From: Candidatus Krumholzibacteriia bacterium
GTDB lineage: Bacteria > Krumholzibacteriota > Krumholzibacteriia > JAJRXK01
Length of the DNA stretch: 47,590 nucleotides
NCBI GenBank assembly: GCA_029932915.1
Contig: JAOZPE010000022.1
Location: 1-47,590, forward strand
Direction: 5' to 3'
Shown: positions 1 through 47,590 of the stretch, piece after piece
Numbering within the stretch: the first letter of the stretch is position 1
Layout: each line of letters opens with the position of its first letter
Notes under the pieces: model-generated
The model's database searches: none
Told to the model about the DNA's origin: nothing
The model's input: only the letters and a program-made list of their open reading frames with translations
Translations under genes and position numbers: made by a program

Positions 1-836
1 TCGTGATCGATCCGGGGCATGGCGGGCGCGATCCGGGCACCCGTGGCTGCGGGGTCATCCGCGAGAAGGATCTGGTGCTGGGCATCGCCCGGGCGATGGC
101 CCGCGAATTGCGCGAACGCACGAACTTCAAGGTGGTGCTCACCCGCGACCGCGATCGCTACGTCGATCTGCATCGGCGAGTGGAGATCGCCCGCCGCAGC
201 GAGGGCGATCTCTTCGTGAGCATCCACGCCAACAGCGCCCGTTCGCGCAGTGCCCACGGGGTGGAGGTGTACTTCCTCTCGCCGCGGGGGGCCACCGACC
301 AGGCCGCGGCCGAGCTGGCCAACCGGGAGAACGCGGCCCACATGGTGGGCATGGAATCGGCGAGCGATGCGGACGACGTGATGATGTCCATCCTCATGGA
401 TCTGCAGTCGTCGGGGATCCTCCGCCGAAGCGGCCAGTTCGCCGAGTTGACCCTCCTGGAACTGTCGGGGGTGGACAAGGTGCAGGCCCGCTTCATCAAG
501 CAGGCCCGCTTCGCGGTCCTGCGCACCCTGTCGATGCCTTCGATCCTGGTCGAGGTGGGCTATCTCAGCAATCGCAGCGAGGCCAGGTACCTCAAGAAGG
601 CGAGCACGCAGCGGAAGATCGGGCGCGCCCTGGCCGAAGCGGTCATGGCATACTGTGAGCGCTACGGAGAGAAGGGACGTCCACAGATCGCCCGGCAGCG
701 CCGGCACCGGGTTCGCAGGGGGGACACCCTCTGGGATCTGGCCCGGCTCTACGGCACCAGCGTGTCCGCGATCAGCCGGGTGAACCATCTCGACGGCAAT
801 CGGATCCGGGTGGGGCAGGAGCTGATCCTGCCCTGA
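1..836 (+). CDS. N-acetylmuramoyl-L-alanine amidase (Amidase_3) with C-terminal LysM, 5'-truncated
   Basis: This is a zinc-dependent cell-wall amidase that would cut the bond between MurNAc and the peptide stem in the periplasm. The reading frame is open to the left edge. The first GTG (base 3) lies inside the family's first conserved strand, so the true start and any signal peptide are outside the window. Counting from that GTG, the Zn ligands appear as His6 (PGHGG), Glu21 and His75 (SIHAN), and the catalytic Glu is Glu184 in LVEVGYLSN. One LysM domain occupies about residues 231-277 (RGDTLWDLARLYG to the end) and should hold the enzyme on peptidoglycan. LysM at the C-terminus is a known Amidase_3 architecture. 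The TGA at 834-836 is 31 bases before the YbbR gene. The family call is secure; the role (cell separation or recycling) is not resolvable. Confidence 0.93.
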   Translation, partial: VIDPGHGGRDPGTRGCGVIREKDLVLGIARAMARELRERTNFKVVLTRDRDRYVDLHRRVEIARRSEGDLFVSIHANSARSRSAHGVEVYFLSPRGATDQAAAELANRENAAHMVGMESASDADDVMMSILMDLQSSGILRRSGQFAELTLLELSGVDKVQARFIKQARFAVLRTLSMPSILVEVGYLSNRSEARYLKKASTQRKIGRALAEAVMAYCERYGEKGRPQIARQRRHRVRRGDTLWDLARLYGTSVSAISRVNHLDGNRIRVGQELILP

Positions 837-867
837 GAGACTCACCCTCTTCGAAGGTCCTGGCATC

Positions 868-1809
868 TTGACGCGCAACCTCACGGTCCGAATCGTCTGT
901 GTCCTGCTGGCACTGGTGCTCTGGGCGCAGGCGGCGTCCCAGCAGGAGATGGAGAAGACCATCGAGCTTCCCCTGAAGTTCGTCGATCTTCCCGACAGCC
1001 TGGCCATCCGCCGTTCGCGGATTCCCTCGTCGGTGTGGATCCGGCTGCGCAACTCCAAACTTCGTTTCCTGCTCCACGACATCTTCCGGCGCGAACGGGG
1101 CGAGGTGCAGGTGAGCCTGGCCGCGGTCGGCGAGGGCGAATTCCACCACGACATCTCCCCGCGCGAGGTCTTCGCCGACGGCACGCCCCTGGGGATCGAG
1201 AGCCCCACCACCCTGCACATGAAGATCTATCCCCGCCGCAGCCGCCTGGTCGGGGTACGGGTGGTCCTGGACGGCCGTCTGGACGAGGGGCTGGTTCTCA
1301 CCAGCCGCCCGGCGGTCACCCCTTCGGAGGTGCAGGTGGAAGGCGCGGCTCCACTGGTGGACACCATCGACCACATCAACACCGTGCCCCTGAAGGTCTC
1401 CCACCGCGCACACTCCTTCCGCGAGACGGTCGACCTGCAGTCGCCCGACCCCGATCTGAGGTTGTTGCCCCGCGAGGTGGATGTCTCCTTGAGCATCGAC
1501 GAGATCATCGAACGCAGCTTCGCCAACGTGCCCCTGTCGGTATTGAGCGATTTCGTCGACACCACCCGTATCGTGGTGCAGCCGGAGCTGGCCCAGGTAC
1601 GCCTCACCGGCCCGGCCCGGGTGGTGAACGCCCTGCGGCCGCAGGACATCTCGGTGGTGCTGCACCTGAGCCGTGATGCCACCGGTGTCCAGCAGGTGGA
1701 ACCGGAGGTGCTGGTCCCGGACACCGTGCTCTCCACCCAGGTGGATCCGCCCACCTTCCAGGTCATCATCGGTGGCGAGGGAAAGGGCGCAGGGGGGAAG
1801 AAGAGATGA
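868..1809 (+). CDS. YbbR-domain membrane-anchored protein
   Basis: This 313-residue protein has one N-terminal membrane segment (about residues 7-22) followed by beta-rich repeats of YbbR type, so most of it should sit outside the cytoplasmic membrane. YbbR proteins include CdaR, a partner of the c-di-AMP cyclase CdaA; no cyclase gene is visible here. The start is TTG at 868, chosen because the hydrophobic segment begins almost at once and no ATG lies upstream in frame near it; an AAGG at 854-857 could serve as ribosome-binding site. The length fits a protein with two to three YbbR units. The stop overlaps the next start (ATGA at 1806). The family call rests on overall layout and beta-repeat pattern rather than on catalytic residues, so confidence is moderate. 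Confidence 0.7.
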   Translation: MTRNLTVRIVCVLLALVLWAQAASQQEMEKTIELPLKFVDLPDSLAIRRSRIPSSVWIRLRNSKLRFLLHDIFRRERGEVQVSLAAVGEGEFHHDISPREVFADGTPLGIESPTTLHMKIYPRRSRLVGVRVVLDGRLDEGLVLTSRPAVTPSEVQVEGAAPLVDTIDHINTVPLKVSHRAHSFRETVDLQSPDPDLRLLPREVDVSLSIDEIIERSFANVPLSVLSDFVDTTRIVVQPELAQVRLTGPARVVNALRPQDISVVLHLSRDATGVQQVEPEVLVPDTVLSTQVDPPTFQVIIGGEGKGAGGKKR

Positions 1810-2678
1810 AGGGTCTCGGGGAGGCCGGCACCTGGATCATCTTCGCTCTGGTGGTGGCCGCGGCGTTGAGCACCTTCCTGCCCCTGCAGGGACCGCAGAT
1901 GCCGGGGACCCTGCGCCTGGCGGTGCTCGAGGGCCCGGGCACGGCGCGGACCCTCAGCGGGGTGAACTCGTTCTGCTCGTACCTGAGCGAGGAGATCCGG
2001 CGGACGGTCAAGCCGGTGGTGGTCCGTGCACCGGAACTCCAGGACGGCTTCGGGGGTGCGCACGTCGTGCTCGTGCCGGCGGAGCTGATGCCGTCGGGAT
2101 GGGAGGTGCTGGCGTGGGTGAAGGGTGAGGGGATGGGTGCGGCACACGATCGGCCGTACGTGGTGTATCCCAAGAGCCAGGACTGGGCCGAGCTGCCCGC
2201 GCCGAGGTTGATCCTGGGCGACCGGTGGACCTGGGCCGGGGGCCAAGGGGCGGTGGCGTATCTCCAGGAGCGGGGCCACCCGTTGGAAGGCGGATTCTCC
2301 CGGGTGGAGGCGGGGGTGGACATCTACGACCACACCCCCGTGCTGGCCGCGCTCGTGTACGGCGCCTTCGACGTGGCGGTGGTGCGCGAGAGTGATCTGC
2401 GGCGGGCGGTCCGGGCGGGATGGGTCGATCCCGAGCGCTTCGTCTTCGGGCCCGCCGGGCCGGCGGGCAACGGTCTGGTCCTGGCCGCTTCGACCGCCCT
2501 GGGCAGCGGGGCGCGGGGCAAGGTGCGGACGGCGGCGCTCAACCTCTCCACCTTCGGCTTCGATCGCAAGCACCTGCCCGCGGCGGCGGCGCTGAACGGG
2601 CTGGCGATCCTGGGCATCGAGGGCTTCGTGCCCGACCGGATCTTCCCCAGCCTGTTGCCGCCCTCGGGATCGCGATGA
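1806..2678 (+). CDS. membrane-anchored PhnD-like periplasmic binding protein
   Basis: This 290-residue protein starts with a single hydrophobic helix (about residues 9-26) without a lipobox. It continues as an alpha/beta protein resembling phosphate/phosphonate ABC-transporter binding proteins: a run near residues 177-200 (YDHTPVLAALVYGAFDVAVV) matches the lobe where such proteins have a conserved ligand-contact loop, and a hydrophobic segment ending LGIEGFVP lies near the C-terminus. No permease or ATPase gene is adjacent, so it may sense or anchor rather than feed a transporter. It overlaps ybbR by 4 bases (ATGA at 1806) and the VanZ-like gene by 4 bases (ATGA at 2675), which points to translational coupling. 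The fold call is tentative. Confidence 0.5.
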   Translation: MKGLGEAGTWIIFALVVAAALSTFLPLQGPQMPGTLRLAVLEGPGTARTLSGVNSFCSYLSEEIRRTVKPVVVRAPELQDGFGGAHVVLVPAELMPSGWEVLAWVKGEGMGAAHDRPYVVYPKSQDWAELPAPRLILGDRWTWAGGQGAVAYLQERGHPLEGGFSRVEAGVDIYDHTPVLAALVYGAFDVAVVRESDLRRAVRAGWVDPERFVFGPAGPAGNGLVLAASTALGSGARGKVRTAALNLSTFGFDRKHLPAAAALNGLAILGIEGFVPDRIFPSLLPPSGSR

Positions 2679-3120
2679 GTCCGGGCGATTCCCCTGCTCC
2701 CTCGCGTCTGGCGTTCCGTCTGCCCCTGCTGGTGTGGATGGGGGTGATCCTGGCTGTCTCCTCCATTCCCGGTCCCACCCTGCAGATGGTGGGCTTCTCG
2801 GTGGCCGATTCCTTTTCCCACGGATTCGAGTACGCCATCCTGGGCTTCCTGGCCTACCGCCTCTTTCGGGCGGAGGGGAAGAGCCGAGGCCGGGCATGGC
2901 TGTCGAGCGTGCTCCTGGCGGCGCTCATGGGGGCGGTCGATGAGAACTACCAGCGCCTGATCCCCGAGCGGATCTCATCGTGGTCCGACTGGGCCGCCGA
3001 CATCACCGGAGGCGGCATCGGAGGCGCCGTGGCAATCGTGTACTATGTTCTGACCGATCGTTTCCACGGTGGAGTGGGAACGGAGGATCCAAGCGGCCGC
3101 TCGCCGGCAGGAGGAGATTC

Positions 3121-3124
<4 letters not shown>
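2675..3124 (+). CDS. VanZ-like membrane protein
   Basis: This 149-residue protein has three to four predicted membrane helices and VanZ-family signatures: a first helix ending in SSIPGP, a second beginning SFSHGFEYAILGFL, then an acidic DENYQ motif followed by ISSWSDWAADITGG. VanZ gives low-level teicoplanin resistance in enterococci; most homologues have unknown roles in envelope physiology, and nothing here indicates resistance. The start is ATG at 2675, overlapping the upstream stop. The same frame is open further upstream, but that part would overlap the PhnD-like gene and carries no VanZ sequence. The stop (TGA 3122-3124) overlaps the aspS start. Confidence 0.82.
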
Positions 3125-4919
<1,795 letters not shown>

Positions 4920-4923
<4 letters not shown>

Positions 4924-4947
4924 CAGTACCAGGGCTCGGGTTATGTT
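4920..4947 (+). promoter_or_regulatory. sigma70-type promoter upstream of the lipoprotein pair
   Basis: A perfect TTGACA (4920-4925) overlaps the aspS stop codon. After 16 bp comes TATGTT (4942-4947, four of six consensus bases). Transcription would start near 4954, giving a leader of about 108 nt before the lipoprotein start at 5062. The prediction comes from sequence only. Confidence 0.6.
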
Positions 4948-4956
4948 GCCCTGGTA
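4927..4956. promoter_or_regulatory. perfect 9-bp inverted repeat spanning the -10 element
   Basis: TACCAGGGC (4927-4935) and GCCCTGGTA (4948-4956) are exact inverted copies separated by 12 bases that contain the -10 hexamer. It could be an operator for a dimeric regulator or an RNA hairpin ending the aspS transcript. No T-run follows, so a simple intrinsic terminator is less likely. Confidence 0.5.
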
Positions 4957-5061
4957 TGAACGAAACATGTTCCACGCCGAGGCGCTTCTGTGCGCTGTTG
5001 GCGGGACCCAACGTTGGCGCCTCCACGGTTGATTGGTGGCGCGAGAGGAGGTGCAGCGGGC

Positions 5062-5340
5062 TTGAAGAACATGATCAGGCTCGTCACCGTTTGCACGATC
5101 GGTCTGGCAATCTTTGCCACGGGCTGTTCCAAGAACGAACCCTGCGCCACGGATCCGGCCCAGATCGAAGACGCCCGTGCGGAACTGCAAACGGCACAAG
5201 GACAGTTGGACTCCGCCAAGGCCCAGCTGCAGGCGGCCGAGAGCCAGAAGGCGGATCTAGAGAAGAAGCTCGCCGAACTTCCCGACAAGGGAGAACTCGA
5301 CGAACAGTTGTACACCCTCAAGAAGGGCAGCGGCCGCTAG
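5062..5340 (+). CDS. small coiled-coil lipoprotein
   Basis: This 92-residue protein has a hydrophobic signal segment and a lipobox ending ATGC, with the lipidated Cys at residue 22. Residues about 32-75 form an Ala/Gln/Leu/Lys-rich heptad pattern typical of a coiled coil, as in small Lpp-like or YgdR-size envelope lipoproteins. I do not recognise a specific family. The TTG start at 5062 is preferred over ATG 5071 because AGGAGG (5046-5051) lies 10 bases before the TTG but 19 before the ATG. It is 27 bases before the LysM lipoprotein gene; the pair probably shares the promoter at 4920 and may work together as envelope spacers or peptidoglycan tethers. Confidence 0.8.
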   Translation: MKNMIRLVTVCTIGLAIFATGCSKNEPCATDPAQIEDARAELQTAQGQLDSAKAQLQAAESQKADLEKKLAELPDKGELDEQLYTLKKGSGR

Positions 5341-5367
5341 GCCCCGCGCCGGAAAGGATCGATCACG

Positions 5368-6066
5368 ATGAGTACCAAGATGATCCACCGCGCGGGCTTT
5401 GCTCTGGTGGCGGTTGGCCTCTTCTCCCTTCTCGGCTGCTCCGGCGGCGTCGACCGGCAGGTGGATGTCAGCGCGGGGGAGTACTACACCCCTGAAGAGG
5501 TGCAGAAGCTCGACAAGGACCAGTACCAGTCGTACTGCGCCTCCCTGGACCAGGAACTGCAGACGGTGAGCGAGTCGGCCAGTGACGCCAAGACCCAGGC
5601 CGACCAGACGCAGACCCAGGTGGCCGCGGTCCAGGCCGAGGTGAAGAAGCTCGAGAGCGACTACAACTCGAAGAAGGCCGATGTCGACGCGGTGCAGAGC
5701 GAGATCGACTACTACGAGGGCCTTCCCAAGGTCTGGACGGTCAAGGAGGGCGAGTTCCTCTACGGGATCTCCGCCCTGGAGGAGATCTATGCCGATCCCC
5801 TCAAGTGGCCCCGGATCTACCGCGCGAACAAGGACAAGATCGAGGATCCGAACCTGATCTACCCCGGTTGGGAATTGACCATCCCGCGTGACTGGCCCAC
5901 CACCTGGGTGGTCCAGGAGGACGAGTACCTGGGCAAGATCGCCTGGTACTGGGAGGTCTACGACGATCCGGCCCAGTGGACGAAGCTCTACGAGGCGAAC
6001 AAGGATCAGATCAGCGATCCGGACATCATCTGGCCTGGCTGGGAACTGCGCATTCCCCGCGACTGA
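5368..6066 (+). CDS. lipoprotein with coiled coil and two LysM-like domains
   Basis: This 232-residue protein has a signal segment and lipobox SLLGC (Cys24). Residues about 55-118 are an Asp/Gln/Ala-rich coiled coil (VSESASDAKTQAD onwards). Two LysM-like modules follow, about 121-175 and 177-231. They agree at roughly half their positions, including ANKD.I.DP...PGWEL.IPRD, so they are an internal duplication. The W..YR.N...I.DP..IYPG pattern resembles the LysM of YgaU-type proteins. A lipid anchor plus peptidoglycan-binding modules on a coiled-coil stalk suggests a membrane-to-peptidoglycan tether; that is inference. A GGAAAGGA-type ribosome-binding site precedes ATG 5368. A strong hairpin terminator lies about 30 bases after the stop. 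Confidence 0.85.
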   Translation: MSTKMIHRAGFALVAVGLFSLLGCSGGVDRQVDVSAGEYYTPEEVQKLDKDQYQSYCASLDQELQTVSESASDAKTQADQTQTQVAAVQAEVKKLESDYNSKKADVDAVQSEIDYYEGLPKVWTVKEGEFLYGISALEEIYADPLKWPRIYRANKDKIEDPNLIYPGWELTIPRDWPTTWVVQEDEYLGKIAWYWEVYDDPAQWTKLYEANKDQISDPDIIWPGWELRIPRD

Positions 6067-6098
6067 GGCTCGATTCTTCCCCTTTTCGGGGCGTATGC

Positions 6099-6132
6099 GC
6101 CCCCGGCCCAGGCCGGGGGCGTTTCGCGTTTT
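6099..6132 (+). terminator. rho-independent terminator after the LysM lipoprotein gene
   Basis: GCCCCCGGCC (6099-6108) pairs perfectly with GGCCGGGGGC (6111-6120). The CA between the arms means the innermost pairs must open to form a loop. A T-rich stretch with a TTTT run follows directly (6121-6132). It sits 33 bases after the stop at 6066 and closes the lipoprotein operon. Confidence 0.8.
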
Positions 6133-6171
6133 CTTCGCCCGGCTTCGGCATGCCGCCTGCTCTCTGGTGTC

Positions 6172-6200
6172 TTGCAGCGCTCCGGGCGGTGGGATAGATT
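6172..6200 (+). promoter_or_regulatory. candidate promoter of the phoH-pgpH-ybeY operon
   Basis: TTGCAG (6172-6177) and TAGATT (6195-6200) are separated by 17 bp, the optimal spacing, but match consensus at only three and four of six positions. It lies just after the terminator of the preceding operon and about 80 bases before the phoH start, where a promoter is expected. Confidence 0.45.
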
Positions 6201-6221
6201 TCTGGTTGGGAGCCCTTGGCC

Positions 6222-6242
6222 GCCCGCAACTCCTTTGCGGGC
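6222..6242 (+). promoter_or_regulatory. leader hairpin upstream of phoH
   Basis: GCCCGCAA (6222-6229) and TTGCGGGC (6235-6242) form a perfect 8-bp stem with a 5-base loop, ending 37 bases before the phoH ATG. There is no T-run after it, so it looks like an mRNA 5' structure rather than a terminator. I see no recognisable riboswitch class. Confidence 0.4.
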
Positions 6243-6279
6243 ATGCACCTGGCTCCTCCGACCCCGGCGCTTGGCCTCG

Positions 6280-7269
6280 ATGAACGAAAAGCGAACCACC
6301 ATCTCTCTGGAAGGCCTGGATCTGCTCCAGTTCCTGGGGCGTCACGATGCCAACCTCCGCCACCTCGAAGAGCGTTTCGACGGCACCCTGGTCGTGCGCG
6401 GTGACCGGCTCATCCTGCAGGGAGAGGCCCGGCAGGTGGAGGCCATGGAGAAGTCGATGCGCCGGGTGCTCGAGTGGGTCCAGCAGGGCCGGCGGGTCGA
6501 TCCGGAGAGCCTCGACCGCATCCTGGACGGGGAGGCCTCCTGGGAGGACGAGCTTGTGGCCAAGGGGCTGCGGCTCAACGGGGGGCGGCGGCTGACCGTC
6601 CATCCCCGCACCCTGGGGCAGGCGCGCTATCTGGAGGCGGTAGCCGAGCACGACGTGGTCTTCGCGGTGGGACCGGCCGGCACCGGCAAGACCTATCTGG
6701 CCGTGGTGGTCGCCCTGCGCGCGCTGCTGGACCACGAGGTCGAGCGGATCTTCCTGGTGCGTCCGGCGGTGGAGGCCGGCGAGCAACTCGGTTTCCTGCC
6801 CGGTGACCTTCAGGAGAAGGTGGACCCCTATCTGCGCCCGCTCTACGATGCGCTCAGTGAGTGCCTGGGAACCTCCCGGGTGGCGAAGTACCTGGCGAAC
6901 GGAACCATCGAGGTGGCTCCCCTGGCCTACATGCGTGGAAGAACCCTCAACCGGGCCTTCGTCATCCTCGACGAAGCCCAGAACACCACCCTCGGCCAGA
7001 TGAAGATGTTCCTGACCCGCATCGGTGAAGGCACCCGGGCCATCGTCACCGGCGATGTCACCCAGATCGATCTGGCCGAACCCACCTCGAGTGGACTTGT
7101 CCAGGTGCGCGCCATCCTGCAGGGAGTCAACGGGGTGAGCTTCGTCGATCTCGGCGAGCGCGACGTCGTCCGCCATCCCCTGGTGCGGCGGATCGTGGCC
7201 GCGTTCGAGGATCGCCGCAACGGCCGTGAGGACCACTCCGGCGATTCCGGGCCGAAGGCGGAGTCATGA
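6280..7269 (+). CDS. phoH: PhoH family ATPase
   Basis: Cytoplasmic P-loop ATPase of 329 residues, the normal size for chromosomal PhoH/YbeZ. The Walker A motif is GPAGTGKT (131-138) and Walker B is VILDEAQN (228-235), with the conserved RPAVEAGE between them. In many bacteria phoH is adjacent to ybeY and acts with it in 16S rRNA maturation or RNA handling; here one gene (pgpH) separates them, an arrangement also known from Firmicutes. The start is ATG 6280. The frame is open 36 codons further upstream, but that part overlaps the candidate promoter and leader hairpin. No good Shine-Dalgarno is visible. The stop overlaps the pgpH start (ATGA at 7266). Confidence 0.95.
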   Translation: MNEKRTTISLEGLDLLQFLGRHDANLRHLEERFDGTLVVRGDRLILQGEARQVEAMEKSMRRVLEWVQQGRRVDPESLDRILDGEASWEDELVAKGLRLNGGRRLTVHPRTLGQARYLEAVAEHDVVFAVGPAGTGKTYLAVVVALRALLDHEVERIFLVRPAVEAGEQLGFLPGDLQEKVDPYLRPLYDALSECLGTSRVAKYLANGTIEVAPLAYMRGRTLNRAFVILDEAQNTTLGQMKMFLTRIGEGTRAIVTGDVTQIDLAEPTSSGLVQVRAILQGVNGVSFVDLGERDVVRHPLVRRIVAAFEDRRNGREDHSGDSGPKAES

Positions 7270-9560
7270 ATTCCTGGCGCCAGGTGCTGCGCCGATCCCG
7301 GCGAGCCGACAGTGAAGCGCCGCGCAACCGCTGGTGGCCGAAGGAATGGTCGCTGCGCACCATCGCCCTCGGCGCTCTGCCGATGCTGGCACTGACCGCT
7401 CTGCATCTGGTCCTCTTCCCTCCCATCCACACCAGTCCCACCCTGCAACTGGAAGTGGGGGACATCACCGAACACGAGATCCGTGCGCCCTTTCCCTTCC
7501 GCGCCCCGCGGGCGCGGCGGGAACTCGAGGCGGCCCGGCTGGAGGCCTCGCGCCGGGTGGAGCCCGTCTATCTGAAGGAGGAGGCGGCCCAGAGGCGCTC
7601 GGAGGAGGACGTCGAGCGCTTCCTGCAGCGTGCGGCCGAGTTGGCAGCCCAGGACAGCCTGGGTCCTTCCCGCCGGGTCGAACTCCTCCAGCGGGAGTTC
7701 CACGGCATCGAGCGGGAGCACCTGCAGTGGTTCCTGGACCGGCGTGACCGCGAACGGGTCGCCGAGAAGATCCGCACCCTGGCGCACCGTCTGCTCGACC
7801 GCGGCATCGTCGACACCACACCGCGGGGCAACTACAGCCTCATCCATGTCTTCGACCCCCGCACCTCCCAGGACACGATCGTCGAGGTCGATGATCTCGT
7901 GCTGGGCTATCGTCTGAACGAGGCGGTGAAGAAGGAGGCGGTGGGCATCTTCCACCGGGCCGCCGATCGGGCCGCGGTGGCGGACATCCTCTCCTACCTG
8001 TTGACTCCCAATCTCTCCTACGACGACACCCGCACCGAGGAGCGGCGGAACGCCGCGGTGGCCGCGGTCTCCACCGATCGCGAGTACGCGCGCAACGAGC
8101 GCATCCTCGACAGCGGGGTGAGGGTCACCCGGGAGGACCTGGAGGTGTTGTCGGCCCTGGAGGACGCCCGCCGGGAGAGGGCCCTGGCCTCCGATCGCGG
8201 CATCGCCTTTCGTCTGCGGGCGGGAAGACTGGTCCTGGTGCTCTTCCTGCTGGGTGGCCTGTGCCTCACCCTGAGCGGACGCTACCGGGTGAATCTCAGC
8301 GACACCCGGCGTTATCTGCTGTTGTCGGTCCTGCTGGCGATCCATCTCGTGCTGGTGTGGTTCGCGCTGAGTCACGATGTCCTGGGTCCGGTGGCCGCTC
8401 CCTTCGTATTGTTGGCCATGTTGTCGACCATCCTGCTCGGAGAGGGTGCGGCGGCGAGGATCACCGGAACGGGCATCCTGTTGATCGCCGTGTTGCCCTC
8501 GATCTCGGCCACGATGATCGTGGTGTGGACCATCGCCGGTGTCGCTGCGATGGTCAGTGTGCGCCGGGTGCGCAATCGCAACCAGTTCTACAAGGCCGCC
8601 GCCGCGGTGTCCGGAGCCTACGCGGTCTCGGTGGGGGCCCTTCACCTCGGTCAAGCGGCCGACTTCTCCGCCTGGCTCCATCCCGTCCTGCTGGGAGTGG
8701 GCAGTGGGGTGGCCAGTACCGCCCTGACCCTCTTCGTCCTGCCGGTCTTCGAGAGCATCTTCGAGATCACCACCGATCTGACGCTGCTGGAGCTGAGCGA
8801 TCTGAATCATCCCCTTCTGCAGAGAATGGCCCTGGAAGCGCCGGGAACCTTCCACCACAGCCAGGTGGTGGGAACCCTGGCCGAGGCGGCGGCCCGCGCC
8901 ATCGGGGCCAACAGCCTGAAGACCCGCGTGGGCGCCAACTACCACGACATCGGAAAGCTGCTCAAGCCCCGCTACTACGTGGAGAACCAGGGGGGCGGAT
9001 CCAACGTCCATGACGAGCTCACGCCGCACATGAGCGCCCTGGTCATCGCCGCCCACGTGAAGGACGGAATCGAACTGGGGCGGCAGTGGGGTCTGCCCAA
9101 GGACGTCATCGACTTCATCCCCGAACACCACGGCACCGGCGTCATGCGGTACTTCTACCACAAGGCCCTCGAGGCCGATCAGGGCGCCGTGGTGAAGGTC
9201 GACGACTTCCGCTACCCCGGCCCCAAACCCCGCTCGAAGGAGACGGCCATCGTCATGCTGGCCGACGGGGTCGAAGCGGGTACCCGTTCGCTGAGACGGC
9301 CCACGCCCAGCCGCATCCGCGAGATGGTGCGCAGCGTCATCGAGCACAAGATGGAAGAGGGCGAACTCGACGATTGCGGGCTGACCATGCGCGATCTGGC
9401 CGCGATCCGTGAGGCATTCATCCCCATCCTGGTGGGCATCCACCACCAGCGGGTGGCGTACCCCGGTCAGAAGGAACACGAGGACAAGAAGGAAAAGGAG
9501 AGTCTTGAAACTCGAACTCAGCGTCGACGCGGCTCCGATTCGGTGGCGTCCCAGTCCTGA
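7266..9560 (+). CDS. pgpH: 7TM-HD family cyclic-di-AMP phosphodiesterase (PgpH-like)
   Basis: This 764-residue protein has the 7TMR-HD layout: a first membrane helix (about 32-52), a large extracytoplasmic 7TMR-HDED region rich in charged helices (about 55-310), a membrane block (about 320-500), and a cytoplasmic HD domain (about 525-690). HD metal ligands are visible: His in FHHSQ (530-531), the paired His560-Asp561 in YHDIGK, and a later EHHGTG. PgpH of Listeria and homologues hydrolyse c-di-AMP to pApA. Substrate specificity here is inferred from family membership. It overlaps phoH by 4 bases and ybeY by 56 bases. The neighbouring CorC-like and MgtE ion transporters fit a role in ion and osmotic balance. 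Confidence 0.9.
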   Translation: MNSWRQVLRRSRRADSEAPRNRWWPKEWSLRTIALGALPMLALTALHLVLFPPIHTSPTLQLEVGDITEHEIRAPFPFRAPRARRELEAARLEASRRVEPVYLKEEAAQRRSEEDVERFLQRAAELAAQDSLGPSRRVELLQREFHGIEREHLQWFLDRRDRERVAEKIRTLAHRLLDRGIVDTTPRGNYSLIHVFDPRTSQDTIVEVDDLVLGYRLNEAVKKEAVGIFHRAADRAAVADILSYLLTPNLSYDDTRTEERRNAAVAAVSTDREYARNERILDSGVRVTREDLEVLSALEDARRERALASDRGIAFRLRAGRLVLVLFLLGGLCLTLSGRYRVNLSDTRRYLLLSVLLAIHLVLVWFALSHDVLGPVAAPFVLLAMLSTILLGEGAAARITGTGILLIAVLPSISATMIVVWTIAGVAAMVSVRRVRNRNQFYKAAAAVSGAYAVSVGALHLGQAADFSAWLHPVLLGVGSGVASTALTLFVLPVFESIFEITTDLTLLELSDLNHPLLQRMALEAPGTFHHSQVVGTLAEAAARAIGANSLKTRVGANYHDIGKLLKPRYYVENQGGGSNVHDELTPHMSALVIAAHVKDGIELGRQWGLPKDVIDFIPEHHGTGVMRYFYHKALEADQGAVVKVDDFRYPGPKPRSKETAIVMLADGVEAGTRSLRRPTPSRIREMVRSVIEHKMEEGELDDCGLTMRDLAAIREAFIPILVGIHHQRVAYPGQKEHEDKKEKESLETRTQRRRGSDSVASQS

Positions 9561-10044
9561 GGCGGTCGAGCGGGCGCGAAGGCTCGTGGAGGCCTGGGGC
9601 CCGTCCGACGGCGTCCTGGAAGTGGTACTCACCGGAGATGGGAGGATCCACGATCTCAACCGCCGCTACCGGGGCAAGGACCGTCCCACCGACGTCTTGT
9701 CGTTCTCCTATCTGGAGGGCCACGAGGAACGGCGCGACGAGTTGCTCCACGGAAGGTTGCCGGCCCGGGAGTTCAGCGGAGACCCTCCGGTGGACGACGA
9801 TGCCGCGCCGGTGCTGGTGGGAGAGGTGTTGATCAGCGTGGAGACCATGCAGCGCCGGGACGTACGGCTCGATCATGACGACGACGAGGAGTTCGTCTTT
9901 CTGGTGGTTCACGGTATGCTGCACACCCTGGGCTTCGATCACGCTCACCGGGATGAAGCGATGGAGATGGAGAAGAACATGGAGATGATCCTGGACGGTG
10001 CCTTCGGCGACGGCTCTGAAGCGGGGTCGGGTGGTTCGCGGTGA
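9505..10044 (+). CDS. ybeY: endoribonuclease YbeY
   Basis: Single-metal endoribonuclease involved in 16S rRNA 3'-end maturation and ribosome quality control. The family's zinc motif H-x3-H-x5-H is His136, His140 and His146 (VHGMLHTLGFDH), and the RPTDVLSF motif is present upstream. The start is TTG at 9505, chosen because AAAGGAG (9494-9500) is well placed; the 179-residue product then begins KLELSVD as in the family. No in-frame ATG fits between this position and the conserved core. An acidic loop before the active site is somewhat longer than in E. coli YbeY. It overlaps the end of pgpH by 56 bases, and its stop overlaps the GTG of the next gene (GTGA at 10041). Confidence 0.95.
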   Translation: MKLELSVDAAPIRWRPSPEAVERARRLVEAWGPSDGVLEVVLTGDGRIHDLNRRYRGKDRPTDVLSFSYLEGHEERRDELLHGRLPAREFSGDPPVDDDAAPVLVGEVLISVETMQRRDVRLDHDDDEEFVFLVVHGMLHTLGFDHAHRDEAMEMEKNMEMILDGAFGDGSEAGSGGSR

Positions 10045-11354
10045 ACACCGGGCCATCGATCGCCGAGGCCATCCAACCCGAGGCCCTGCTCGTGGCCTCC
10101 GGTCTCTTGCTGTGTTTCCTCATCGCGGGGATGATCAGCGCCTTCGTCAACCTGTCGCGGATGCGCGAGCACGGCCTGATCGACGACGGCGACCTTCCCC
10201 GCGGCGTGACCCGTCTGTTGGCGAGCCAGAAGCTGTTCATGCTGGCGTTGTCCACCTCGTATCTGGTGATCGCCGCTGTCGCGGCGGGTCTGCTCCCCGC
10301 ACTGCTCACGATCCTGGGCCTCTCGACCCTCGTGTCAATCCTGGTGTGGGCGCTGTTCTTCATCGTGTTGATCGTCGGCAGCCTGCTGCTGAAGGCGGTG
10401 GCGCTGTCGCGTCCTCTGGCCTTCGCCCGGGCCAGCCTTCCCTTGGCCTGGCTCTTCCATTTCCTGCTCAACCCCTTCACCCGCCTGATCTGGTCGCTGG
10501 TCGAACGCATCGCTCCGGAATTGGGGGCCATGGAGATCTCACCGCCGCTCAGCGGCGGTGAACTGCGCGCCATCCTGGTGGACGACGAGGCCGAGGTGGA
10601 GATGGAGGAGGAGGAGCGCGACCTGGTCCGTTCCATCTTCGATCTGAGGGATACCGAGATCCGGGAGATCATGGTGCCTCGGGTGGACATCAAGGGCCTC
10701 GATGTGGAGACCACCCTGGAGGAGGCGGAGGTCTTCGCCGCCAGTCAGCCCTACACGCGGCTGCCGGTGTGGCAGGAGAACCAGGACACCATCCTGGGGA
10801 TCCTCCACACCAAGGATCTCCTGGTGGCGCGGGTCCGCCACCAGACCCCCACCGTCCGCCAGTTGCTTCGGCCGGTCCACTTCCTGCCCGAGAGCAAGAG
10901 CGTCGACGAGGCCTTACAGGAGTTCCGCGTCCAGCGCGTCCATCTGGCCGTGGTGGTCGATGAGTACGGAGGCACCGCCGGCATCGTCACCATGGAGGAC
11001 ATCCTCGAGGAGATCGTCGGTGAGATCCGCGACGAGTTCGACCGGGAGCAGGAGAAGATCCGGTTGGTGGACGAGCACCGGGCGGTCCTCGATCCACGGA
11101 TCGATCTGGACGACCTGAACGAGGAGCTGGGACTGACCCTTCCCACCGACGACAGCGACACCCTCGGCGGCTTCCTCTACGCCAAACTGGGACGGATTCC
11201 CAGTCGGGGGGATACCGTCGAGCACGAGGGCCTGGTCTTCACCATCGACCGGGTCGAACGCCAGCGGATGCTCCAGGTGACCCTGCGCAGCGAGAAGGCC
11301 CTGAGCCGGGGCGAGGGAGCGCGCCGAGGCGAGGGCGAGGCCAGCGAACAATGA
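10041..11354 (+). CDS. CorC/HlyC-type hemolysin family protein (DUF21-CBS-CorC)
   Basis: This 437-residue protein has an N-terminal CNNM/DUF21 membrane region with three to four helices (about 15-165), a CBS pair (about 210-335, including VDEYGGTAGIVTMEDI), and a C-terminal CorC_HlyC domain (about 350-430, PTDDSDTLGGFL). Relatives take part in magnesium or cobalt efflux and Mg homeostasis; the CBS pair would sense adenine nucleotides. A ybeY-corC pairing is common in bacteria. The start GTG 10041 overlaps the ybeY stop. The stop overlaps the next ATG (11351). mgtE lies one gene downstream, so two Mg-related transporters share the operon. Confidence 0.92.
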   Translation: MNTGPSIAEAIQPEALLVASGLLLCFLIAGMISAFVNLSRMREHGLIDDGDLPRGVTRLLASQKLFMLALSTSYLVIAAVAAGLLPALLTILGLSTLVSILVWALFFIVLIVGSLLLKAVALSRPLAFARASLPLAWLFHFLLNPFTRLIWSLVERIAPELGAMEISPPLSGGELRAILVDDEAEVEMEEEERDLVRSIFDLRDTEIREIMVPRVDIKGLDVETTLEEAEVFAASQPYTRLPVWQENQDTILGILHTKDLLVARVRHQTPTVRQLLRPVHFLPESKSVDEALQEFRVQRVHLAVVVDEYGGTAGIVTMEDILEEIVGEIRDEFDREQEKIRLVDEHRAVLDPRIDLDDLNEELGLTLPTDDSDTLGGFLYAKLGRIPSRGDTVEHEGLVFTIDRVERQRMLQVTLRSEKALSRGEGARRGEGEASEQ

Positions 11355-12022
11355 AGAATCCGTTCCATCGTTTCCGCCGTGCCTTCTTCACCGGACTGGT
11401 GGTGGTCATCCCGGTCGGGGTCACCGCCTGGGTGCTGTGGTTCATCGTCCGGACGGTCGACGGATGGCTGGGGCCGTGGATCAGCCGCACGCCCTGGCTG
11501 AAGGATCACATTCCTCCGGCGGGGGGGACCGCCCTGGGCGTGGTGGCGGTGCTGGTGGGGATCTCGGTGGTCGGCACCCTGGCGAACAGCATCTTCGGCA
11601 ACGCCGTGCTGAGCGCCTTCGACCGCCTGATGGCGCGCATTCCCCTGCTGAAGGGCATCTATTCGGCGACCAAGGAGCTGACCACCGTCCTCTTCGCCGG
11701 CCACCATCACGCCTTCCGCAAGGTGGTGGTCTTCGAGTATCCCCGCCGGCGTTCATGGAGCCTGGGTTTCGTCACCAACGAGGTCGTCCTGGAGTCGGGG
11801 GCTGCCCTGTACCACGTCTTCCTGCCCACGACGCCCAACCCCACCAGCGGCTATTTCTTGATGATTCCCGCCGAAGATGCTATCCAGCTTGACATCTCCA
11901 TCGAAGAGGGTCTGAAGATCGTGATCTCCGGCGGTGCCGTGGTGTCCGAAGCCACCCGCGAAGTGATCGGTGAGAAGATCCCGATCCCATCCTCCGGGCC
12001 GGCCTCCTCCGGCGGCGTCTGA
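11351..12022 (+). CDS. DUF502 family membrane protein
   Basis: This 223-residue protein has two strong N-terminal membrane helices (about 11-36 and 57-78, the second rich in Gly/Val) followed by a soluble domain with the DUF502 pattern: P-L-L-K-G-I-Y (near residue 97), FRKVVVFEYPR, and a FLPTTPNPTSG loop. The biochemical role of DUF502 is unknown; plant homologues (LCV-like/COV) are membrane proteins. The start ATG 11351 overlaps the upstream stop by 4 bases. A Pro/Ser-rich tail ends the protein. Its position between two Mg-related transporters suggests an envelope or ion-balance task, but that is only context. Confidence 0.88.
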   Translation: MKNPFHRFRRAFFTGLVVVIPVGVTAWVLWFIVRTVDGWLGPWISRTPWLKDHIPPAGGTALGVVAVLVGISVVGTLANSIFGNAVLSAFDRLMARIPLLKGIYSATKELTTVLFAGHHHAFRKVVVFEYPRRRSWSLGFVTNEVVLESGAALYHVFLPTTPNPTSGYFLMIPAEDAIQLDISIEEGLKIVISGGAVVSEATREVIGEKIPIPSSGPASSGGV

Positions 12023-12041
12023 ACCCCAGCCACCTGATGCC

Positions 12042-13403
12042 ATGATCGAAGATCTCAAATCCCTCTTCGAGCAGATCGTCCAGCACATCGAAGAGGACGA
12101 TCCCCAGGGCGCGGCCCGGCTCCTGGCCGAGGTGACACCGGCCGACGCGGCCGATGTCCTGCGCAGCTTCAATCACGAACAGAAGGTTGCGGTCCTGAGG
12201 CATCTCTCCGCCGACACCGCCGCCTCCATCCTCAGCGAACTCGACGAACGCAGCCTGCCCGATCTCCTCGACCTGCTCGAGGACAAGGAGATCGTGGACA
12301 TGCTCGACGAGCTCGACAGTGATGACGCCGCCGACGTCGTCGCCCAGATGGAGGACGACCAGGCCGAGCGGGTGGTCGATCTCCTCGATCAGGTCGACCA
12401 CCAGGATGCGCTCGAGCTGTCCGAGCTGCTGCGCTACCCGGAGGACTCGGCCGGCGGGGTCATGGCCAAGGAGTTCCTCTCCGTCCGCCGCGACCAGACC
12501 ATCGGTTCGGTGGTGGCCGCCCTGAGGAAGATGGACGAAGAGGACCTCGTCTCGCATCACTTCGCCTTCGTCGTCGATGAGCAGGACCGTCTGGTGGGGC
12601 AGATCCCGCTGCTGAAACTCCTGTTGGCCGATCCGCTGGCCCGGGCGGAGGAGGTGATGACCCCCGATCCCCTGGCCGTCGAGGTGATGATGGACCAGGA
12701 GGAAGTCGCCCAGCTCTTCCGCAAACAGGACCTGCTGTCCCTGGCCGTCGTCGATGCGAACCATCGCCTGATCGGCCGCATCACCGTCGACGACGTCATC
12801 GACGTGATGACCGACGAGGCGGCCGAGGACATGGCCCGCTTCGCCGGTTCGAGCGAGGAGGAGATCGGCGAGACCTCGGTCAAACTCATCTCCCGCGCCC
12901 GCCTGCCGTGGCTGCTGTTGGGCCTCGGTGGGGAGATGATCTCGGCCCTGGTCATCTCCGGCTACCAGGAGAACCTGCGTGAGAGGGTCATCCTGGCCTT
13001 CTTCATTCCCCTGGTCATGGCCACCGGGGGCAACTCGGGAGTGCAGACCTCGGCCAACCTCATCCGCGCTCTGGCCATGGGACGCTTCGACCGCTTCCGG
13101 GCCCGCCGCCACATCCTCCGGGAGATCGGAGTGGGCATCCTCAACGGCTTCCTGCTGGGTTCGCTCGTGGCCATCATCCTCGTGTTGACCCATCAGGATC
13201 CGAAAGTGGGGATGGTGATCGGTCTGTCCCTGGCCTGTGTGGTGCTGGTCGCCACCACCGTCGGCACGATCGTCCCGTTGATCCTCCACGCACTCAAGAT
13301 CGACCCCGCCCTGGCCACCGGTCCGTTCATCACCACCAGCAACGACGTCCTGGGCCTGCTGGTGTATCTCGGCCTGGCCCACAAATTCCTCGGTTTCATC
13401 TGA
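12042..13403 (+). CDS. mgtE: magnesium transporter MgtE
   Basis: This 453-residue protein has the complete MgtE layout: an acidic superhelical N domain (about 1-130; repeated D/E-rich helices such as LDELDSDDAADVV), a tandem CBS domain (about 135-255), a plug helix, and five membrane helices (about 285-453) including the conserved MATGGNSGVQT segment that lines the pore. The N and CBS domains bind Mg and close the channel when cytosolic Mg is high. The start is ATG 12042; in-frame codons upstream overlap the DUF502 tail and are not MgtE-like. It lies 19 bases after that gene in the same operon. A 21-base gap with GGGGAGG separates it from recO. Confidence 0.95.
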   Translation: MIEDLKSLFEQIVQHIEEDDPQGAARLLAEVTPADAADVLRSFNHEQKVAVLRHLSADTAASILSELDERSLPDLLDLLEDKEIVDMLDELDSDDAADVVAQMEDDQAERVVDLLDQVDHQDALELSELLRYPEDSAGGVMAKEFLSVRRDQTIGSVVAALRKMDEEDLVSHHFAFVVDEQDRLVGQIPLLKLLLADPLARAEEVMTPDPLAVEVMMDQEEVAQLFRKQDLLSLAVVDANHRLIGRITVDDVIDVMTDEAAEDMARFAGSSEEEIGETSVKLISRARLPWLLLGLGGEMISALVISGYQENLRERVILAFFIPLVMATGGNSGVQTSANLIRALAMGRFDRFRARRHILREIGVGILNGFLLGSLVAIILVLTHQDPKVGMVIGLSLACVVLVATTVGTIVPLILHALKIDPALATGPFITTSNDVLGLLVYLGLAHKFLGFI

Positions 13404-13424
13404 GAGATCAGCGGGGAGGCCGCC

Positions 13425-14210
13425 ATGAAGGGCGCACCCATTCAGGACGAGGTGATCGTCCTGCGCAGCATCAAGCTGGGTGAGACCTCGCGTATCGTCA
13501 GTTGCCTGGCACAGCGCCACGGGAGGGTGAAGCTGGTGGCCCGGGGAGTGCGGCAGGCTCGGGGACGTTGGGCCGGACTCCTCGAACCGGGCAACGAAGT
13601 GGAGGCAGTGTTCTACGCTCACCCCGACCGCGAACTGTGGACCTTGGCTGAGGCCGGTCTCCTCCGCGCCGCCTTGACGGGAGGGGGCAGCCTCGATAAG
13701 CTGAGTTACCTGCTGGCGGCGATGGAGCTGGCCGATCGCCTTCTCCCCGAGCGCGAACCGGTGGAAGCCGTGGCCGGGATGTACCGCCGGTTTCTCGACC
13801 ATTGGCACGACGAGGGTCCGGAGGGCATGCCGGCCCTCTTTTTCGCCCTGGAGACGGCCCTCCTCGATGAGCTGGGTCTTTCCACCGACCTTTGGCGTTG
13901 TGGTGAGTGCGGGCGCCGGCTCGAGGAGGGGGAAGCGGCCTTCTTCCGGCCCGCCGAGGGCGATCTCTGTTGCCGCGCCTGCGCGGGGGGCAACGGCGTG
14001 TGGGTCGCCGAGCAGGATCTGGGGCTGTGGCGTCTGCTGTCGGGGTTCCTGGACCGGCCGGAGGCGGCGCCCGCCCTGGAGGATCAGCAGAAACGGAAGA
14101 TCGGAACCCTGCTCCACCTGCACATGATGCACCATCTGCCCCGCTACCGGATCCCTGCCTCGCTGTTCTGGTTGAAGAAGCCGGACGAGGGGGAAGGAGA
14201 GAAGCGTTGA
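13425..14210 (+). CDS. recO: DNA repair protein RecO
   Basis: This 261-residue protein has an N-terminal OB fold (about 8-85, with [19 protein letters not shown] and the [11 protein letters not shown] strand). A helical domain carries a four-cysteine zinc site (CGEC at about 161-164 and CCRAC at about 183-187). RecO loads RecA with RecR at gaps and anneals SSB-coated strands. Length and zinc site match the family. The GGGGAGG upstream of ATG 13425 is a good ribosome-binding site. The end overlaps the glyQ TTG start (TTGA at 14207); a recO-glyQ-glyS order is seen in many bacteria. Confidence 0.93.
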
Positions 14211-15103
14211 CGAGCTATCAGGAGATGATCCATCGCCTCCAGGGATTCTGGATCGAGCACGGTTGCGTCATCGCCCAGCCCTACAACTCCGAGGTGGGAG
14301 CGGGGACCTTCAATCCCAACACCTTCCTGCGTGCCCTGGGCCCGGAACCCTGGAAGGTGGCCTACGTGGAGCCCTCCAAGCGTCCCAAGGACGGACGCTA
14401 CGGGGAGAATCCCAACCGCGTCCATCAGTTCCTCCAGTACCAGGTGTTGCTGAAACCCGCGCCGGAGAACGTCCAGGAACTCTATCTGGAGAGTCTCCGG
14501 GCCATCGGATTGGATCCCACCCGGCACGACATCCGCTTCGTCGAGGACGACTGGGAGAGTCCGACCCTGGGTGCCTCCGGTCTGGGTTGGGAGGTGTGGC
14601 TGGACGGCATGGAGGTGACCCAGTTCACCTACTTCCAGCAGTGCGGCGGCATCGAGCTCGAGCCGGTGAGCTGCGAACTCACCTACGGTCTGCTCCGCCT
14701 GGCCATGTACCTGCAGCGCTGCGACCATGTGATGGATCTCGACTGGGGCGCGGGGTTGAGCTGGGGGGAGATCAACGGTCAGTTCGAACGCGAGTACAGC
14801 GAGTTCAACTTCCAGAAGGCGGACCCTTCCCTCTATTTCCGCTGGTTCGACGAGAGGGAGAAGGAAGCCGAGGCGTTGTTGGAGATGGGCCTGGTCCATC
14901 CCGGCTACGACGCGCTCATCAAGTGCAGTCACTATTTCAATGTCCTGGAGGCGCGCGGCGCCATCAGCGTCACCGAGCGCACTGGATACATCGGGCGGGT
15001 CCGTCGGCTGGCGCGCATGGCCGCCCAGGCCTACGTCCGCAAGCGCGAGGAAATGGGATTTCCCCTGCTGAAGGGAGAAGGAGGCGGTCATGGACAGGGT
15101 TGA
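14207..15103 (+). CDS. glyQ: glycyl-tRNA synthetase alpha subunit
   Basis: Catalytic subunit of the tetrameric (alpha2beta2) bacterial GlyRS, forming glycyl-adenylate. The 298-residue length is close to E. coli GlyQ, and conserved stretches are clear ([44 protein letters not shown]). The TTG start at 14207 lies 8-14 bases after GGAAGGAGA (14192-14200), and translation begins [14 protein letters not shown], as in the family. No ATG is available before the conserved core. It overlaps recO by 4 bases and glyS by 14 bases. Confidence 0.96.
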
Positions 15104-17264
15104 CTTCCTCCTGGAGATCGGCAGCGAGGAGATCCCCGCCGGCTACCTGGAAGCGGCGCGAGCCCGTCTGAGGGACAAGGTCACCGCCTTCCTCACCGGC
15201 CACGGCATCGAGTTCGACGCCGAAGGAGTCGAGACCTTCGCCACCCCCCGGCGCATCGCCGTGCGGGTGCCGAAGGTGGCACGGCGGACCGCCCTGCGGC
15301 GGCAGCTTCGCCTGGGTCCCTCGGTGCAGTCCGCCTTCGACGGGGAGGGCCGGCCCACCCGGGCCGCCGAGGGCTTCGCCCGCAGCCTGGGAGTGACGGT
15401 GGACGAGCTGAAGCGTCTCCCCGGCGAGAAGGGGGAACGCCTGGGTCTGGAAGTGGAGACCGGAGGCGAGGAGACGGCCGAGCTGCTGCTCAGCGAGGGC
15501 GTGCTCACCGACTGGGTGGATCTCTCCTTCCCCAAGACCATGCGATGGATCCCCGGCGAGGATCTCAGCTATGCCCGCCCCATCCGCTGGCTGGTGTGCC
15601 TGCTGGGCGAGGATGTGGTCCCCATGCAGCTGGTGCACCTTCGAGCCGGCCGCGTCAGCCGGGGGCACCGCACCCTCTCCGGCGGTGAGGTGGAGATTCC
15701 GTCGGCCGTCGCCTACGAGGAGAGCCTCGAGGCGGCCGGGGTGATCGTGCACCCCGAGCGTCGGCGCCGCATCATCGAGGAGCAGGCGCGGGAGCTGGCG
15801 GCCTCGGCCGGCGGCGTCCTCCATGAGGATCCCGGCCTGCTCGACGAGCTGGTGTACCTGGCGGAGCATCCCCGCGGCATCCTGGGCGGCTACGCCGAGG
15901 AGATCATCGACATCCTTCCCCGCGAGGTCATCGTCACCGCGATGCGGGCCCACCAACGCTACTTCAGCGTCGATGACGGGAAGGGGCGCCTGTTGCCTCG
16001 CTTCATCACCTTCCGCGACGGAGGCGACGAGGGGGCCGACAACGTCCGGGTGGGGAACGAGCGCGTCCTGCGCGCGCGCCTGGACGACGCCCTGTTCTAC
16101 TGGAACGAGGACCGCTCGGCCGACAGCGAGGAGAAACTGAGGCGCCTGGACAGCGTGGTCTGGCTGGAGGGCTTCGGTTCGGTGGGCGACAAGTCACGCC
16201 GGGTGGCCGAGCTGGCCGCCGATCTGGCCGAGCTCCTGGCCCCGGGGCTCGATCGGGAGAAGGTGCGGCGGGCCGGATTGCTGTGCAAGAGCGACCTGGC
16301 CACGGAGATGATCAAGGACGGCAAGGAATTCACCGAGCTGCAGGGCATCATGGGCGCCTACTACGCCCTGGAGGCCGGCGAGGATCCGGAGGTGGCCGAG
16401 GCCATCGCCGAGCACCTCCGTCCGCGTTCGGCCCGGGACAGCCTGCCCCAGGGGGATCTGGGAGCCCTGGTCGGGCTGGCCGACCGCCTGGACACCATCT
16501 GCGGTTGCGTGCTGGCCGGTTTCGCCCCCACCGGCGGTCAGGACCCCTACGCGCTGCGCCGTCAGGCGCTGGCGGTGGTGAGGATCCTGGTCGAACGGGG
16601 TTGGAACCTTCCCCTGGAGGCGTGGATCGAGCGGGCCCTGGAGGGGCATCCCCAGCCCGGGGAGGAGAGTGGGGGGGCGGCCGATGTGGTGGCCGATCTG
16701 TTCTGGGGAAGGCTCGAATCGTTCCTCTCGGATCTGCCGGTGGAGATCGTGCGGGCGGTGCTGTCGGTCTTCCCGCTCGACCCGCTGGAGAACACGCGGG
16801 CCGCGCGCGATCTGGCTGCCCTGCGCGGAGGGGAGACCTTCTCCATGCTGGTGGAAGGCGCGCGCCGCTGCCGCAACATCCTGGTGAAGGCCGAGCGTCT
16901 TCCCGAGGAGTCCCTGCCTCCCCACGAGCGCGCGCGGCGGCTCCAGGAGGAGGCCCGCCGGCGCTGGGACGAGCAGGATCTCCTGCGGCATCGGCCCGAG
17001 GAACAGGCCCAGAAGGAGGAGAAGGAGCTGGTGGAGGCCACCCACGCGCTCCTGCCCCGTCTGCGGACGGCACTGGAGGAAGGGGCCTATGCCCAGGCCT
17101 ACGAGGCCCTGTCCGAGCTGGGCGTGCCCATCGACCGCTACTTCACCGAGGTGCTGGTCAACGCGCCCGATGAGGCCCTGCGTCGCCGCCGCCTGGACTG
17201 GCTGGAGTCGCTGCACTATCTTTTCGCCCGGTTCGCCGATCTGAGCCGTCTGGCCCCGGCCTGA
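15090..17264 (+). CDS. glyS: glycyl-tRNA synthetase beta subunit
   Basis: This 724-residue tRNA-binding subunit of heterotetrameric GlyRS opens with [15 protein letters not shown], the family's hallmark. It includes the tRNA-binding B3/B4-like and HD-like regions (for example [18 protein letters not shown] and a C-terminal anticodon-binding helical domain with [11 protein letters not shown]). The length is slightly above E. coli GlyS (689), due to small insertions. GAAGGAGG precedes ATG 15090, inside the glyQ tail. The stop at 17264 ends the long run that began at phoH; the next gene has its own promoter. No clear terminator is visible directly after it. Confidence 0.96.
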
Positions 17265-17334
17265 GGGCTTCGGACCGGCCTCGGTGGGACATCCCCTGGA
17301 TCTGCGCCAACTCCTTGTAAACAAAGGGGTTGGG

Positions 17335-17390
17335 TATAATCGGGCCTTCCCAGGCAGGTGTTGACAGCCGCGAGGGCAAACCCCTATATT
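17335..17390 (+). promoter_or_regulatory. promoter region of the secreted-protein operon
   Basis: TTGACA (17361-17366) and TATATT (17385-17390) are 18 bp apart, a strong sigma70-type match; transcription would start near 17397, leaving a leader of about 118 nt before ATG 17515. A separate perfect TATAAT (17335-17340) lies upstream, without a convincing -35 at the right distance, and could be a second weak start. The rest of the gap between glyS and ATG 17515 shows no gene or other clear element. Confidence 0.65.
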
Positions 17391-17514
17391 TCCAGCGGCT
17401 TGTCCGAATCTCGCTGGATCGCCGCATCTCGACCCCACCGAGAGCCGCAGAATCGAATCTTCCCATCTTGTACCCGTGGCCGCGGATCTGGACCACGGGG
17501 CTCGGGGTTTGTAC

Positions 17515-19749
17515 ATGGCACGCCGAAACGAGTCGAAATTCTCCGTCGCCGCCCTGGCCTTGCTCCTGTTGGTGGTTCTCTACGGTTGCCGGGCCTTCAA
17601 TCCCGAACCGGTGATCGTGAACAACCCGCCGGACACCTTCGTGACCGGTGCCCCGGCCGAGACGACCGGTACGGTCTTCAACCGTCACATGTACTGGTAC
17701 GGGAACGATGTCGACGGGGCGGTGGTCCAGTTCATCTTCGCCATCACCGACTCGACGGTGAACGATCCGTCGAACCCCGACGTGGACGAGGAGGATGCGC
17801 GCTTCGATCCGGCCGACGACATCCTCACCCTGACACCGACCGACTGGCGCACTGTCGGATACACGGAGAAGACCGACTCGGTCTTCGTCTTCACCATCGA
17901 TCGCCTGTCGAACACCTCCAAGGACATCACCTTCCACATCGTCGCCATCGACGACCGGGGAGCCATCGATCCGACGCCAGCGCGTCTGCACTTCTTCAAC
18001 AACAGTCTGGGCAACCCGGTGATCCGCTTCCATGTCACCACCTTCAACGACGATGGGACGGAGGTCGACCGCTGGGTGGGGACCGTGGCCGACGGCCCCA
18101 AGCTCCAAGGCGACGTGATCTGGCCCTGGGCTCCCGATCCGGCCACGATTTCACCGGAGGACACCGATGTGCCCTTCATCGGTTTTCTCAACCGCTTCCG
18201 GATCTGCTGGGAGGCATCGTCTCCCAACGGGGCAGTCGTCGGTTACCGTTACAACGTCTCCGAGTCGCCCTCGTCCGATCTCGTTCCCACGAAGATCGAC
18301 GAGGAGACCGGTCAGGAAGTGCCCGACTGGACGCTGGAGGACACCTGTTTCGACTTTGAGAACCGCATCAACCCCGACGATCTCGATCCGAACAACCTGC
18401 CTCCCGAATGTGTCTCCGGCTGGAGAGATTGTCCGGAGTTGCGCCGTTGGGAGGCGGGCAAGCACAAGATCCAGGTTCTCGCCCTGGACGAAGCCCTGGT
18501 GCAGAACGGCACCCAGGACGGAGAACTTCGCTATGCGGTGAACTATCCGCCGGAGACCGAACTCATCGTGAATGGGGAGTGGCCGCGTTACAGCGTCGAC
18601 GGTGTGAACTGGATCAGCTTCAGCGACGGGGACACCGTTCCCGACGGTGCCTACGTCCTGTTCAAGCAGTACGGCGTCGATCGCTTCGAGCGCAACCGGG
18701 GCAATCCCCTCTTGCAAGGTTTGCCCTGTTGCGATGTTCCCTTCTCCAACGCCGACCCCGACAGCGAGGTCCGCTACCAGGTTCGTGTCGCCGACGCCCG
18801 CGCGGTCAACGACCAGGGTGGGGTCAACTACTGGTCGACCTCGTACAGTCCGGCCGAGTACGGCGATACCCTGGGCTTCCACGTGGGTCCCTTCGACTAC
18901 ACGGTGAGCTTCCGTTCGCAGGATGAACATCTCACCGAGGACACCACTCCGGCCGAGATCCATTTCACAGGTGGTTTCCCGCCGCACATCAGCTCGGTCT
19001 CTCCTGGTGAGGGCGATTCGCTCATCATCCGCTTTTATAAGTATGGGGAGTGGCCAGAAAACGAGGTGCCCTACTCCTCCAACTCAGACATCCCGCCTGC
19101 GTCGGGTTTGCATCGCTACTGGGACGGGACGAAGTATGTCTTTGCTGCCGAGCGGGACCCGAGCTGGCCCCCTCAGCCCAACAACGGAATCCCCGGCACA
19201 ATCATTCGTTACCGGGTGCTCTTTGAGGGCGAGCCCGATGTGCGGGATCCCAACGCCGCCATCCTGTCCTGGACCTACACCATCTTCGGCGAGTACGACC
19301 CGAAGAACCGGATCAAGGAAGGGGGAGGCCGCGATGTCTTCGGGAAATATTCATCGCCGGGCACGCCCGATGTCTGGGAGATGTCGGTCGATGACGATGG
19401 GGTGGAGATCTTCGTTCCCGAATGGATCTGGCACGATCCCGACCGCGACCAGTGGGAACCCTATGCCGGCATGGCGAAGCTGCTTGCCCGCCAGCTCGGA
19501 CACATCCACATGAAGGTCGCGGGCAAGACGGTCCAACTGGGAGAAGAGTTCGCCTACTGTTTCCTGACAGTGCGCGAGAGCTGTGGTGCGAACGCGAGCC
19601 GGATCCAGCTGGGCGCTCTCGGGAGGCGCACCGCGGAGGTCGAAGCGGACTTCCATGCCTATCTCGGACTCGATCCAGACGATACGGGACAGATCACCCA
19701 GTTCTGGCCGCCGGAGGGCTACATCCCCGACGAGGATCTGAAGAAATGA
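17515..19749 (+). CDS. large exported lipoprotein with Ig/FN3-like N-terminal domain
   Basis: This 744-residue protein has a Leu/Val-rich signal segment and lipobox LYGC (Cys25). The mature N-terminus carries the motif PPDT.VT..P, then WYGNDVDG and a TDSVFVF strand, a pattern shared with the next gene, so an Ig/FN3-like fold is likely for about residues 30-170. Further beta-rich segments follow with a few paired cysteines (GLPCCDV, DLEDTCF). The C-terminal 150 residues (WEMSVDDDGVEIFVPEWIW onwards) are not recognised. ATG 17515 is chosen because the signal segment follows; an in-frame ATG at 17476 would add 13 residues. The role is unknown; it is probably surface or periplasmic and first in a three-gene operon. 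Confidence 0.75.
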   Translation: MARRNESKFSVAALALLLLVVLYGCRAFNPEPVIVNNPPDTFVTGAPAETTGTVFNRHMYWYGNDVDGAVVQFIFAITDSTVNDPSNPDVDEEDARFDPADDILTLTPTDWRTVGYTEKTDSVFVFTIDRLSNTSKDITFHIVAIDDRGAIDPTPARLHFFNNSLGNPVIRFHVTTFNDDGTEVDRWVGTVADGPKLQGDVIWPWAPDPATISPEDTDVPFIGFLNRFRICWEASSPNGAVVGYRYNVSESPSSDLVPTKIDEETGQEVPDWTLEDTCFDFENRINPDDLDPNNLPPECVSGWRDCPELRRWEAGKHKIQVLALDEALVQNGTQDGELRYAVNYPPETELIVNGEWPRYSVDGVNWISFSDGDTVPDGAYVLFKQYGVDRFERNRGNPLLQGLPCCDVPFSNADPDSEVRYQVRVADARAVNDQGGVNYWSTSYSPAEYGDTLGFHVGPFDYTVSFRSQDEHLTEDTTPAEIHFTGGFPPHISSVSPGEGDSLIIRFYKYGEWPENEVPYSSNSDIPPASGLHRYWDGTKYVFAAERDPSWPPQPNNGIPGTIIRYRVLFEGEPDVRDPNAAILSWTYTIFGEYDPKNRIKEGGGRDVFGKYSSPGTPDVWEMSVDDDGVEIFVPEWIWHDPDRDQWEPYAGMAKLLARQLGHIHMKVAGKTVQLGEEFAYCFLTVRESCGANASRIQLGALGRRTAEVEADFHAYLGLDPDDTGQITQFWPPEGYIPDEDLKK

Positions 19750-19828
19750 GATGTGACGTGAAGATGCCTGCTCACCTGCAGCCGGGATTTCCCCACTCTG
19801 TCTGTTCCTCGACGAAGGGGGGGACGCA

Positions 19829-22195
19829 ATGAAGAACAGGATGCGCCTGGCCCTGGTCTTGAGTGGAGTCTTGCTGATCTCCGCCTGCTCGGGCTTCGAG
19901 GGGGAGCGAGACCCCAACCAACCTCCGGACACCGAGGTCACTGCCGGGCCTCCCGCCCTGGAGCAGTCCAGTTTCTCCGTGGAGTTCTTCTGGAAGGGTT
20001 CGGATACCGACGGTTGGGTCGATCACTACGAGTGGCGGATCAGCGACAACGGTCCCGACGGGATCGTGGACATCGAGGACACCCTCGGTCTGCCGTGGCA
20101 TGCCACGGTGGCCACCGATTCGGTCTTCGAGGTGAAGGCCGACCTGGATTCCTTCCAGAACGACGTGGACAATCCCGACCTGACCGATCCGAAGGACTTC
20201 CGCTACTGGCAGACCCATACCTTCTTCGTCCGCTCGATCGATGAGAAAGGCGGAGTGGATCCGTCGCCGGCCACGGTGTCCTTCACCGCGACCACGATCG
20301 CTCCGACCATCAATATCACCAAACCGGCCTACCGCGTGACCAACTCGTGTATCTCTTCGGCCCGAGGCCTGACCTTCGGCTGGGAAGGTGTCGATCCGGA
20401 CAACACGGTGCCCAACCCGGCAGCGGTACGTTATGCCCTGGTGAACGTGACCGACGTGCACGTTCCGGGCAAGCCCCCGCTGGAGACGGGAGCGTGTCTG
20501 ACCACCGATCAATACAACGCGTTGAATCCGGTTCCCTATTTCCGCGACGAGGACTGGAGCGACTGGATTCCCTACGATGCAGCCGAGGATAGCGGTCGGG
20601 TGGTGACCTTCCCGGTGAAGGACTTTGGCGAATCGTTCTTCTTTGCCGTGCAGGCCAAGGACGTCGCCGGTGCGGTCACTCCCACCTTCCAATGGGGCAA
20701 GAATCTGCGGCACGTGAAGATCACCCCGGGCAAGTACCCCGCTCTGCGCGTGACGGAGAAGTTCCTGGGTTCAGCGCTCTTCACCGGCCCCAATGCCATC
20801 AAGGGCTTCGAGATCGTGGCCGGTCAGCCGCTGGAATTCAGTTGGGAGGCCACTGGCGAAGCCTACGCGGGCATCATCGAGGCCTATCGTTACGGCTGGC
20901 AGATCCAGGACGTCAACGATGACGAAGACCCCGGTTGGGCGGTGTCCTGGGGGAAGGGTGCGAACTTCCTGCGGGCTCCCATCCGCACCTTCCAGCAGGG
21001 CAGTCCAAACTTCGTGGTTCAGGTGAGGGACAACTCCGGGTCGATCACCCGAGGCACCTACCAGTTCGAGGTCATCCAGATCACGCCACGCGCCAAGCAG
21101 TACGACCTGCTGTTCATCGACGACTTCGGTCTCGGTGATACCGATTGGGAACTTGCGATCTCCGCGCGGTGGCGTGAGATGTGGCAGAGCATGCTGGTGG
21201 GCCGGGTGGTCAACTTCGAGCCTACGGTCGATTACATCGATTGCTTCACCCAGGGTCTGCTGGTGAACTTCCGGCTGTTGAACGAATACAAGTCGGTGAT
21301 CTGGTTCACCAACGGCAACAACGCGACAACGGTGTTCAATGCTCTGCTGCGGCCTTCACCGGGATTCGCCAAGTACAACTGGTTGGAGGTGTACCAGGCC
21401 AAGGTGGGCAACATCCTCTTCGTGGGTCCGGCGGTCACCCGAGGGATGGTCGAAGACCTCGTCTTGAACATGCCTCTGATCTACACCTCCGAGGATGCTC
21501 CTCCTGACGGCCTGGGGTGTGAGCGTCAGTTCGACGACTCCTGTGTTCCCTACGGTACGATGCGCTGGTCTTTCACCGGTTGGTGCCTGGAGACCAGCGA
21601 CGTCGTCCGTCCGCCGGCCGGTGGCCGTTTCGGGGAAGACATCGGCGGTGAGAAGACCACCACGCTCAGGTGCGACTATCTGTTCCGGGCGGAGGTCTCC
21701 CAGGATTTCCTGTCGCAATTCCCCAGTGCCAATGGTGTGGTGGAAGATCTCCAACCCGATTGTACTTCCCCGCGGATTCCCGATGCGAATGGCTCTCCCC
21801 AGGAGTTGGGCTATTACAAGTTCGACTGGGAAGAGTTCTACAACAAGAATGTTGCACCGGAGAAGCAGGTGACCATCAGTCCGCGTGAGTGCCAGCTTCC
21901 CATGTTCGTGCACCGGGCTGCGCGGGACAACGTGTATCCACCCGATTGTCCCAATGCGGGAGAGCCTATCATCGCCGGAGCCGATTCGCTTTGCGAGCCC
22001 TACGGCAAGGAGAATTCGCCGATCGACGGCGCTTCGGTGGCCATCGTGAGTTCGGTCTACTCGGACTCGAAGCAGTTGCCCGGCTCCAACGATTTCCTGT
22101 GGGGTTTCCATCCCCTGGCGTTCCGTCTCGATCGGGTCCAGGCCGCGTTGCTTTGGATCATCGAGCAGAACTGGGACATCGATGTCATCAACTAA
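19829..22195 (+). CDS. large exported lipoprotein, paralogue of the preceding gene
   Basis: This 788-residue protein has a signal segment and lipobox ISAC (Cys20). Residues about 28-165 repeat the pattern of the upstream lipoprotein: PPDTEVT.GP, FFWKGSDTDGWVD, TDSVFEV, and a closing DPSPATVSF, which argues for gene duplication. Around residues 425-560 is an alpha/beta segment (YDLLFIDDFG, then KSVIWFTNG and LEVYQAKVGNILFVGPAV) that resembles glutamine-amidotransferase-like or ThuA-like Rossmann folds; this is a weak call. A GGGGGGG-rich ribosome-binding site precedes ATG 19829. It lies 79 bases after the first lipoprotein and 18 before the propeller gene. Function unknown. Confidence 0.75.
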   Translation: MKNRMRLALVLSGVLLISACSGFEGERDPNQPPDTEVTAGPPALEQSSFSVEFFWKGSDTDGWVDHYEWRISDNGPDGIVDIEDTLGLPWHATVATDSVFEVKADLDSFQNDVDNPDLTDPKDFRYWQTHTFFVRSIDEKGGVDPSPATVSFTATTIAPTINITKPAYRVTNSCISSARGLTFGWEGVDPDNTVPNPAAVRYALVNVTDVHVPGKPPLETGACLTTDQYNALNPVPYFRDEDWSDWIPYDAAEDSGRVVTFPVKDFGESFFFAVQAKDVAGAVTPTFQWGKNLRHVKITPGKYPALRVTEKFLGSALFTGPNAIKGFEIVAGQPLEFSWEATGEAYAGIIEAYRYGWQIQDVNDDEDPGWAVSWGKGANFLRAPIRTFQQGSPNFVVQVRDNSGSITRGTYQFEVIQITPRAKQYDLLFIDDFGLGDTDWELAISARWREMWQSMLVGRVVNFEPTVDYIDCFTQGLLVNFRLLNEYKSVIWFTNGNNATTVFNALLRPSPGFAKYNWLEVYQAKVGNILFVGPAVTRGMVEDLVLNMPLIYTSEDAPPDGLGCERQFDDSCVPYGTMRWSFTGWCLETSDVVRPPAGGRFGEDIGGEKTTTLRCDYLFRAEVSQDFLSQFPSANGVVEDLQPDCTSPRIPDANGSPQELGYYKFDWEEFYNKNVAPEKQVTISPRECQLPMFVHRAARDNVYPPDCPNAGEPIIAGADSLCEPYGKENSPIDGASVAIVSSVYSDSKQLPGSNDFLWGFHPLAFRLDRVQAALLWIIEQNWDIDVIN

Positions 22196-22213
22196 GCGAA
22201 GGAATGGAGATCG

Positions 22214-24622
22214 GTGAAGAGGAAACAGCTTCCCATCATGATCGGCCTCGCAGTGTCCACCTTCATGGTCGTCCTGGCCATGTCGCCTGTGCCGGCCAAG
22301 GCACAGGGGGATTGCATCGATGGCCAACTCCTTTACTCGCCTCATCGCCTCGACATCCGGTACGAGGCCTCGCCGGTGACGGGCAATCGTATCTCGTGGG
22401 AGGCGATCGGCACCGACAGCACGGCCTGCTACACCGTCTTCAAGGACAGCACCCTCACCGAGTATGACATCACGGTCGAAGGCAACTACACGGTGGAGAC
22501 GGACCGCGATTTCGTGTTCGTCTCGAAGGACCGCGGGATCATCGGTGACCGGACGGTCGGTCGTCTCGAGTTGAGCTGGATCAGCACCTCGCCCACCCAG
22601 GGCGAGATCGCCGGTGTCCTGAACCTGAGCAACTCCGGCGGGATCTATCTGCTCGATCTGGACAGCGGCGTCTCCGGACAGAGCAATACGGGCATTCCGT
22701 CCTACCTGAGCCGCACGAACATCTGGGCGCTCGATTCGTGGAGCGACGGGACGGGAGCTTCACGTATCTACGCGGTCATCCCCGGATTCCCCGTGGTGCT
22801 CAGCGTCGATGGCGGGGCGCACTGGACGGAGACTTTGCTCTCCCAGGACGACCCCATCCTCGACCGCCTGAAGAACCCCAATGTCACCGGAGTGTCCATC
22901 ACGGTGGATCCGAACAATCCGGAGAATATCTTCGTGGGCACCAGCGACGGTCTGTACCGTTCGGTCGACGGTGGAGGAAGCTTCGCCCGGGTCGGCGAGG
23001 AATTGTCCGAAGGGGGAATCCAGGAAGTGGTGATGGTCGAATACGAACCGGTGACCCATCGTCTCTTCCTCTGCCTGAACGGCCTGGGATTCTTCGAGAG
23101 CCAGGACAACGGGGACAGTTGGATCGAGTTCAGCACCCTGAGGGTGCCGAAGGCCTCGGCCGACAGCCCTGATTCGGCCCAGACCGCGCGGCCGGTGGTG
23201 ATGGACATCGCCATCTCGCCGGCCAATCCCGACCTGTATCTGGTGGCTCTGCGTCTGTGGGGGGTCTATGCCTCGCCGGACGCCGGGCTGGGTTGGGAGC
23301 GCCGTGACGTGGGGATGGTCTATGGACCCAGCGGGGAGTTTCCCACCGGCCGCAAGGTGACGGTGAATTCGCTGGAGTTCGACAAGGACAATTCCCAACG
23401 GCTCCTGGCGGCTTCCCAGGGAGCTGGACTGTTCATCAGCGAAGACCTCGGGTTGAGCTGGTCCGATTCGACGGCCCAGATCCCCGCCGACGAATACGGA
23501 CGTCTGCCCAATCTCAAGAGGCTGTTGCAGAACGAGAACAACCATCAGGAGTGGCTGGCCACCACGCCCTCCGATGGCCTGTTGCATTCACAGGATGCCG
23601 GCCTGACCTGGACCGACTGGTACGAGGAGGCGGTCCAGCCCCCCTTGACGAAGGAAGTTGGCGACGTCATCTGGCATCCAACCGAGCCCGATCGTCTGGT
23701 CATGGGAACCGTCGGCGGGGGCGTTTATGAGCCCGGCACTCCCATCCGACTGAGCGATTCCATCGACCCCAACGCCACCGAAGATGCCCTGCGCCACCTC
23801 GACATCGGCTTGAGTGTGAGCTTCACCGTGGCGGCCGATGCCGACAGCAATGGCCTGGTTCACGTGGGCGATACCTTCACCATCCGGGGGCAGACCTTCC
23901 AGGGTTACGCGGTGTGGAGGGCGGAATCGTTGATTCCGGGTACGCAGGAGCCGGCGTGGGAACTCGTCGGTCTCTACGACCGCATGAATCCCGAGTTCTG
24001 CTACCAGTCGCCCTGTGATGAGCCGAATCCCGTCCATATCCCGGGTTGTTTCGCGGACAAGCGGGCGAACTGTTTCCGCATCCATGACGACGGAAGTTTC
24101 AGCTTCTTCGACCGCGACATCTACAACGGCTTCACCTATCATTACGCCGTCAGCACCTTCGACTATGGCTTCACCGGGGACATCGCGCCCCGTGCCTTGA
24201 CGCGTGACATGGAATTTTCCCCGCGCAGCGCGTATGAGACCGCCACCGAGGCCCAGGACCACATCTTCCCCGGCAACTACAACGATCGCGTCTTCACCGT
24301 GTCCGAAGAGGTCTCCGGTGATCTCAAGCAGATCTGGGTGGTTCCCAATCCTCTGCGCCGCAATGCGGGTTGGGACACACTGGGCGGAGCCTCCATCCAC
24401 TTCATCAACGTGACCGAGCACAGCCGGGCCGAGATCTTCACCCTTGCCGGCGACAAGGTGGCCGATCTGACCAACGAGGTGGTCGAAGGCGCCGAGCGGG
24501 GCACCATCGTCTGGGACACCTGCAACCAGAACGGCAAAGAGGTGGCCAGCGGGGTCTACATCTGGAGGATCACGAACAAGGCCGGCGAGGAGGTCGTCGG
24601 TAAGCTCACGATCATCCGTTGA
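22214..24622 (+). CDS. secreted Asp-box beta-propeller protein with type-IX-like C-terminal domain
   Basis: This 802-residue protein has a signal peptide ending near AKAQG (residue 31). Six Asp-box motifs (S-x-D-x-G-x-x-[WF]) begin at residues 197, 250, 296, 354, 409 and 459, about 50 residues apart, indicating one sialidase/BNR-type beta-propeller. No sialidase active-site triad is evident, so enzymatic function is not claimed. The last ~95 residues form a FlgD/Por-secretion-type tail: VVPNPLRRN, an AEIFTLAGDKV strand, then WDTCNQNGKEVASGVYIWRI. The GTG start at 22214 has AAGGAATGGAG before it; an ATG at 22240 is out of line with the charged n-region. Third gene of the operon; hairpins follow the stop. 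Confidence 0.83.
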   Translation: MKRKQLPIMIGLAVSTFMVVLAMSPVPAKAQGDCIDGQLLYSPHRLDIRYEASPVTGNRISWEAIGTDSTACYTVFKDSTLTEYDITVEGNYTVETDRDFVFVSKDRGIIGDRTVGRLELSWISTSPTQGEIAGVLNLSNSGGIYLLDLDSGVSGQSNTGIPSYLSRTNIWALDSWSDGTGASRIYAVIPGFPVVLSVDGGAHWTETLLSQDDPILDRLKNPNVTGVSITVDPNNPENIFVGTSDGLYRSVDGGGSFARVGEELSEGGIQEVVMVEYEPVTHRLFLCLNGLGFFESQDNGDSWIEFSTLRVPKASADSPDSAQTARPVVMDIAISPANPDLYLVALRLWGVYASPDAGLGWERRDVGMVYGPSGEFPTGRKVTVNSLEFDKDNSQRLLAASQGAGLFISEDLGLSWSDSTAQIPADEYGRLPNLKRLLQNENNHQEWLATTPSDGLLHSQDAGLTWTDWYEEAVQPPLTKEVGDVIWHPTEPDRLVMGTVGGGVYEPGTPIRLSDSIDPNATEDALRHLDIGLSVSFTVAADADSNGLVHVGDTFTIRGQTFQGYAVWRAESLIPGTQEPAWELVGLYDRMNPEFCYQSPCDEPNPVHIPGCFADKRANCFRIHDDGSFSFFDRDIYNGFTYHYAVSTFDYGFTGDIAPRALTRDMEFSPRSAYETATEAQDHIFPGNYNDRVFTVSEEVSGDLKQIWVVPNPLRRNAGWDTLGGASIHFINVTEHSRAEIFTLAGDKVADLTNEVVEGAERGTIVWDTCNQNGKEVASGVYIWRITNKAGEEVVGKLTIIR

Positions 24623-24632
24623 GTGATTGAAG

Positions 24633-24665
24633 GGACGGGCGGAGACCACAGGGCTCCGCCCGTCC
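24633..24665 (+). terminator. 12-bp perfect hairpin after the propeller gene
   Basis: The arms 24633-24644 and 24654-24665 (GGACGGGCGGAG and its complement) form a perfect 12-bp stem with a 9-base loop, starting 11 bases after the stop at 24622. There is no T-run, so it may be rho-assisted or protect the 3' end. Confidence 0.6.
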
Positions 24666-24692
24666 GGCGATGAACAAGAATGAGCGAGTCGA

Positions 24693-24720
24693 GGCCGCCT
24701 CTTCGGCGGCCGTTCGTTCC
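24693..24720 (+). terminator. second hairpin before ppdK with a short T-rich tail
   Basis: GGCCGCC (24693-24699) pairs with GGCGGCC (24705-24711) around a 5-base loop and is followed by GTTCGTTCC. Together with the hairpin at 24633 it probably separates the propeller operon from ppdK. The remaining bases up to the ppdK start show no clear promoter. Confidence 0.45.
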
Positions 24721-24796
24721 TGGGCGCGGAATCGTCGTTCCCGCCCCCGTTTTCCCGCCCGGGTACCGGGCTCGATTGAATCCAGGAGGAATCGAC

Positions 24797-27442
24797 GTGA
24801 AAAAGATGGTGTACTTCTTCGGCGAAGGAAAGGCGGATGGCGGCGCCGAACTGAGGGATCTGCTGGGGGGCAAGGGCGCCAACCTCGCCGAGATGACGAA
24901 TCTGGGGCTGCCGGTTCCTCCGGGCTTCACCATCAGCACCGAAGTGTGCACCTACTACTATGCTTCCGACGATCACTCCTATCCCCCGGGTCTGGAGGAC
25001 GAGGTCAAGAAGGCCGTGGCCCGGATGGAGAAGATCCTGGGCAAGCGTTTCGGCGACGCGAAGAATCCCCTGTTGGTCTCGGTGCGGTCGGGAGCGCGGG
25101 TTTCGATGCCGGGGATGATGGACACCGTCCTGAACCTGGGTCTCAACGACGAGACGGTGAAGGCCTTGGCCGCGGCCACCGACAACCCCCGCTTCGCCAA
25201 CGACAGTTACCGGCGCTTCATCCAGATGTTCGGCAACGTCGTGCTGGGCATCGACGGAGCCAACTTCGAGAACGCGCTGGACGCCATCAAGGAAGAGAAG
25301 GGCGCCAAGCAGGACACCGATCTGACGGCGGACGACCTGGCCGAACTCATCGAACGCTACAAGGAAATCGTAGGTCGTGAGCACGGGGCGGACTTCCCGC
25401 AGGATCCGTGGGAACAGCTCTGGGACGCCATCACGGCCGTCTTCCGCTCGTGGAACAATGACCGCGCGGTGGCCTACCGGGCGATGCACGGCTACCCCGG
25501 CGAATGGGGGACGGCGGTGAACGTGCAGGCGATGGTGTTCGGGAACATGGGCGAGGACTGCGCCACCGGCGTGGCTTTCACCCGCGATCCCTCCACCGGT
25601 GAGAACTACTTCTACGGTGAGTACCTCCTGAACGCGCAGGGCGAGGACGTGGTGGCCGGCGTGCGCACTCCGCATCATCTGGGCAAGAGGGAGGGCGAGG
25701 AGGGTTCACTCGAAGAGGTGATGCCCGAGGTCTATGCGCAGTTGCTCGAGATCGTCCAGAAACTCGAACAGCACTACCGTGACATGCTCGACATCGAGTT
25801 CACCATCGAACACCGCAAGTTGTGGATGTTGCAGGTGCGTTCGGGCAAGCGGACCGGAGCTGCAGCAGTGAGGATCGCCGTGGAGATGGTCCGCGACGGA
25901 TTGATCGACGAGAAGACCGCGGTCAGCCGGGTCACCCCCGACCAGCTCGACCAGCTTCTCCATCCGATGATCGATCCCTCGGTTTCCTACACCGTCATCG
26001 CCAAGGGATTGCCTGCCAGTCCCGGCGCGGCCAGCGGAAGCATCGTCTTCACCGCCCAGGAGGCCATGGACGCCGCCGACGAGGGCAAGGAAGTCATCCT
26101 CGTGCGCAAGGAGACCAGCCCGGAGGACATCCGCGGCATGGCCGCGGCCCAGGCCATCCTCACCCAGCGCGGCGGCATGACCAGCCACGCGGCGGTAGTG
26201 GCCCGCGGCATGGGCAAGTGCTGCGTGGCCGGTTGTGGGGAGATCTCCCTGGATGAGGAAGCCGGCACCATGAGCGTCGGCGACAAGGTGTACCACCGCG
26301 GCGACGTGATCACCCTCAACGGGACCACCGGTGAGGTGATCGAGGGTCGTCTGCCGACCCTGCCTCCCCAGTTCGACGACAACTTCCGCACCCTGATGGG
26401 TTGGGCCGATGAATTCCGTCGCCTGAAGGTGCGCACCAACGCCGACACCCCCGAGGACAGTCAGCTCGCCCGCGAGTTCGGGGCGCAGGGAATCGGTCTG
26501 TGCCGGACCGAGCACATGTTCTTCGGCGAGGGCCGCATCGACGCGGTCCGCGAGATGATCGTGGCCCAGGACGAGGAGCAGCGCCGGCGTGCGCTGGACA
26601 AGCTGCTTCCCTTCCAGATGGAGGACTTCCGGGGCATCTTCCGGGCCATGGACGGGCTGCCGGTGACCATCCGTCTGCTCGACCCGCCCCTGCACGAGTT
26701 CCTGCCCCACAAGGACGAGGAGATCGAACGCCTGGCCAAGGATCTGGGTGTCGCTCCCGAGCAGATGCGGCGGATCGTCGACTCGCTCCACGAGTTCAAT
26801 CCCATGCTGGGCCATCGCGGCTGCCGCCTGGGCATCAGCTACCCGGAGATCTATCTCATGCAGGTGGAGGCCATCATCCGCGCCGCTCTGGAAGTGGCGG
26901 CCGACGGTGTCCATCCCATGCCCGAGATCATGATTCCGCTGGTGGGTGTCGACGAGGAACTGCGCATCCTGCGCGAACAGGTCGTCGCCCGCGCCGATGA
27001 GATCATCGCCGACAGCGGACGCGAGCTCGCGTACCTGGTGGGCACGATGATCGAGATCCCGCGCGCCGCGCTCACCGCCGACGCGGTGGCCCGGCACGCC
27101 GACTTCTTCTCCTTCGGCACCAACGATCTCACCCAGATGACCTTCGGCTTCAGCCGCGACGACGCCGGCTCGTTCCTGCCCGCCTACGTGGCCCAGGGGA
27201 TCCTGCCCAAGGAGCCCTTCCAGAGCCTCGATCAGGAGGGCGTCGGTCAACTGGTGAGAATGGCCTGCGAGAAGGGGCGCAGCGTGAAGGCCGATCTGCA
27301 TCTGGGCGTGTGCGGGGAGCACGGCGGCGATCCCGATTCGGTGCATTTCTTCCACCGGGTTGGCCTGGATTATGTTAGTTGTTCGCCGTATCGAGTGCCG
27401 GTGGCCCGTCTGGCCGCCGCGCAGGCGGCCCTGGAAGACTGA
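24797..27442 (+). CDS. ppdK: pyruvate, phosphate dikinase
   Basis: Interconverts ATP, phosphate and pyruvate with AMP, diphosphate and phosphoenolpyruvate; 881 residues, the usual size. Order: N-terminal ATP-grasp nucleotide domain (GGKGANLAEM near residue 20), central swivelling domain with the phosphorylated His464 in GGMTSHAAVVARGMGK, and C-terminal PEP/pyruvate barrel with FGTNDLTQMT and the catalytic Cys839 in CGEHGGDP. GTG 24797 is the start because CAGGAGGA (24783-24790) lies 6 bases before it; ATG 24806 would be 15 bases away. It appears monocistronic or joined only to the DUF4388 gene 72 bases downstream. PPDK suggests PPi-based glycolysis/gluconeogenesis, but direction cannot be told. 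Confidence 0.97.
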   Translation: MKKMVYFFGEGKADGGAELRDLLGGKGANLAEMTNLGLPVPPGFTISTEVCTYYYASDDHSYPPGLEDEVKKAVARMEKILGKRFGDAKNPLLVSVRSGARVSMPGMMDTVLNLGLNDETVKALAAATDNPRFANDSYRRFIQMFGNVVLGIDGANFENALDAIKEEKGAKQDTDLTADDLAELIERYKEIVGREHGADFPQDPWEQLWDAITAVFRSWNNDRAVAYRAMHGYPGEWGTAVNVQAMVFGNMGEDCATGVAFTRDPSTGENYFYGEYLLNAQGEDVVAGVRTPHHLGKREGEEGSLEEVMPEVYAQLLEIVQKLEQHYRDMLDIEFTIEHRKLWMLQVRSGKRTGAAAVRIAVEMVRDGLIDEKTAVSRVTPDQLDQLLHPMIDPSVSYTVIAKGLPASPGAASGSIVFTAQEAMDAADEGKEVILVRKETSPEDIRGMAAAQAILTQRGGMTSHAAVVARGMGKCCVAGCGEISLDEEAGTMSVGDKVYHRGDVITLNGTTGEVIEGRLPTLPPQFDDNFRTLMGWADEFRRLKVRTNADTPEDSQLAREFGAQGIGLCRTEHMFFGEGRIDAVREMIVAQDEEQRRRALDKLLPFQMEDFRGIFRAMDGLPVTIRLLDPPLHEFLPHKDEEIERLAKDLGVAPEQMRRIVDSLHEFNPMLGHRGCRLGISYPEIYLMQVEAIIRAALEVAADGVHPMPEIMIPLVGVDEELRILREQVVARADEIIADSGRELAYLVGTMIEIPRAALTADAVARHADFFSFGTNDLTQMTFGFSRDDAGSFLPAYVAQGILPKEPFQSLDQEGVGQLVRMACEKGRSVKADLHLGVCGEHGGDPDSVHFFHRVGLDYVSCSPYRVPVARLAAAQAALED

Positions 27443-27514
27443 GGGGCCGCCCGGAGGGCAGACGGGCGTGAGCCGGTCCGAAGGGGCCGTAGCGCCCCAG
27501 CCAGGGAGGATCCC

Positions 27515-28009
27515 TTGGATCTGCGCGGACGCATCGAACTCTTCGGCGTGGCCAACATCTTCCAACTGCTGCATCTGTCCGAGGCCACGGGCAAGCTCGT
27601 CCTGATCGGTTCGGGCCAGCGCGCCCGGGTCTATTTTCACCAGGGGCGGCTGATCTATGCCCGCACCGACGCCCGGACCGAGCGTCTGGGCGACTATCTC
27701 GTCCGGACCGGCGTCCTCGACCGCTCCCAACTGGAGGGGGCGAAGATGAAGGCCGGCCTCACCGAGGGCAAGCGCATCGGGGCCATCCTGGTGGAGGTGG
27801 GCAGCATCACCGAGGAGCAGCTCAAGGATGCCGTTCGCAGCCAGATCGAGGAAGTGGTCTACCAACTGGTGGGCATCGAAGAGGGCACCTTTGCGTTCTA
27901 TTCGCAGATCTATCCGGAGAACGAGGACATCCTGCTGGACGTGAGCCTCGACTACCTGATGATCGAGGGTCTGCGGAAGCTGGACGAATTGGGCCGGCAA
28001 GACGGCTGA
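27515..28009 (+). CDS. DUF4388 (PATAN) domain protein
   Basis: This 164-residue cytoplasmic protein opens with the DUF4388/PATAN pattern (DLRGRIELFGVANIFQLLHL, TGKLVL, and ARVYFHQGRLIYAR), followed by a helical part about residues 70-130 (LGDYLVRTGVLDRSQL, then IGAILVEVGSITEEQL) like the N-terminal domain of type II/IV secretion ATPases. PATAN proteins occur in response regulators and GTPase regulators of gliding and twitching bacteria. The TTG start at 27515 follows CAGGGAGGA (27501-27509). A small GGGGC/GCCCC hairpin (27483-27498) lies just upstream. Its position between ppdK and the giant surface gene may be incidental. Confidence 0.85.
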   Translation: MDLRGRIELFGVANIFQLLHLSEATGKLVLIGSGQRARVYFHQGRLIYARTDARTERLGDYLVRTGVLDRSQLEGAKMKAGLTEGKRIGAILVEVGSITEEQLKDAVRSQIEEVVYQLVGIEEGTFAFYSQIYPENEDILLDVSLDYLMIEGLRKLDELGRQDG

Positions 28010-28110
28010 ATTCCTCCTGAACGGCCCTGTTTCCTCCTTTTCCCTCCCTTTCCGTGCGCAGCCGTGGGCAGTGCCCCATCCCCAAGCGCCCGGCGCGCTT
28101 GCGGGCCGGG
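27991..28110 (+). terminator. possible terminator and polypyrimidine tract before the giant gene
   Basis: GGGCCG (27991-27996) can pair with CGGCCC (28022-28027) across a 25-base loop and is followed by 24 pyrimidines (28030-28053). A second hairpin, CCCGGC/GCCGGG (28089-28110), lies further on. I see no convincing sigma70 promoter in this gap, so the start of transcription of the giant gene is unresolved. Confidence 0.3.
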
Positions 28111-28133
28111 GCCGCGGGCACGGTCATTGCATT

Positions 28134-28161
28134 CCAAGTGCTTGATCCACAAGCCACTTGG
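28134..28161 (+). promoter_or_regulatory. hairpin over the translation start region of the giant surface protein
   Basis: CCAAGTG plus CTTG (28134-28144) pairs with CAAG and CACTTGG (28150-28161), an 11-bp stem with one bulged C (28154) and the 5-base loop ATCCA. It ends 5 bases before ATG 28167 and buries the TTG at 28158. No Shine-Dalgarno is visible between it and the ATG. It could control translation or be a dyad operator. Confidence 0.55.
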
Positions 28162-28166
28162 CGGCA

Positions 28167-31100
28167 ATGACCAGCATGAGACCTCTTCCACAGCTCGCTC
28201 GCTTCGGTTCCGCTCGGGCGGTGTGCTCCCGCGTGGCGTGGTGCCTCATGGCGCTGGTCCTGTTCGTGCCATCCTCGGCCTTCGCCCTCGGGGGGATCCA
28301 GGTGGCTCCCGGCGATTCGACCGTCGCGGCGGTGGGCCCCCACCAGATCCGTTTCAACACCAGCCGCAACATCGGTGTCGGCGGGTCGATCCACATCATC
28401 TATCCCGACGGCTTCGATCTCTCCGGGGTCACCCTGCAGGGCTGGTCGGGTTTCGGCGGGGCTTCCCTCAGTCTCTCGGTGAGTGCTCAGACCGTGGTGG
28501 TCGAGATCGGCGGAACCGCCGTTGCGGCCGGTGACAAGGTGCTCGATCTGTCGGGGGTGGGACAGCCCACCCAGGCCGCCTCCTATGTCGACACCCTGAC
28601 CACCCGGCGGGCCAACGGCAAGGTGCTGGAGGGGCCGGAGCAGTCGGCTCCCTTCGAGTTGGTGGCCGGACCGCCCGAACACCTGCATCTGGAGACTGCG
28701 GCCTCCTCCTTCGTCGCCGGCGAATTCCTCTCCATGCGTGTCATCGTGATCGACGCATACGGCAACCCGGCTCCTTCGGGCGAGGACCGCCCGCTCGATC
28801 TGTTGTCGGACAGTCCGGGAGGAAGCTACCACCTCGCGACGACCGATCCCGCGATCGACACGGTGACCCTGGCCGCCGACTCCAGCGGGATCGATCTGTA
28901 CTACCGCGACACGATGGTCCAGGAGAGCCCCATCACGCTGACCGTCCTCGATGGCAGTTCTCCTTCGCTGGGCTTCGACCAGGCGACGGTCGATCTGCTC
29001 GCGGCGGCCGTCGATGCCGCCCACAGCACGGTCGGTGCCACCTCTCCGGTGACCGCGGACGGGGTGGCCGTGTCGACGGTCTCGGTGGTCCTGCTCGATG
29101 CCTTCGACAACCCGGTGGCCGGCGTGGACAGCGCGCGCATCGCCTTCACCCTGGATGCCCCGAGCTATGGGGTGAACAAGAGCGAGAGTGTCAGCGCGCC
29201 GGACGGTGCCTTCGGGGCCGAACTGCGCACGCTGTGGGCGGGAGAGTGGACGGTCCAGGTGAGCGTCGACGGAACGGTCCTCGATACCCGGCCGACCGTG
29301 GTCTTCGATCCCCGTCCCATCGATCCCGTCCAGTCCCACTTGACGGCCTCGGCCTCGGCCGTGGCCGACGGCGTCGACGCGATCGCGCTCGATCTGGAGT
29401 TGATGGACGCGGCTGGACGGGCGGTCAGCGGCGTCGATTCCTCCGCGGTGGTCTTCGAGGTCCTCGACGGTGTAGCCGTGGTGGACGAACTCGATTCGCT
29501 GTCCGCCACCGACGGATCGTTCTCCGCCCGCCTTCGCTCGACGGTGGCCGGAGGAAGGCGGGTCACCGCGGTGGTCGATGGCGTGGCCCTGGCCGACACG
29601 GTCATCGTCCAATTCGTCGCCGGTGCGGTCGATGCGCTCCACTCGACGGTGACGGCGGGAGGGCCGGCGGTGGCTGACGGCGTCGACTCGCTGCGTCTGG
29701 ACATCGTCCTGCGGGATGGCTTCGACAACCCGGTGGCCGGTGTGGACAGCGCGGCCATCGAGGTGTTCCTTGCGGACGCGGCCGTGGACAAGGCCGCCGC
29801 CGCCAGTGCATCCGACGGGAGCTTCCTCGCCTTCCTGCGCTCGACCCGCGCGGGCGGCCGGCTGGTCACGGTCACCGCGGCGGGTGTCGCCCTGGCGGAC
29901 ACCGTCCAGGCGGTCTTCGAGACCGCCGGGGTGGACAGCGCATCGAGCTCGTTGACCGCCACCGGGGCGGCGGTGGCCGACGGGGTCGAGGTGGTCTCCC
30001 TCACCCTGACCCTGCTCGACGCGTGGTCGAACCCGGTGGCGGGTATCGATTCCTCGCGCATCTCCCTCGATCTGCCCCACCCCTGGCAGGTGGAGAAACT
30101 CGACGGCGCATCGGACGCCGCCGGTGTCTTCCACCTGGGCCTGCGTTCGACGCTGAGCAGCAGCGGATGGGTGACGGCCCGAGTGGATGGATCGGCGGTG
30201 GCCACCCCGGTGTGGGCGGAGTTCGTGGCCGGGCCCCTGGATCACTATCAGCTCGTCTTGCCCGACGGGCCATCGACGGTGGCGGGTGTCTCGGCCCGGC
30301 TGGTGCTCGAAGCGCGCGACCTTCTGGACAACCGTATCGTCCAGCACCTGGGAACGGTGACCGTGAGCGCGGCGACCGGTGGTGACGGAAGCAATCTCGG
30401 TTGGACCAGCCTGGGCCAGGGCACGTTGACTCCCTCCGGCGCGAGCGCGGTGGACTACGCGTTCGCTGCCGGCGATTCGGGCCAGGTCACCCTGGAGATC
30501 TCCGACACTCGGGCGGAGAGCCTCGTGTTGCAGGCCACAGAGGGGTCGGCCGCCGGTTCGGTCGAGCTGGAGGTGCAAGCCGCCGCCGCTGCGCGCCTGG
30601 TGATGCTCGACGGCGATGGACAGAGTGCGGTGGTGGCCACCCAGCTTCCCCAGACCCTCACGGCGCGCGTCACCGACGCCTGGGACAACCCGGTCGCCGG
30701 AGAGCCGGTGGACTTCCTCGCGGCCGACGGGGGACGCAGCGACGTCGATCCGTCCACGCCCGGAGATCAGACCACCGCAGTGAGCGCAGCCGACGGCCTG
30801 GTGAGCTGTCCGGTATGGGAGCTCGGGCCAGTGGCCGGGGTGCAGCACCTCGCGGCCCAGGCTGCCTTCGGCGGGCGTGTCGACTACAGCGCCACCGCTC
30901 TGGCGGGTCCGGCGGCCGGGCTGACCCTCGAGCCCAACGGCGACCAGCAACTCAGCGTCTCCTCCTCGGCGGTGGTCGCGGCCCGTGCGGTCGACGCCTA
31001 CGGCAACGCGGTTGCCGGCCTGGAGGTGACGATCTTCGTCACCGACGCCATCGACGGAATCCTCTCGGGAGTGGGGGAGACCGATTCGCTGGGCCTGAGC

Positions 31101-34100
31101 CAGCAGCGGGGCCACACCGGCGCGGACGGGCGGGTCTCGGTGCTCTATTCCTCGCCGTCCACCGCCGGCGCGGTCGACGTGCTCGACGCCACCGCCAGCG
31201 GGATCGCCGCCGGTGCAGTCGACGACCTCGTCTTCACCGCGGTGGAGGGAAGTGCCAGCGCCATCGTTCTCACGCTTCCCGCCGACGCCACACGCGCCGG
31301 TGTCGAGGGCAGTCTCCAGGTGCAACTGGTGGACGAGTGGGGCAACCCGGCCTCCTCGGCCTCGGCCACGGTGCGACTGGCTGCGGATGCCTCCAGCGGG
31401 ATGGGCTTCTCCGCCTCCAGCGGCGGCCCCTATGCCTCTTCTCTCGATCTGCCGGTGCTCGGCAGCCGCAGCGTCTACTTCCGGGGAACCCTCGAGGGTG
31501 TGCACACGGTGAGCGCCGAGGACACAGCGTCCGTGCTCTCGTCGGCGAGCGGGCAAGTGGAGATCGTGGCCAGCGACCAGGTGGCCGCCTACGACTTGAG
31601 CTATCCGCCGATCGCTGCCGCCGGGACGACCTTCACCCTGCGCGCCGATGCCTACGACGCCTTCGGCAATCCGGCGATCGACGCCGCCGAGGACTTCATT
31701 CTGAGTCTGGTGGACGCCGCTGACAGCAACCTGGGTGTGCCCGTTCCCCTGCAGGTCGACGCCGGAAGCCTTGGCGACGGCTTCTTCGAGACCACCCTGG
31801 AGCGGGTGGACGTCGCCGGTTCGTACCGGGTGCGTCTCGATTCGCCGTCGGGCCGGTGGTTCGGCCCCTCCCTGCAGATCGATCCCGCAGCGGCCTGGCA
31901 GCTCACGGCGGTCGGAGCCGACAGCCTGAGCGGGGTCACTGCGGGCGAGGCGGTCGACTTCACCGTGGAGGTGCTCGACTCCTTCGGCAATCCGGTACCG
32001 GCCGAGAACTTGAACGTGGTGACGCTGGAAGGTGGGACGCTCCTGCTCCGCCCCGACACCACGGACGCCGGCGGGCGCGCCCTCTTCCGTCTGCGCACCG
32101 ACGCGCAGGTGGGCCAGGCGCGTCTGCGCGTGGGTATCGATGACAACGATCCCATCGATCTGGAGACCGCGCTGCTGGTGGTGGACACCGTTGCCGGATC
32201 CATCGCTTCCCTCCAGCTCACCCCGTCCGCACTGCTGGTGCAGGCCGGTGAGAGCCTGTCCTTCGTGGTCGAGGCCTTCGACGCCGCGGGCAATCGCGTC
32301 GAGTCGGCCACCGATCTGGTCGACTTCACGGCGACGAGCGCGGCCGTGGCCATCACGCCCCCCTCGGCGAACCTCTCCGGAGGTGAGGTGGCAGCAGCCG
32401 CGGTGGACACCCTGGTCGAGCAGTTCCAGGTGCATGCGGCGTTGAACGCCGACCCGTCCATCGCCGTCGACAGCGAACTCATCTCCGTGCACGCGGCCGG
32501 GGCATGGCGCGTCATCGCCGTCGGCGACACTCTGCTCAGCGCACCGTCCGGCTCGCGCCAGCCCCTGCAACTGCGGGTGGAGGATCGCTTCGCCAATGCG
32601 GTGGCCGGCGTGGTCGTCCGTCTCTCGCTGCTCGAGGCGCCCGAGGGGGCCTCGCTGGAGGATCCCGATTCCCCGGTCAACGACGGGCTGGCACTCACCG
32701 ATGCGCAGGGCGAGGTGTCCTTCGATCTGCTCCTGTCGGCCCTGAGTGGAACCCATCGGGTGGAGGCGGCCATCCTCGACGGCAGTCCGGCTTCCCTGGA
32801 GCGCGCCAAGTGGACGGTGGAGGGCCTGGCCGGTGCGGCCGACCACGTGATCCTGCACCTGGCCCAGGACGATCTCGTCGCCGGACAGGCGGCCGAGCTC
32901 GGCGTGCGGGTGGAGGACACGGTGGGCAATCTCGTGGAGACCGACGGTGAGATGGTCCTGAGCGCACCGGGCTTCTCCTTCTCCACCGATCCGGAGACCA
33001 TCCTGCTGAGTGAGGGAACGGCGACGGTCTCCCTGAGCGTCTTCACCGCGGGCGTGGCCACCTTCGACGCGGCCCTGGCCGAACATCCCGAGGTCACCGG
33101 AAGCCTGGATTCCGTCGTGGTCGCGCCGGCCGAGGCGGCCGGCGTCATCGCCATCGAGCAGATCGATCCCCCTGAGAACACGGCCAACGGTCTGGCCGTC
33201 ACCCGCATCGTCACCGCTCCGATCCGCGACGCCTGGGACAACGTGGTGCGTGAGGGCAGCAGGGTGGACGTCAGCGCCGACGGCGGCGCCATCGTCTCCG
33301 ACGACCTCGACCCCTTCCGGCCGGGCGTGCAGCGTTCGACCGACGCGCTTGGACAGGTGGAGCTGCGTCTGGCCGCACCCTTGACACCGGGTCCGGTGAA
33401 CATCGACTTCACCAGCGCGGCCGCCACGGGACGCGCCGTCGCCACCTTCGCCGCTCCGGCCGAGCTGAGCGCCGACGGATCGCTCAGCCCGTCCAGCGCC
33501 GTTCCCGGCGCGGATCTCACCTTCACCCTGGACGTGCACAACGGCGGCGGCGTCGACGCCCTGCTCGATCCCGCCCAGTGCAGCCTGCGCATCGTGGACG
33601 GTACGGGCCGGGTCGTCACCGCCTTGCTGGCCGCGGCGCAGACCGTCCCCGCGGCTTCGACCGTGACCCTGTCCTTCGCCGCGGTGACCCTTCCCGCCGA
33701 CTTCGCTCCGGGCAGCCTGGCACCGACGGTGAGCCTGGCCGGTGTGGATGTCCACGGACAGCCGGTCATGGCCTTCCTGCCCTTGCCCGAGGGCTCCTTG
33801 GTGGTGGCCTCGCTGGTCGTGCGTTCGGTCACCCATCCGAGTCAGGCGGTGGTCGGCGACACCGTCTCGGTCGCGGTGAAGGTGGAGAATCTCGGGGCGG
33901 GAGTCATCGACCTGAGCCAGCTCGCCCTGCGCACGTCTCCCCTGGCGGACTTCGTCCAGATCGACCAGGATGCGCTTCCCTCGTTGGCGGCCGGGGCACA
34001 GGCGGACGTGTCCACCCGCCTGCTGGTGGGAAGCGCGACCGCCGTCGGCAGCTATCGCTTCGTAGCCCGGGTGACCGGCAGCGTGGGCGGGATTCCCTTC

Positions 34101-37091
34101 ACCGCTCCGGAGGACTCCTCGCTCACTCCTCTGGTGGTCCAGTCGGCGTCGGACGTGCAGATCGTCGACGGGGGGGTCACGCCCCCGATCATCCACCGCG
34201 GCGCGGAGCTGGCCCTGGAGCTGAGGGTCCGCAACGATGGCGGCGCGGTGGTGGAGCTGGACGCTTCGGCCTGCGTGGCCCGTCTGTCCGGGAGTTCATG
34301 GCAGGCTCCCATGAGCGGTCCGGTGGCCCTGGCACCACAGGAGGAGACCCTCCTGCGCTTCGATCCGGTGGTGGTGGACACGAGTGTGCCCACCGGATCG
34401 CACGATCTCCTGTTGCATCTGGAAGGGGAGGAAGGCCTCTCTTCGGTCGTGATCGATCTGGTCGCCGCCGGCGCCGTCCTGGTGCAGACACCGGTGCAGT
34501 TGAGCCTGGATGTCGTTCCCCTCGATCCGGCCGCCGTGCTGCGCGGCTCCACCGTGTCCTTCCGGCTGAAGCTGCACAACGCCGGCGAGGCCACGCTCGA
34601 TCTCGATCCGCTGGCGACCGCCCTGACCCTGGGCGAGCCGGGGGGGGGACGTCTGCGCGCCGGCCTCGATCCCCAGGGGACACTGGAGATCGCGCCGGGC
34701 GAGACGATCGTGAACTTCCTGTCCCTCGATCTGCCCGCCGATCTGCTGCTCGGTGATCCGGTGGGTGTGGCACAGATCCGCGGGCTCGAGAACGGCCTGC
34801 CCTTCGAGGCCGACCTTTCCCTGCCGCCGGGCAGCCTGCGTGTGGAGGATCCGGCCGGTCTGCGCATCCTCTCCACCGAGGCATTGAACCCCCGCGCGCC
34901 TGCGGCCGAGGTGAACGCCGGCCAGACGATCCCGCTGCGGGTGGTGGTGGGCAACGCCGGAGGCGATGGCGTCGACTCGCTGCTGGTGCGTCTGAGCGGA
35001 ACGGCGACGCCGCCTTCGACTGCACCCGATCGCTTCGTGGCCCACCTGGCCGGAGGTGCGGTCGATACCCTGCTCTTCGAGGTGCAGGTGAGTTCGAGCA
35101 TCGGGCCGGAAGTGCTGCGCGCGCAGATCGTCCGCGCGGTGTCCCCCATCACCGGCGAGACGGTGACGCCCGAGACGCCTCTGGACGATCTGGCCTCGCT
35201 GGTGGTGCAACGGCCGGTCGCGCTGGCCTTCGACGCCGGCTTCCCCGCAGGGGACGATCCCCACGGGCTGTCGGTGAGCCCGGGCCAGGTCTTCTCCGTG
35301 CAGGCCCGTCTCGAAGCCGATCCCTCCGTGGATGGCCAGGGCGAGTGGCTGGGGGTCGATGTCACGCTGGACGGTCTGGGGGGCTTCACTCCCGTCGATC
35401 CCGGCGCGCTCCCCCTGCATCTCGATCCGGCCCATCCGGTGTCGTCCCTGGAGCTGCGCGCGCCGCTGGCCGCCGAGAATACCGAGCTGGTGGTGGCGCT
35501 CGCCCGCGTCGATCTGGACGCCAACGACCCACAGGCGCATCCGCTGACCACACCCTCCAGTGTCACCCTGCACCTCGAGGTCAACGGGGGCGTGGCCTTC
35601 GAGCGCTGTGAGCTGGCCTTGACCGCGCCCCAGGGCGCGCTCGACCACATCCTGAGCACGGGCCAGTCGTTCACGGTGCGTGGGACGCTGACCGGACCGG
35701 ACAACCTGCAGGAGCGTGTCGTCGAGCTGCTCGTGCCCTCCTCGCTGGCCCTGGTGGGTGGGGCGGCGCGGCAGGCGATCGCACCCGGTGACAGCACGGT
35801 CAGCTGGCAACTGCAGTGTCCGGTGCTGCCCGCCTTCGGCCTGCAGCTGTCGATGGCCGCGGTGGCCAACGACGTCCAGAGCGGTGAGGCGGTTGCGGAC
35901 ACCAGCTCGGCACTCGTACTCGAGGTGGTCGAAGCGGCCCGTGCGGTGGCCCGTCTGGAGGTGACTGCTCCGGTGAGCGCTGCCCAGCGCGGAGAGCTGC
36001 CGCCCAACGCCGAGGTCGAGTTCCAGGGTGGCTTCGATCTTCTCGGTGACGCCTCGGCCCGTGGTCCGGCGCAACTGCGTCTGGAGTTGCCCGAGGGCTT
36101 CACCCTGATCGACGACAGCGAAGCGGTCGTGACGCTCGACGATCCGGCCGAGCTGGTGCACTGGCGGGCGCGCGGACCCGCCCGCGTCGATCTGGGGGTG
36201 CAGACCATCGTCCTGAGGACGGAGACGGCGCCGATCGATGAGAACAGCGAAGAACCCGCTTCCGGAAGTGATGTAACGGCAAGTGTTTCTCTGACGATCC
36301 TGGCAGATCCCCTGAAGGTGCAAGTGGCCGATCTCGATTCGGTGGGGTCCCTCGTCGGATCGGACCGCTTCTATCCGAAGGCCACCTTGACGGTGCGCAA
36401 CGGTCTGGACCACGCGGTCCAGCTCGAGCGGATCGAGCTGACGGTGGTGGACGACGCGGGCCGGCCGGTGGACGAGCCCTCCCGTTTCCTGCAGGCGGTG
36501 GAACTGTCCGGCGAGGGTGCGGCCGGAGACCACGAGGCCACCGTCGAGGCCAATCCGGTGGTGATCGAGATCGGAAGCGTGCTGGAGAGCGACGGCGAAC
36601 TCCGGCTCGTCCTGGGCGTCCGCGCCCACGAGCAGGCTCCGTATGCGTCGTTCGCCTTCGCGCTGGACGGCCGCTCGGTGGTGCTCACCGAATCGAGCGC
36701 GGTTCCCTTGAACTATCAGCTGCTCGACGGCGAGGGCCAGAGTCGCTCACAGGTCGTTGTCGCGGCCGGCGTGACGTCTCCGACCACCCAGGAATTGAGT
36801 GCGCACAGCTATCCCAACCCCTTCGTGCCCAGCCGTGGGCAGGCCACCCTGGCCTATGCCCTGCGCGACGACGCCCCGGTGCGCATCGAGATCTTCGACA
36901 TGCTCGGCAAGCGGGTGCGCGAGTGGAACTTCCCGGTGGGGACGGACCAGAGCCGGGCCGGTGTCCACGACGGCGACGTGCGGTGGGACGGACGCAACGG
37001 CCGGGGGCAGACCGTTCGCAACGGTGTGTATCTGTGCCGTCTGCGCGCGGGCGGACACGAGGTCATCTACCGGATCGCGGTGACCCGATGA
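28167..37091 (+). CDS. giant Ig/CARDB-repeat surface protein with type-IX-like C-terminal domain
   Basis: About 2,974 residues with a long signal peptide ending near SSAFALGG. From about residue 165 to 1770 there are up to fifteen bacterial Ig (Big_1/invasin-like) units, each marked by D-[AS]-[FWY]-[DG]-N-P-V or a variant; four are near-regular 101-103-residue repeats. About five CARDB-like units follow (NNGG/VENLGAG/LHNAGEA turns), then further beta domains. The last ~95 residues are a FlgD/Por-secretion-type tail (SYPNPFVPS, VRIEIFDMLGKRV, WDGRNGRGQTVRNGVY). ATG 28167 or 28176 is preferred; TTG 28158 sits in a hairpin. The stop overlaps the next ATG. It is probably an exported adhesin or filament; the ligand is unknown. 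Confidence 0.88.
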   Translation: MTSMRPLPQLARFGSARAVCSRVAWCLMALVLFVPSSAFALGGIQVAPGDSTVAAVGPHQIRFNTSRNIGVGGSIHIIYPDGFDLSGVTLQGWSGFGGASLSLSVSAQTVVVEIGGTAVAAGDKVLDLSGVGQPTQAASYVDTLTTRRANGKVLEGPEQSAPFELVAGPPEHLHLETAASSFVAGEFLSMRVIVIDAYGNPAPSGEDRPLDLLSDSPGGSYHLATTDPAIDTVTLAADSSGIDLYYRDTMVQESPITLTVLDGSSPSLGFDQATVDLLAAAVDAAHSTVGATSPVTADGVAVSTVSVVLLDAFDNPVAGVDSARIAFTLDAPSYGVNKSESVSAPDGAFGAELRTLWAGEWTVQVSVDGTVLDTRPTVVFDPRPIDPVQSHLTASASAVADGVDAIALDLELMDAAGRAVSGVDSSAVVFEVLDGVAVVDELDSLSATDGSFSARLRSTVAGGRRVTAVVDGVALADTVIVQFVAGAVDALHSTVTAGGPAVADGVDSLRLDIVLRDGFDNPVAGVDSAAIEVFLADAAVDKAAAASASDGSFLAFLRSTRAGGRLVTVTAAGVALADTVQAVFETAGVDSASSSLTATGAAVADGVEVVSLTLTLLDAWSNPVAGIDSSRISLDLPHPWQVEKLDGASDAAGVFHLGLRSTLSSSGWVTARVDGSAVATPVWAEFVAGPLDHYQLVLPDGPSTVAGVSARLVLEARDLLDNRIVQHLGTVTVSAATGGDGSNLGWTSLGQGTLTPSGASAVDYAFAAGDSGQVTLEISDTRAESLVLQATEGSAAGSVELEVQAAAAARLVMLDGDGQSAVVATQLPQTLTARVTDAWDNPVAGEPVDFLAADGGRSDVDPSTPGDQTTAVSAADGLVSCPVWELGPVAGVQHLAAQAAFGGRVDYSATALAGPAAGLTLEPNGDQQLSVSSSAVVAARAVDAYGNAVAGLEVTIFVTDAIDGILSGVGETDSLGLSQQRGHTGADGRVSVLYSSPSTAGAVDVLDATASGIAAGAVDDLVFTAVEGSASAIVLTLPADATRAGVEGSLQVQLVDEWGNPASSASATVRLAADASSGMGFSASSGGPYASSLDLPVLGSRSVYFRGTLEGVHTVSAEDTASVLSSASGQVEIVASDQVAAYDLSYPPIAAAGTTFTLRADAYDAFGNPAIDAAEDFILSLVDAADSNLGVPVPLQVDAGSLGDGFFETTLERVDVAGSYRVRLDSPSGRWFGPSLQIDPAAAWQLTAVGADSLSGVTAGEAVDFTVEVLDSFGNPVPAENLNVVTLEGGTLLLRPDTTDAGGRALFRLRTDAQVGQARLRVGIDDNDPIDLETALLVVDTVAGSIASLQLTPSALLVQAGESLSFVVEAFDAAGNRVESATDLVDFTATSAAVAITPPSANLSGGEVAAAAVDTLVEQFQVHAALNADPSIAVDSELISVHAAGAWRVIAVGDTLLSAPSGSRQPLQLRVEDRFANAVAGVVVRLSLLEAPEGASLEDPDSPVNDGLALTDAQGEVSFDLLLSALSGTHRVEAAILDGSPASLERAKWTVEGLAGAADHVILHLAQDDLVAGQAAELGVRVEDTVGNLVETDGEMVLSAPGFSFSTDPETILLSEGTATVSLSVFTAGVATFDAALAEHPEVTGSLDSVVVAPAEAAGVIAIEQIDPPENTANGLAVTRIVTAPIRDAWDNVVREGSRVDVSADGGAIVSDDLDPFRPGVQRSTDALGQVELRLAAPLTPGPVNIDFTSAAATGRAVATFAAPAELSADGSLSPSSAVPGADLTFTLDVHNGGGVDALLDPAQCSLRIVDGTGRVVTALLAAAQTVPAASTVTLSFAAVTLPADFAPGSLAPTVSLAGVDVHGQPVMAFLPLPEGSLVVASLVVRSVTHPSQAVVGDTVSVAVKVENLGAGVIDLSQLALRTSPLADFVQIDQDALPSLAAGAQADVSTRLLVGSATAVGSYRFVARVTGSVGGIPFTAPEDSSLTPLVVQSASDVQIVDGGVTPPIIHRGAELALELRVRNDGGAVVELDASACVARLSGSSWQAPMSGPVALAPQEETLLRFDPVVVDTSVPTGSHDLLLHLEGEEGLSSVVIDLVAAGAVLVQTPVQLSLDVVPLDPAAVLRGSTVSFRLKLHNAGEATLDLDPLATALTLGEPGGGRLRAGLDPQGTLEIAPGETIVNFLSLDLPADLLLGDPVGVAQIRGLENGLPFEADLSLPPGSLRVEDPAGLRILSTEALNPRAPAAEVNAGQTIPLRVVVGNAGGDGVDSLLVRLSGTATPPSTAPDRFVAHLAGGAVDTLLFEVQVSSSIGPEVLRAQIVRAVSPITGETVTPETPLDDLASLVVQRPVALAFDAGFPAGDDPHGLSVSPGQVFSVQARLEADPSVDGQGEWLGVDVTLDGLGGFTPVDPGALPLHLDPAHPVSSLELRAPLAAENTELVVALARVDLDANDPQAHPLTTPSSVTLHLEVNGGVAFERCELALTAPQGALDHILSTGQSFTVRGTLTGPDNLQERVVELLVPSSLALVGGAARQAIAPGDSTVSWQLQCPVLPAFGLQLSMAAVANDVQSGEAVADTSSALVLEVVEAARAVARLEVTAPVSAAQRGELPPNAEVEFQGGFDLLGDASARGPAQLRLELPEGFTLIDDSEAVVTLDDPAELVHWRARGPARVDLGVQTIVLRTETAPIDENSEEPASGSDVTASVSLTILADPLKVQVADLDSVGSLVGSDRFYPKATLTVRNGLDHAVQLERIELTVVDDAGRPVDEPSRFLQAVELSGEGAAGDHEATVEANPVVIEIGSVLESDGELRLVLGVRAHEQAPYASFAFALDGRSVVLTESSAVPLNYQLLDGEGQSRSQVVVAAGVTSPTTQELSAHSYPNPFVPSRGQATLAYALRDDAPVRIEIFDMLGKRVREWNFPVGTDQSRAGVHDGDVRWDGRNGRGQTVRNGVYLCRLRAGGHEVIYRIAVTR
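29010..30236 (+). repeat. four tandem ~306-bp repeats encoding Ig-like domains
   Basis: Units start at 29010, 29319, 29628 and 29931 and end at 30236, i.e. 309, 309, 303 and 306 bp. Each encodes VDxxxSxxTAxxxAVADGV, then a LLDAFDNPVAGVDS-type core and a closing ALADTVxxxF strand. The copies are diverged, so this is old duplication rather than a recent slippage repeat. Confidence 0.85.
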
Positions 37092-39193
37092 TGCGCACGA
37101 CCGACATCCGCCGTTCACTCTCCCTCCGGCCGGCGGCCGGAGGGGGGAGCCGGGGCAAGGGAATGCCCGGCGTGAAGGGTTCGTTCCCGGGTGCCGTCGT
37201 GTGCGGAAGGGGAAAGCGGGACCTGAGGCCGGCGGTGGTGGTCTTCGTCCTTCTGGCGATGCTGGTGTCCACGATTGTCCCGCTCGGGCCGGGGCCCTCC
37301 GTGGCGCACGCCCAGGATTCCGGAGGTACCGACAGCGTCTTCCGCCTCGGCCCGACCGCCCGTGGCGTCGGCCTGTCAGCGGCGATGGTGGGGCTGGCCC
37401 TCGACGCGAGCGCGCCGTACTGGAACCCCGCGCTGCTGGCGCACGTTCCGGGATCCCAGCTCACCCTCAGTTTCAACCGTCTGTACAGCATCGACGACGG
37501 TGCGGCCTACCAGTACGTGGGACTGGTGATCCCCACCCTGCACGCGGGGGGCTTCGGCGTGGGTCTGATGCGTCTGAGCCTCGGTGGCATCGACACCTAC
37601 GATGCGTCGAGCCGGCCCACCGGCAGCATCGACTACGCAGAGACCCAGATGCTCTTCAGCTACGGATGGGGAACGCGAATGCCCCTGATCGGCGGCCGTA
37701 TCGACCTGGGCCTGAGTGCGAAGATCCACAGCCTCGAACTCTCCGAGCGCTCCACCAGCGGGGGCATGGATGGGGCGGTGGCCTGGCAGCCGCCGCATCT
37801 GGATGCCTTCCGCCTGACCTGGGTTTCGCAGAACCTGATCGCGCCGGCCTTCCGTCTGGTGGAGATGGAGGACGAGGAACCCTCGACCCAACGCTTCGCC
37901 GTGAGCTTCCACCGGAGGCTCGGCGAGCCCACGACCCTGGCCCTGGCCGTCGACTACGACCTGCCCGAGCTGGCCGACGCGCGCCTGGCGGTGGGAGGGG
38001 AGTTCGCCTACCGCGGTCTGTACACCGTGCGGGCCGGCTACGACTCCGAGCGCTTCAGTGTGGGTCTGGGAGGACGTTGGCGCGCCTACGCGCTCGACTA
38101 CGCCTTCCGTTCGGGCGGCGAACTGGGAGCCTCCCAATTCCTGACCTTCACCTGGCACTTCGGCGAGAGCATCCAGGAGCGCCGTCTGGAGAACGAGCGC
38201 CAACGGCAGCTCGAACTGCAGCAGGCGCGGATGGAGGCGGTGGAGAAGTGGCGTCGGCAGGAAGCCACCCGTGCCCTGGACGAGGTTCGCGTACGCCTGG
38301 ATCGTGGCGAGCTGGATACGGCCGAGGAGAGCCTGGCCCGGGCTCGCGGTCTCGGAGCCGACGAGGATCTCCTGGCGCCTCTGCAGGAGGAGCTCGGCCG
38401 CCTGCAGGAGCAGAGGCGGCAGAACGAGGTGGCCGACGAGCTGCATCGCTCACAGGTGCGCCAGGCCGAGCAGGCGGTGCGCAGCGCACTGGCCGAGGGC
38501 GATCCTCCGGCCGCCCGTCTCGCCCTGCAGCAGTTGCAGCGGATCGCTCCGGACCATCCCATGCTGCCGCGGCTCTCCGCCGAGGTGGACGATCTGCTGG
38601 CGGGAGCCATCGCCCGGGCCCAGGCAGAGGCCACCGCGGCCGAGCAGGACGGTGACTGGGAGACGGCCCTGCGGGCGTGGGGTGAGGTGGCCCGTCTCGA
38701 TCCCGCCGACCCCGGTCCGGCGGCGGCCCAAGCCCGTTGGCAGGCCCAGCTCGAGGCCGCGCGTCACGACAGCGAACAGGCCCGGGCGCAGGCGGCCCAG
38801 GCGCGTCGACAACTCGTTCAGGAACAACGCTATACGCAGGCCCTCGAAGACTTTGCACAAGGTGAGTTCGATACCGCAGCCGCGCTGTGCAACGAGGTGC
38901 TCCAGGTCCAGCCCGGCCATGCCGGTGCGCGTGAATTGCTCCGGCGCATCGAGCTCCGTCGCCGTCAGCCGCGCCAGCTCAGCCCGCAGGAGGCCGAGGC
39001 GGTGCGCAACTTCTATCTGGCCGGTCTCACCCGCTTCACCGACGGCGACTACGAGGGCGCGATCAGCCAGTGGGAGAAGATCCTCCAGATCGATCCGGGC
39101 AATCAGGGGGCGCGCAACAACATCGACGAGGCCCGGGCCCGTCTGAAGAGTCTGCATCGCGGAGAAGAGCAGCGCGAGGGGGAGCCACGGTGA
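37088..39193 (+). CDS. PorV/PorQ-like outer-membrane barrel fused to TPR/coiled-coil tail
   Basis: This ~701-residue product has a basic stretch of ~45 residues, then a hydrophobic signal segment ending near SVAHAQD. Residues about 85-335 match the UPF0164/PorV/PorQ barrel pattern (RLGPTARGVGLSAAMVGLALDASAPYWNPALLA, then alternating beta strands to FTWHFGES). Residues about 340-440 are Arg/Gln/Glu-rich coiled coil, and the remainder holds TPR-like helical pairs (GDWETALRAWGEVARLDPADPG, GEFDTAAALCNEVLQVQPGHAG, GDYEGAISQWEKILQIDPGNQG). PorV shuttles type IX cargo in Bacteroidetes. The start ATG 37088 overlaps the giant gene's stop; ATG 37163 would give a more normal signal peptide. The stop overlaps the next GTG. 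Confidence 0.8.
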   Translation: MMRTTDIRRSLSLRPAAGGGSRGKGMPGVKGSFPGAVVCGRGKRDLRPAVVVFVLLAMLVSTIVPLGPGPSVAHAQDSGGTDSVFRLGPTARGVGLSAAMVGLALDASAPYWNPALLAHVPGSQLTLSFNRLYSIDDGAAYQYVGLVIPTLHAGGFGVGLMRLSLGGIDTYDASSRPTGSIDYAETQMLFSYGWGTRMPLIGGRIDLGLSAKIHSLELSERSTSGGMDGAVAWQPPHLDAFRLTWVSQNLIAPAFRLVEMEDEEPSTQRFAVSFHRRLGEPTTLALAVDYDLPELADARLAVGGEFAYRGLYTVRAGYDSERFSVGLGGRWRAYALDYAFRSGGELGASQFLTFTWHFGESIQERRLENERQRQLELQQARMEAVEKWRRQEATRALDEVRVRLDRGELDTAEESLARARGLGADEDLLAPLQEELGRLQEQRRQNEVADELHRSQVRQAEQAVRSALAEGDPPAARLALQQLQRIAPDHPMLPRLSAEVDDLLAGAIARAQAEATAAEQDGDWETALRAWGEVARLDPADPGPAAAQARWQAQLEAARHDSEQARAQAAQARRQLVQEQRYTQALEDFAQGEFDTAAALCNEVLQVQPGHAGARELLRRIELRRRQPRQLSPQEAEAVRNFYLAGLTRFTDGDYEGAISQWEKILQIDPGNQGARNNIDEARARLKSLHRGEEQREGEPR
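37122..37144 (+). promoter_or_regulatory. perfect 10-bp hairpin just inside the PorV-like gene
   Basis: CCCTCCGGCC (37122-37131) and GGCCGGAGGG (37135-37144) are exact inverted copies with a 3-base loop, 31 bases past the giant gene's stop. It may be an intercistronic structure that partly ends or stabilises the 9-kb message. If so, the true PorV-like start could be ATG 37163. Confidence 0.45.
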
Positions 39194-41703
39194 TCGGAGG
39201 AAGGATCCAGCACGCCCAGTTGGTGGTGGAGGCCAAGGAGAGCACTCTTCTGGAGGTGCGCGACTTCGTGGCCCGGATCTGCCGCTATGCCGGCTTCGAT
39301 GCCGTCGACATCGGCAACTTCAAGCTGGCGGTCGACGAGGCCTGCACGAACATCATCCAGCACTCCTACCGCAACATGGGCGGAGAGATCTCCATCGACG
39401 TGGGCTACCGCTCTGGCTGGGTGGAGATCCGCATCCGCGATCACGGTGAGTCCTTCGATTTCGAGGCGGTGGCCCTTCCCGACCTCGACCACTACGTGGC
39501 CATCGGCAAGCGCGGTGGATTGGGGATCTACCTGATCAACCGCATCATGGATGAGGTGGAGTACCACTCCGGTGACGGAGAGAACGAACTGCGCCTGGTG
39601 ATGGATCGGCGTCCGGCGATGGACCGCTGGATCCCCGGCTTCCACTTCTCCATCTTCCACCGCAGCCTCCGGGTGCGCTTCACCCTGCGGGCTTCCCTGG
39701 GTCTGACCCTTCTGGTGGTGCTCGCCCTGGGCGTGATCCACGTGCGTCAGAGGCGCACGATCTTCGATCATGAACTCGCCCGGGTGGAGGCCGTCGCCCG
39801 CGACACCGCCGTCGAGGCGCAGAGCGTGCTCAGCAGCGGTGATCCCTATTCGCTCGGCCGCACCCTGCTGCAACAGAGCGTGGTCGAGCTGGCGCGCAAC
39901 GACTCGACCATCGCCTACGTGCGCGTGGTGCACGACAGCGACGGGATGATCTGGGTGGATACCCGGATGGAGAAGCTCTTCACCTCCTGGCATCCCCGTC
40001 CCGGACGCCTCGTCCACCGCGAGGCGACCGAGGGCCAGTGGCAGGGGATGCGCACCTCCATGGGCGGGGTCTACCAGTTGAGCTATCCGGTGACCATCCA
40101 CGGCCCCGACGGGGAGACGGTGCGTCTGGGGCAGGTCATCCTCGGCCTGAAGCAGTCCAGCCTGCATGAACTCTATCGCTCCGCCCTCGTGCACACCGCT
40201 CTCATCGGCCTGCTGGCCCTGCTGGCGGGCAGCGTGCTGATCTTCATCATGGTGCATCTCTTCGTGCGGCCGATCCAGCAACTCACCGAAGGGGTGCTGG
40301 CCATCGGTGACGGCGTGCTCGAGAAGGACATCGAGGTGCAGGGCCCCGAGGAGATCTCCACCATCGCGGCCGCGTTCAACGAGATCGCCGGGAAGTTCCG
40401 CAACGCCCAGGAGCACCTGGTGGAGCAGGAGCGTCTGCAGAAGGAGATGCAGCTGGCCCGGGAGATCCAGCACACCCTGCTGCCGACGGAGATGCCCGAC
40501 CTTTCCGGCTACGAGATCGCGGCCATGTACCGCGCCGCGGCCGAGGTGGGCGGCGACTACTACGACTTCTTCACCGTCGACGAGGATACCACCGGCATCG
40601 TCGTGGCCGACGTGTCGGGCAAGGGCATTCCGGGCAGCCTGGTGATGACCATGATCCGCACCGCGCTGCGCATGGAGGCCCGGGGCAACCACAACGCCAG
40701 CGACGTGATGTCCCGGGTGAACGCCTTCATCACCGAGGACATGCGCAAGGGGATGTTCATCACCCTCTTCTACATCATCCTCGATTCGCGCAACCGCGTG
40801 GTGAGCTATGCCTCGGCCGGACACAACCCCATGCTGCTGTACCGCAGGGAGACCGACGAGGTGTTCTTCCTCAACCCGCCCGGTTTCCCGGTGGGCATCT
40901 CCCTTCCCGATCCCGAGCTCTTCGAGCGGACGATCGACGTCGAGCGTCTGCAACTGCAGCAGGACGATCTCCTGCTGGTGTACACCGACGGGGTGACCGA
41001 GGCGATGAACGCCGCCCGCGAGCAGTACGGAGAACAGCGCCTCATCCAGTGTGTGCGCGAGCACTCGGGCAAGACGGCCGAGGAATTCATCGAGGCCCTC
41101 AACCGCGACGTGGCCGACTTCACCGCGGGTTTCGCCCAGAACGACGACATCACCGTGGTGGCCATCAAGGAGAAGATGCGGCCGGCCTCCTTGGAGATCG
41201 AACGCCGGCAGCGCCTGCTCGACATGGTGGAAGTGCAGGGGATGGAGATCGAGGAGGCCTGCCGCGAGTACGGCGTCTCCGTGTCCACCTACTACCGCTG
41301 GCGCCGCCTCAAGGAGAAGGGTGGAGAGGAAGCCCTGGCCGGCCGGGCCGGCCGCGGCGGTCTGCGGCGCCTCACCGTCGAGGAGCGGGAGGCGCTGCTG
41401 GCCCTCGTGCGCAGGGATCCCTCGCTCGGCGCCAAGAGGTTGGCCGATGAACTCGCTCGCTCCGGCTATTCTCCGACCGCGCGGATGGTCTACGAGGAGC
41501 TGGTACGGCTGGACCTGAGCAACGAGGTGCGGCGCCGTCAGTACCTGCATACGCGGGGTTGGACCGAGGGCTCGAGTGCCGAGGATCCGACGGGCTCTTC
41601 CGAAGGGCCGGCCGCCGGCGATTTGGACCGAACTTTGCAAGATCCCCCCGTGGAAACGCCGTCCTCTGGAGAGACCGAGGAAATCCCCTTGGAATCCCGG
41701 TGA
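39190..41703 (+). CDS. RsbW-like ATPase / sensor / HAMP / RsbU-like phosphatase / paired HTH fusion
   Basis: This 837-residue protein has, in order: HATPase_c_2 anti-sigma kinase-type domain (about 8-140; N box Glu50...Asn54, G1 Asp84-x-Gly86, G2 GGLGI at 109-113); membrane helix (about 166-184); extracytoplasmic sensor (about 186-332); second helix (about 334-358); HAMP and linker (about 355-420); SpoIIE PP2C phosphatase (about 420-661; GGDYYD at 454-459, VADVSGKG, SAGHNP, YTDGVTEA with Asp600, NDDITVV); and two C-terminal HTH units (about 672-710 and 727-790) like the N-terminal DNA-binding part of IS481/IS3-type transposases, without any DDE core. GTG 39190 overlaps the upstream stop. Kinase and phosphatase for a STAS protein on one chain, plus DNA binding, is unusual. 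The STAS gene follows. Confidence 0.9.
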   Translation: MIGGRIQHAQLVVEAKESTLLEVRDFVARICRYAGFDAVDIGNFKLAVDEACTNIIQHSYRNMGGEISIDVGYRSGWVEIRIRDHGESFDFEAVALPDLDHYVAIGKRGGLGIYLINRIMDEVEYHSGDGENELRLVMDRRPAMDRWIPGFHFSIFHRSLRVRFTLRASLGLTLLVVLALGVIHVRQRRTIFDHELARVEAVARDTAVEAQSVLSSGDPYSLGRTLLQQSVVELARNDSTIAYVRVVHDSDGMIWVDTRMEKLFTSWHPRPGRLVHREATEGQWQGMRTSMGGVYQLSYPVTIHGPDGETVRLGQVILGLKQSSLHELYRSALVHTALIGLLALLAGSVLIFIMVHLFVRPIQQLTEGVLAIGDGVLEKDIEVQGPEEISTIAAAFNEIAGKFRNAQEHLVEQERLQKEMQLAREIQHTLLPTEMPDLSGYEIAAMYRAAAEVGGDYYDFFTVDEDTTGIVVADVSGKGIPGSLVMTMIRTALRMEARGNHNASDVMSRVNAFITEDMRKGMFITLFYIILDSRNRVVSYASAGHNPMLLYRRETDEVFFLNPPGFPVGISLPDPELFERTIDVERLQLQQDDLLLVYTDGVTEAMNAAREQYGEQRLIQCVREHSGKTAEEFIEALNRDVADFTAGFAQNDDITVVAIKEKMRPASLEIERRQRLLDMVEVQGMEIEEACREYGVSVSTYYRWRRLKEKGGEEALAGRAGRGGLRRLTVEEREALLALVRRDPSLGAKRLADELARSGYSPTARMVYEELVRLDLSNEVRRRQYLHTRGWTEGSSAEDPTGSSEGPAAGDLDRTLQDPPVETPSSGETEEIPLESR

Positions 41704-41719
41704 CGATGAGATCTGAACA

Positions 41720-41760
41720 CTTTATCTGACAACGTGTTAGAGCGTTCGCTTCGGATAAAG
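41720..41760. promoter_or_regulatory. inverted repeats upstream of the STAS gene
   Basis: CTTTATC (41720-41726) and GATAAAG (41754-41760) are exact inverted copies. Between them lies an imperfect dyad, TCTGACA...TGTTAGA, centred near 41733. The right arm abuts the AAGGAG ribosome-binding site. It could be an operator, possibly for the upstream HTH, or an mRNA structure over the ribosome-binding site. Confidence 0.4.
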
Positions 41761-41777
41761 AAGGAGATGTCCTTTCG

Positions 41778-42140
41778 ATGGATGGAATCACGGTCATTTC
41801 GAAGGCGCATGAATCCTGCCCGGACCACCAGGTCCTGGACGTCGCCGGATACATCGACACCTCGACCTCGGCCGAACTGGAGCGGGAGATCAAATCCCTG
41901 ATCCACGCGGGCCGCTACAAGATCATCGTCGACCTCTCCCGCGTGTCCTACATCTCCTCGGCGGGCTGGGGGATCTTCATCAGCGTCATCCGCGAGATCC
42001 GCGAGAACGGCGGCGACCTCAAACTCGTGGGCATGATCCCCGATGTCTTCGAGGTCTTCGAATTGCTCGAGTTCCAGAACATCCTCGGTGCCTACCCCAC
42101 CGTCGAGGACGCGGTGAACGCGACGGCGGCCGCCACCTGA
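41778..42140 (+). CDS. STAS-domain anti-sigma factor antagonist (RsbV-like)
   Basis: This 120-residue single STAS domain has the typical VAGYIDTSTSAELEREI helix-strand and IIVDLSRVSYISSAGWGIFISV core. The phosphorylation site should be Ser60 or Ser61; Ser61 aligns with the Ser two before the Gly in RsbV (my alignment from memory). Dephosphorylated antagonists sequester an anti-sigma kinase and free its target. The natural partners are the kinase-type and PP2C domains encoded just upstream. AAGGAG (41761-41766) precedes ATG 41778 by 11 bases. The 74-base gap after the fusion gene holds inverted repeats, so separate control is possible. No sigma factor gene is in the window. Confidence 0.93.
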   Translation: MDGITVISKAHESCPDHQVLDVAGYIDTSTSAELEREIKSLIHAGRYKIIVDLSRVSYISSAGWGIFISVIREIRENGGDLKLVGMIPDVFEVFELLEFQNILGAYPTVEDAVNATAAAT

Positions 42141-42173
42141 TTCCCTGCCGCGCGCGCTCGGGACCTGCCGTCT

Positions 42174-42228
42174 GGAGGTGGCGGGGGAAGGGTCGATGGG
42201 ATTAGTATTCGGTGTCCCGCCTTCCTCC
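42174..42228 (+). terminator. large hairpin after the STAS gene
   Basis: GGAGG-T-GGCGGG (42174-42185) pairs with CCCGCC-TT-CCTCC (42216-42228), an 11-bp stem with a small internal loop and a 30-base apical loop. It lies between the STAS stop (42140) and the VWA gene (42252). There is no long T-run, so the terminator call is tentative. Confidence 0.4.
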
Positions 42229-42251
42229 GGTGAGCTTCCTCCAGAGAGCAC

Positions 42252-44492
42252 GTGGCCGCGGTGATCTCGACACCTCTTCCGATTCCTCCAGCCGTCTTGC
42301 ACCTGGCGCCCTCGGGTGTCGGGTCGTGGCTGATGGTGGCCCTCCTGTTCGTCCTGGCCGTGCTCGTCGGGGTCCACGCCTACCGGAACACCCTGCCCGA
42401 ACTCTCCGCCCGCCGCCGCTGGATCCTGCGGATCCTGCGCTGGACCTCGCTCTTGCTCGTGCTCTTCATGTTCCTCGAACCGGTCGTGGTGCGCCGCAGC
42501 CGCCGGAGTGTGCCGCCCGGTGTGCTCCTGCTCGTCGACGCCAGCCGCAGCATGGGGTTGGCCGGCGCGCCGGGGATCACACGAGGGGAACTGGCCGAGC
42601 GGTGGAAGGAGATGACGGCCCGCCGCCTTCGCCGTCGCCCCGAAGGAGTAGAGGTCATCGAGGGACGGGGAGCGCGCCGGCTGTGGCGCCCCGGCCGGGA
42701 AGGAGCCGGCGACGGCACCAATCTTCCCGCGCTGCTCTTGTCCGGGGCGCGCAGTCACGTGCAGGACAACCTGCAGGCCATCGTCCTCTTCAGCGACGGG
42801 GTCGACACCGATCGCGAACGGCCTTCCCTGTCCGGCTTGAAGGTGCCGGTGTTCACCGTGGCCGTCGGCGATTCCAACGTGAGGGGCGACCTGCGTCTCG
42901 ACCATGTGCGCTATCCCGCTCTCGTCTTTCGCGGTGAGAAGGTGGAGATCGACGCCGAAGCGGTGGTCGACGCCCCCCGTGCCGGCCGTTCGTGGGCGGT
43001 ACTGGAGGGGGGCATCCGCCCGGACAGCCTGGAGATCTCGTGGCCGGCCGGAGGCGGACGCTTCCCCCTGGCCTTCACCGTCACCGCCGACAGCCTGGGC
43101 ATGATCCGGCGCACGCTTCGTCTGCTCCCCCTTCCCGAGGAAGCCCTCCTGGAGAACAACCTCGTGGAGCTGGCCATGCAGGTGCGCCGGGAGCGTCTCC
43201 GCGTGGTGATGGTGGAGGAACGCCCCAGTTGGGACTTCCACTTCCTGCGGCGGCGCTTCGCGCGGGACCGGCGCTTCGAGCTCGAGGGTGTCTACCGCCG
43301 GCGCGAGCAGTGGGTGATCGCCGGTTCGGACAGCCTGTGGGTGCCGCCGCGCGACGCGGATGCGGCCGCCGGGGTCGATGTGTGGATCGTGGCCAGCCTG
43401 GACGATCTGCAGGAGATGGCGACGGCGGCGCCGGGCATCGAGGCCTCGGTTCGACAGGGGGCCGGCCTGTTGACGCTCTTCGGTGAGCGCCGCAGCCGCA
43501 CCCTTGCCGCCTTGTCGCCGCGGGCACGGGCGCTGCTTCCGGTGACGATCGAAGCCGGCGCCCGCTGGGTGGAAGGTGAGCAGCGGGCCGAGCTCACCGC
43601 GGCGGGGGTGGCCCATCCCATCCTCGATCTCCCCGGGTCGGTGGGGCCGGCCGCTTCGCGTCTGGACGGGATGCCGCCGCTGTGGGAAGCGGTCCGGGGC
43701 CTGCGTCCTCGGCCGGCCGCCGATGTGCTCCTGCGATTGCGCGGCCAGGAGGGAACGACGCCCCTTCTGGTGGTGGGACGGCATGGCAAGGGGAAGGTGG
43801 CCGCGTGGACGGCTGCTCCCCTGTGGAGCTGGTCGTACTGGAGACTGGGGGCCGAGGACAACGAGGACGTCTACTTCGCGCTGACCGGCAACCTTCTCTT
43901 CTACCTGGCCGAGGGCGGAGAGCGCGCGCGGCTTCGCCTCATCCTTCCCCGTCCGGTGGTGGCCATGGGCGAGGATGTGGCGCTGAGGGCGGTCGTGCTC
44001 GACTCGCGTCTGCAGCCGGACAGCGACAGCGACCTGTGGCTGGAGTGGAGGCGCGACGACGGCGCTGCGGTCGATTCGACCACCGAGGCCGAGGGACGGG
44101 TCCTGATGGAGGTCGACCGCTCGACGCCGGGAGGACGGACGCGGCAGCTTCCCGCCCTGCCGCCCGGCGGCTACCACCTGCGGGTCGCGCTCGAGGAGAG
44201 GGGCGGACGCATCGTCTCCCCCTGGCGTTCGCTCACCATCGACCCCTACTCGGTGGAGTTCCAGCGCCCGGGTGTGGACGCGGCCGCCCTGGCCGCTCTC
44301 GCCCGCTCGACCGGAGGGCGGCGTCTCACCGCCGATGAACTCCAGGAGTGGGCCGATCGCGTTCCCCTGTCGCCGGAGACCCGGACACGGATCCGCCGCA
44401 TTCCCCTGTGGGCGTCCCTCGGCCTCTTCCTCTCGCTCATCGTCAGCCTGAGCCTGGAATGGGCCTTGCGGCGTCGATGGGGAATGATCTAG
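42252..44492 (+). CDS. membrane-anchored VWA-domain protein
   Basis: This 746-residue protein has two N-terminal membrane helices (about 25-43 and 58-78), a von Willebrand A domain with MIDAS DASRSM (Asp96-x-Ser98-x-Ser100), GDGTNL and FSDGVDTD, then beta-rich and glutamine-amidotransferase-like segments (TTPLLVVGRHGKGKVAAWTA at about 497-516), and one C-terminal helix (about 718-736). Layout and topology resemble BatA-like membrane proteins that display a large domain outside the membrane. The start is GTG 42252, with GTG 42261 as an alternative; the ribosome-binding site is weak. The MIDAS is intact, so metal-dependent ligand binding is plausible. No MoxR ATPase gene is adjacent. Confidence 0.8.
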   Translation: MAAVISTPLPIPPAVLHLAPSGVGSWLMVALLFVLAVLVGVHAYRNTLPELSARRRWILRILRWTSLLLVLFMFLEPVVVRRSRRSVPPGVLLLVDASRSMGLAGAPGITRGELAERWKEMTARRLRRRPEGVEVIEGRGARRLWRPGREGAGDGTNLPALLLSGARSHVQDNLQAIVLFSDGVDTDRERPSLSGLKVPVFTVAVGDSNVRGDLRLDHVRYPALVFRGEKVEIDAEAVVDAPRAGRSWAVLEGGIRPDSLEISWPAGGGRFPLAFTVTADSLGMIRRTLRLLPLPEEALLENNLVELAMQVRRERLRVVMVEERPSWDFHFLRRRFARDRRFELEGVYRRREQWVIAGSDSLWVPPRDADAAAGVDVWIVASLDDLQEMATAAPGIEASVRQGAGLLTLFGERRSRTLAALSPRARALLPVTIEAGARWVEGEQRAELTAAGVAHPILDLPGSVGPAASRLDGMPPLWEAVRGLRPRPAADVLLRLRGQEGTTPLLVVGRHGKGKVAAWTAAPLWSWSYWRLGAEDNEDVYFALTGNLLFYLAEGGERARLRLILPRPVVAMGEDVALRAVVLDSRLQPDSDSDLWLEWRRDDGAAVDSTTEAEGRVLMEVDRSTPGGRTRQLPALPPGGYHLRVALEERGGRIVSPWRSLTIDPYSVEFQRPGVDAAALAALARSTGGRRLTADELQEWADRVPLSPETRTRIRRIPLWASLGLFLSLIVSLSLEWALRRRWGMI

Positions 44493-44497
44493 CCGAG

Positions 44498-44539
44498 CCT
44501 CTCTCCGCCTTTGACCCGCCTCTCTCCGCCTTTGACCCG
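44498..44539. repeat. perfect 21-bp tandem duplication in an intergenic gap
   Basis: Two identical 21-bp units (44498-44518 and 44519-44539) abut, and the first four bases of a third follow. They start five bases after the VWA gene's TAG and end 23 bases before the next ATG. Units contain CTTTGACC. The sequence looks like recent slippage or a duplicated binding site. Confidence 0.9.
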
Positions 44540-44562
44540 CCTCCCGGGAAGTGCAGCTTCCG

Positions 44563-46206
44563 ATGCGCTTTCTTCCGGGCTCGATCTTCGTCCTCCTTCT
44601 CCTCCTTCCCGGAGGTCCCACCTGGGGACAGTTGCTCCTGAACGAGGTCTTCTACGATCCACCGGGCAGTGACGGCGGACGCGAGTTCGTCGAACTCTAC
44701 GTGGCCGCATCGCAGGAGGTCTCCCTCGACGGGGTGCGCCTGGTCTTCGTCAACGGCGCTTCCCCCGACGAGCCCCGTACCGTCTGGCGCGCACCCGAGG
44801 GTCTCGTCCTGGAGGCGGGACGCTTCTGGGTGGTCGGTGGGGAGGAGGTGGAAGGACGCGATGCGACGGCCTCGCTGTCGCTGCAGAACGGGCCGGACGC
44901 GCTGTGGCTGATGCGGGGTGAGGACACCCTCGACCGTGTGGCCTGGGGTGAGGTGGAGGGGCTGGGCGAAGGGGCGCCTGCGGCTGACGTCTCCGGCGCG
45001 AGTCTGGGCCGCGTTCCCGACGGCAGTGACAGCGACGACAACGCGCGCGACTGGAGACGCCTGGATCCACCGAGTCCCGGCCGGATCAACGCGCCGGCGG
45101 TGCGGCTTCGCCTGGGTCGGATCGACACCGAGCCGCCCTTCCTGCCCATGGCCGGAGTCGTGCTCGCGCGCTGTCGGGTGCAGGCCGAGGGTTGGGCCGC
45201 CCGTCAGGAGGCGGCCCTGCGCTGGCTGCTCGACGGGCGTGCGCTCGCCGAGGCGTGGCTCGCCCTCGATCTGGGCGACACCGCCACTGCACAGGTCGAG
45301 TTCAGCCTGCCGGTGGGCCGTCACCTCCTGCAGGCCCGCGAGGAACTCGATGGGGCGGTGGCCGACAGTGTCTCGCTGGTGCTGCAGGTGGGGCCGGCCT
45401 CGGTGGTCCTCAACGAGCTGATGGCGCGGCCCTTGGAGGGTCGGCCCGAGTGGATCGAACTGCACGCCCGGCAGATGGCGCCGCCGTTGCTGAGGGGATG
45501 GTCCATCTGCGATGCCACCCGGCAGTGGCACGCCCTGCCGGACATCGTTCTCCCTCCGGACGGATACGTCCTGCTGTGCCCCGATCCCGCCGGGCTGCGC
45601 GAGGCCTTCGAGCTGCCCACGGAGGTGGAGGTTGTCACGCCGGCGGGGGGCTGGCCCTCACTCAACAACAGCCAGTCCAGTGGAGCTTCCTTTGCCGACG
45701 AGGTCCTCCTGCGCGATGGCTTCGGCGCCGTCGTCGACCGGCTGGCCTACGGGGAGGAGCTCGTGCCCGAGGCGGGGCGCAGCATCGAGCGGGGGCTGAT
45801 CGCCCCCGACACACCGGTGGCCTGGTTCGTCTCTCCCGCCGCTCCCAGTCCCGGCCGCCCCAACCCCAGCGCACAGGTGGCCCTGCCGCAGGCCGGCTTG
45901 AGGATCGAGCCGAATCCCTTCACTCCCGATGGCGACGGCCAGGGCGATCTCCTGCACATCGTCCTGCGCCATGGGCTCGATGGGCGGCGGGTCACCGCAG
46001 GGATCTACGACCTCCAGGGCGGGCGCGTGCGGCTGCTCGGAGCGGACGAGGGCGGTGGTGCCCTGCGGCAGTGGCTGTGGGACGGCCGCGACGAGCGGGG
46101 ACGGGCCGTGCCCATGGGAGCCTACGTGGTGGTGGTCGACAGCGGCGGTGAAGGACGCGCGCCCCAGCGGTGGACCGCGCTGGTGGCCCTGGGACGACGA
46201 CGTTGA
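44563..46206 (+). CDS. secreted lamin-tail-domain protein with FlgD/type-IX-like tail
   Basis: About 547 residues with a signal peptide ending near PTWGQ. Two lamin-tail domain (LTD) units are visible: one at the mature N-terminus (LLLNEVFYDPPG, REFVELYV) and one from about residue 275 (VVLNELMARP, PEWIELHA, then LPPDGYVLLC). A linker follows, and from about residue 445 a sorting-type tail of PNPFTPDGDGQGD, a GIYDLQGG strand and WDGRDERGRAVPMGAY. LTDs in bacteria are common on secreted nucleases and surface proteins; no nuclease motif is seen here. ATG 44563 is preferred; GTG 44551 is possible. The stop overlaps the next TTG (46203). Confidence 0.83.
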   Translation: MRFLPGSIFVLLLLLPGGPTWGQLLLNEVFYDPPGSDGGREFVELYVAASQEVSLDGVRLVFVNGASPDEPRTVWRAPEGLVLEAGRFWVVGGEEVEGRDATASLSLQNGPDALWLMRGEDTLDRVAWGEVEGLGEGAPAADVSGASLGRVPDGSDSDDNARDWRRLDPPSPGRINAPAVRLRLGRIDTEPPFLPMAGVVLARCRVQAEGWAARQEAALRWLLDGRALAEAWLALDLGDTATAQVEFSLPVGRHLLQAREELDGAVADSVSLVLQVGPASVVLNELMARPLEGRPEWIELHARQMAPPLLRGWSICDATRQWHALPDIVLPPDGYVLLCPDPAGLREAFELPTEVEVVTPAGGWPSLNNSQSSGASFADEVLLRDGFGAVVDRLAYGEELVPEAGRSIERGLIAPDTPVAWFVSPAAPSPGRPNPSAQVALPQAGLRIEPNPFTPDGDGQGDLLHIVLRHGLDGRRVTAGIYDLQGGRVRLLGADEGGGALRQWLWDGRDERGRAVPMGAYVVVVDSGGEGRAPQRWTALVALGRRR

Positions 46207-47063
46207 GCGCGGTGGCGGGATCGGCCAGGCGCAGCTCTCCGCCGGCATCGAAGACGATGGTGTGCATGCTTGCGCCGGCGCTGCGTCTTCTGCCGCCGCT
46301 GGCTCTCCTGCTGGTGCTGCAGATCCTCGCAGGAGCGAGCGGTCCGATCCGGGCCCGCGCCCAGACCTTCGGAGGCGATCGCCGTGTGGACACCCTGCCC
46401 GCCTCCTCGTGGATGGATCCGGGTCGCCGCTGCTTCCGGATGGGGGTGGGTCAGCCGGTCAGCCTCGGGTCCGTGCAGGAGAGCTGGATCCAGGCGCGGC
46501 TTCCCCTTGGCGCAGAGGACCTGGTGGCCGTGGGCGTCTCCCTGCTGCAGGCCGGAGCCTTCCGGGCGCACCGGATGCGGTTCGGATTGTGGTTGGGGGC
46601 TTCGGGCTTGCAGTGGGGTGGACAGGTCGCCTGGCTGCGGCGGGAGATCGCCGGGGTCGCCACCGAGGCCGCTTGGCAGGGTGCTACGTCGGTGGTTCTC
46701 GAGGTGGGAAGCCTGCGGGTGGGGATTCGGGGAACCCTCGCCGACCTGGCCCGGGACATGCCGGCCGATCCCCTGCGCATCACCGTGGCCGCCCATCTGC
46801 GGGCGCCGGGGTGGGCGATGGGGCTCAGCCGGGAGGACTCGGCCTGGCGGGACACAGGGCGGTGGAGGATGGGGCTGTCGCTGCGCGTCACACCGGCCCT
46901 GGTGGTGGCGGTGCGTGGAGGCCTCGACGAGGGGACGCTGGTGATGGTGGTGCGCCGCCGCCGGCTCTCGCTGCGCTGCGCCGTGCCGCTGGTCGCGGCG
47001 ATTCCCCTGGGTCCGTACCTCGCTTTGGACTGGTTGCCTTCCGGAGGGGATGGACCCGGTTGA
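46203..47063 (+). CDS. exported beta-rich protein of unknown family
   Basis: This product of about 286 residues has a hydrophobic signal segment (RLLPPLALLLVLQIL) and a cleavage-like ARAQTFGG. The mature part alternates hydrophobic and polar residues in short strands separated by turns (for example MRFGLWLGASGLQWGGQVAWL and RWRMGLSLRVTPALVVAVRGG), as in small outer-membrane barrels. No family is recognised. TTG 46203 overlaps the upstream stop (TTGA), consistent with local habit, but ATG 46257 or 46266 would give a shorter, more usual signal peptide. The stop overlaps the TTG of the next gene. Confidence 0.65.
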   Translation: MSAVAGSARRSSPPASKTMVCMLAPALRLLPPLALLLVLQILAGASGPIRARAQTFGGDRRVDTLPASSWMDPGRRCFRMGVGQPVSLGSVQESWIQARLPLGAEDLVAVGVSLLQAGAFRAHRMRFGLWLGASGLQWGGQVAWLRREIAGVATEAAWQGATSVVLEVGSLRVGIRGTLADLARDMPADPLRITVAAHLRAPGWAMGLSREDSAWRDTGRWRMGLSLRVTPALVVAVRGGLDEGTLVMVVRRRRLSLRCAVPLVAAIPLGPYLALDWLPSGGDGPG

Positions 47064-47590
47064 GCGATCGCCCGTGGAAGGCGCATCGCGTGTTGTGCGT
47101 TCCGTTTCTCCTGCTGGAAGTCATCCTCCAGCCGGTGTGGTCCTGCGGAAGGGGAGAAGGAGCGGCCTGGGCACAGACGGCGGCCGAGGAGGATGTCCCA
47201 CAGCTCGCCGCGTGGCTCCGCGAGCCGCTCGACCTGCGCCATGCCGATGCGGATGAGTTGGCCCTGCTGCCCTGGCTCGATGCAGGCCTGGGGCGGGCCA
47301 TCGTGGGTCTGCGCGAGGCCGGTGGCCTGCACCGGATGGACGACCTGCTCCGGATACCGGGTCTGGACCGCGAGCGGCTGGAGGCCATCGAACCCTTCGT
47401 GCGGCTTCCCGGAGGTGTCGCCTGGGCGAGCCGGATCGAGGCCTTCAGCCGTTGGAGGCGGGCGGGTGGATCCGGTCTGCGCACGCGGATCGATCTGCGG
47501 CGGGGGGATCTCACCCTCGCTGCCCAACGGAGTTCTCCGCCGTCCCTCCTGCGAGCGGCCCTGCGCTGGCAGCGCGGCCGTCTCCTCCTT
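47060..47590 (+). CDS. exported ComEA-like helix-hairpin-helix protein, 3'-truncated
   Basis: The frame from TTG 47060 is open for 177 codons to the window edge and is not interrupted. It has an N-terminal hydrophobic stretch (about residues 11-27) with AWAQTA at about 36-41 as a possible cleavage region, then a ComEA-type helix-hairpin-helix (about 56-114: LDLRHADADELALLP, then GLREAGGLHRMDDLLRIPG). This fold binds DNA non-specifically. Beta-like segments begin near residue 140 (TRIDLRRGDLTLAAQRS), so a larger outer-membrane part may follow outside the window. GGAGGGG (47042-47048) sits 11 bases before the TTG. A DNA-uptake role is possible but unproved. Confidence 0.75.
   Translation, partial: MSDRPWKAHRVLCVPFLLLEVILQPVWSCGRGEGAAWAQTAAEEDVPQLAAWLREPLDLRHADADELALLPWLDAGLGRAIVGLREAGGLHRMDDLLRIPGLDRERLEAIEPFVRLPGGVAWASRIEAFSRWRRAGGSGLRTRIDLRRGDLTLAAQRSSPPSLLRAALRWQRGRLLL

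Follow-up and report, generated by a model that had tools for sequence, protein, structure and literature searches.

Can a signal received outside the cell reach DNA through a partner switch that has no sigma factor at its end? The question is raised by one gene in the window, the stretch of 47,590 nucleotides from a Candidatus Krumholzibacteriia bacterium that was analysed here. RsbW/SpoIIAB-type kinases and PP2C phosphatases oppose each other on a serine of a STAS protein. An earlier note, made from the sequence letters, had described the gene as a fusion of both enzymes with a membrane-spanning sensor and a transposase-type helix–turn–helix (HTH), and had proposed that it bypasses a sigma factor. 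Our study finds this protein, here called the hub, in two phyla, and its architecture suggests a switch whose output could be on DNA, with no sigma factor involved (Table 1).

Table 1. Coordinates of the hub gene, its domains and the genes around it (window positions unless a locus is named)
Feature	Position	Strand	Evidence
Giant surface protein, Big_1/invasin-type Ig repeats, FlgD_ig-like C-terminus, 2977 aa	28158..37091	+	Domain scan; loci of both phyla
PorV/TraF_2-like outer-membrane barrel + TPR; coordinates of the open frame, start provisional	36923..39193	+	Weak Pfam match and kinship
Hub gene: RsbW-like kinase/TM/sensor/TM/HAMP/SpoIIE PP2C/bipartite IS481-type HTH, 837 aa	39190..41703	+	Frame, Pfam, NCBIfam, AlphaFold model
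RsbW-type ATPase (HATPase_c_2), residues 14-137, N/G1/G2 boxes intact	39229..39600	+	Pfam 3.6e-28; invariant residues; Foldseek to RsbW/SpoIIAB
TM1 + extracytoplasmic alpha/beta sensor region + TM2, ~residues 168-355	39691..40254	+	Column identity, model, hydrophobicity
HAMP, residues 354-401	40249..40392	+	Pfam 4.6e-9
SpoIIE/PP2C phosphatase, residues 465-660	40582..41169	+	Pfam 1.6e-50; own-genome search; Foldseek to SiaA PP2C and SpoIIE
HTH unit A, helices 666-681, 687-694, 698-716	41185..41337	+	Pfam HTH_28/HTH_23; model
HTH unit B, helices 730-742, 748-757, 764-773, 779-788	41377..41553	+	HTH_32; model; half also on Eisenbacteria STAS proteins
STAS protein, 120 aa, serine in YISSAGWG motif, presumed substrate	41778..42140	+	Pfam 3e-19; TIGR00377 1.5e-17
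VWA/GATase1-like membrane protein	42252..44492	+	Pfam matches below cut-off; loci comparison
Lamin-tail-domain (LTD) protein with FlgD/CHU_C-like end	44551..46206	+	Pfam; loci comparison
ParA/MinD-family ATPase, example locus	L058:5167-5949	-	AAA_31

Anatomy of the hub protein

The hub gene is one uninterrupted frame, running from a GTG at 39190 to the stop at 41701-41703. Pfam bore out the five-part anatomy first described, with HATPase_c_2, HAMP, SpoIIE and HTH matches that all exceed the gathering scores, the HTH families being HTH_28 (residues 672-723, 5.4e-9), HTH_23 (668-716, 1e-8) and HTH_32 (700-768, 1.4e-8); the membrane helices were placed from hydrophobicity and the model. TM2 (337-355) is the strongest hydrophobic stretch of the protein, and TM1 (about 168-186) was set by eye and from a long helix in the model. 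No REC domain was found in the hub by Pfam, and the TM, sensor and HAMP segments lie in its place. The kinase boxes and the phosphatase domain had been called intact, and the residues concerned are present: E50 and N54 in the N box, D84 and G86 in G1, G109, G110 and G112 in G2, and the PP2C aspartates D456, D474, D600 and D653. We take these positions to be catalytic or metal-binding residues, and those checked are invariant in 30/30 aligned hubs, the window counted in.

Conservation is uneven along the protein. Mean column identity is 0.82 in SpoIIE, 0.71 in HTH unit A, 0.67 in the kinase and 0.57 in unit B, and falls to 0.37 in the sensor (residues 160-335), the least conserved part, where sCache_3_2 is matched in relatives only. 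The best NCBIfam match of the kinase domain is RsbW (4.1e-20; 71.8 bits, with a cut-off of 145), and residues 336-659 match SiaA (5.7e-18). An AlphaFold model of the whole hub, built from 21 sequences, predicts the kinase, two long helices flanking an alpha/beta region, the PP2C domain and two terminal helical units; given a mean pLDDT of 72 and a pTM of 0.36, we rely on the single domains and not on how they are placed relative to one another. By Foldseek, the kinase and PP2C parts of the model match structures of RsbW, SpoIIAB, SiaA, SpoIIE and Rv1364c, with SiaA (6k4e) the top-ranked structure for the PP2C part.

Distribution of the hub in two phyla

We searched 80 genomes of the window's phylum, Krumholzibacteriota, and 47 of a second phylum, Eisenbacteria. 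A query with the HTH matched 29/80 Krumholzibacteriota genomes (the window counted in) with E values no higher than 1.3e-16; a thirtieth, G074, matched at 1.1e-9 next to a run of N. At E 0.001 the tally is 39/80, but the additional hits fall in frames 87-450 residues long, and many of these have the size of a transposase. The N-terminal half as query likewise matched 29/80 genomes, at 2.4e-21 or better, and the genomes matching the two halves are identical save for G073, whose hub is cut by a contig end (L043). Both halves of the hub occur in the same 30 genomes. In G074 a distance of 874 kb separates the two parts of the hub, a sign that the scaffolds may be misordered. At 1e-10, no N-terminal-half match was found in the 38 genomes of family f6 or in the remaining three genomes of the family to which the window belongs.

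The whole hub, defined as a frame reaching from residue 15 or earlier to residue 774 or later, stands in one frame in 23 of the 29 Krumholzibacteriota loci fetched (window left out), at 45-50% identity; contig ends, runs of N or stops interrupt it in the remaining six. Eisenbacteria, reached via record L095, carry the hub in 11/47 genomes and the whole protein in 10 of those 11 loci, and the identity of whole relatives across both phyla is 43-50%. The search for the same architecture yielded whole relatives in two phyla, and because these carry the same join in one frame, an assembly frameshift or chimera, the risk that the earlier note had raised against its single fused protein, is ruled out. 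In a tree of 30 hubs the phyla form separate groups, with support of 100/99 for Eisenbacteria and 92/86 for Krumholzibacteriota; the window hub sits on a long branch with its placement unsure, and is nearest by path to Krumholzibacteriota.

Some loci gave the appearance of kinase-less or split hubs and were rejected as real variants. In three of these (L042, L069 and L098), all from genomes assembled as one contig, the hub breaks at runs of N, and the splits in L043, L065, L066 and L067 are at contig ends. L068 was also rejected, as in-frame stops break its hub.

An alignment of the HTH found 25 loci in genome_contigs (14 Krumholzibacteriota/-iia, 4 Latescibacterota, 1 Eisenbacteria and 6 without such a phylum), a set gathered via two short patterns from Krumholzibacteriota-type sequences, so that other phyla may be missed. 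One full-length hub sequence used as query returned no relatives from genome_contigs, and no close relative of the hub was confirmed in IMG/VR.

A transposase-type HTH module

In an NCBIfam search with the whole protein, hub residues 673-782 match positions 2-113 of the 284 of the IS481 transposase (6.3e-15; 55.4 bits, under the cut-off of 224). With the HTH alone, the match is 1.7e-16 over positions 2-112 for the window and 4.6e-17 for one relative. IS630 and IS3 models are also matched, and no DDE catalytic family appears in the Pfam or NCBIfam lists for the hub, which agrees with the initial description of an IS481/IS3-type HTH lacking a DDE core. A PHROGs search with the HTH returned transposase and other DNA-binding families, and a PDB sequence search with the HTH profile gave chance-like matches only. 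Recent insertion of an IS element was considered and rejected, because the genome has no further copy of the HTH, the next-best hit being at E 0.39.

The recognition-helix motif is near-invariant in the 30 hubs from two phyla. The HTH tends to be basic, with a mean net charge of +8.6 and a mean pI of 9.7; that of the window is less so (+5 in all, with -2 in unit A and +1 in unit B), and its mean identity to the others is 41% in unit A and 35% in unit B. Modelled alone, with a mean pLDDT of 82, the HTH matches single HTH structures, and unit B is predicted to be all-helical and without a wing. Among the 50 VIA-align rows shown, 14 align at least 90 residues, and all of these are bipartite DNA-binding folds (Pax, TnsB, Mu, Tc3, IstA and Mos1). 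A structural match to HTH folds, on which the earlier note had staked its reading of the C-terminus, was thereby obtained, albeit a weak one: the long VIA-align matches have Z 4.9-6.6 and rmsd 8.6-9.9, and the best Foldseek E is 0.15, with none at or below 0.001 and unrelated regulators lower in the list. With such low Foldseek and Z scores and an rmsd near 9, the HTH halves agree better than their arrangement. No IS481 structure is among the VIA-align rows shown, which carries no weight either way.

The STAS partner

Only 74 bases separate the hub and STAS genes in the window, which represents the plain state: an unfused hub and a 120-residue STAS protein without an HTH. The latter scores 63.4 bits with TIGR00377 (cut-off 53.45), and the serine of its YISSAGWG motif is presumably the phospho-acceptor. 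In 27/29 Krumholzibacteriota loci STAS follows the HTH within the hub frame; in the remaining two the frame is cut (L065) or broken (L068). Of six relatives submitted to Pfam, five have three STAS domains, and the sixth is truncated at a contig end. The suggestion that the neighbouring STAS protein is the likely substrate gains from this fusion; with both enzyme domains intact, hub and STAS may form a SypE-type pair, the substrate being assigned from neighbourhood and fusion.

In the fused hubs, a tail of the form IRxxGWxxYGxKL follows the last STAS domain (e.g. L071:3991-8385). The ParA-like gene of fused-hub loci is accompanied by a TPR protein (19/31 loci), with further STAS genes after it.

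Eisenbacteria hub frames are without STAS, and a separate STAS protein downstream bears a C-terminal copy of HTH unit B. A unit B profile built without Eisenbacteria sequences, with E values scaled for 1000 sequences, found this copy on 10/11 Eisenbacteria STAS proteins (E 4e-4 to 3e-9), the single miss, L146, ending early. The profile matched 0/41 other STAS frames (0/35 from Krumholzibacteriota, of <300 residues, 0/1 from the window and 0/5 from hub-less genomes) and 0/220 shuffled tails. STAS, VWA and LTD genes stand together without a hub in 5/10 hub-less loci examined, and the serine motif is kept in the STAS proteins of five hub-less genomes; STAS may therefore also serve another partner.

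The surface-protein operon

The hub lies in an operon in which the giant Ig/FlgD_ig protein is followed by the PorV-like/TPR protein, the hub, extra genes in the fused forms, STAS, VWA and LTD. This six-gene order is found in the window and in 10/11 Eisenbacteria, and is complete in 7/29 Krumholzibacteriota loci; the remaining ones show part of it, many because the contig or stretch ends. In both phyla the gene of the giant surface protein precedes those of PorV/TPR and the hub. The barrel protein, whose name PorV-like is in part our assumption, belongs to a family with many paralogues (71/80 genomes), and for this reason only its close matches are informative as an operon marker. The 22 listed matches above 120 bits are all in hub genomes, and the best in a hub-less genome reaches 99.6 bits. 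The VWA/GATase1-like protein has matches in 71/80 genomes, with the hub present or absent.

Three hub-less genomes of the window's family (L159-L161) have the order PPDK, DUF4388, STAS, VWA, LTD. The window differs in that the giant, PorV/TPR and hub genes lie between DUF4388 (27509-27997) and STAS. These three genes were thus gained or lost together, as a unit of ~13.5 kb (28158-41703), and this shared gain or loss ties the hub to the surface protein. Separately, the DUF4388 protein (L159:10436-11107 in a relative) is the STAS neighbour in hub-less relatives and a possible other STAS partner.

Search for a DNA target and sigma factors

No DNA target of the hub HTH was found. An inverted repeat at 41720-41760, between the hub and STAS genes, has 10-bp arms with 9/10 positions paired, and shuffles lead one to expect no such repeat, the pattern having been chosen after it was seen. 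It is single-copy in the genome, and its RNA fold is no better than that of shuffles (z -0.89). In L140, the Eisenbacteria locus that was compared, the hub and STAS genes adjoin and leave no space for such a repeat. We regard it as a candidate operator only.

No sigma-70 promoters were found in 27000-46500, with 0.6 expected. A SigB/F/G sigma factor scored over the curated cut-off in 0/80 genomes and in 1/14 control genomes, which speaks for the proposed bypass as far as factors of this type are concerned. Other sigma-70-type matches, below the cut-off, are present in all 80 genomes, and in the 16 window frames Pfam gave no sigma family save a sub-cut-off match of the HTH itself. The lack of SigB/F/G factors over the cut-off argues against the textbook output, though another sigma factor may be involved.

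Proposed mechanism and alternatives

We consider it an even call that the membrane sensor sets the phosphorylation of STAS and that this is read out via the HTH acting on DNA. We go no higher because the target was not found, the fold scores are weak, the window HTH is less basic and STAS occurs without the hub. An extracytoplasmic signal, which might be the condition of the surface protein, would be relayed through HAMP and would set the balance of the N-terminal kinase against the PP2C phosphatase, both cytoplasmic, acting in opposition on the serine of the neighbouring or fused STAS. In known families, kinase and PP2C domains likewise oppose each other on the STAS serine (SypE, PMC10120452; RsbU and Rv1364c, PMC12143880). 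PP2C phosphatases are often governed by a domain such as HAMP. Docking of STAS on and off the bipartite, paired-like HTH would change its binding to DNA, and a STAS protein with a second half-HTH might complete the hub HTH or compete with it. The surface-protein genes of this same operon are probably part of the target. We infer catalysis by the hub, STAS as substrate, DNA binding, the target and the direction of control from sequence. A tentative reading, with the chances clearly against it, is a sigma-free partner switching where a DNA-binding half-domain changes partners, the phosphorylation of STAS deciding which HTH halves meet on DNA at the membrane. In this reading the sensor enzyme holds the full bipartite HTH, and its STAS substrate is either fused to it or bears the matching second half.

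Two other outputs have to be weighed against action on DNA. The state of STAS may control assembly or export of the surface protein via PorV/VWA, as in SypE/SypA, which work below transcription (PMC10120452, PMC3610818), and the HTH would then be a dock for STAS. The operon encodes proteins of surface and envelope type, both phyla have HTH modules linked to STAS, and the window HTH is less basic, all of which would suit a dock; however, a mere dock need not keep a near-invariant recognition helix or a match to transposase DNA-binding regions, and we judge this output rather unlikely. We likewise judge ordinary partner switching rather unlikely; there the kinase domain would serve as anti-sigma factor to the primary, an RpoS-like or another sigma factor, and the HTH would only add affinity for promoters or the nucleoid. 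The kinase domain does resemble RsbW above all in NCBIfam, and RsbW and SpoIIAB in structure, sub-cut-off matches to other sigma-70-type factors exist in every genome searched, and the Rsb network of Chlamydia acts on the primary sigma factor (PMC4552016). Against this stand the lack of SigB/F/G factors over the cut-off and of a sigma family in the window frames, the HTH's own match apart, and the HTH halves on STAS proteins, which such an output leaves unexplained.

A spatial role has also been considered, in which the membrane-bound HTH anchors DNA or sits on the nucleoid together with a ParA-like ATPase. A ParA/MinD-family ATPase (AAA_31 3.3e-35) is present in 21/31 loci examined and directly follows the hub frame in 5/6 loci read, the sixth (L042) being at a run of N, and 14/18 long hub frames end in the IRxxGWxxYGxKL tail, which is basic. 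Yet ParA is matched in 0/11 Eisenbacteria loci and the 74-base gap between hub and STAS in the window is too short for such a gene, and we regard such a tether as very improbable. On the favoured reading, a STAS switch read out on DNA, a sensor at the outer surface would be connected to a surface-protein operon in a concrete way that experiments can probe, in lineages represented here solely by metagenome-assembled genomes.

Comparison with known systems

Like the IS481 transposase, the hub has a bipartite DNA-binding half, which is N-terminal in the transposase; it differs in lacking a DDE core, in being single-copy and in being conserved inside a signalling gene. A transposase-type DNA-binding half has thus been kept within a signalling protein across two phyla. 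The HAMP-SpoIIE half of the hub resembles the HAMP-PP2C half of SiaA. In the SiaA/SiaB/SiaC system, the kinase is a separate protein and the output is a diguanylate cyclase; to our knowledge it includes no HTH, and we know of neither a membrane part nor an HTH in Rv1364c of Mycobacterium tuberculosis. The latter (PDB 3ke6) is like the fused relatives in joining phosphatase, kinase and a STAS-type domain in one polypeptide, but has an N-terminal PAS input and another domain order, and its domains are named anti-sigma and anti-anti-sigma (PMC12143880). Also close in plan is SypE of Vibrio fischeri, which like the hub has an N-terminal RsbW-like serine kinase and a C-terminal PP2C in one protein and a STAS substrate, SypA, but carries REC in the middle where the hub has TM/sensor/TM/HAMP; an HTH or STAS fusion is not among the features described in PMC10120452 and PMC3610818. 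According to the same sources, the target of the STAS protein SypA is not known.

There are precedents for a kinase joined to a phosphatase (SypE) and for a single protein that combines phosphatase, kinase and STAS (Rv1364c). Among titles and abstract starts, with most subscription papers outside coverage, no report was found of an HTH joined to a kinase-PP2C enzyme or to STAS. Known partner switching ends in sigma-factor control or, for SypA, in an unknown last step; in the hub, the HTH may supply that last step.
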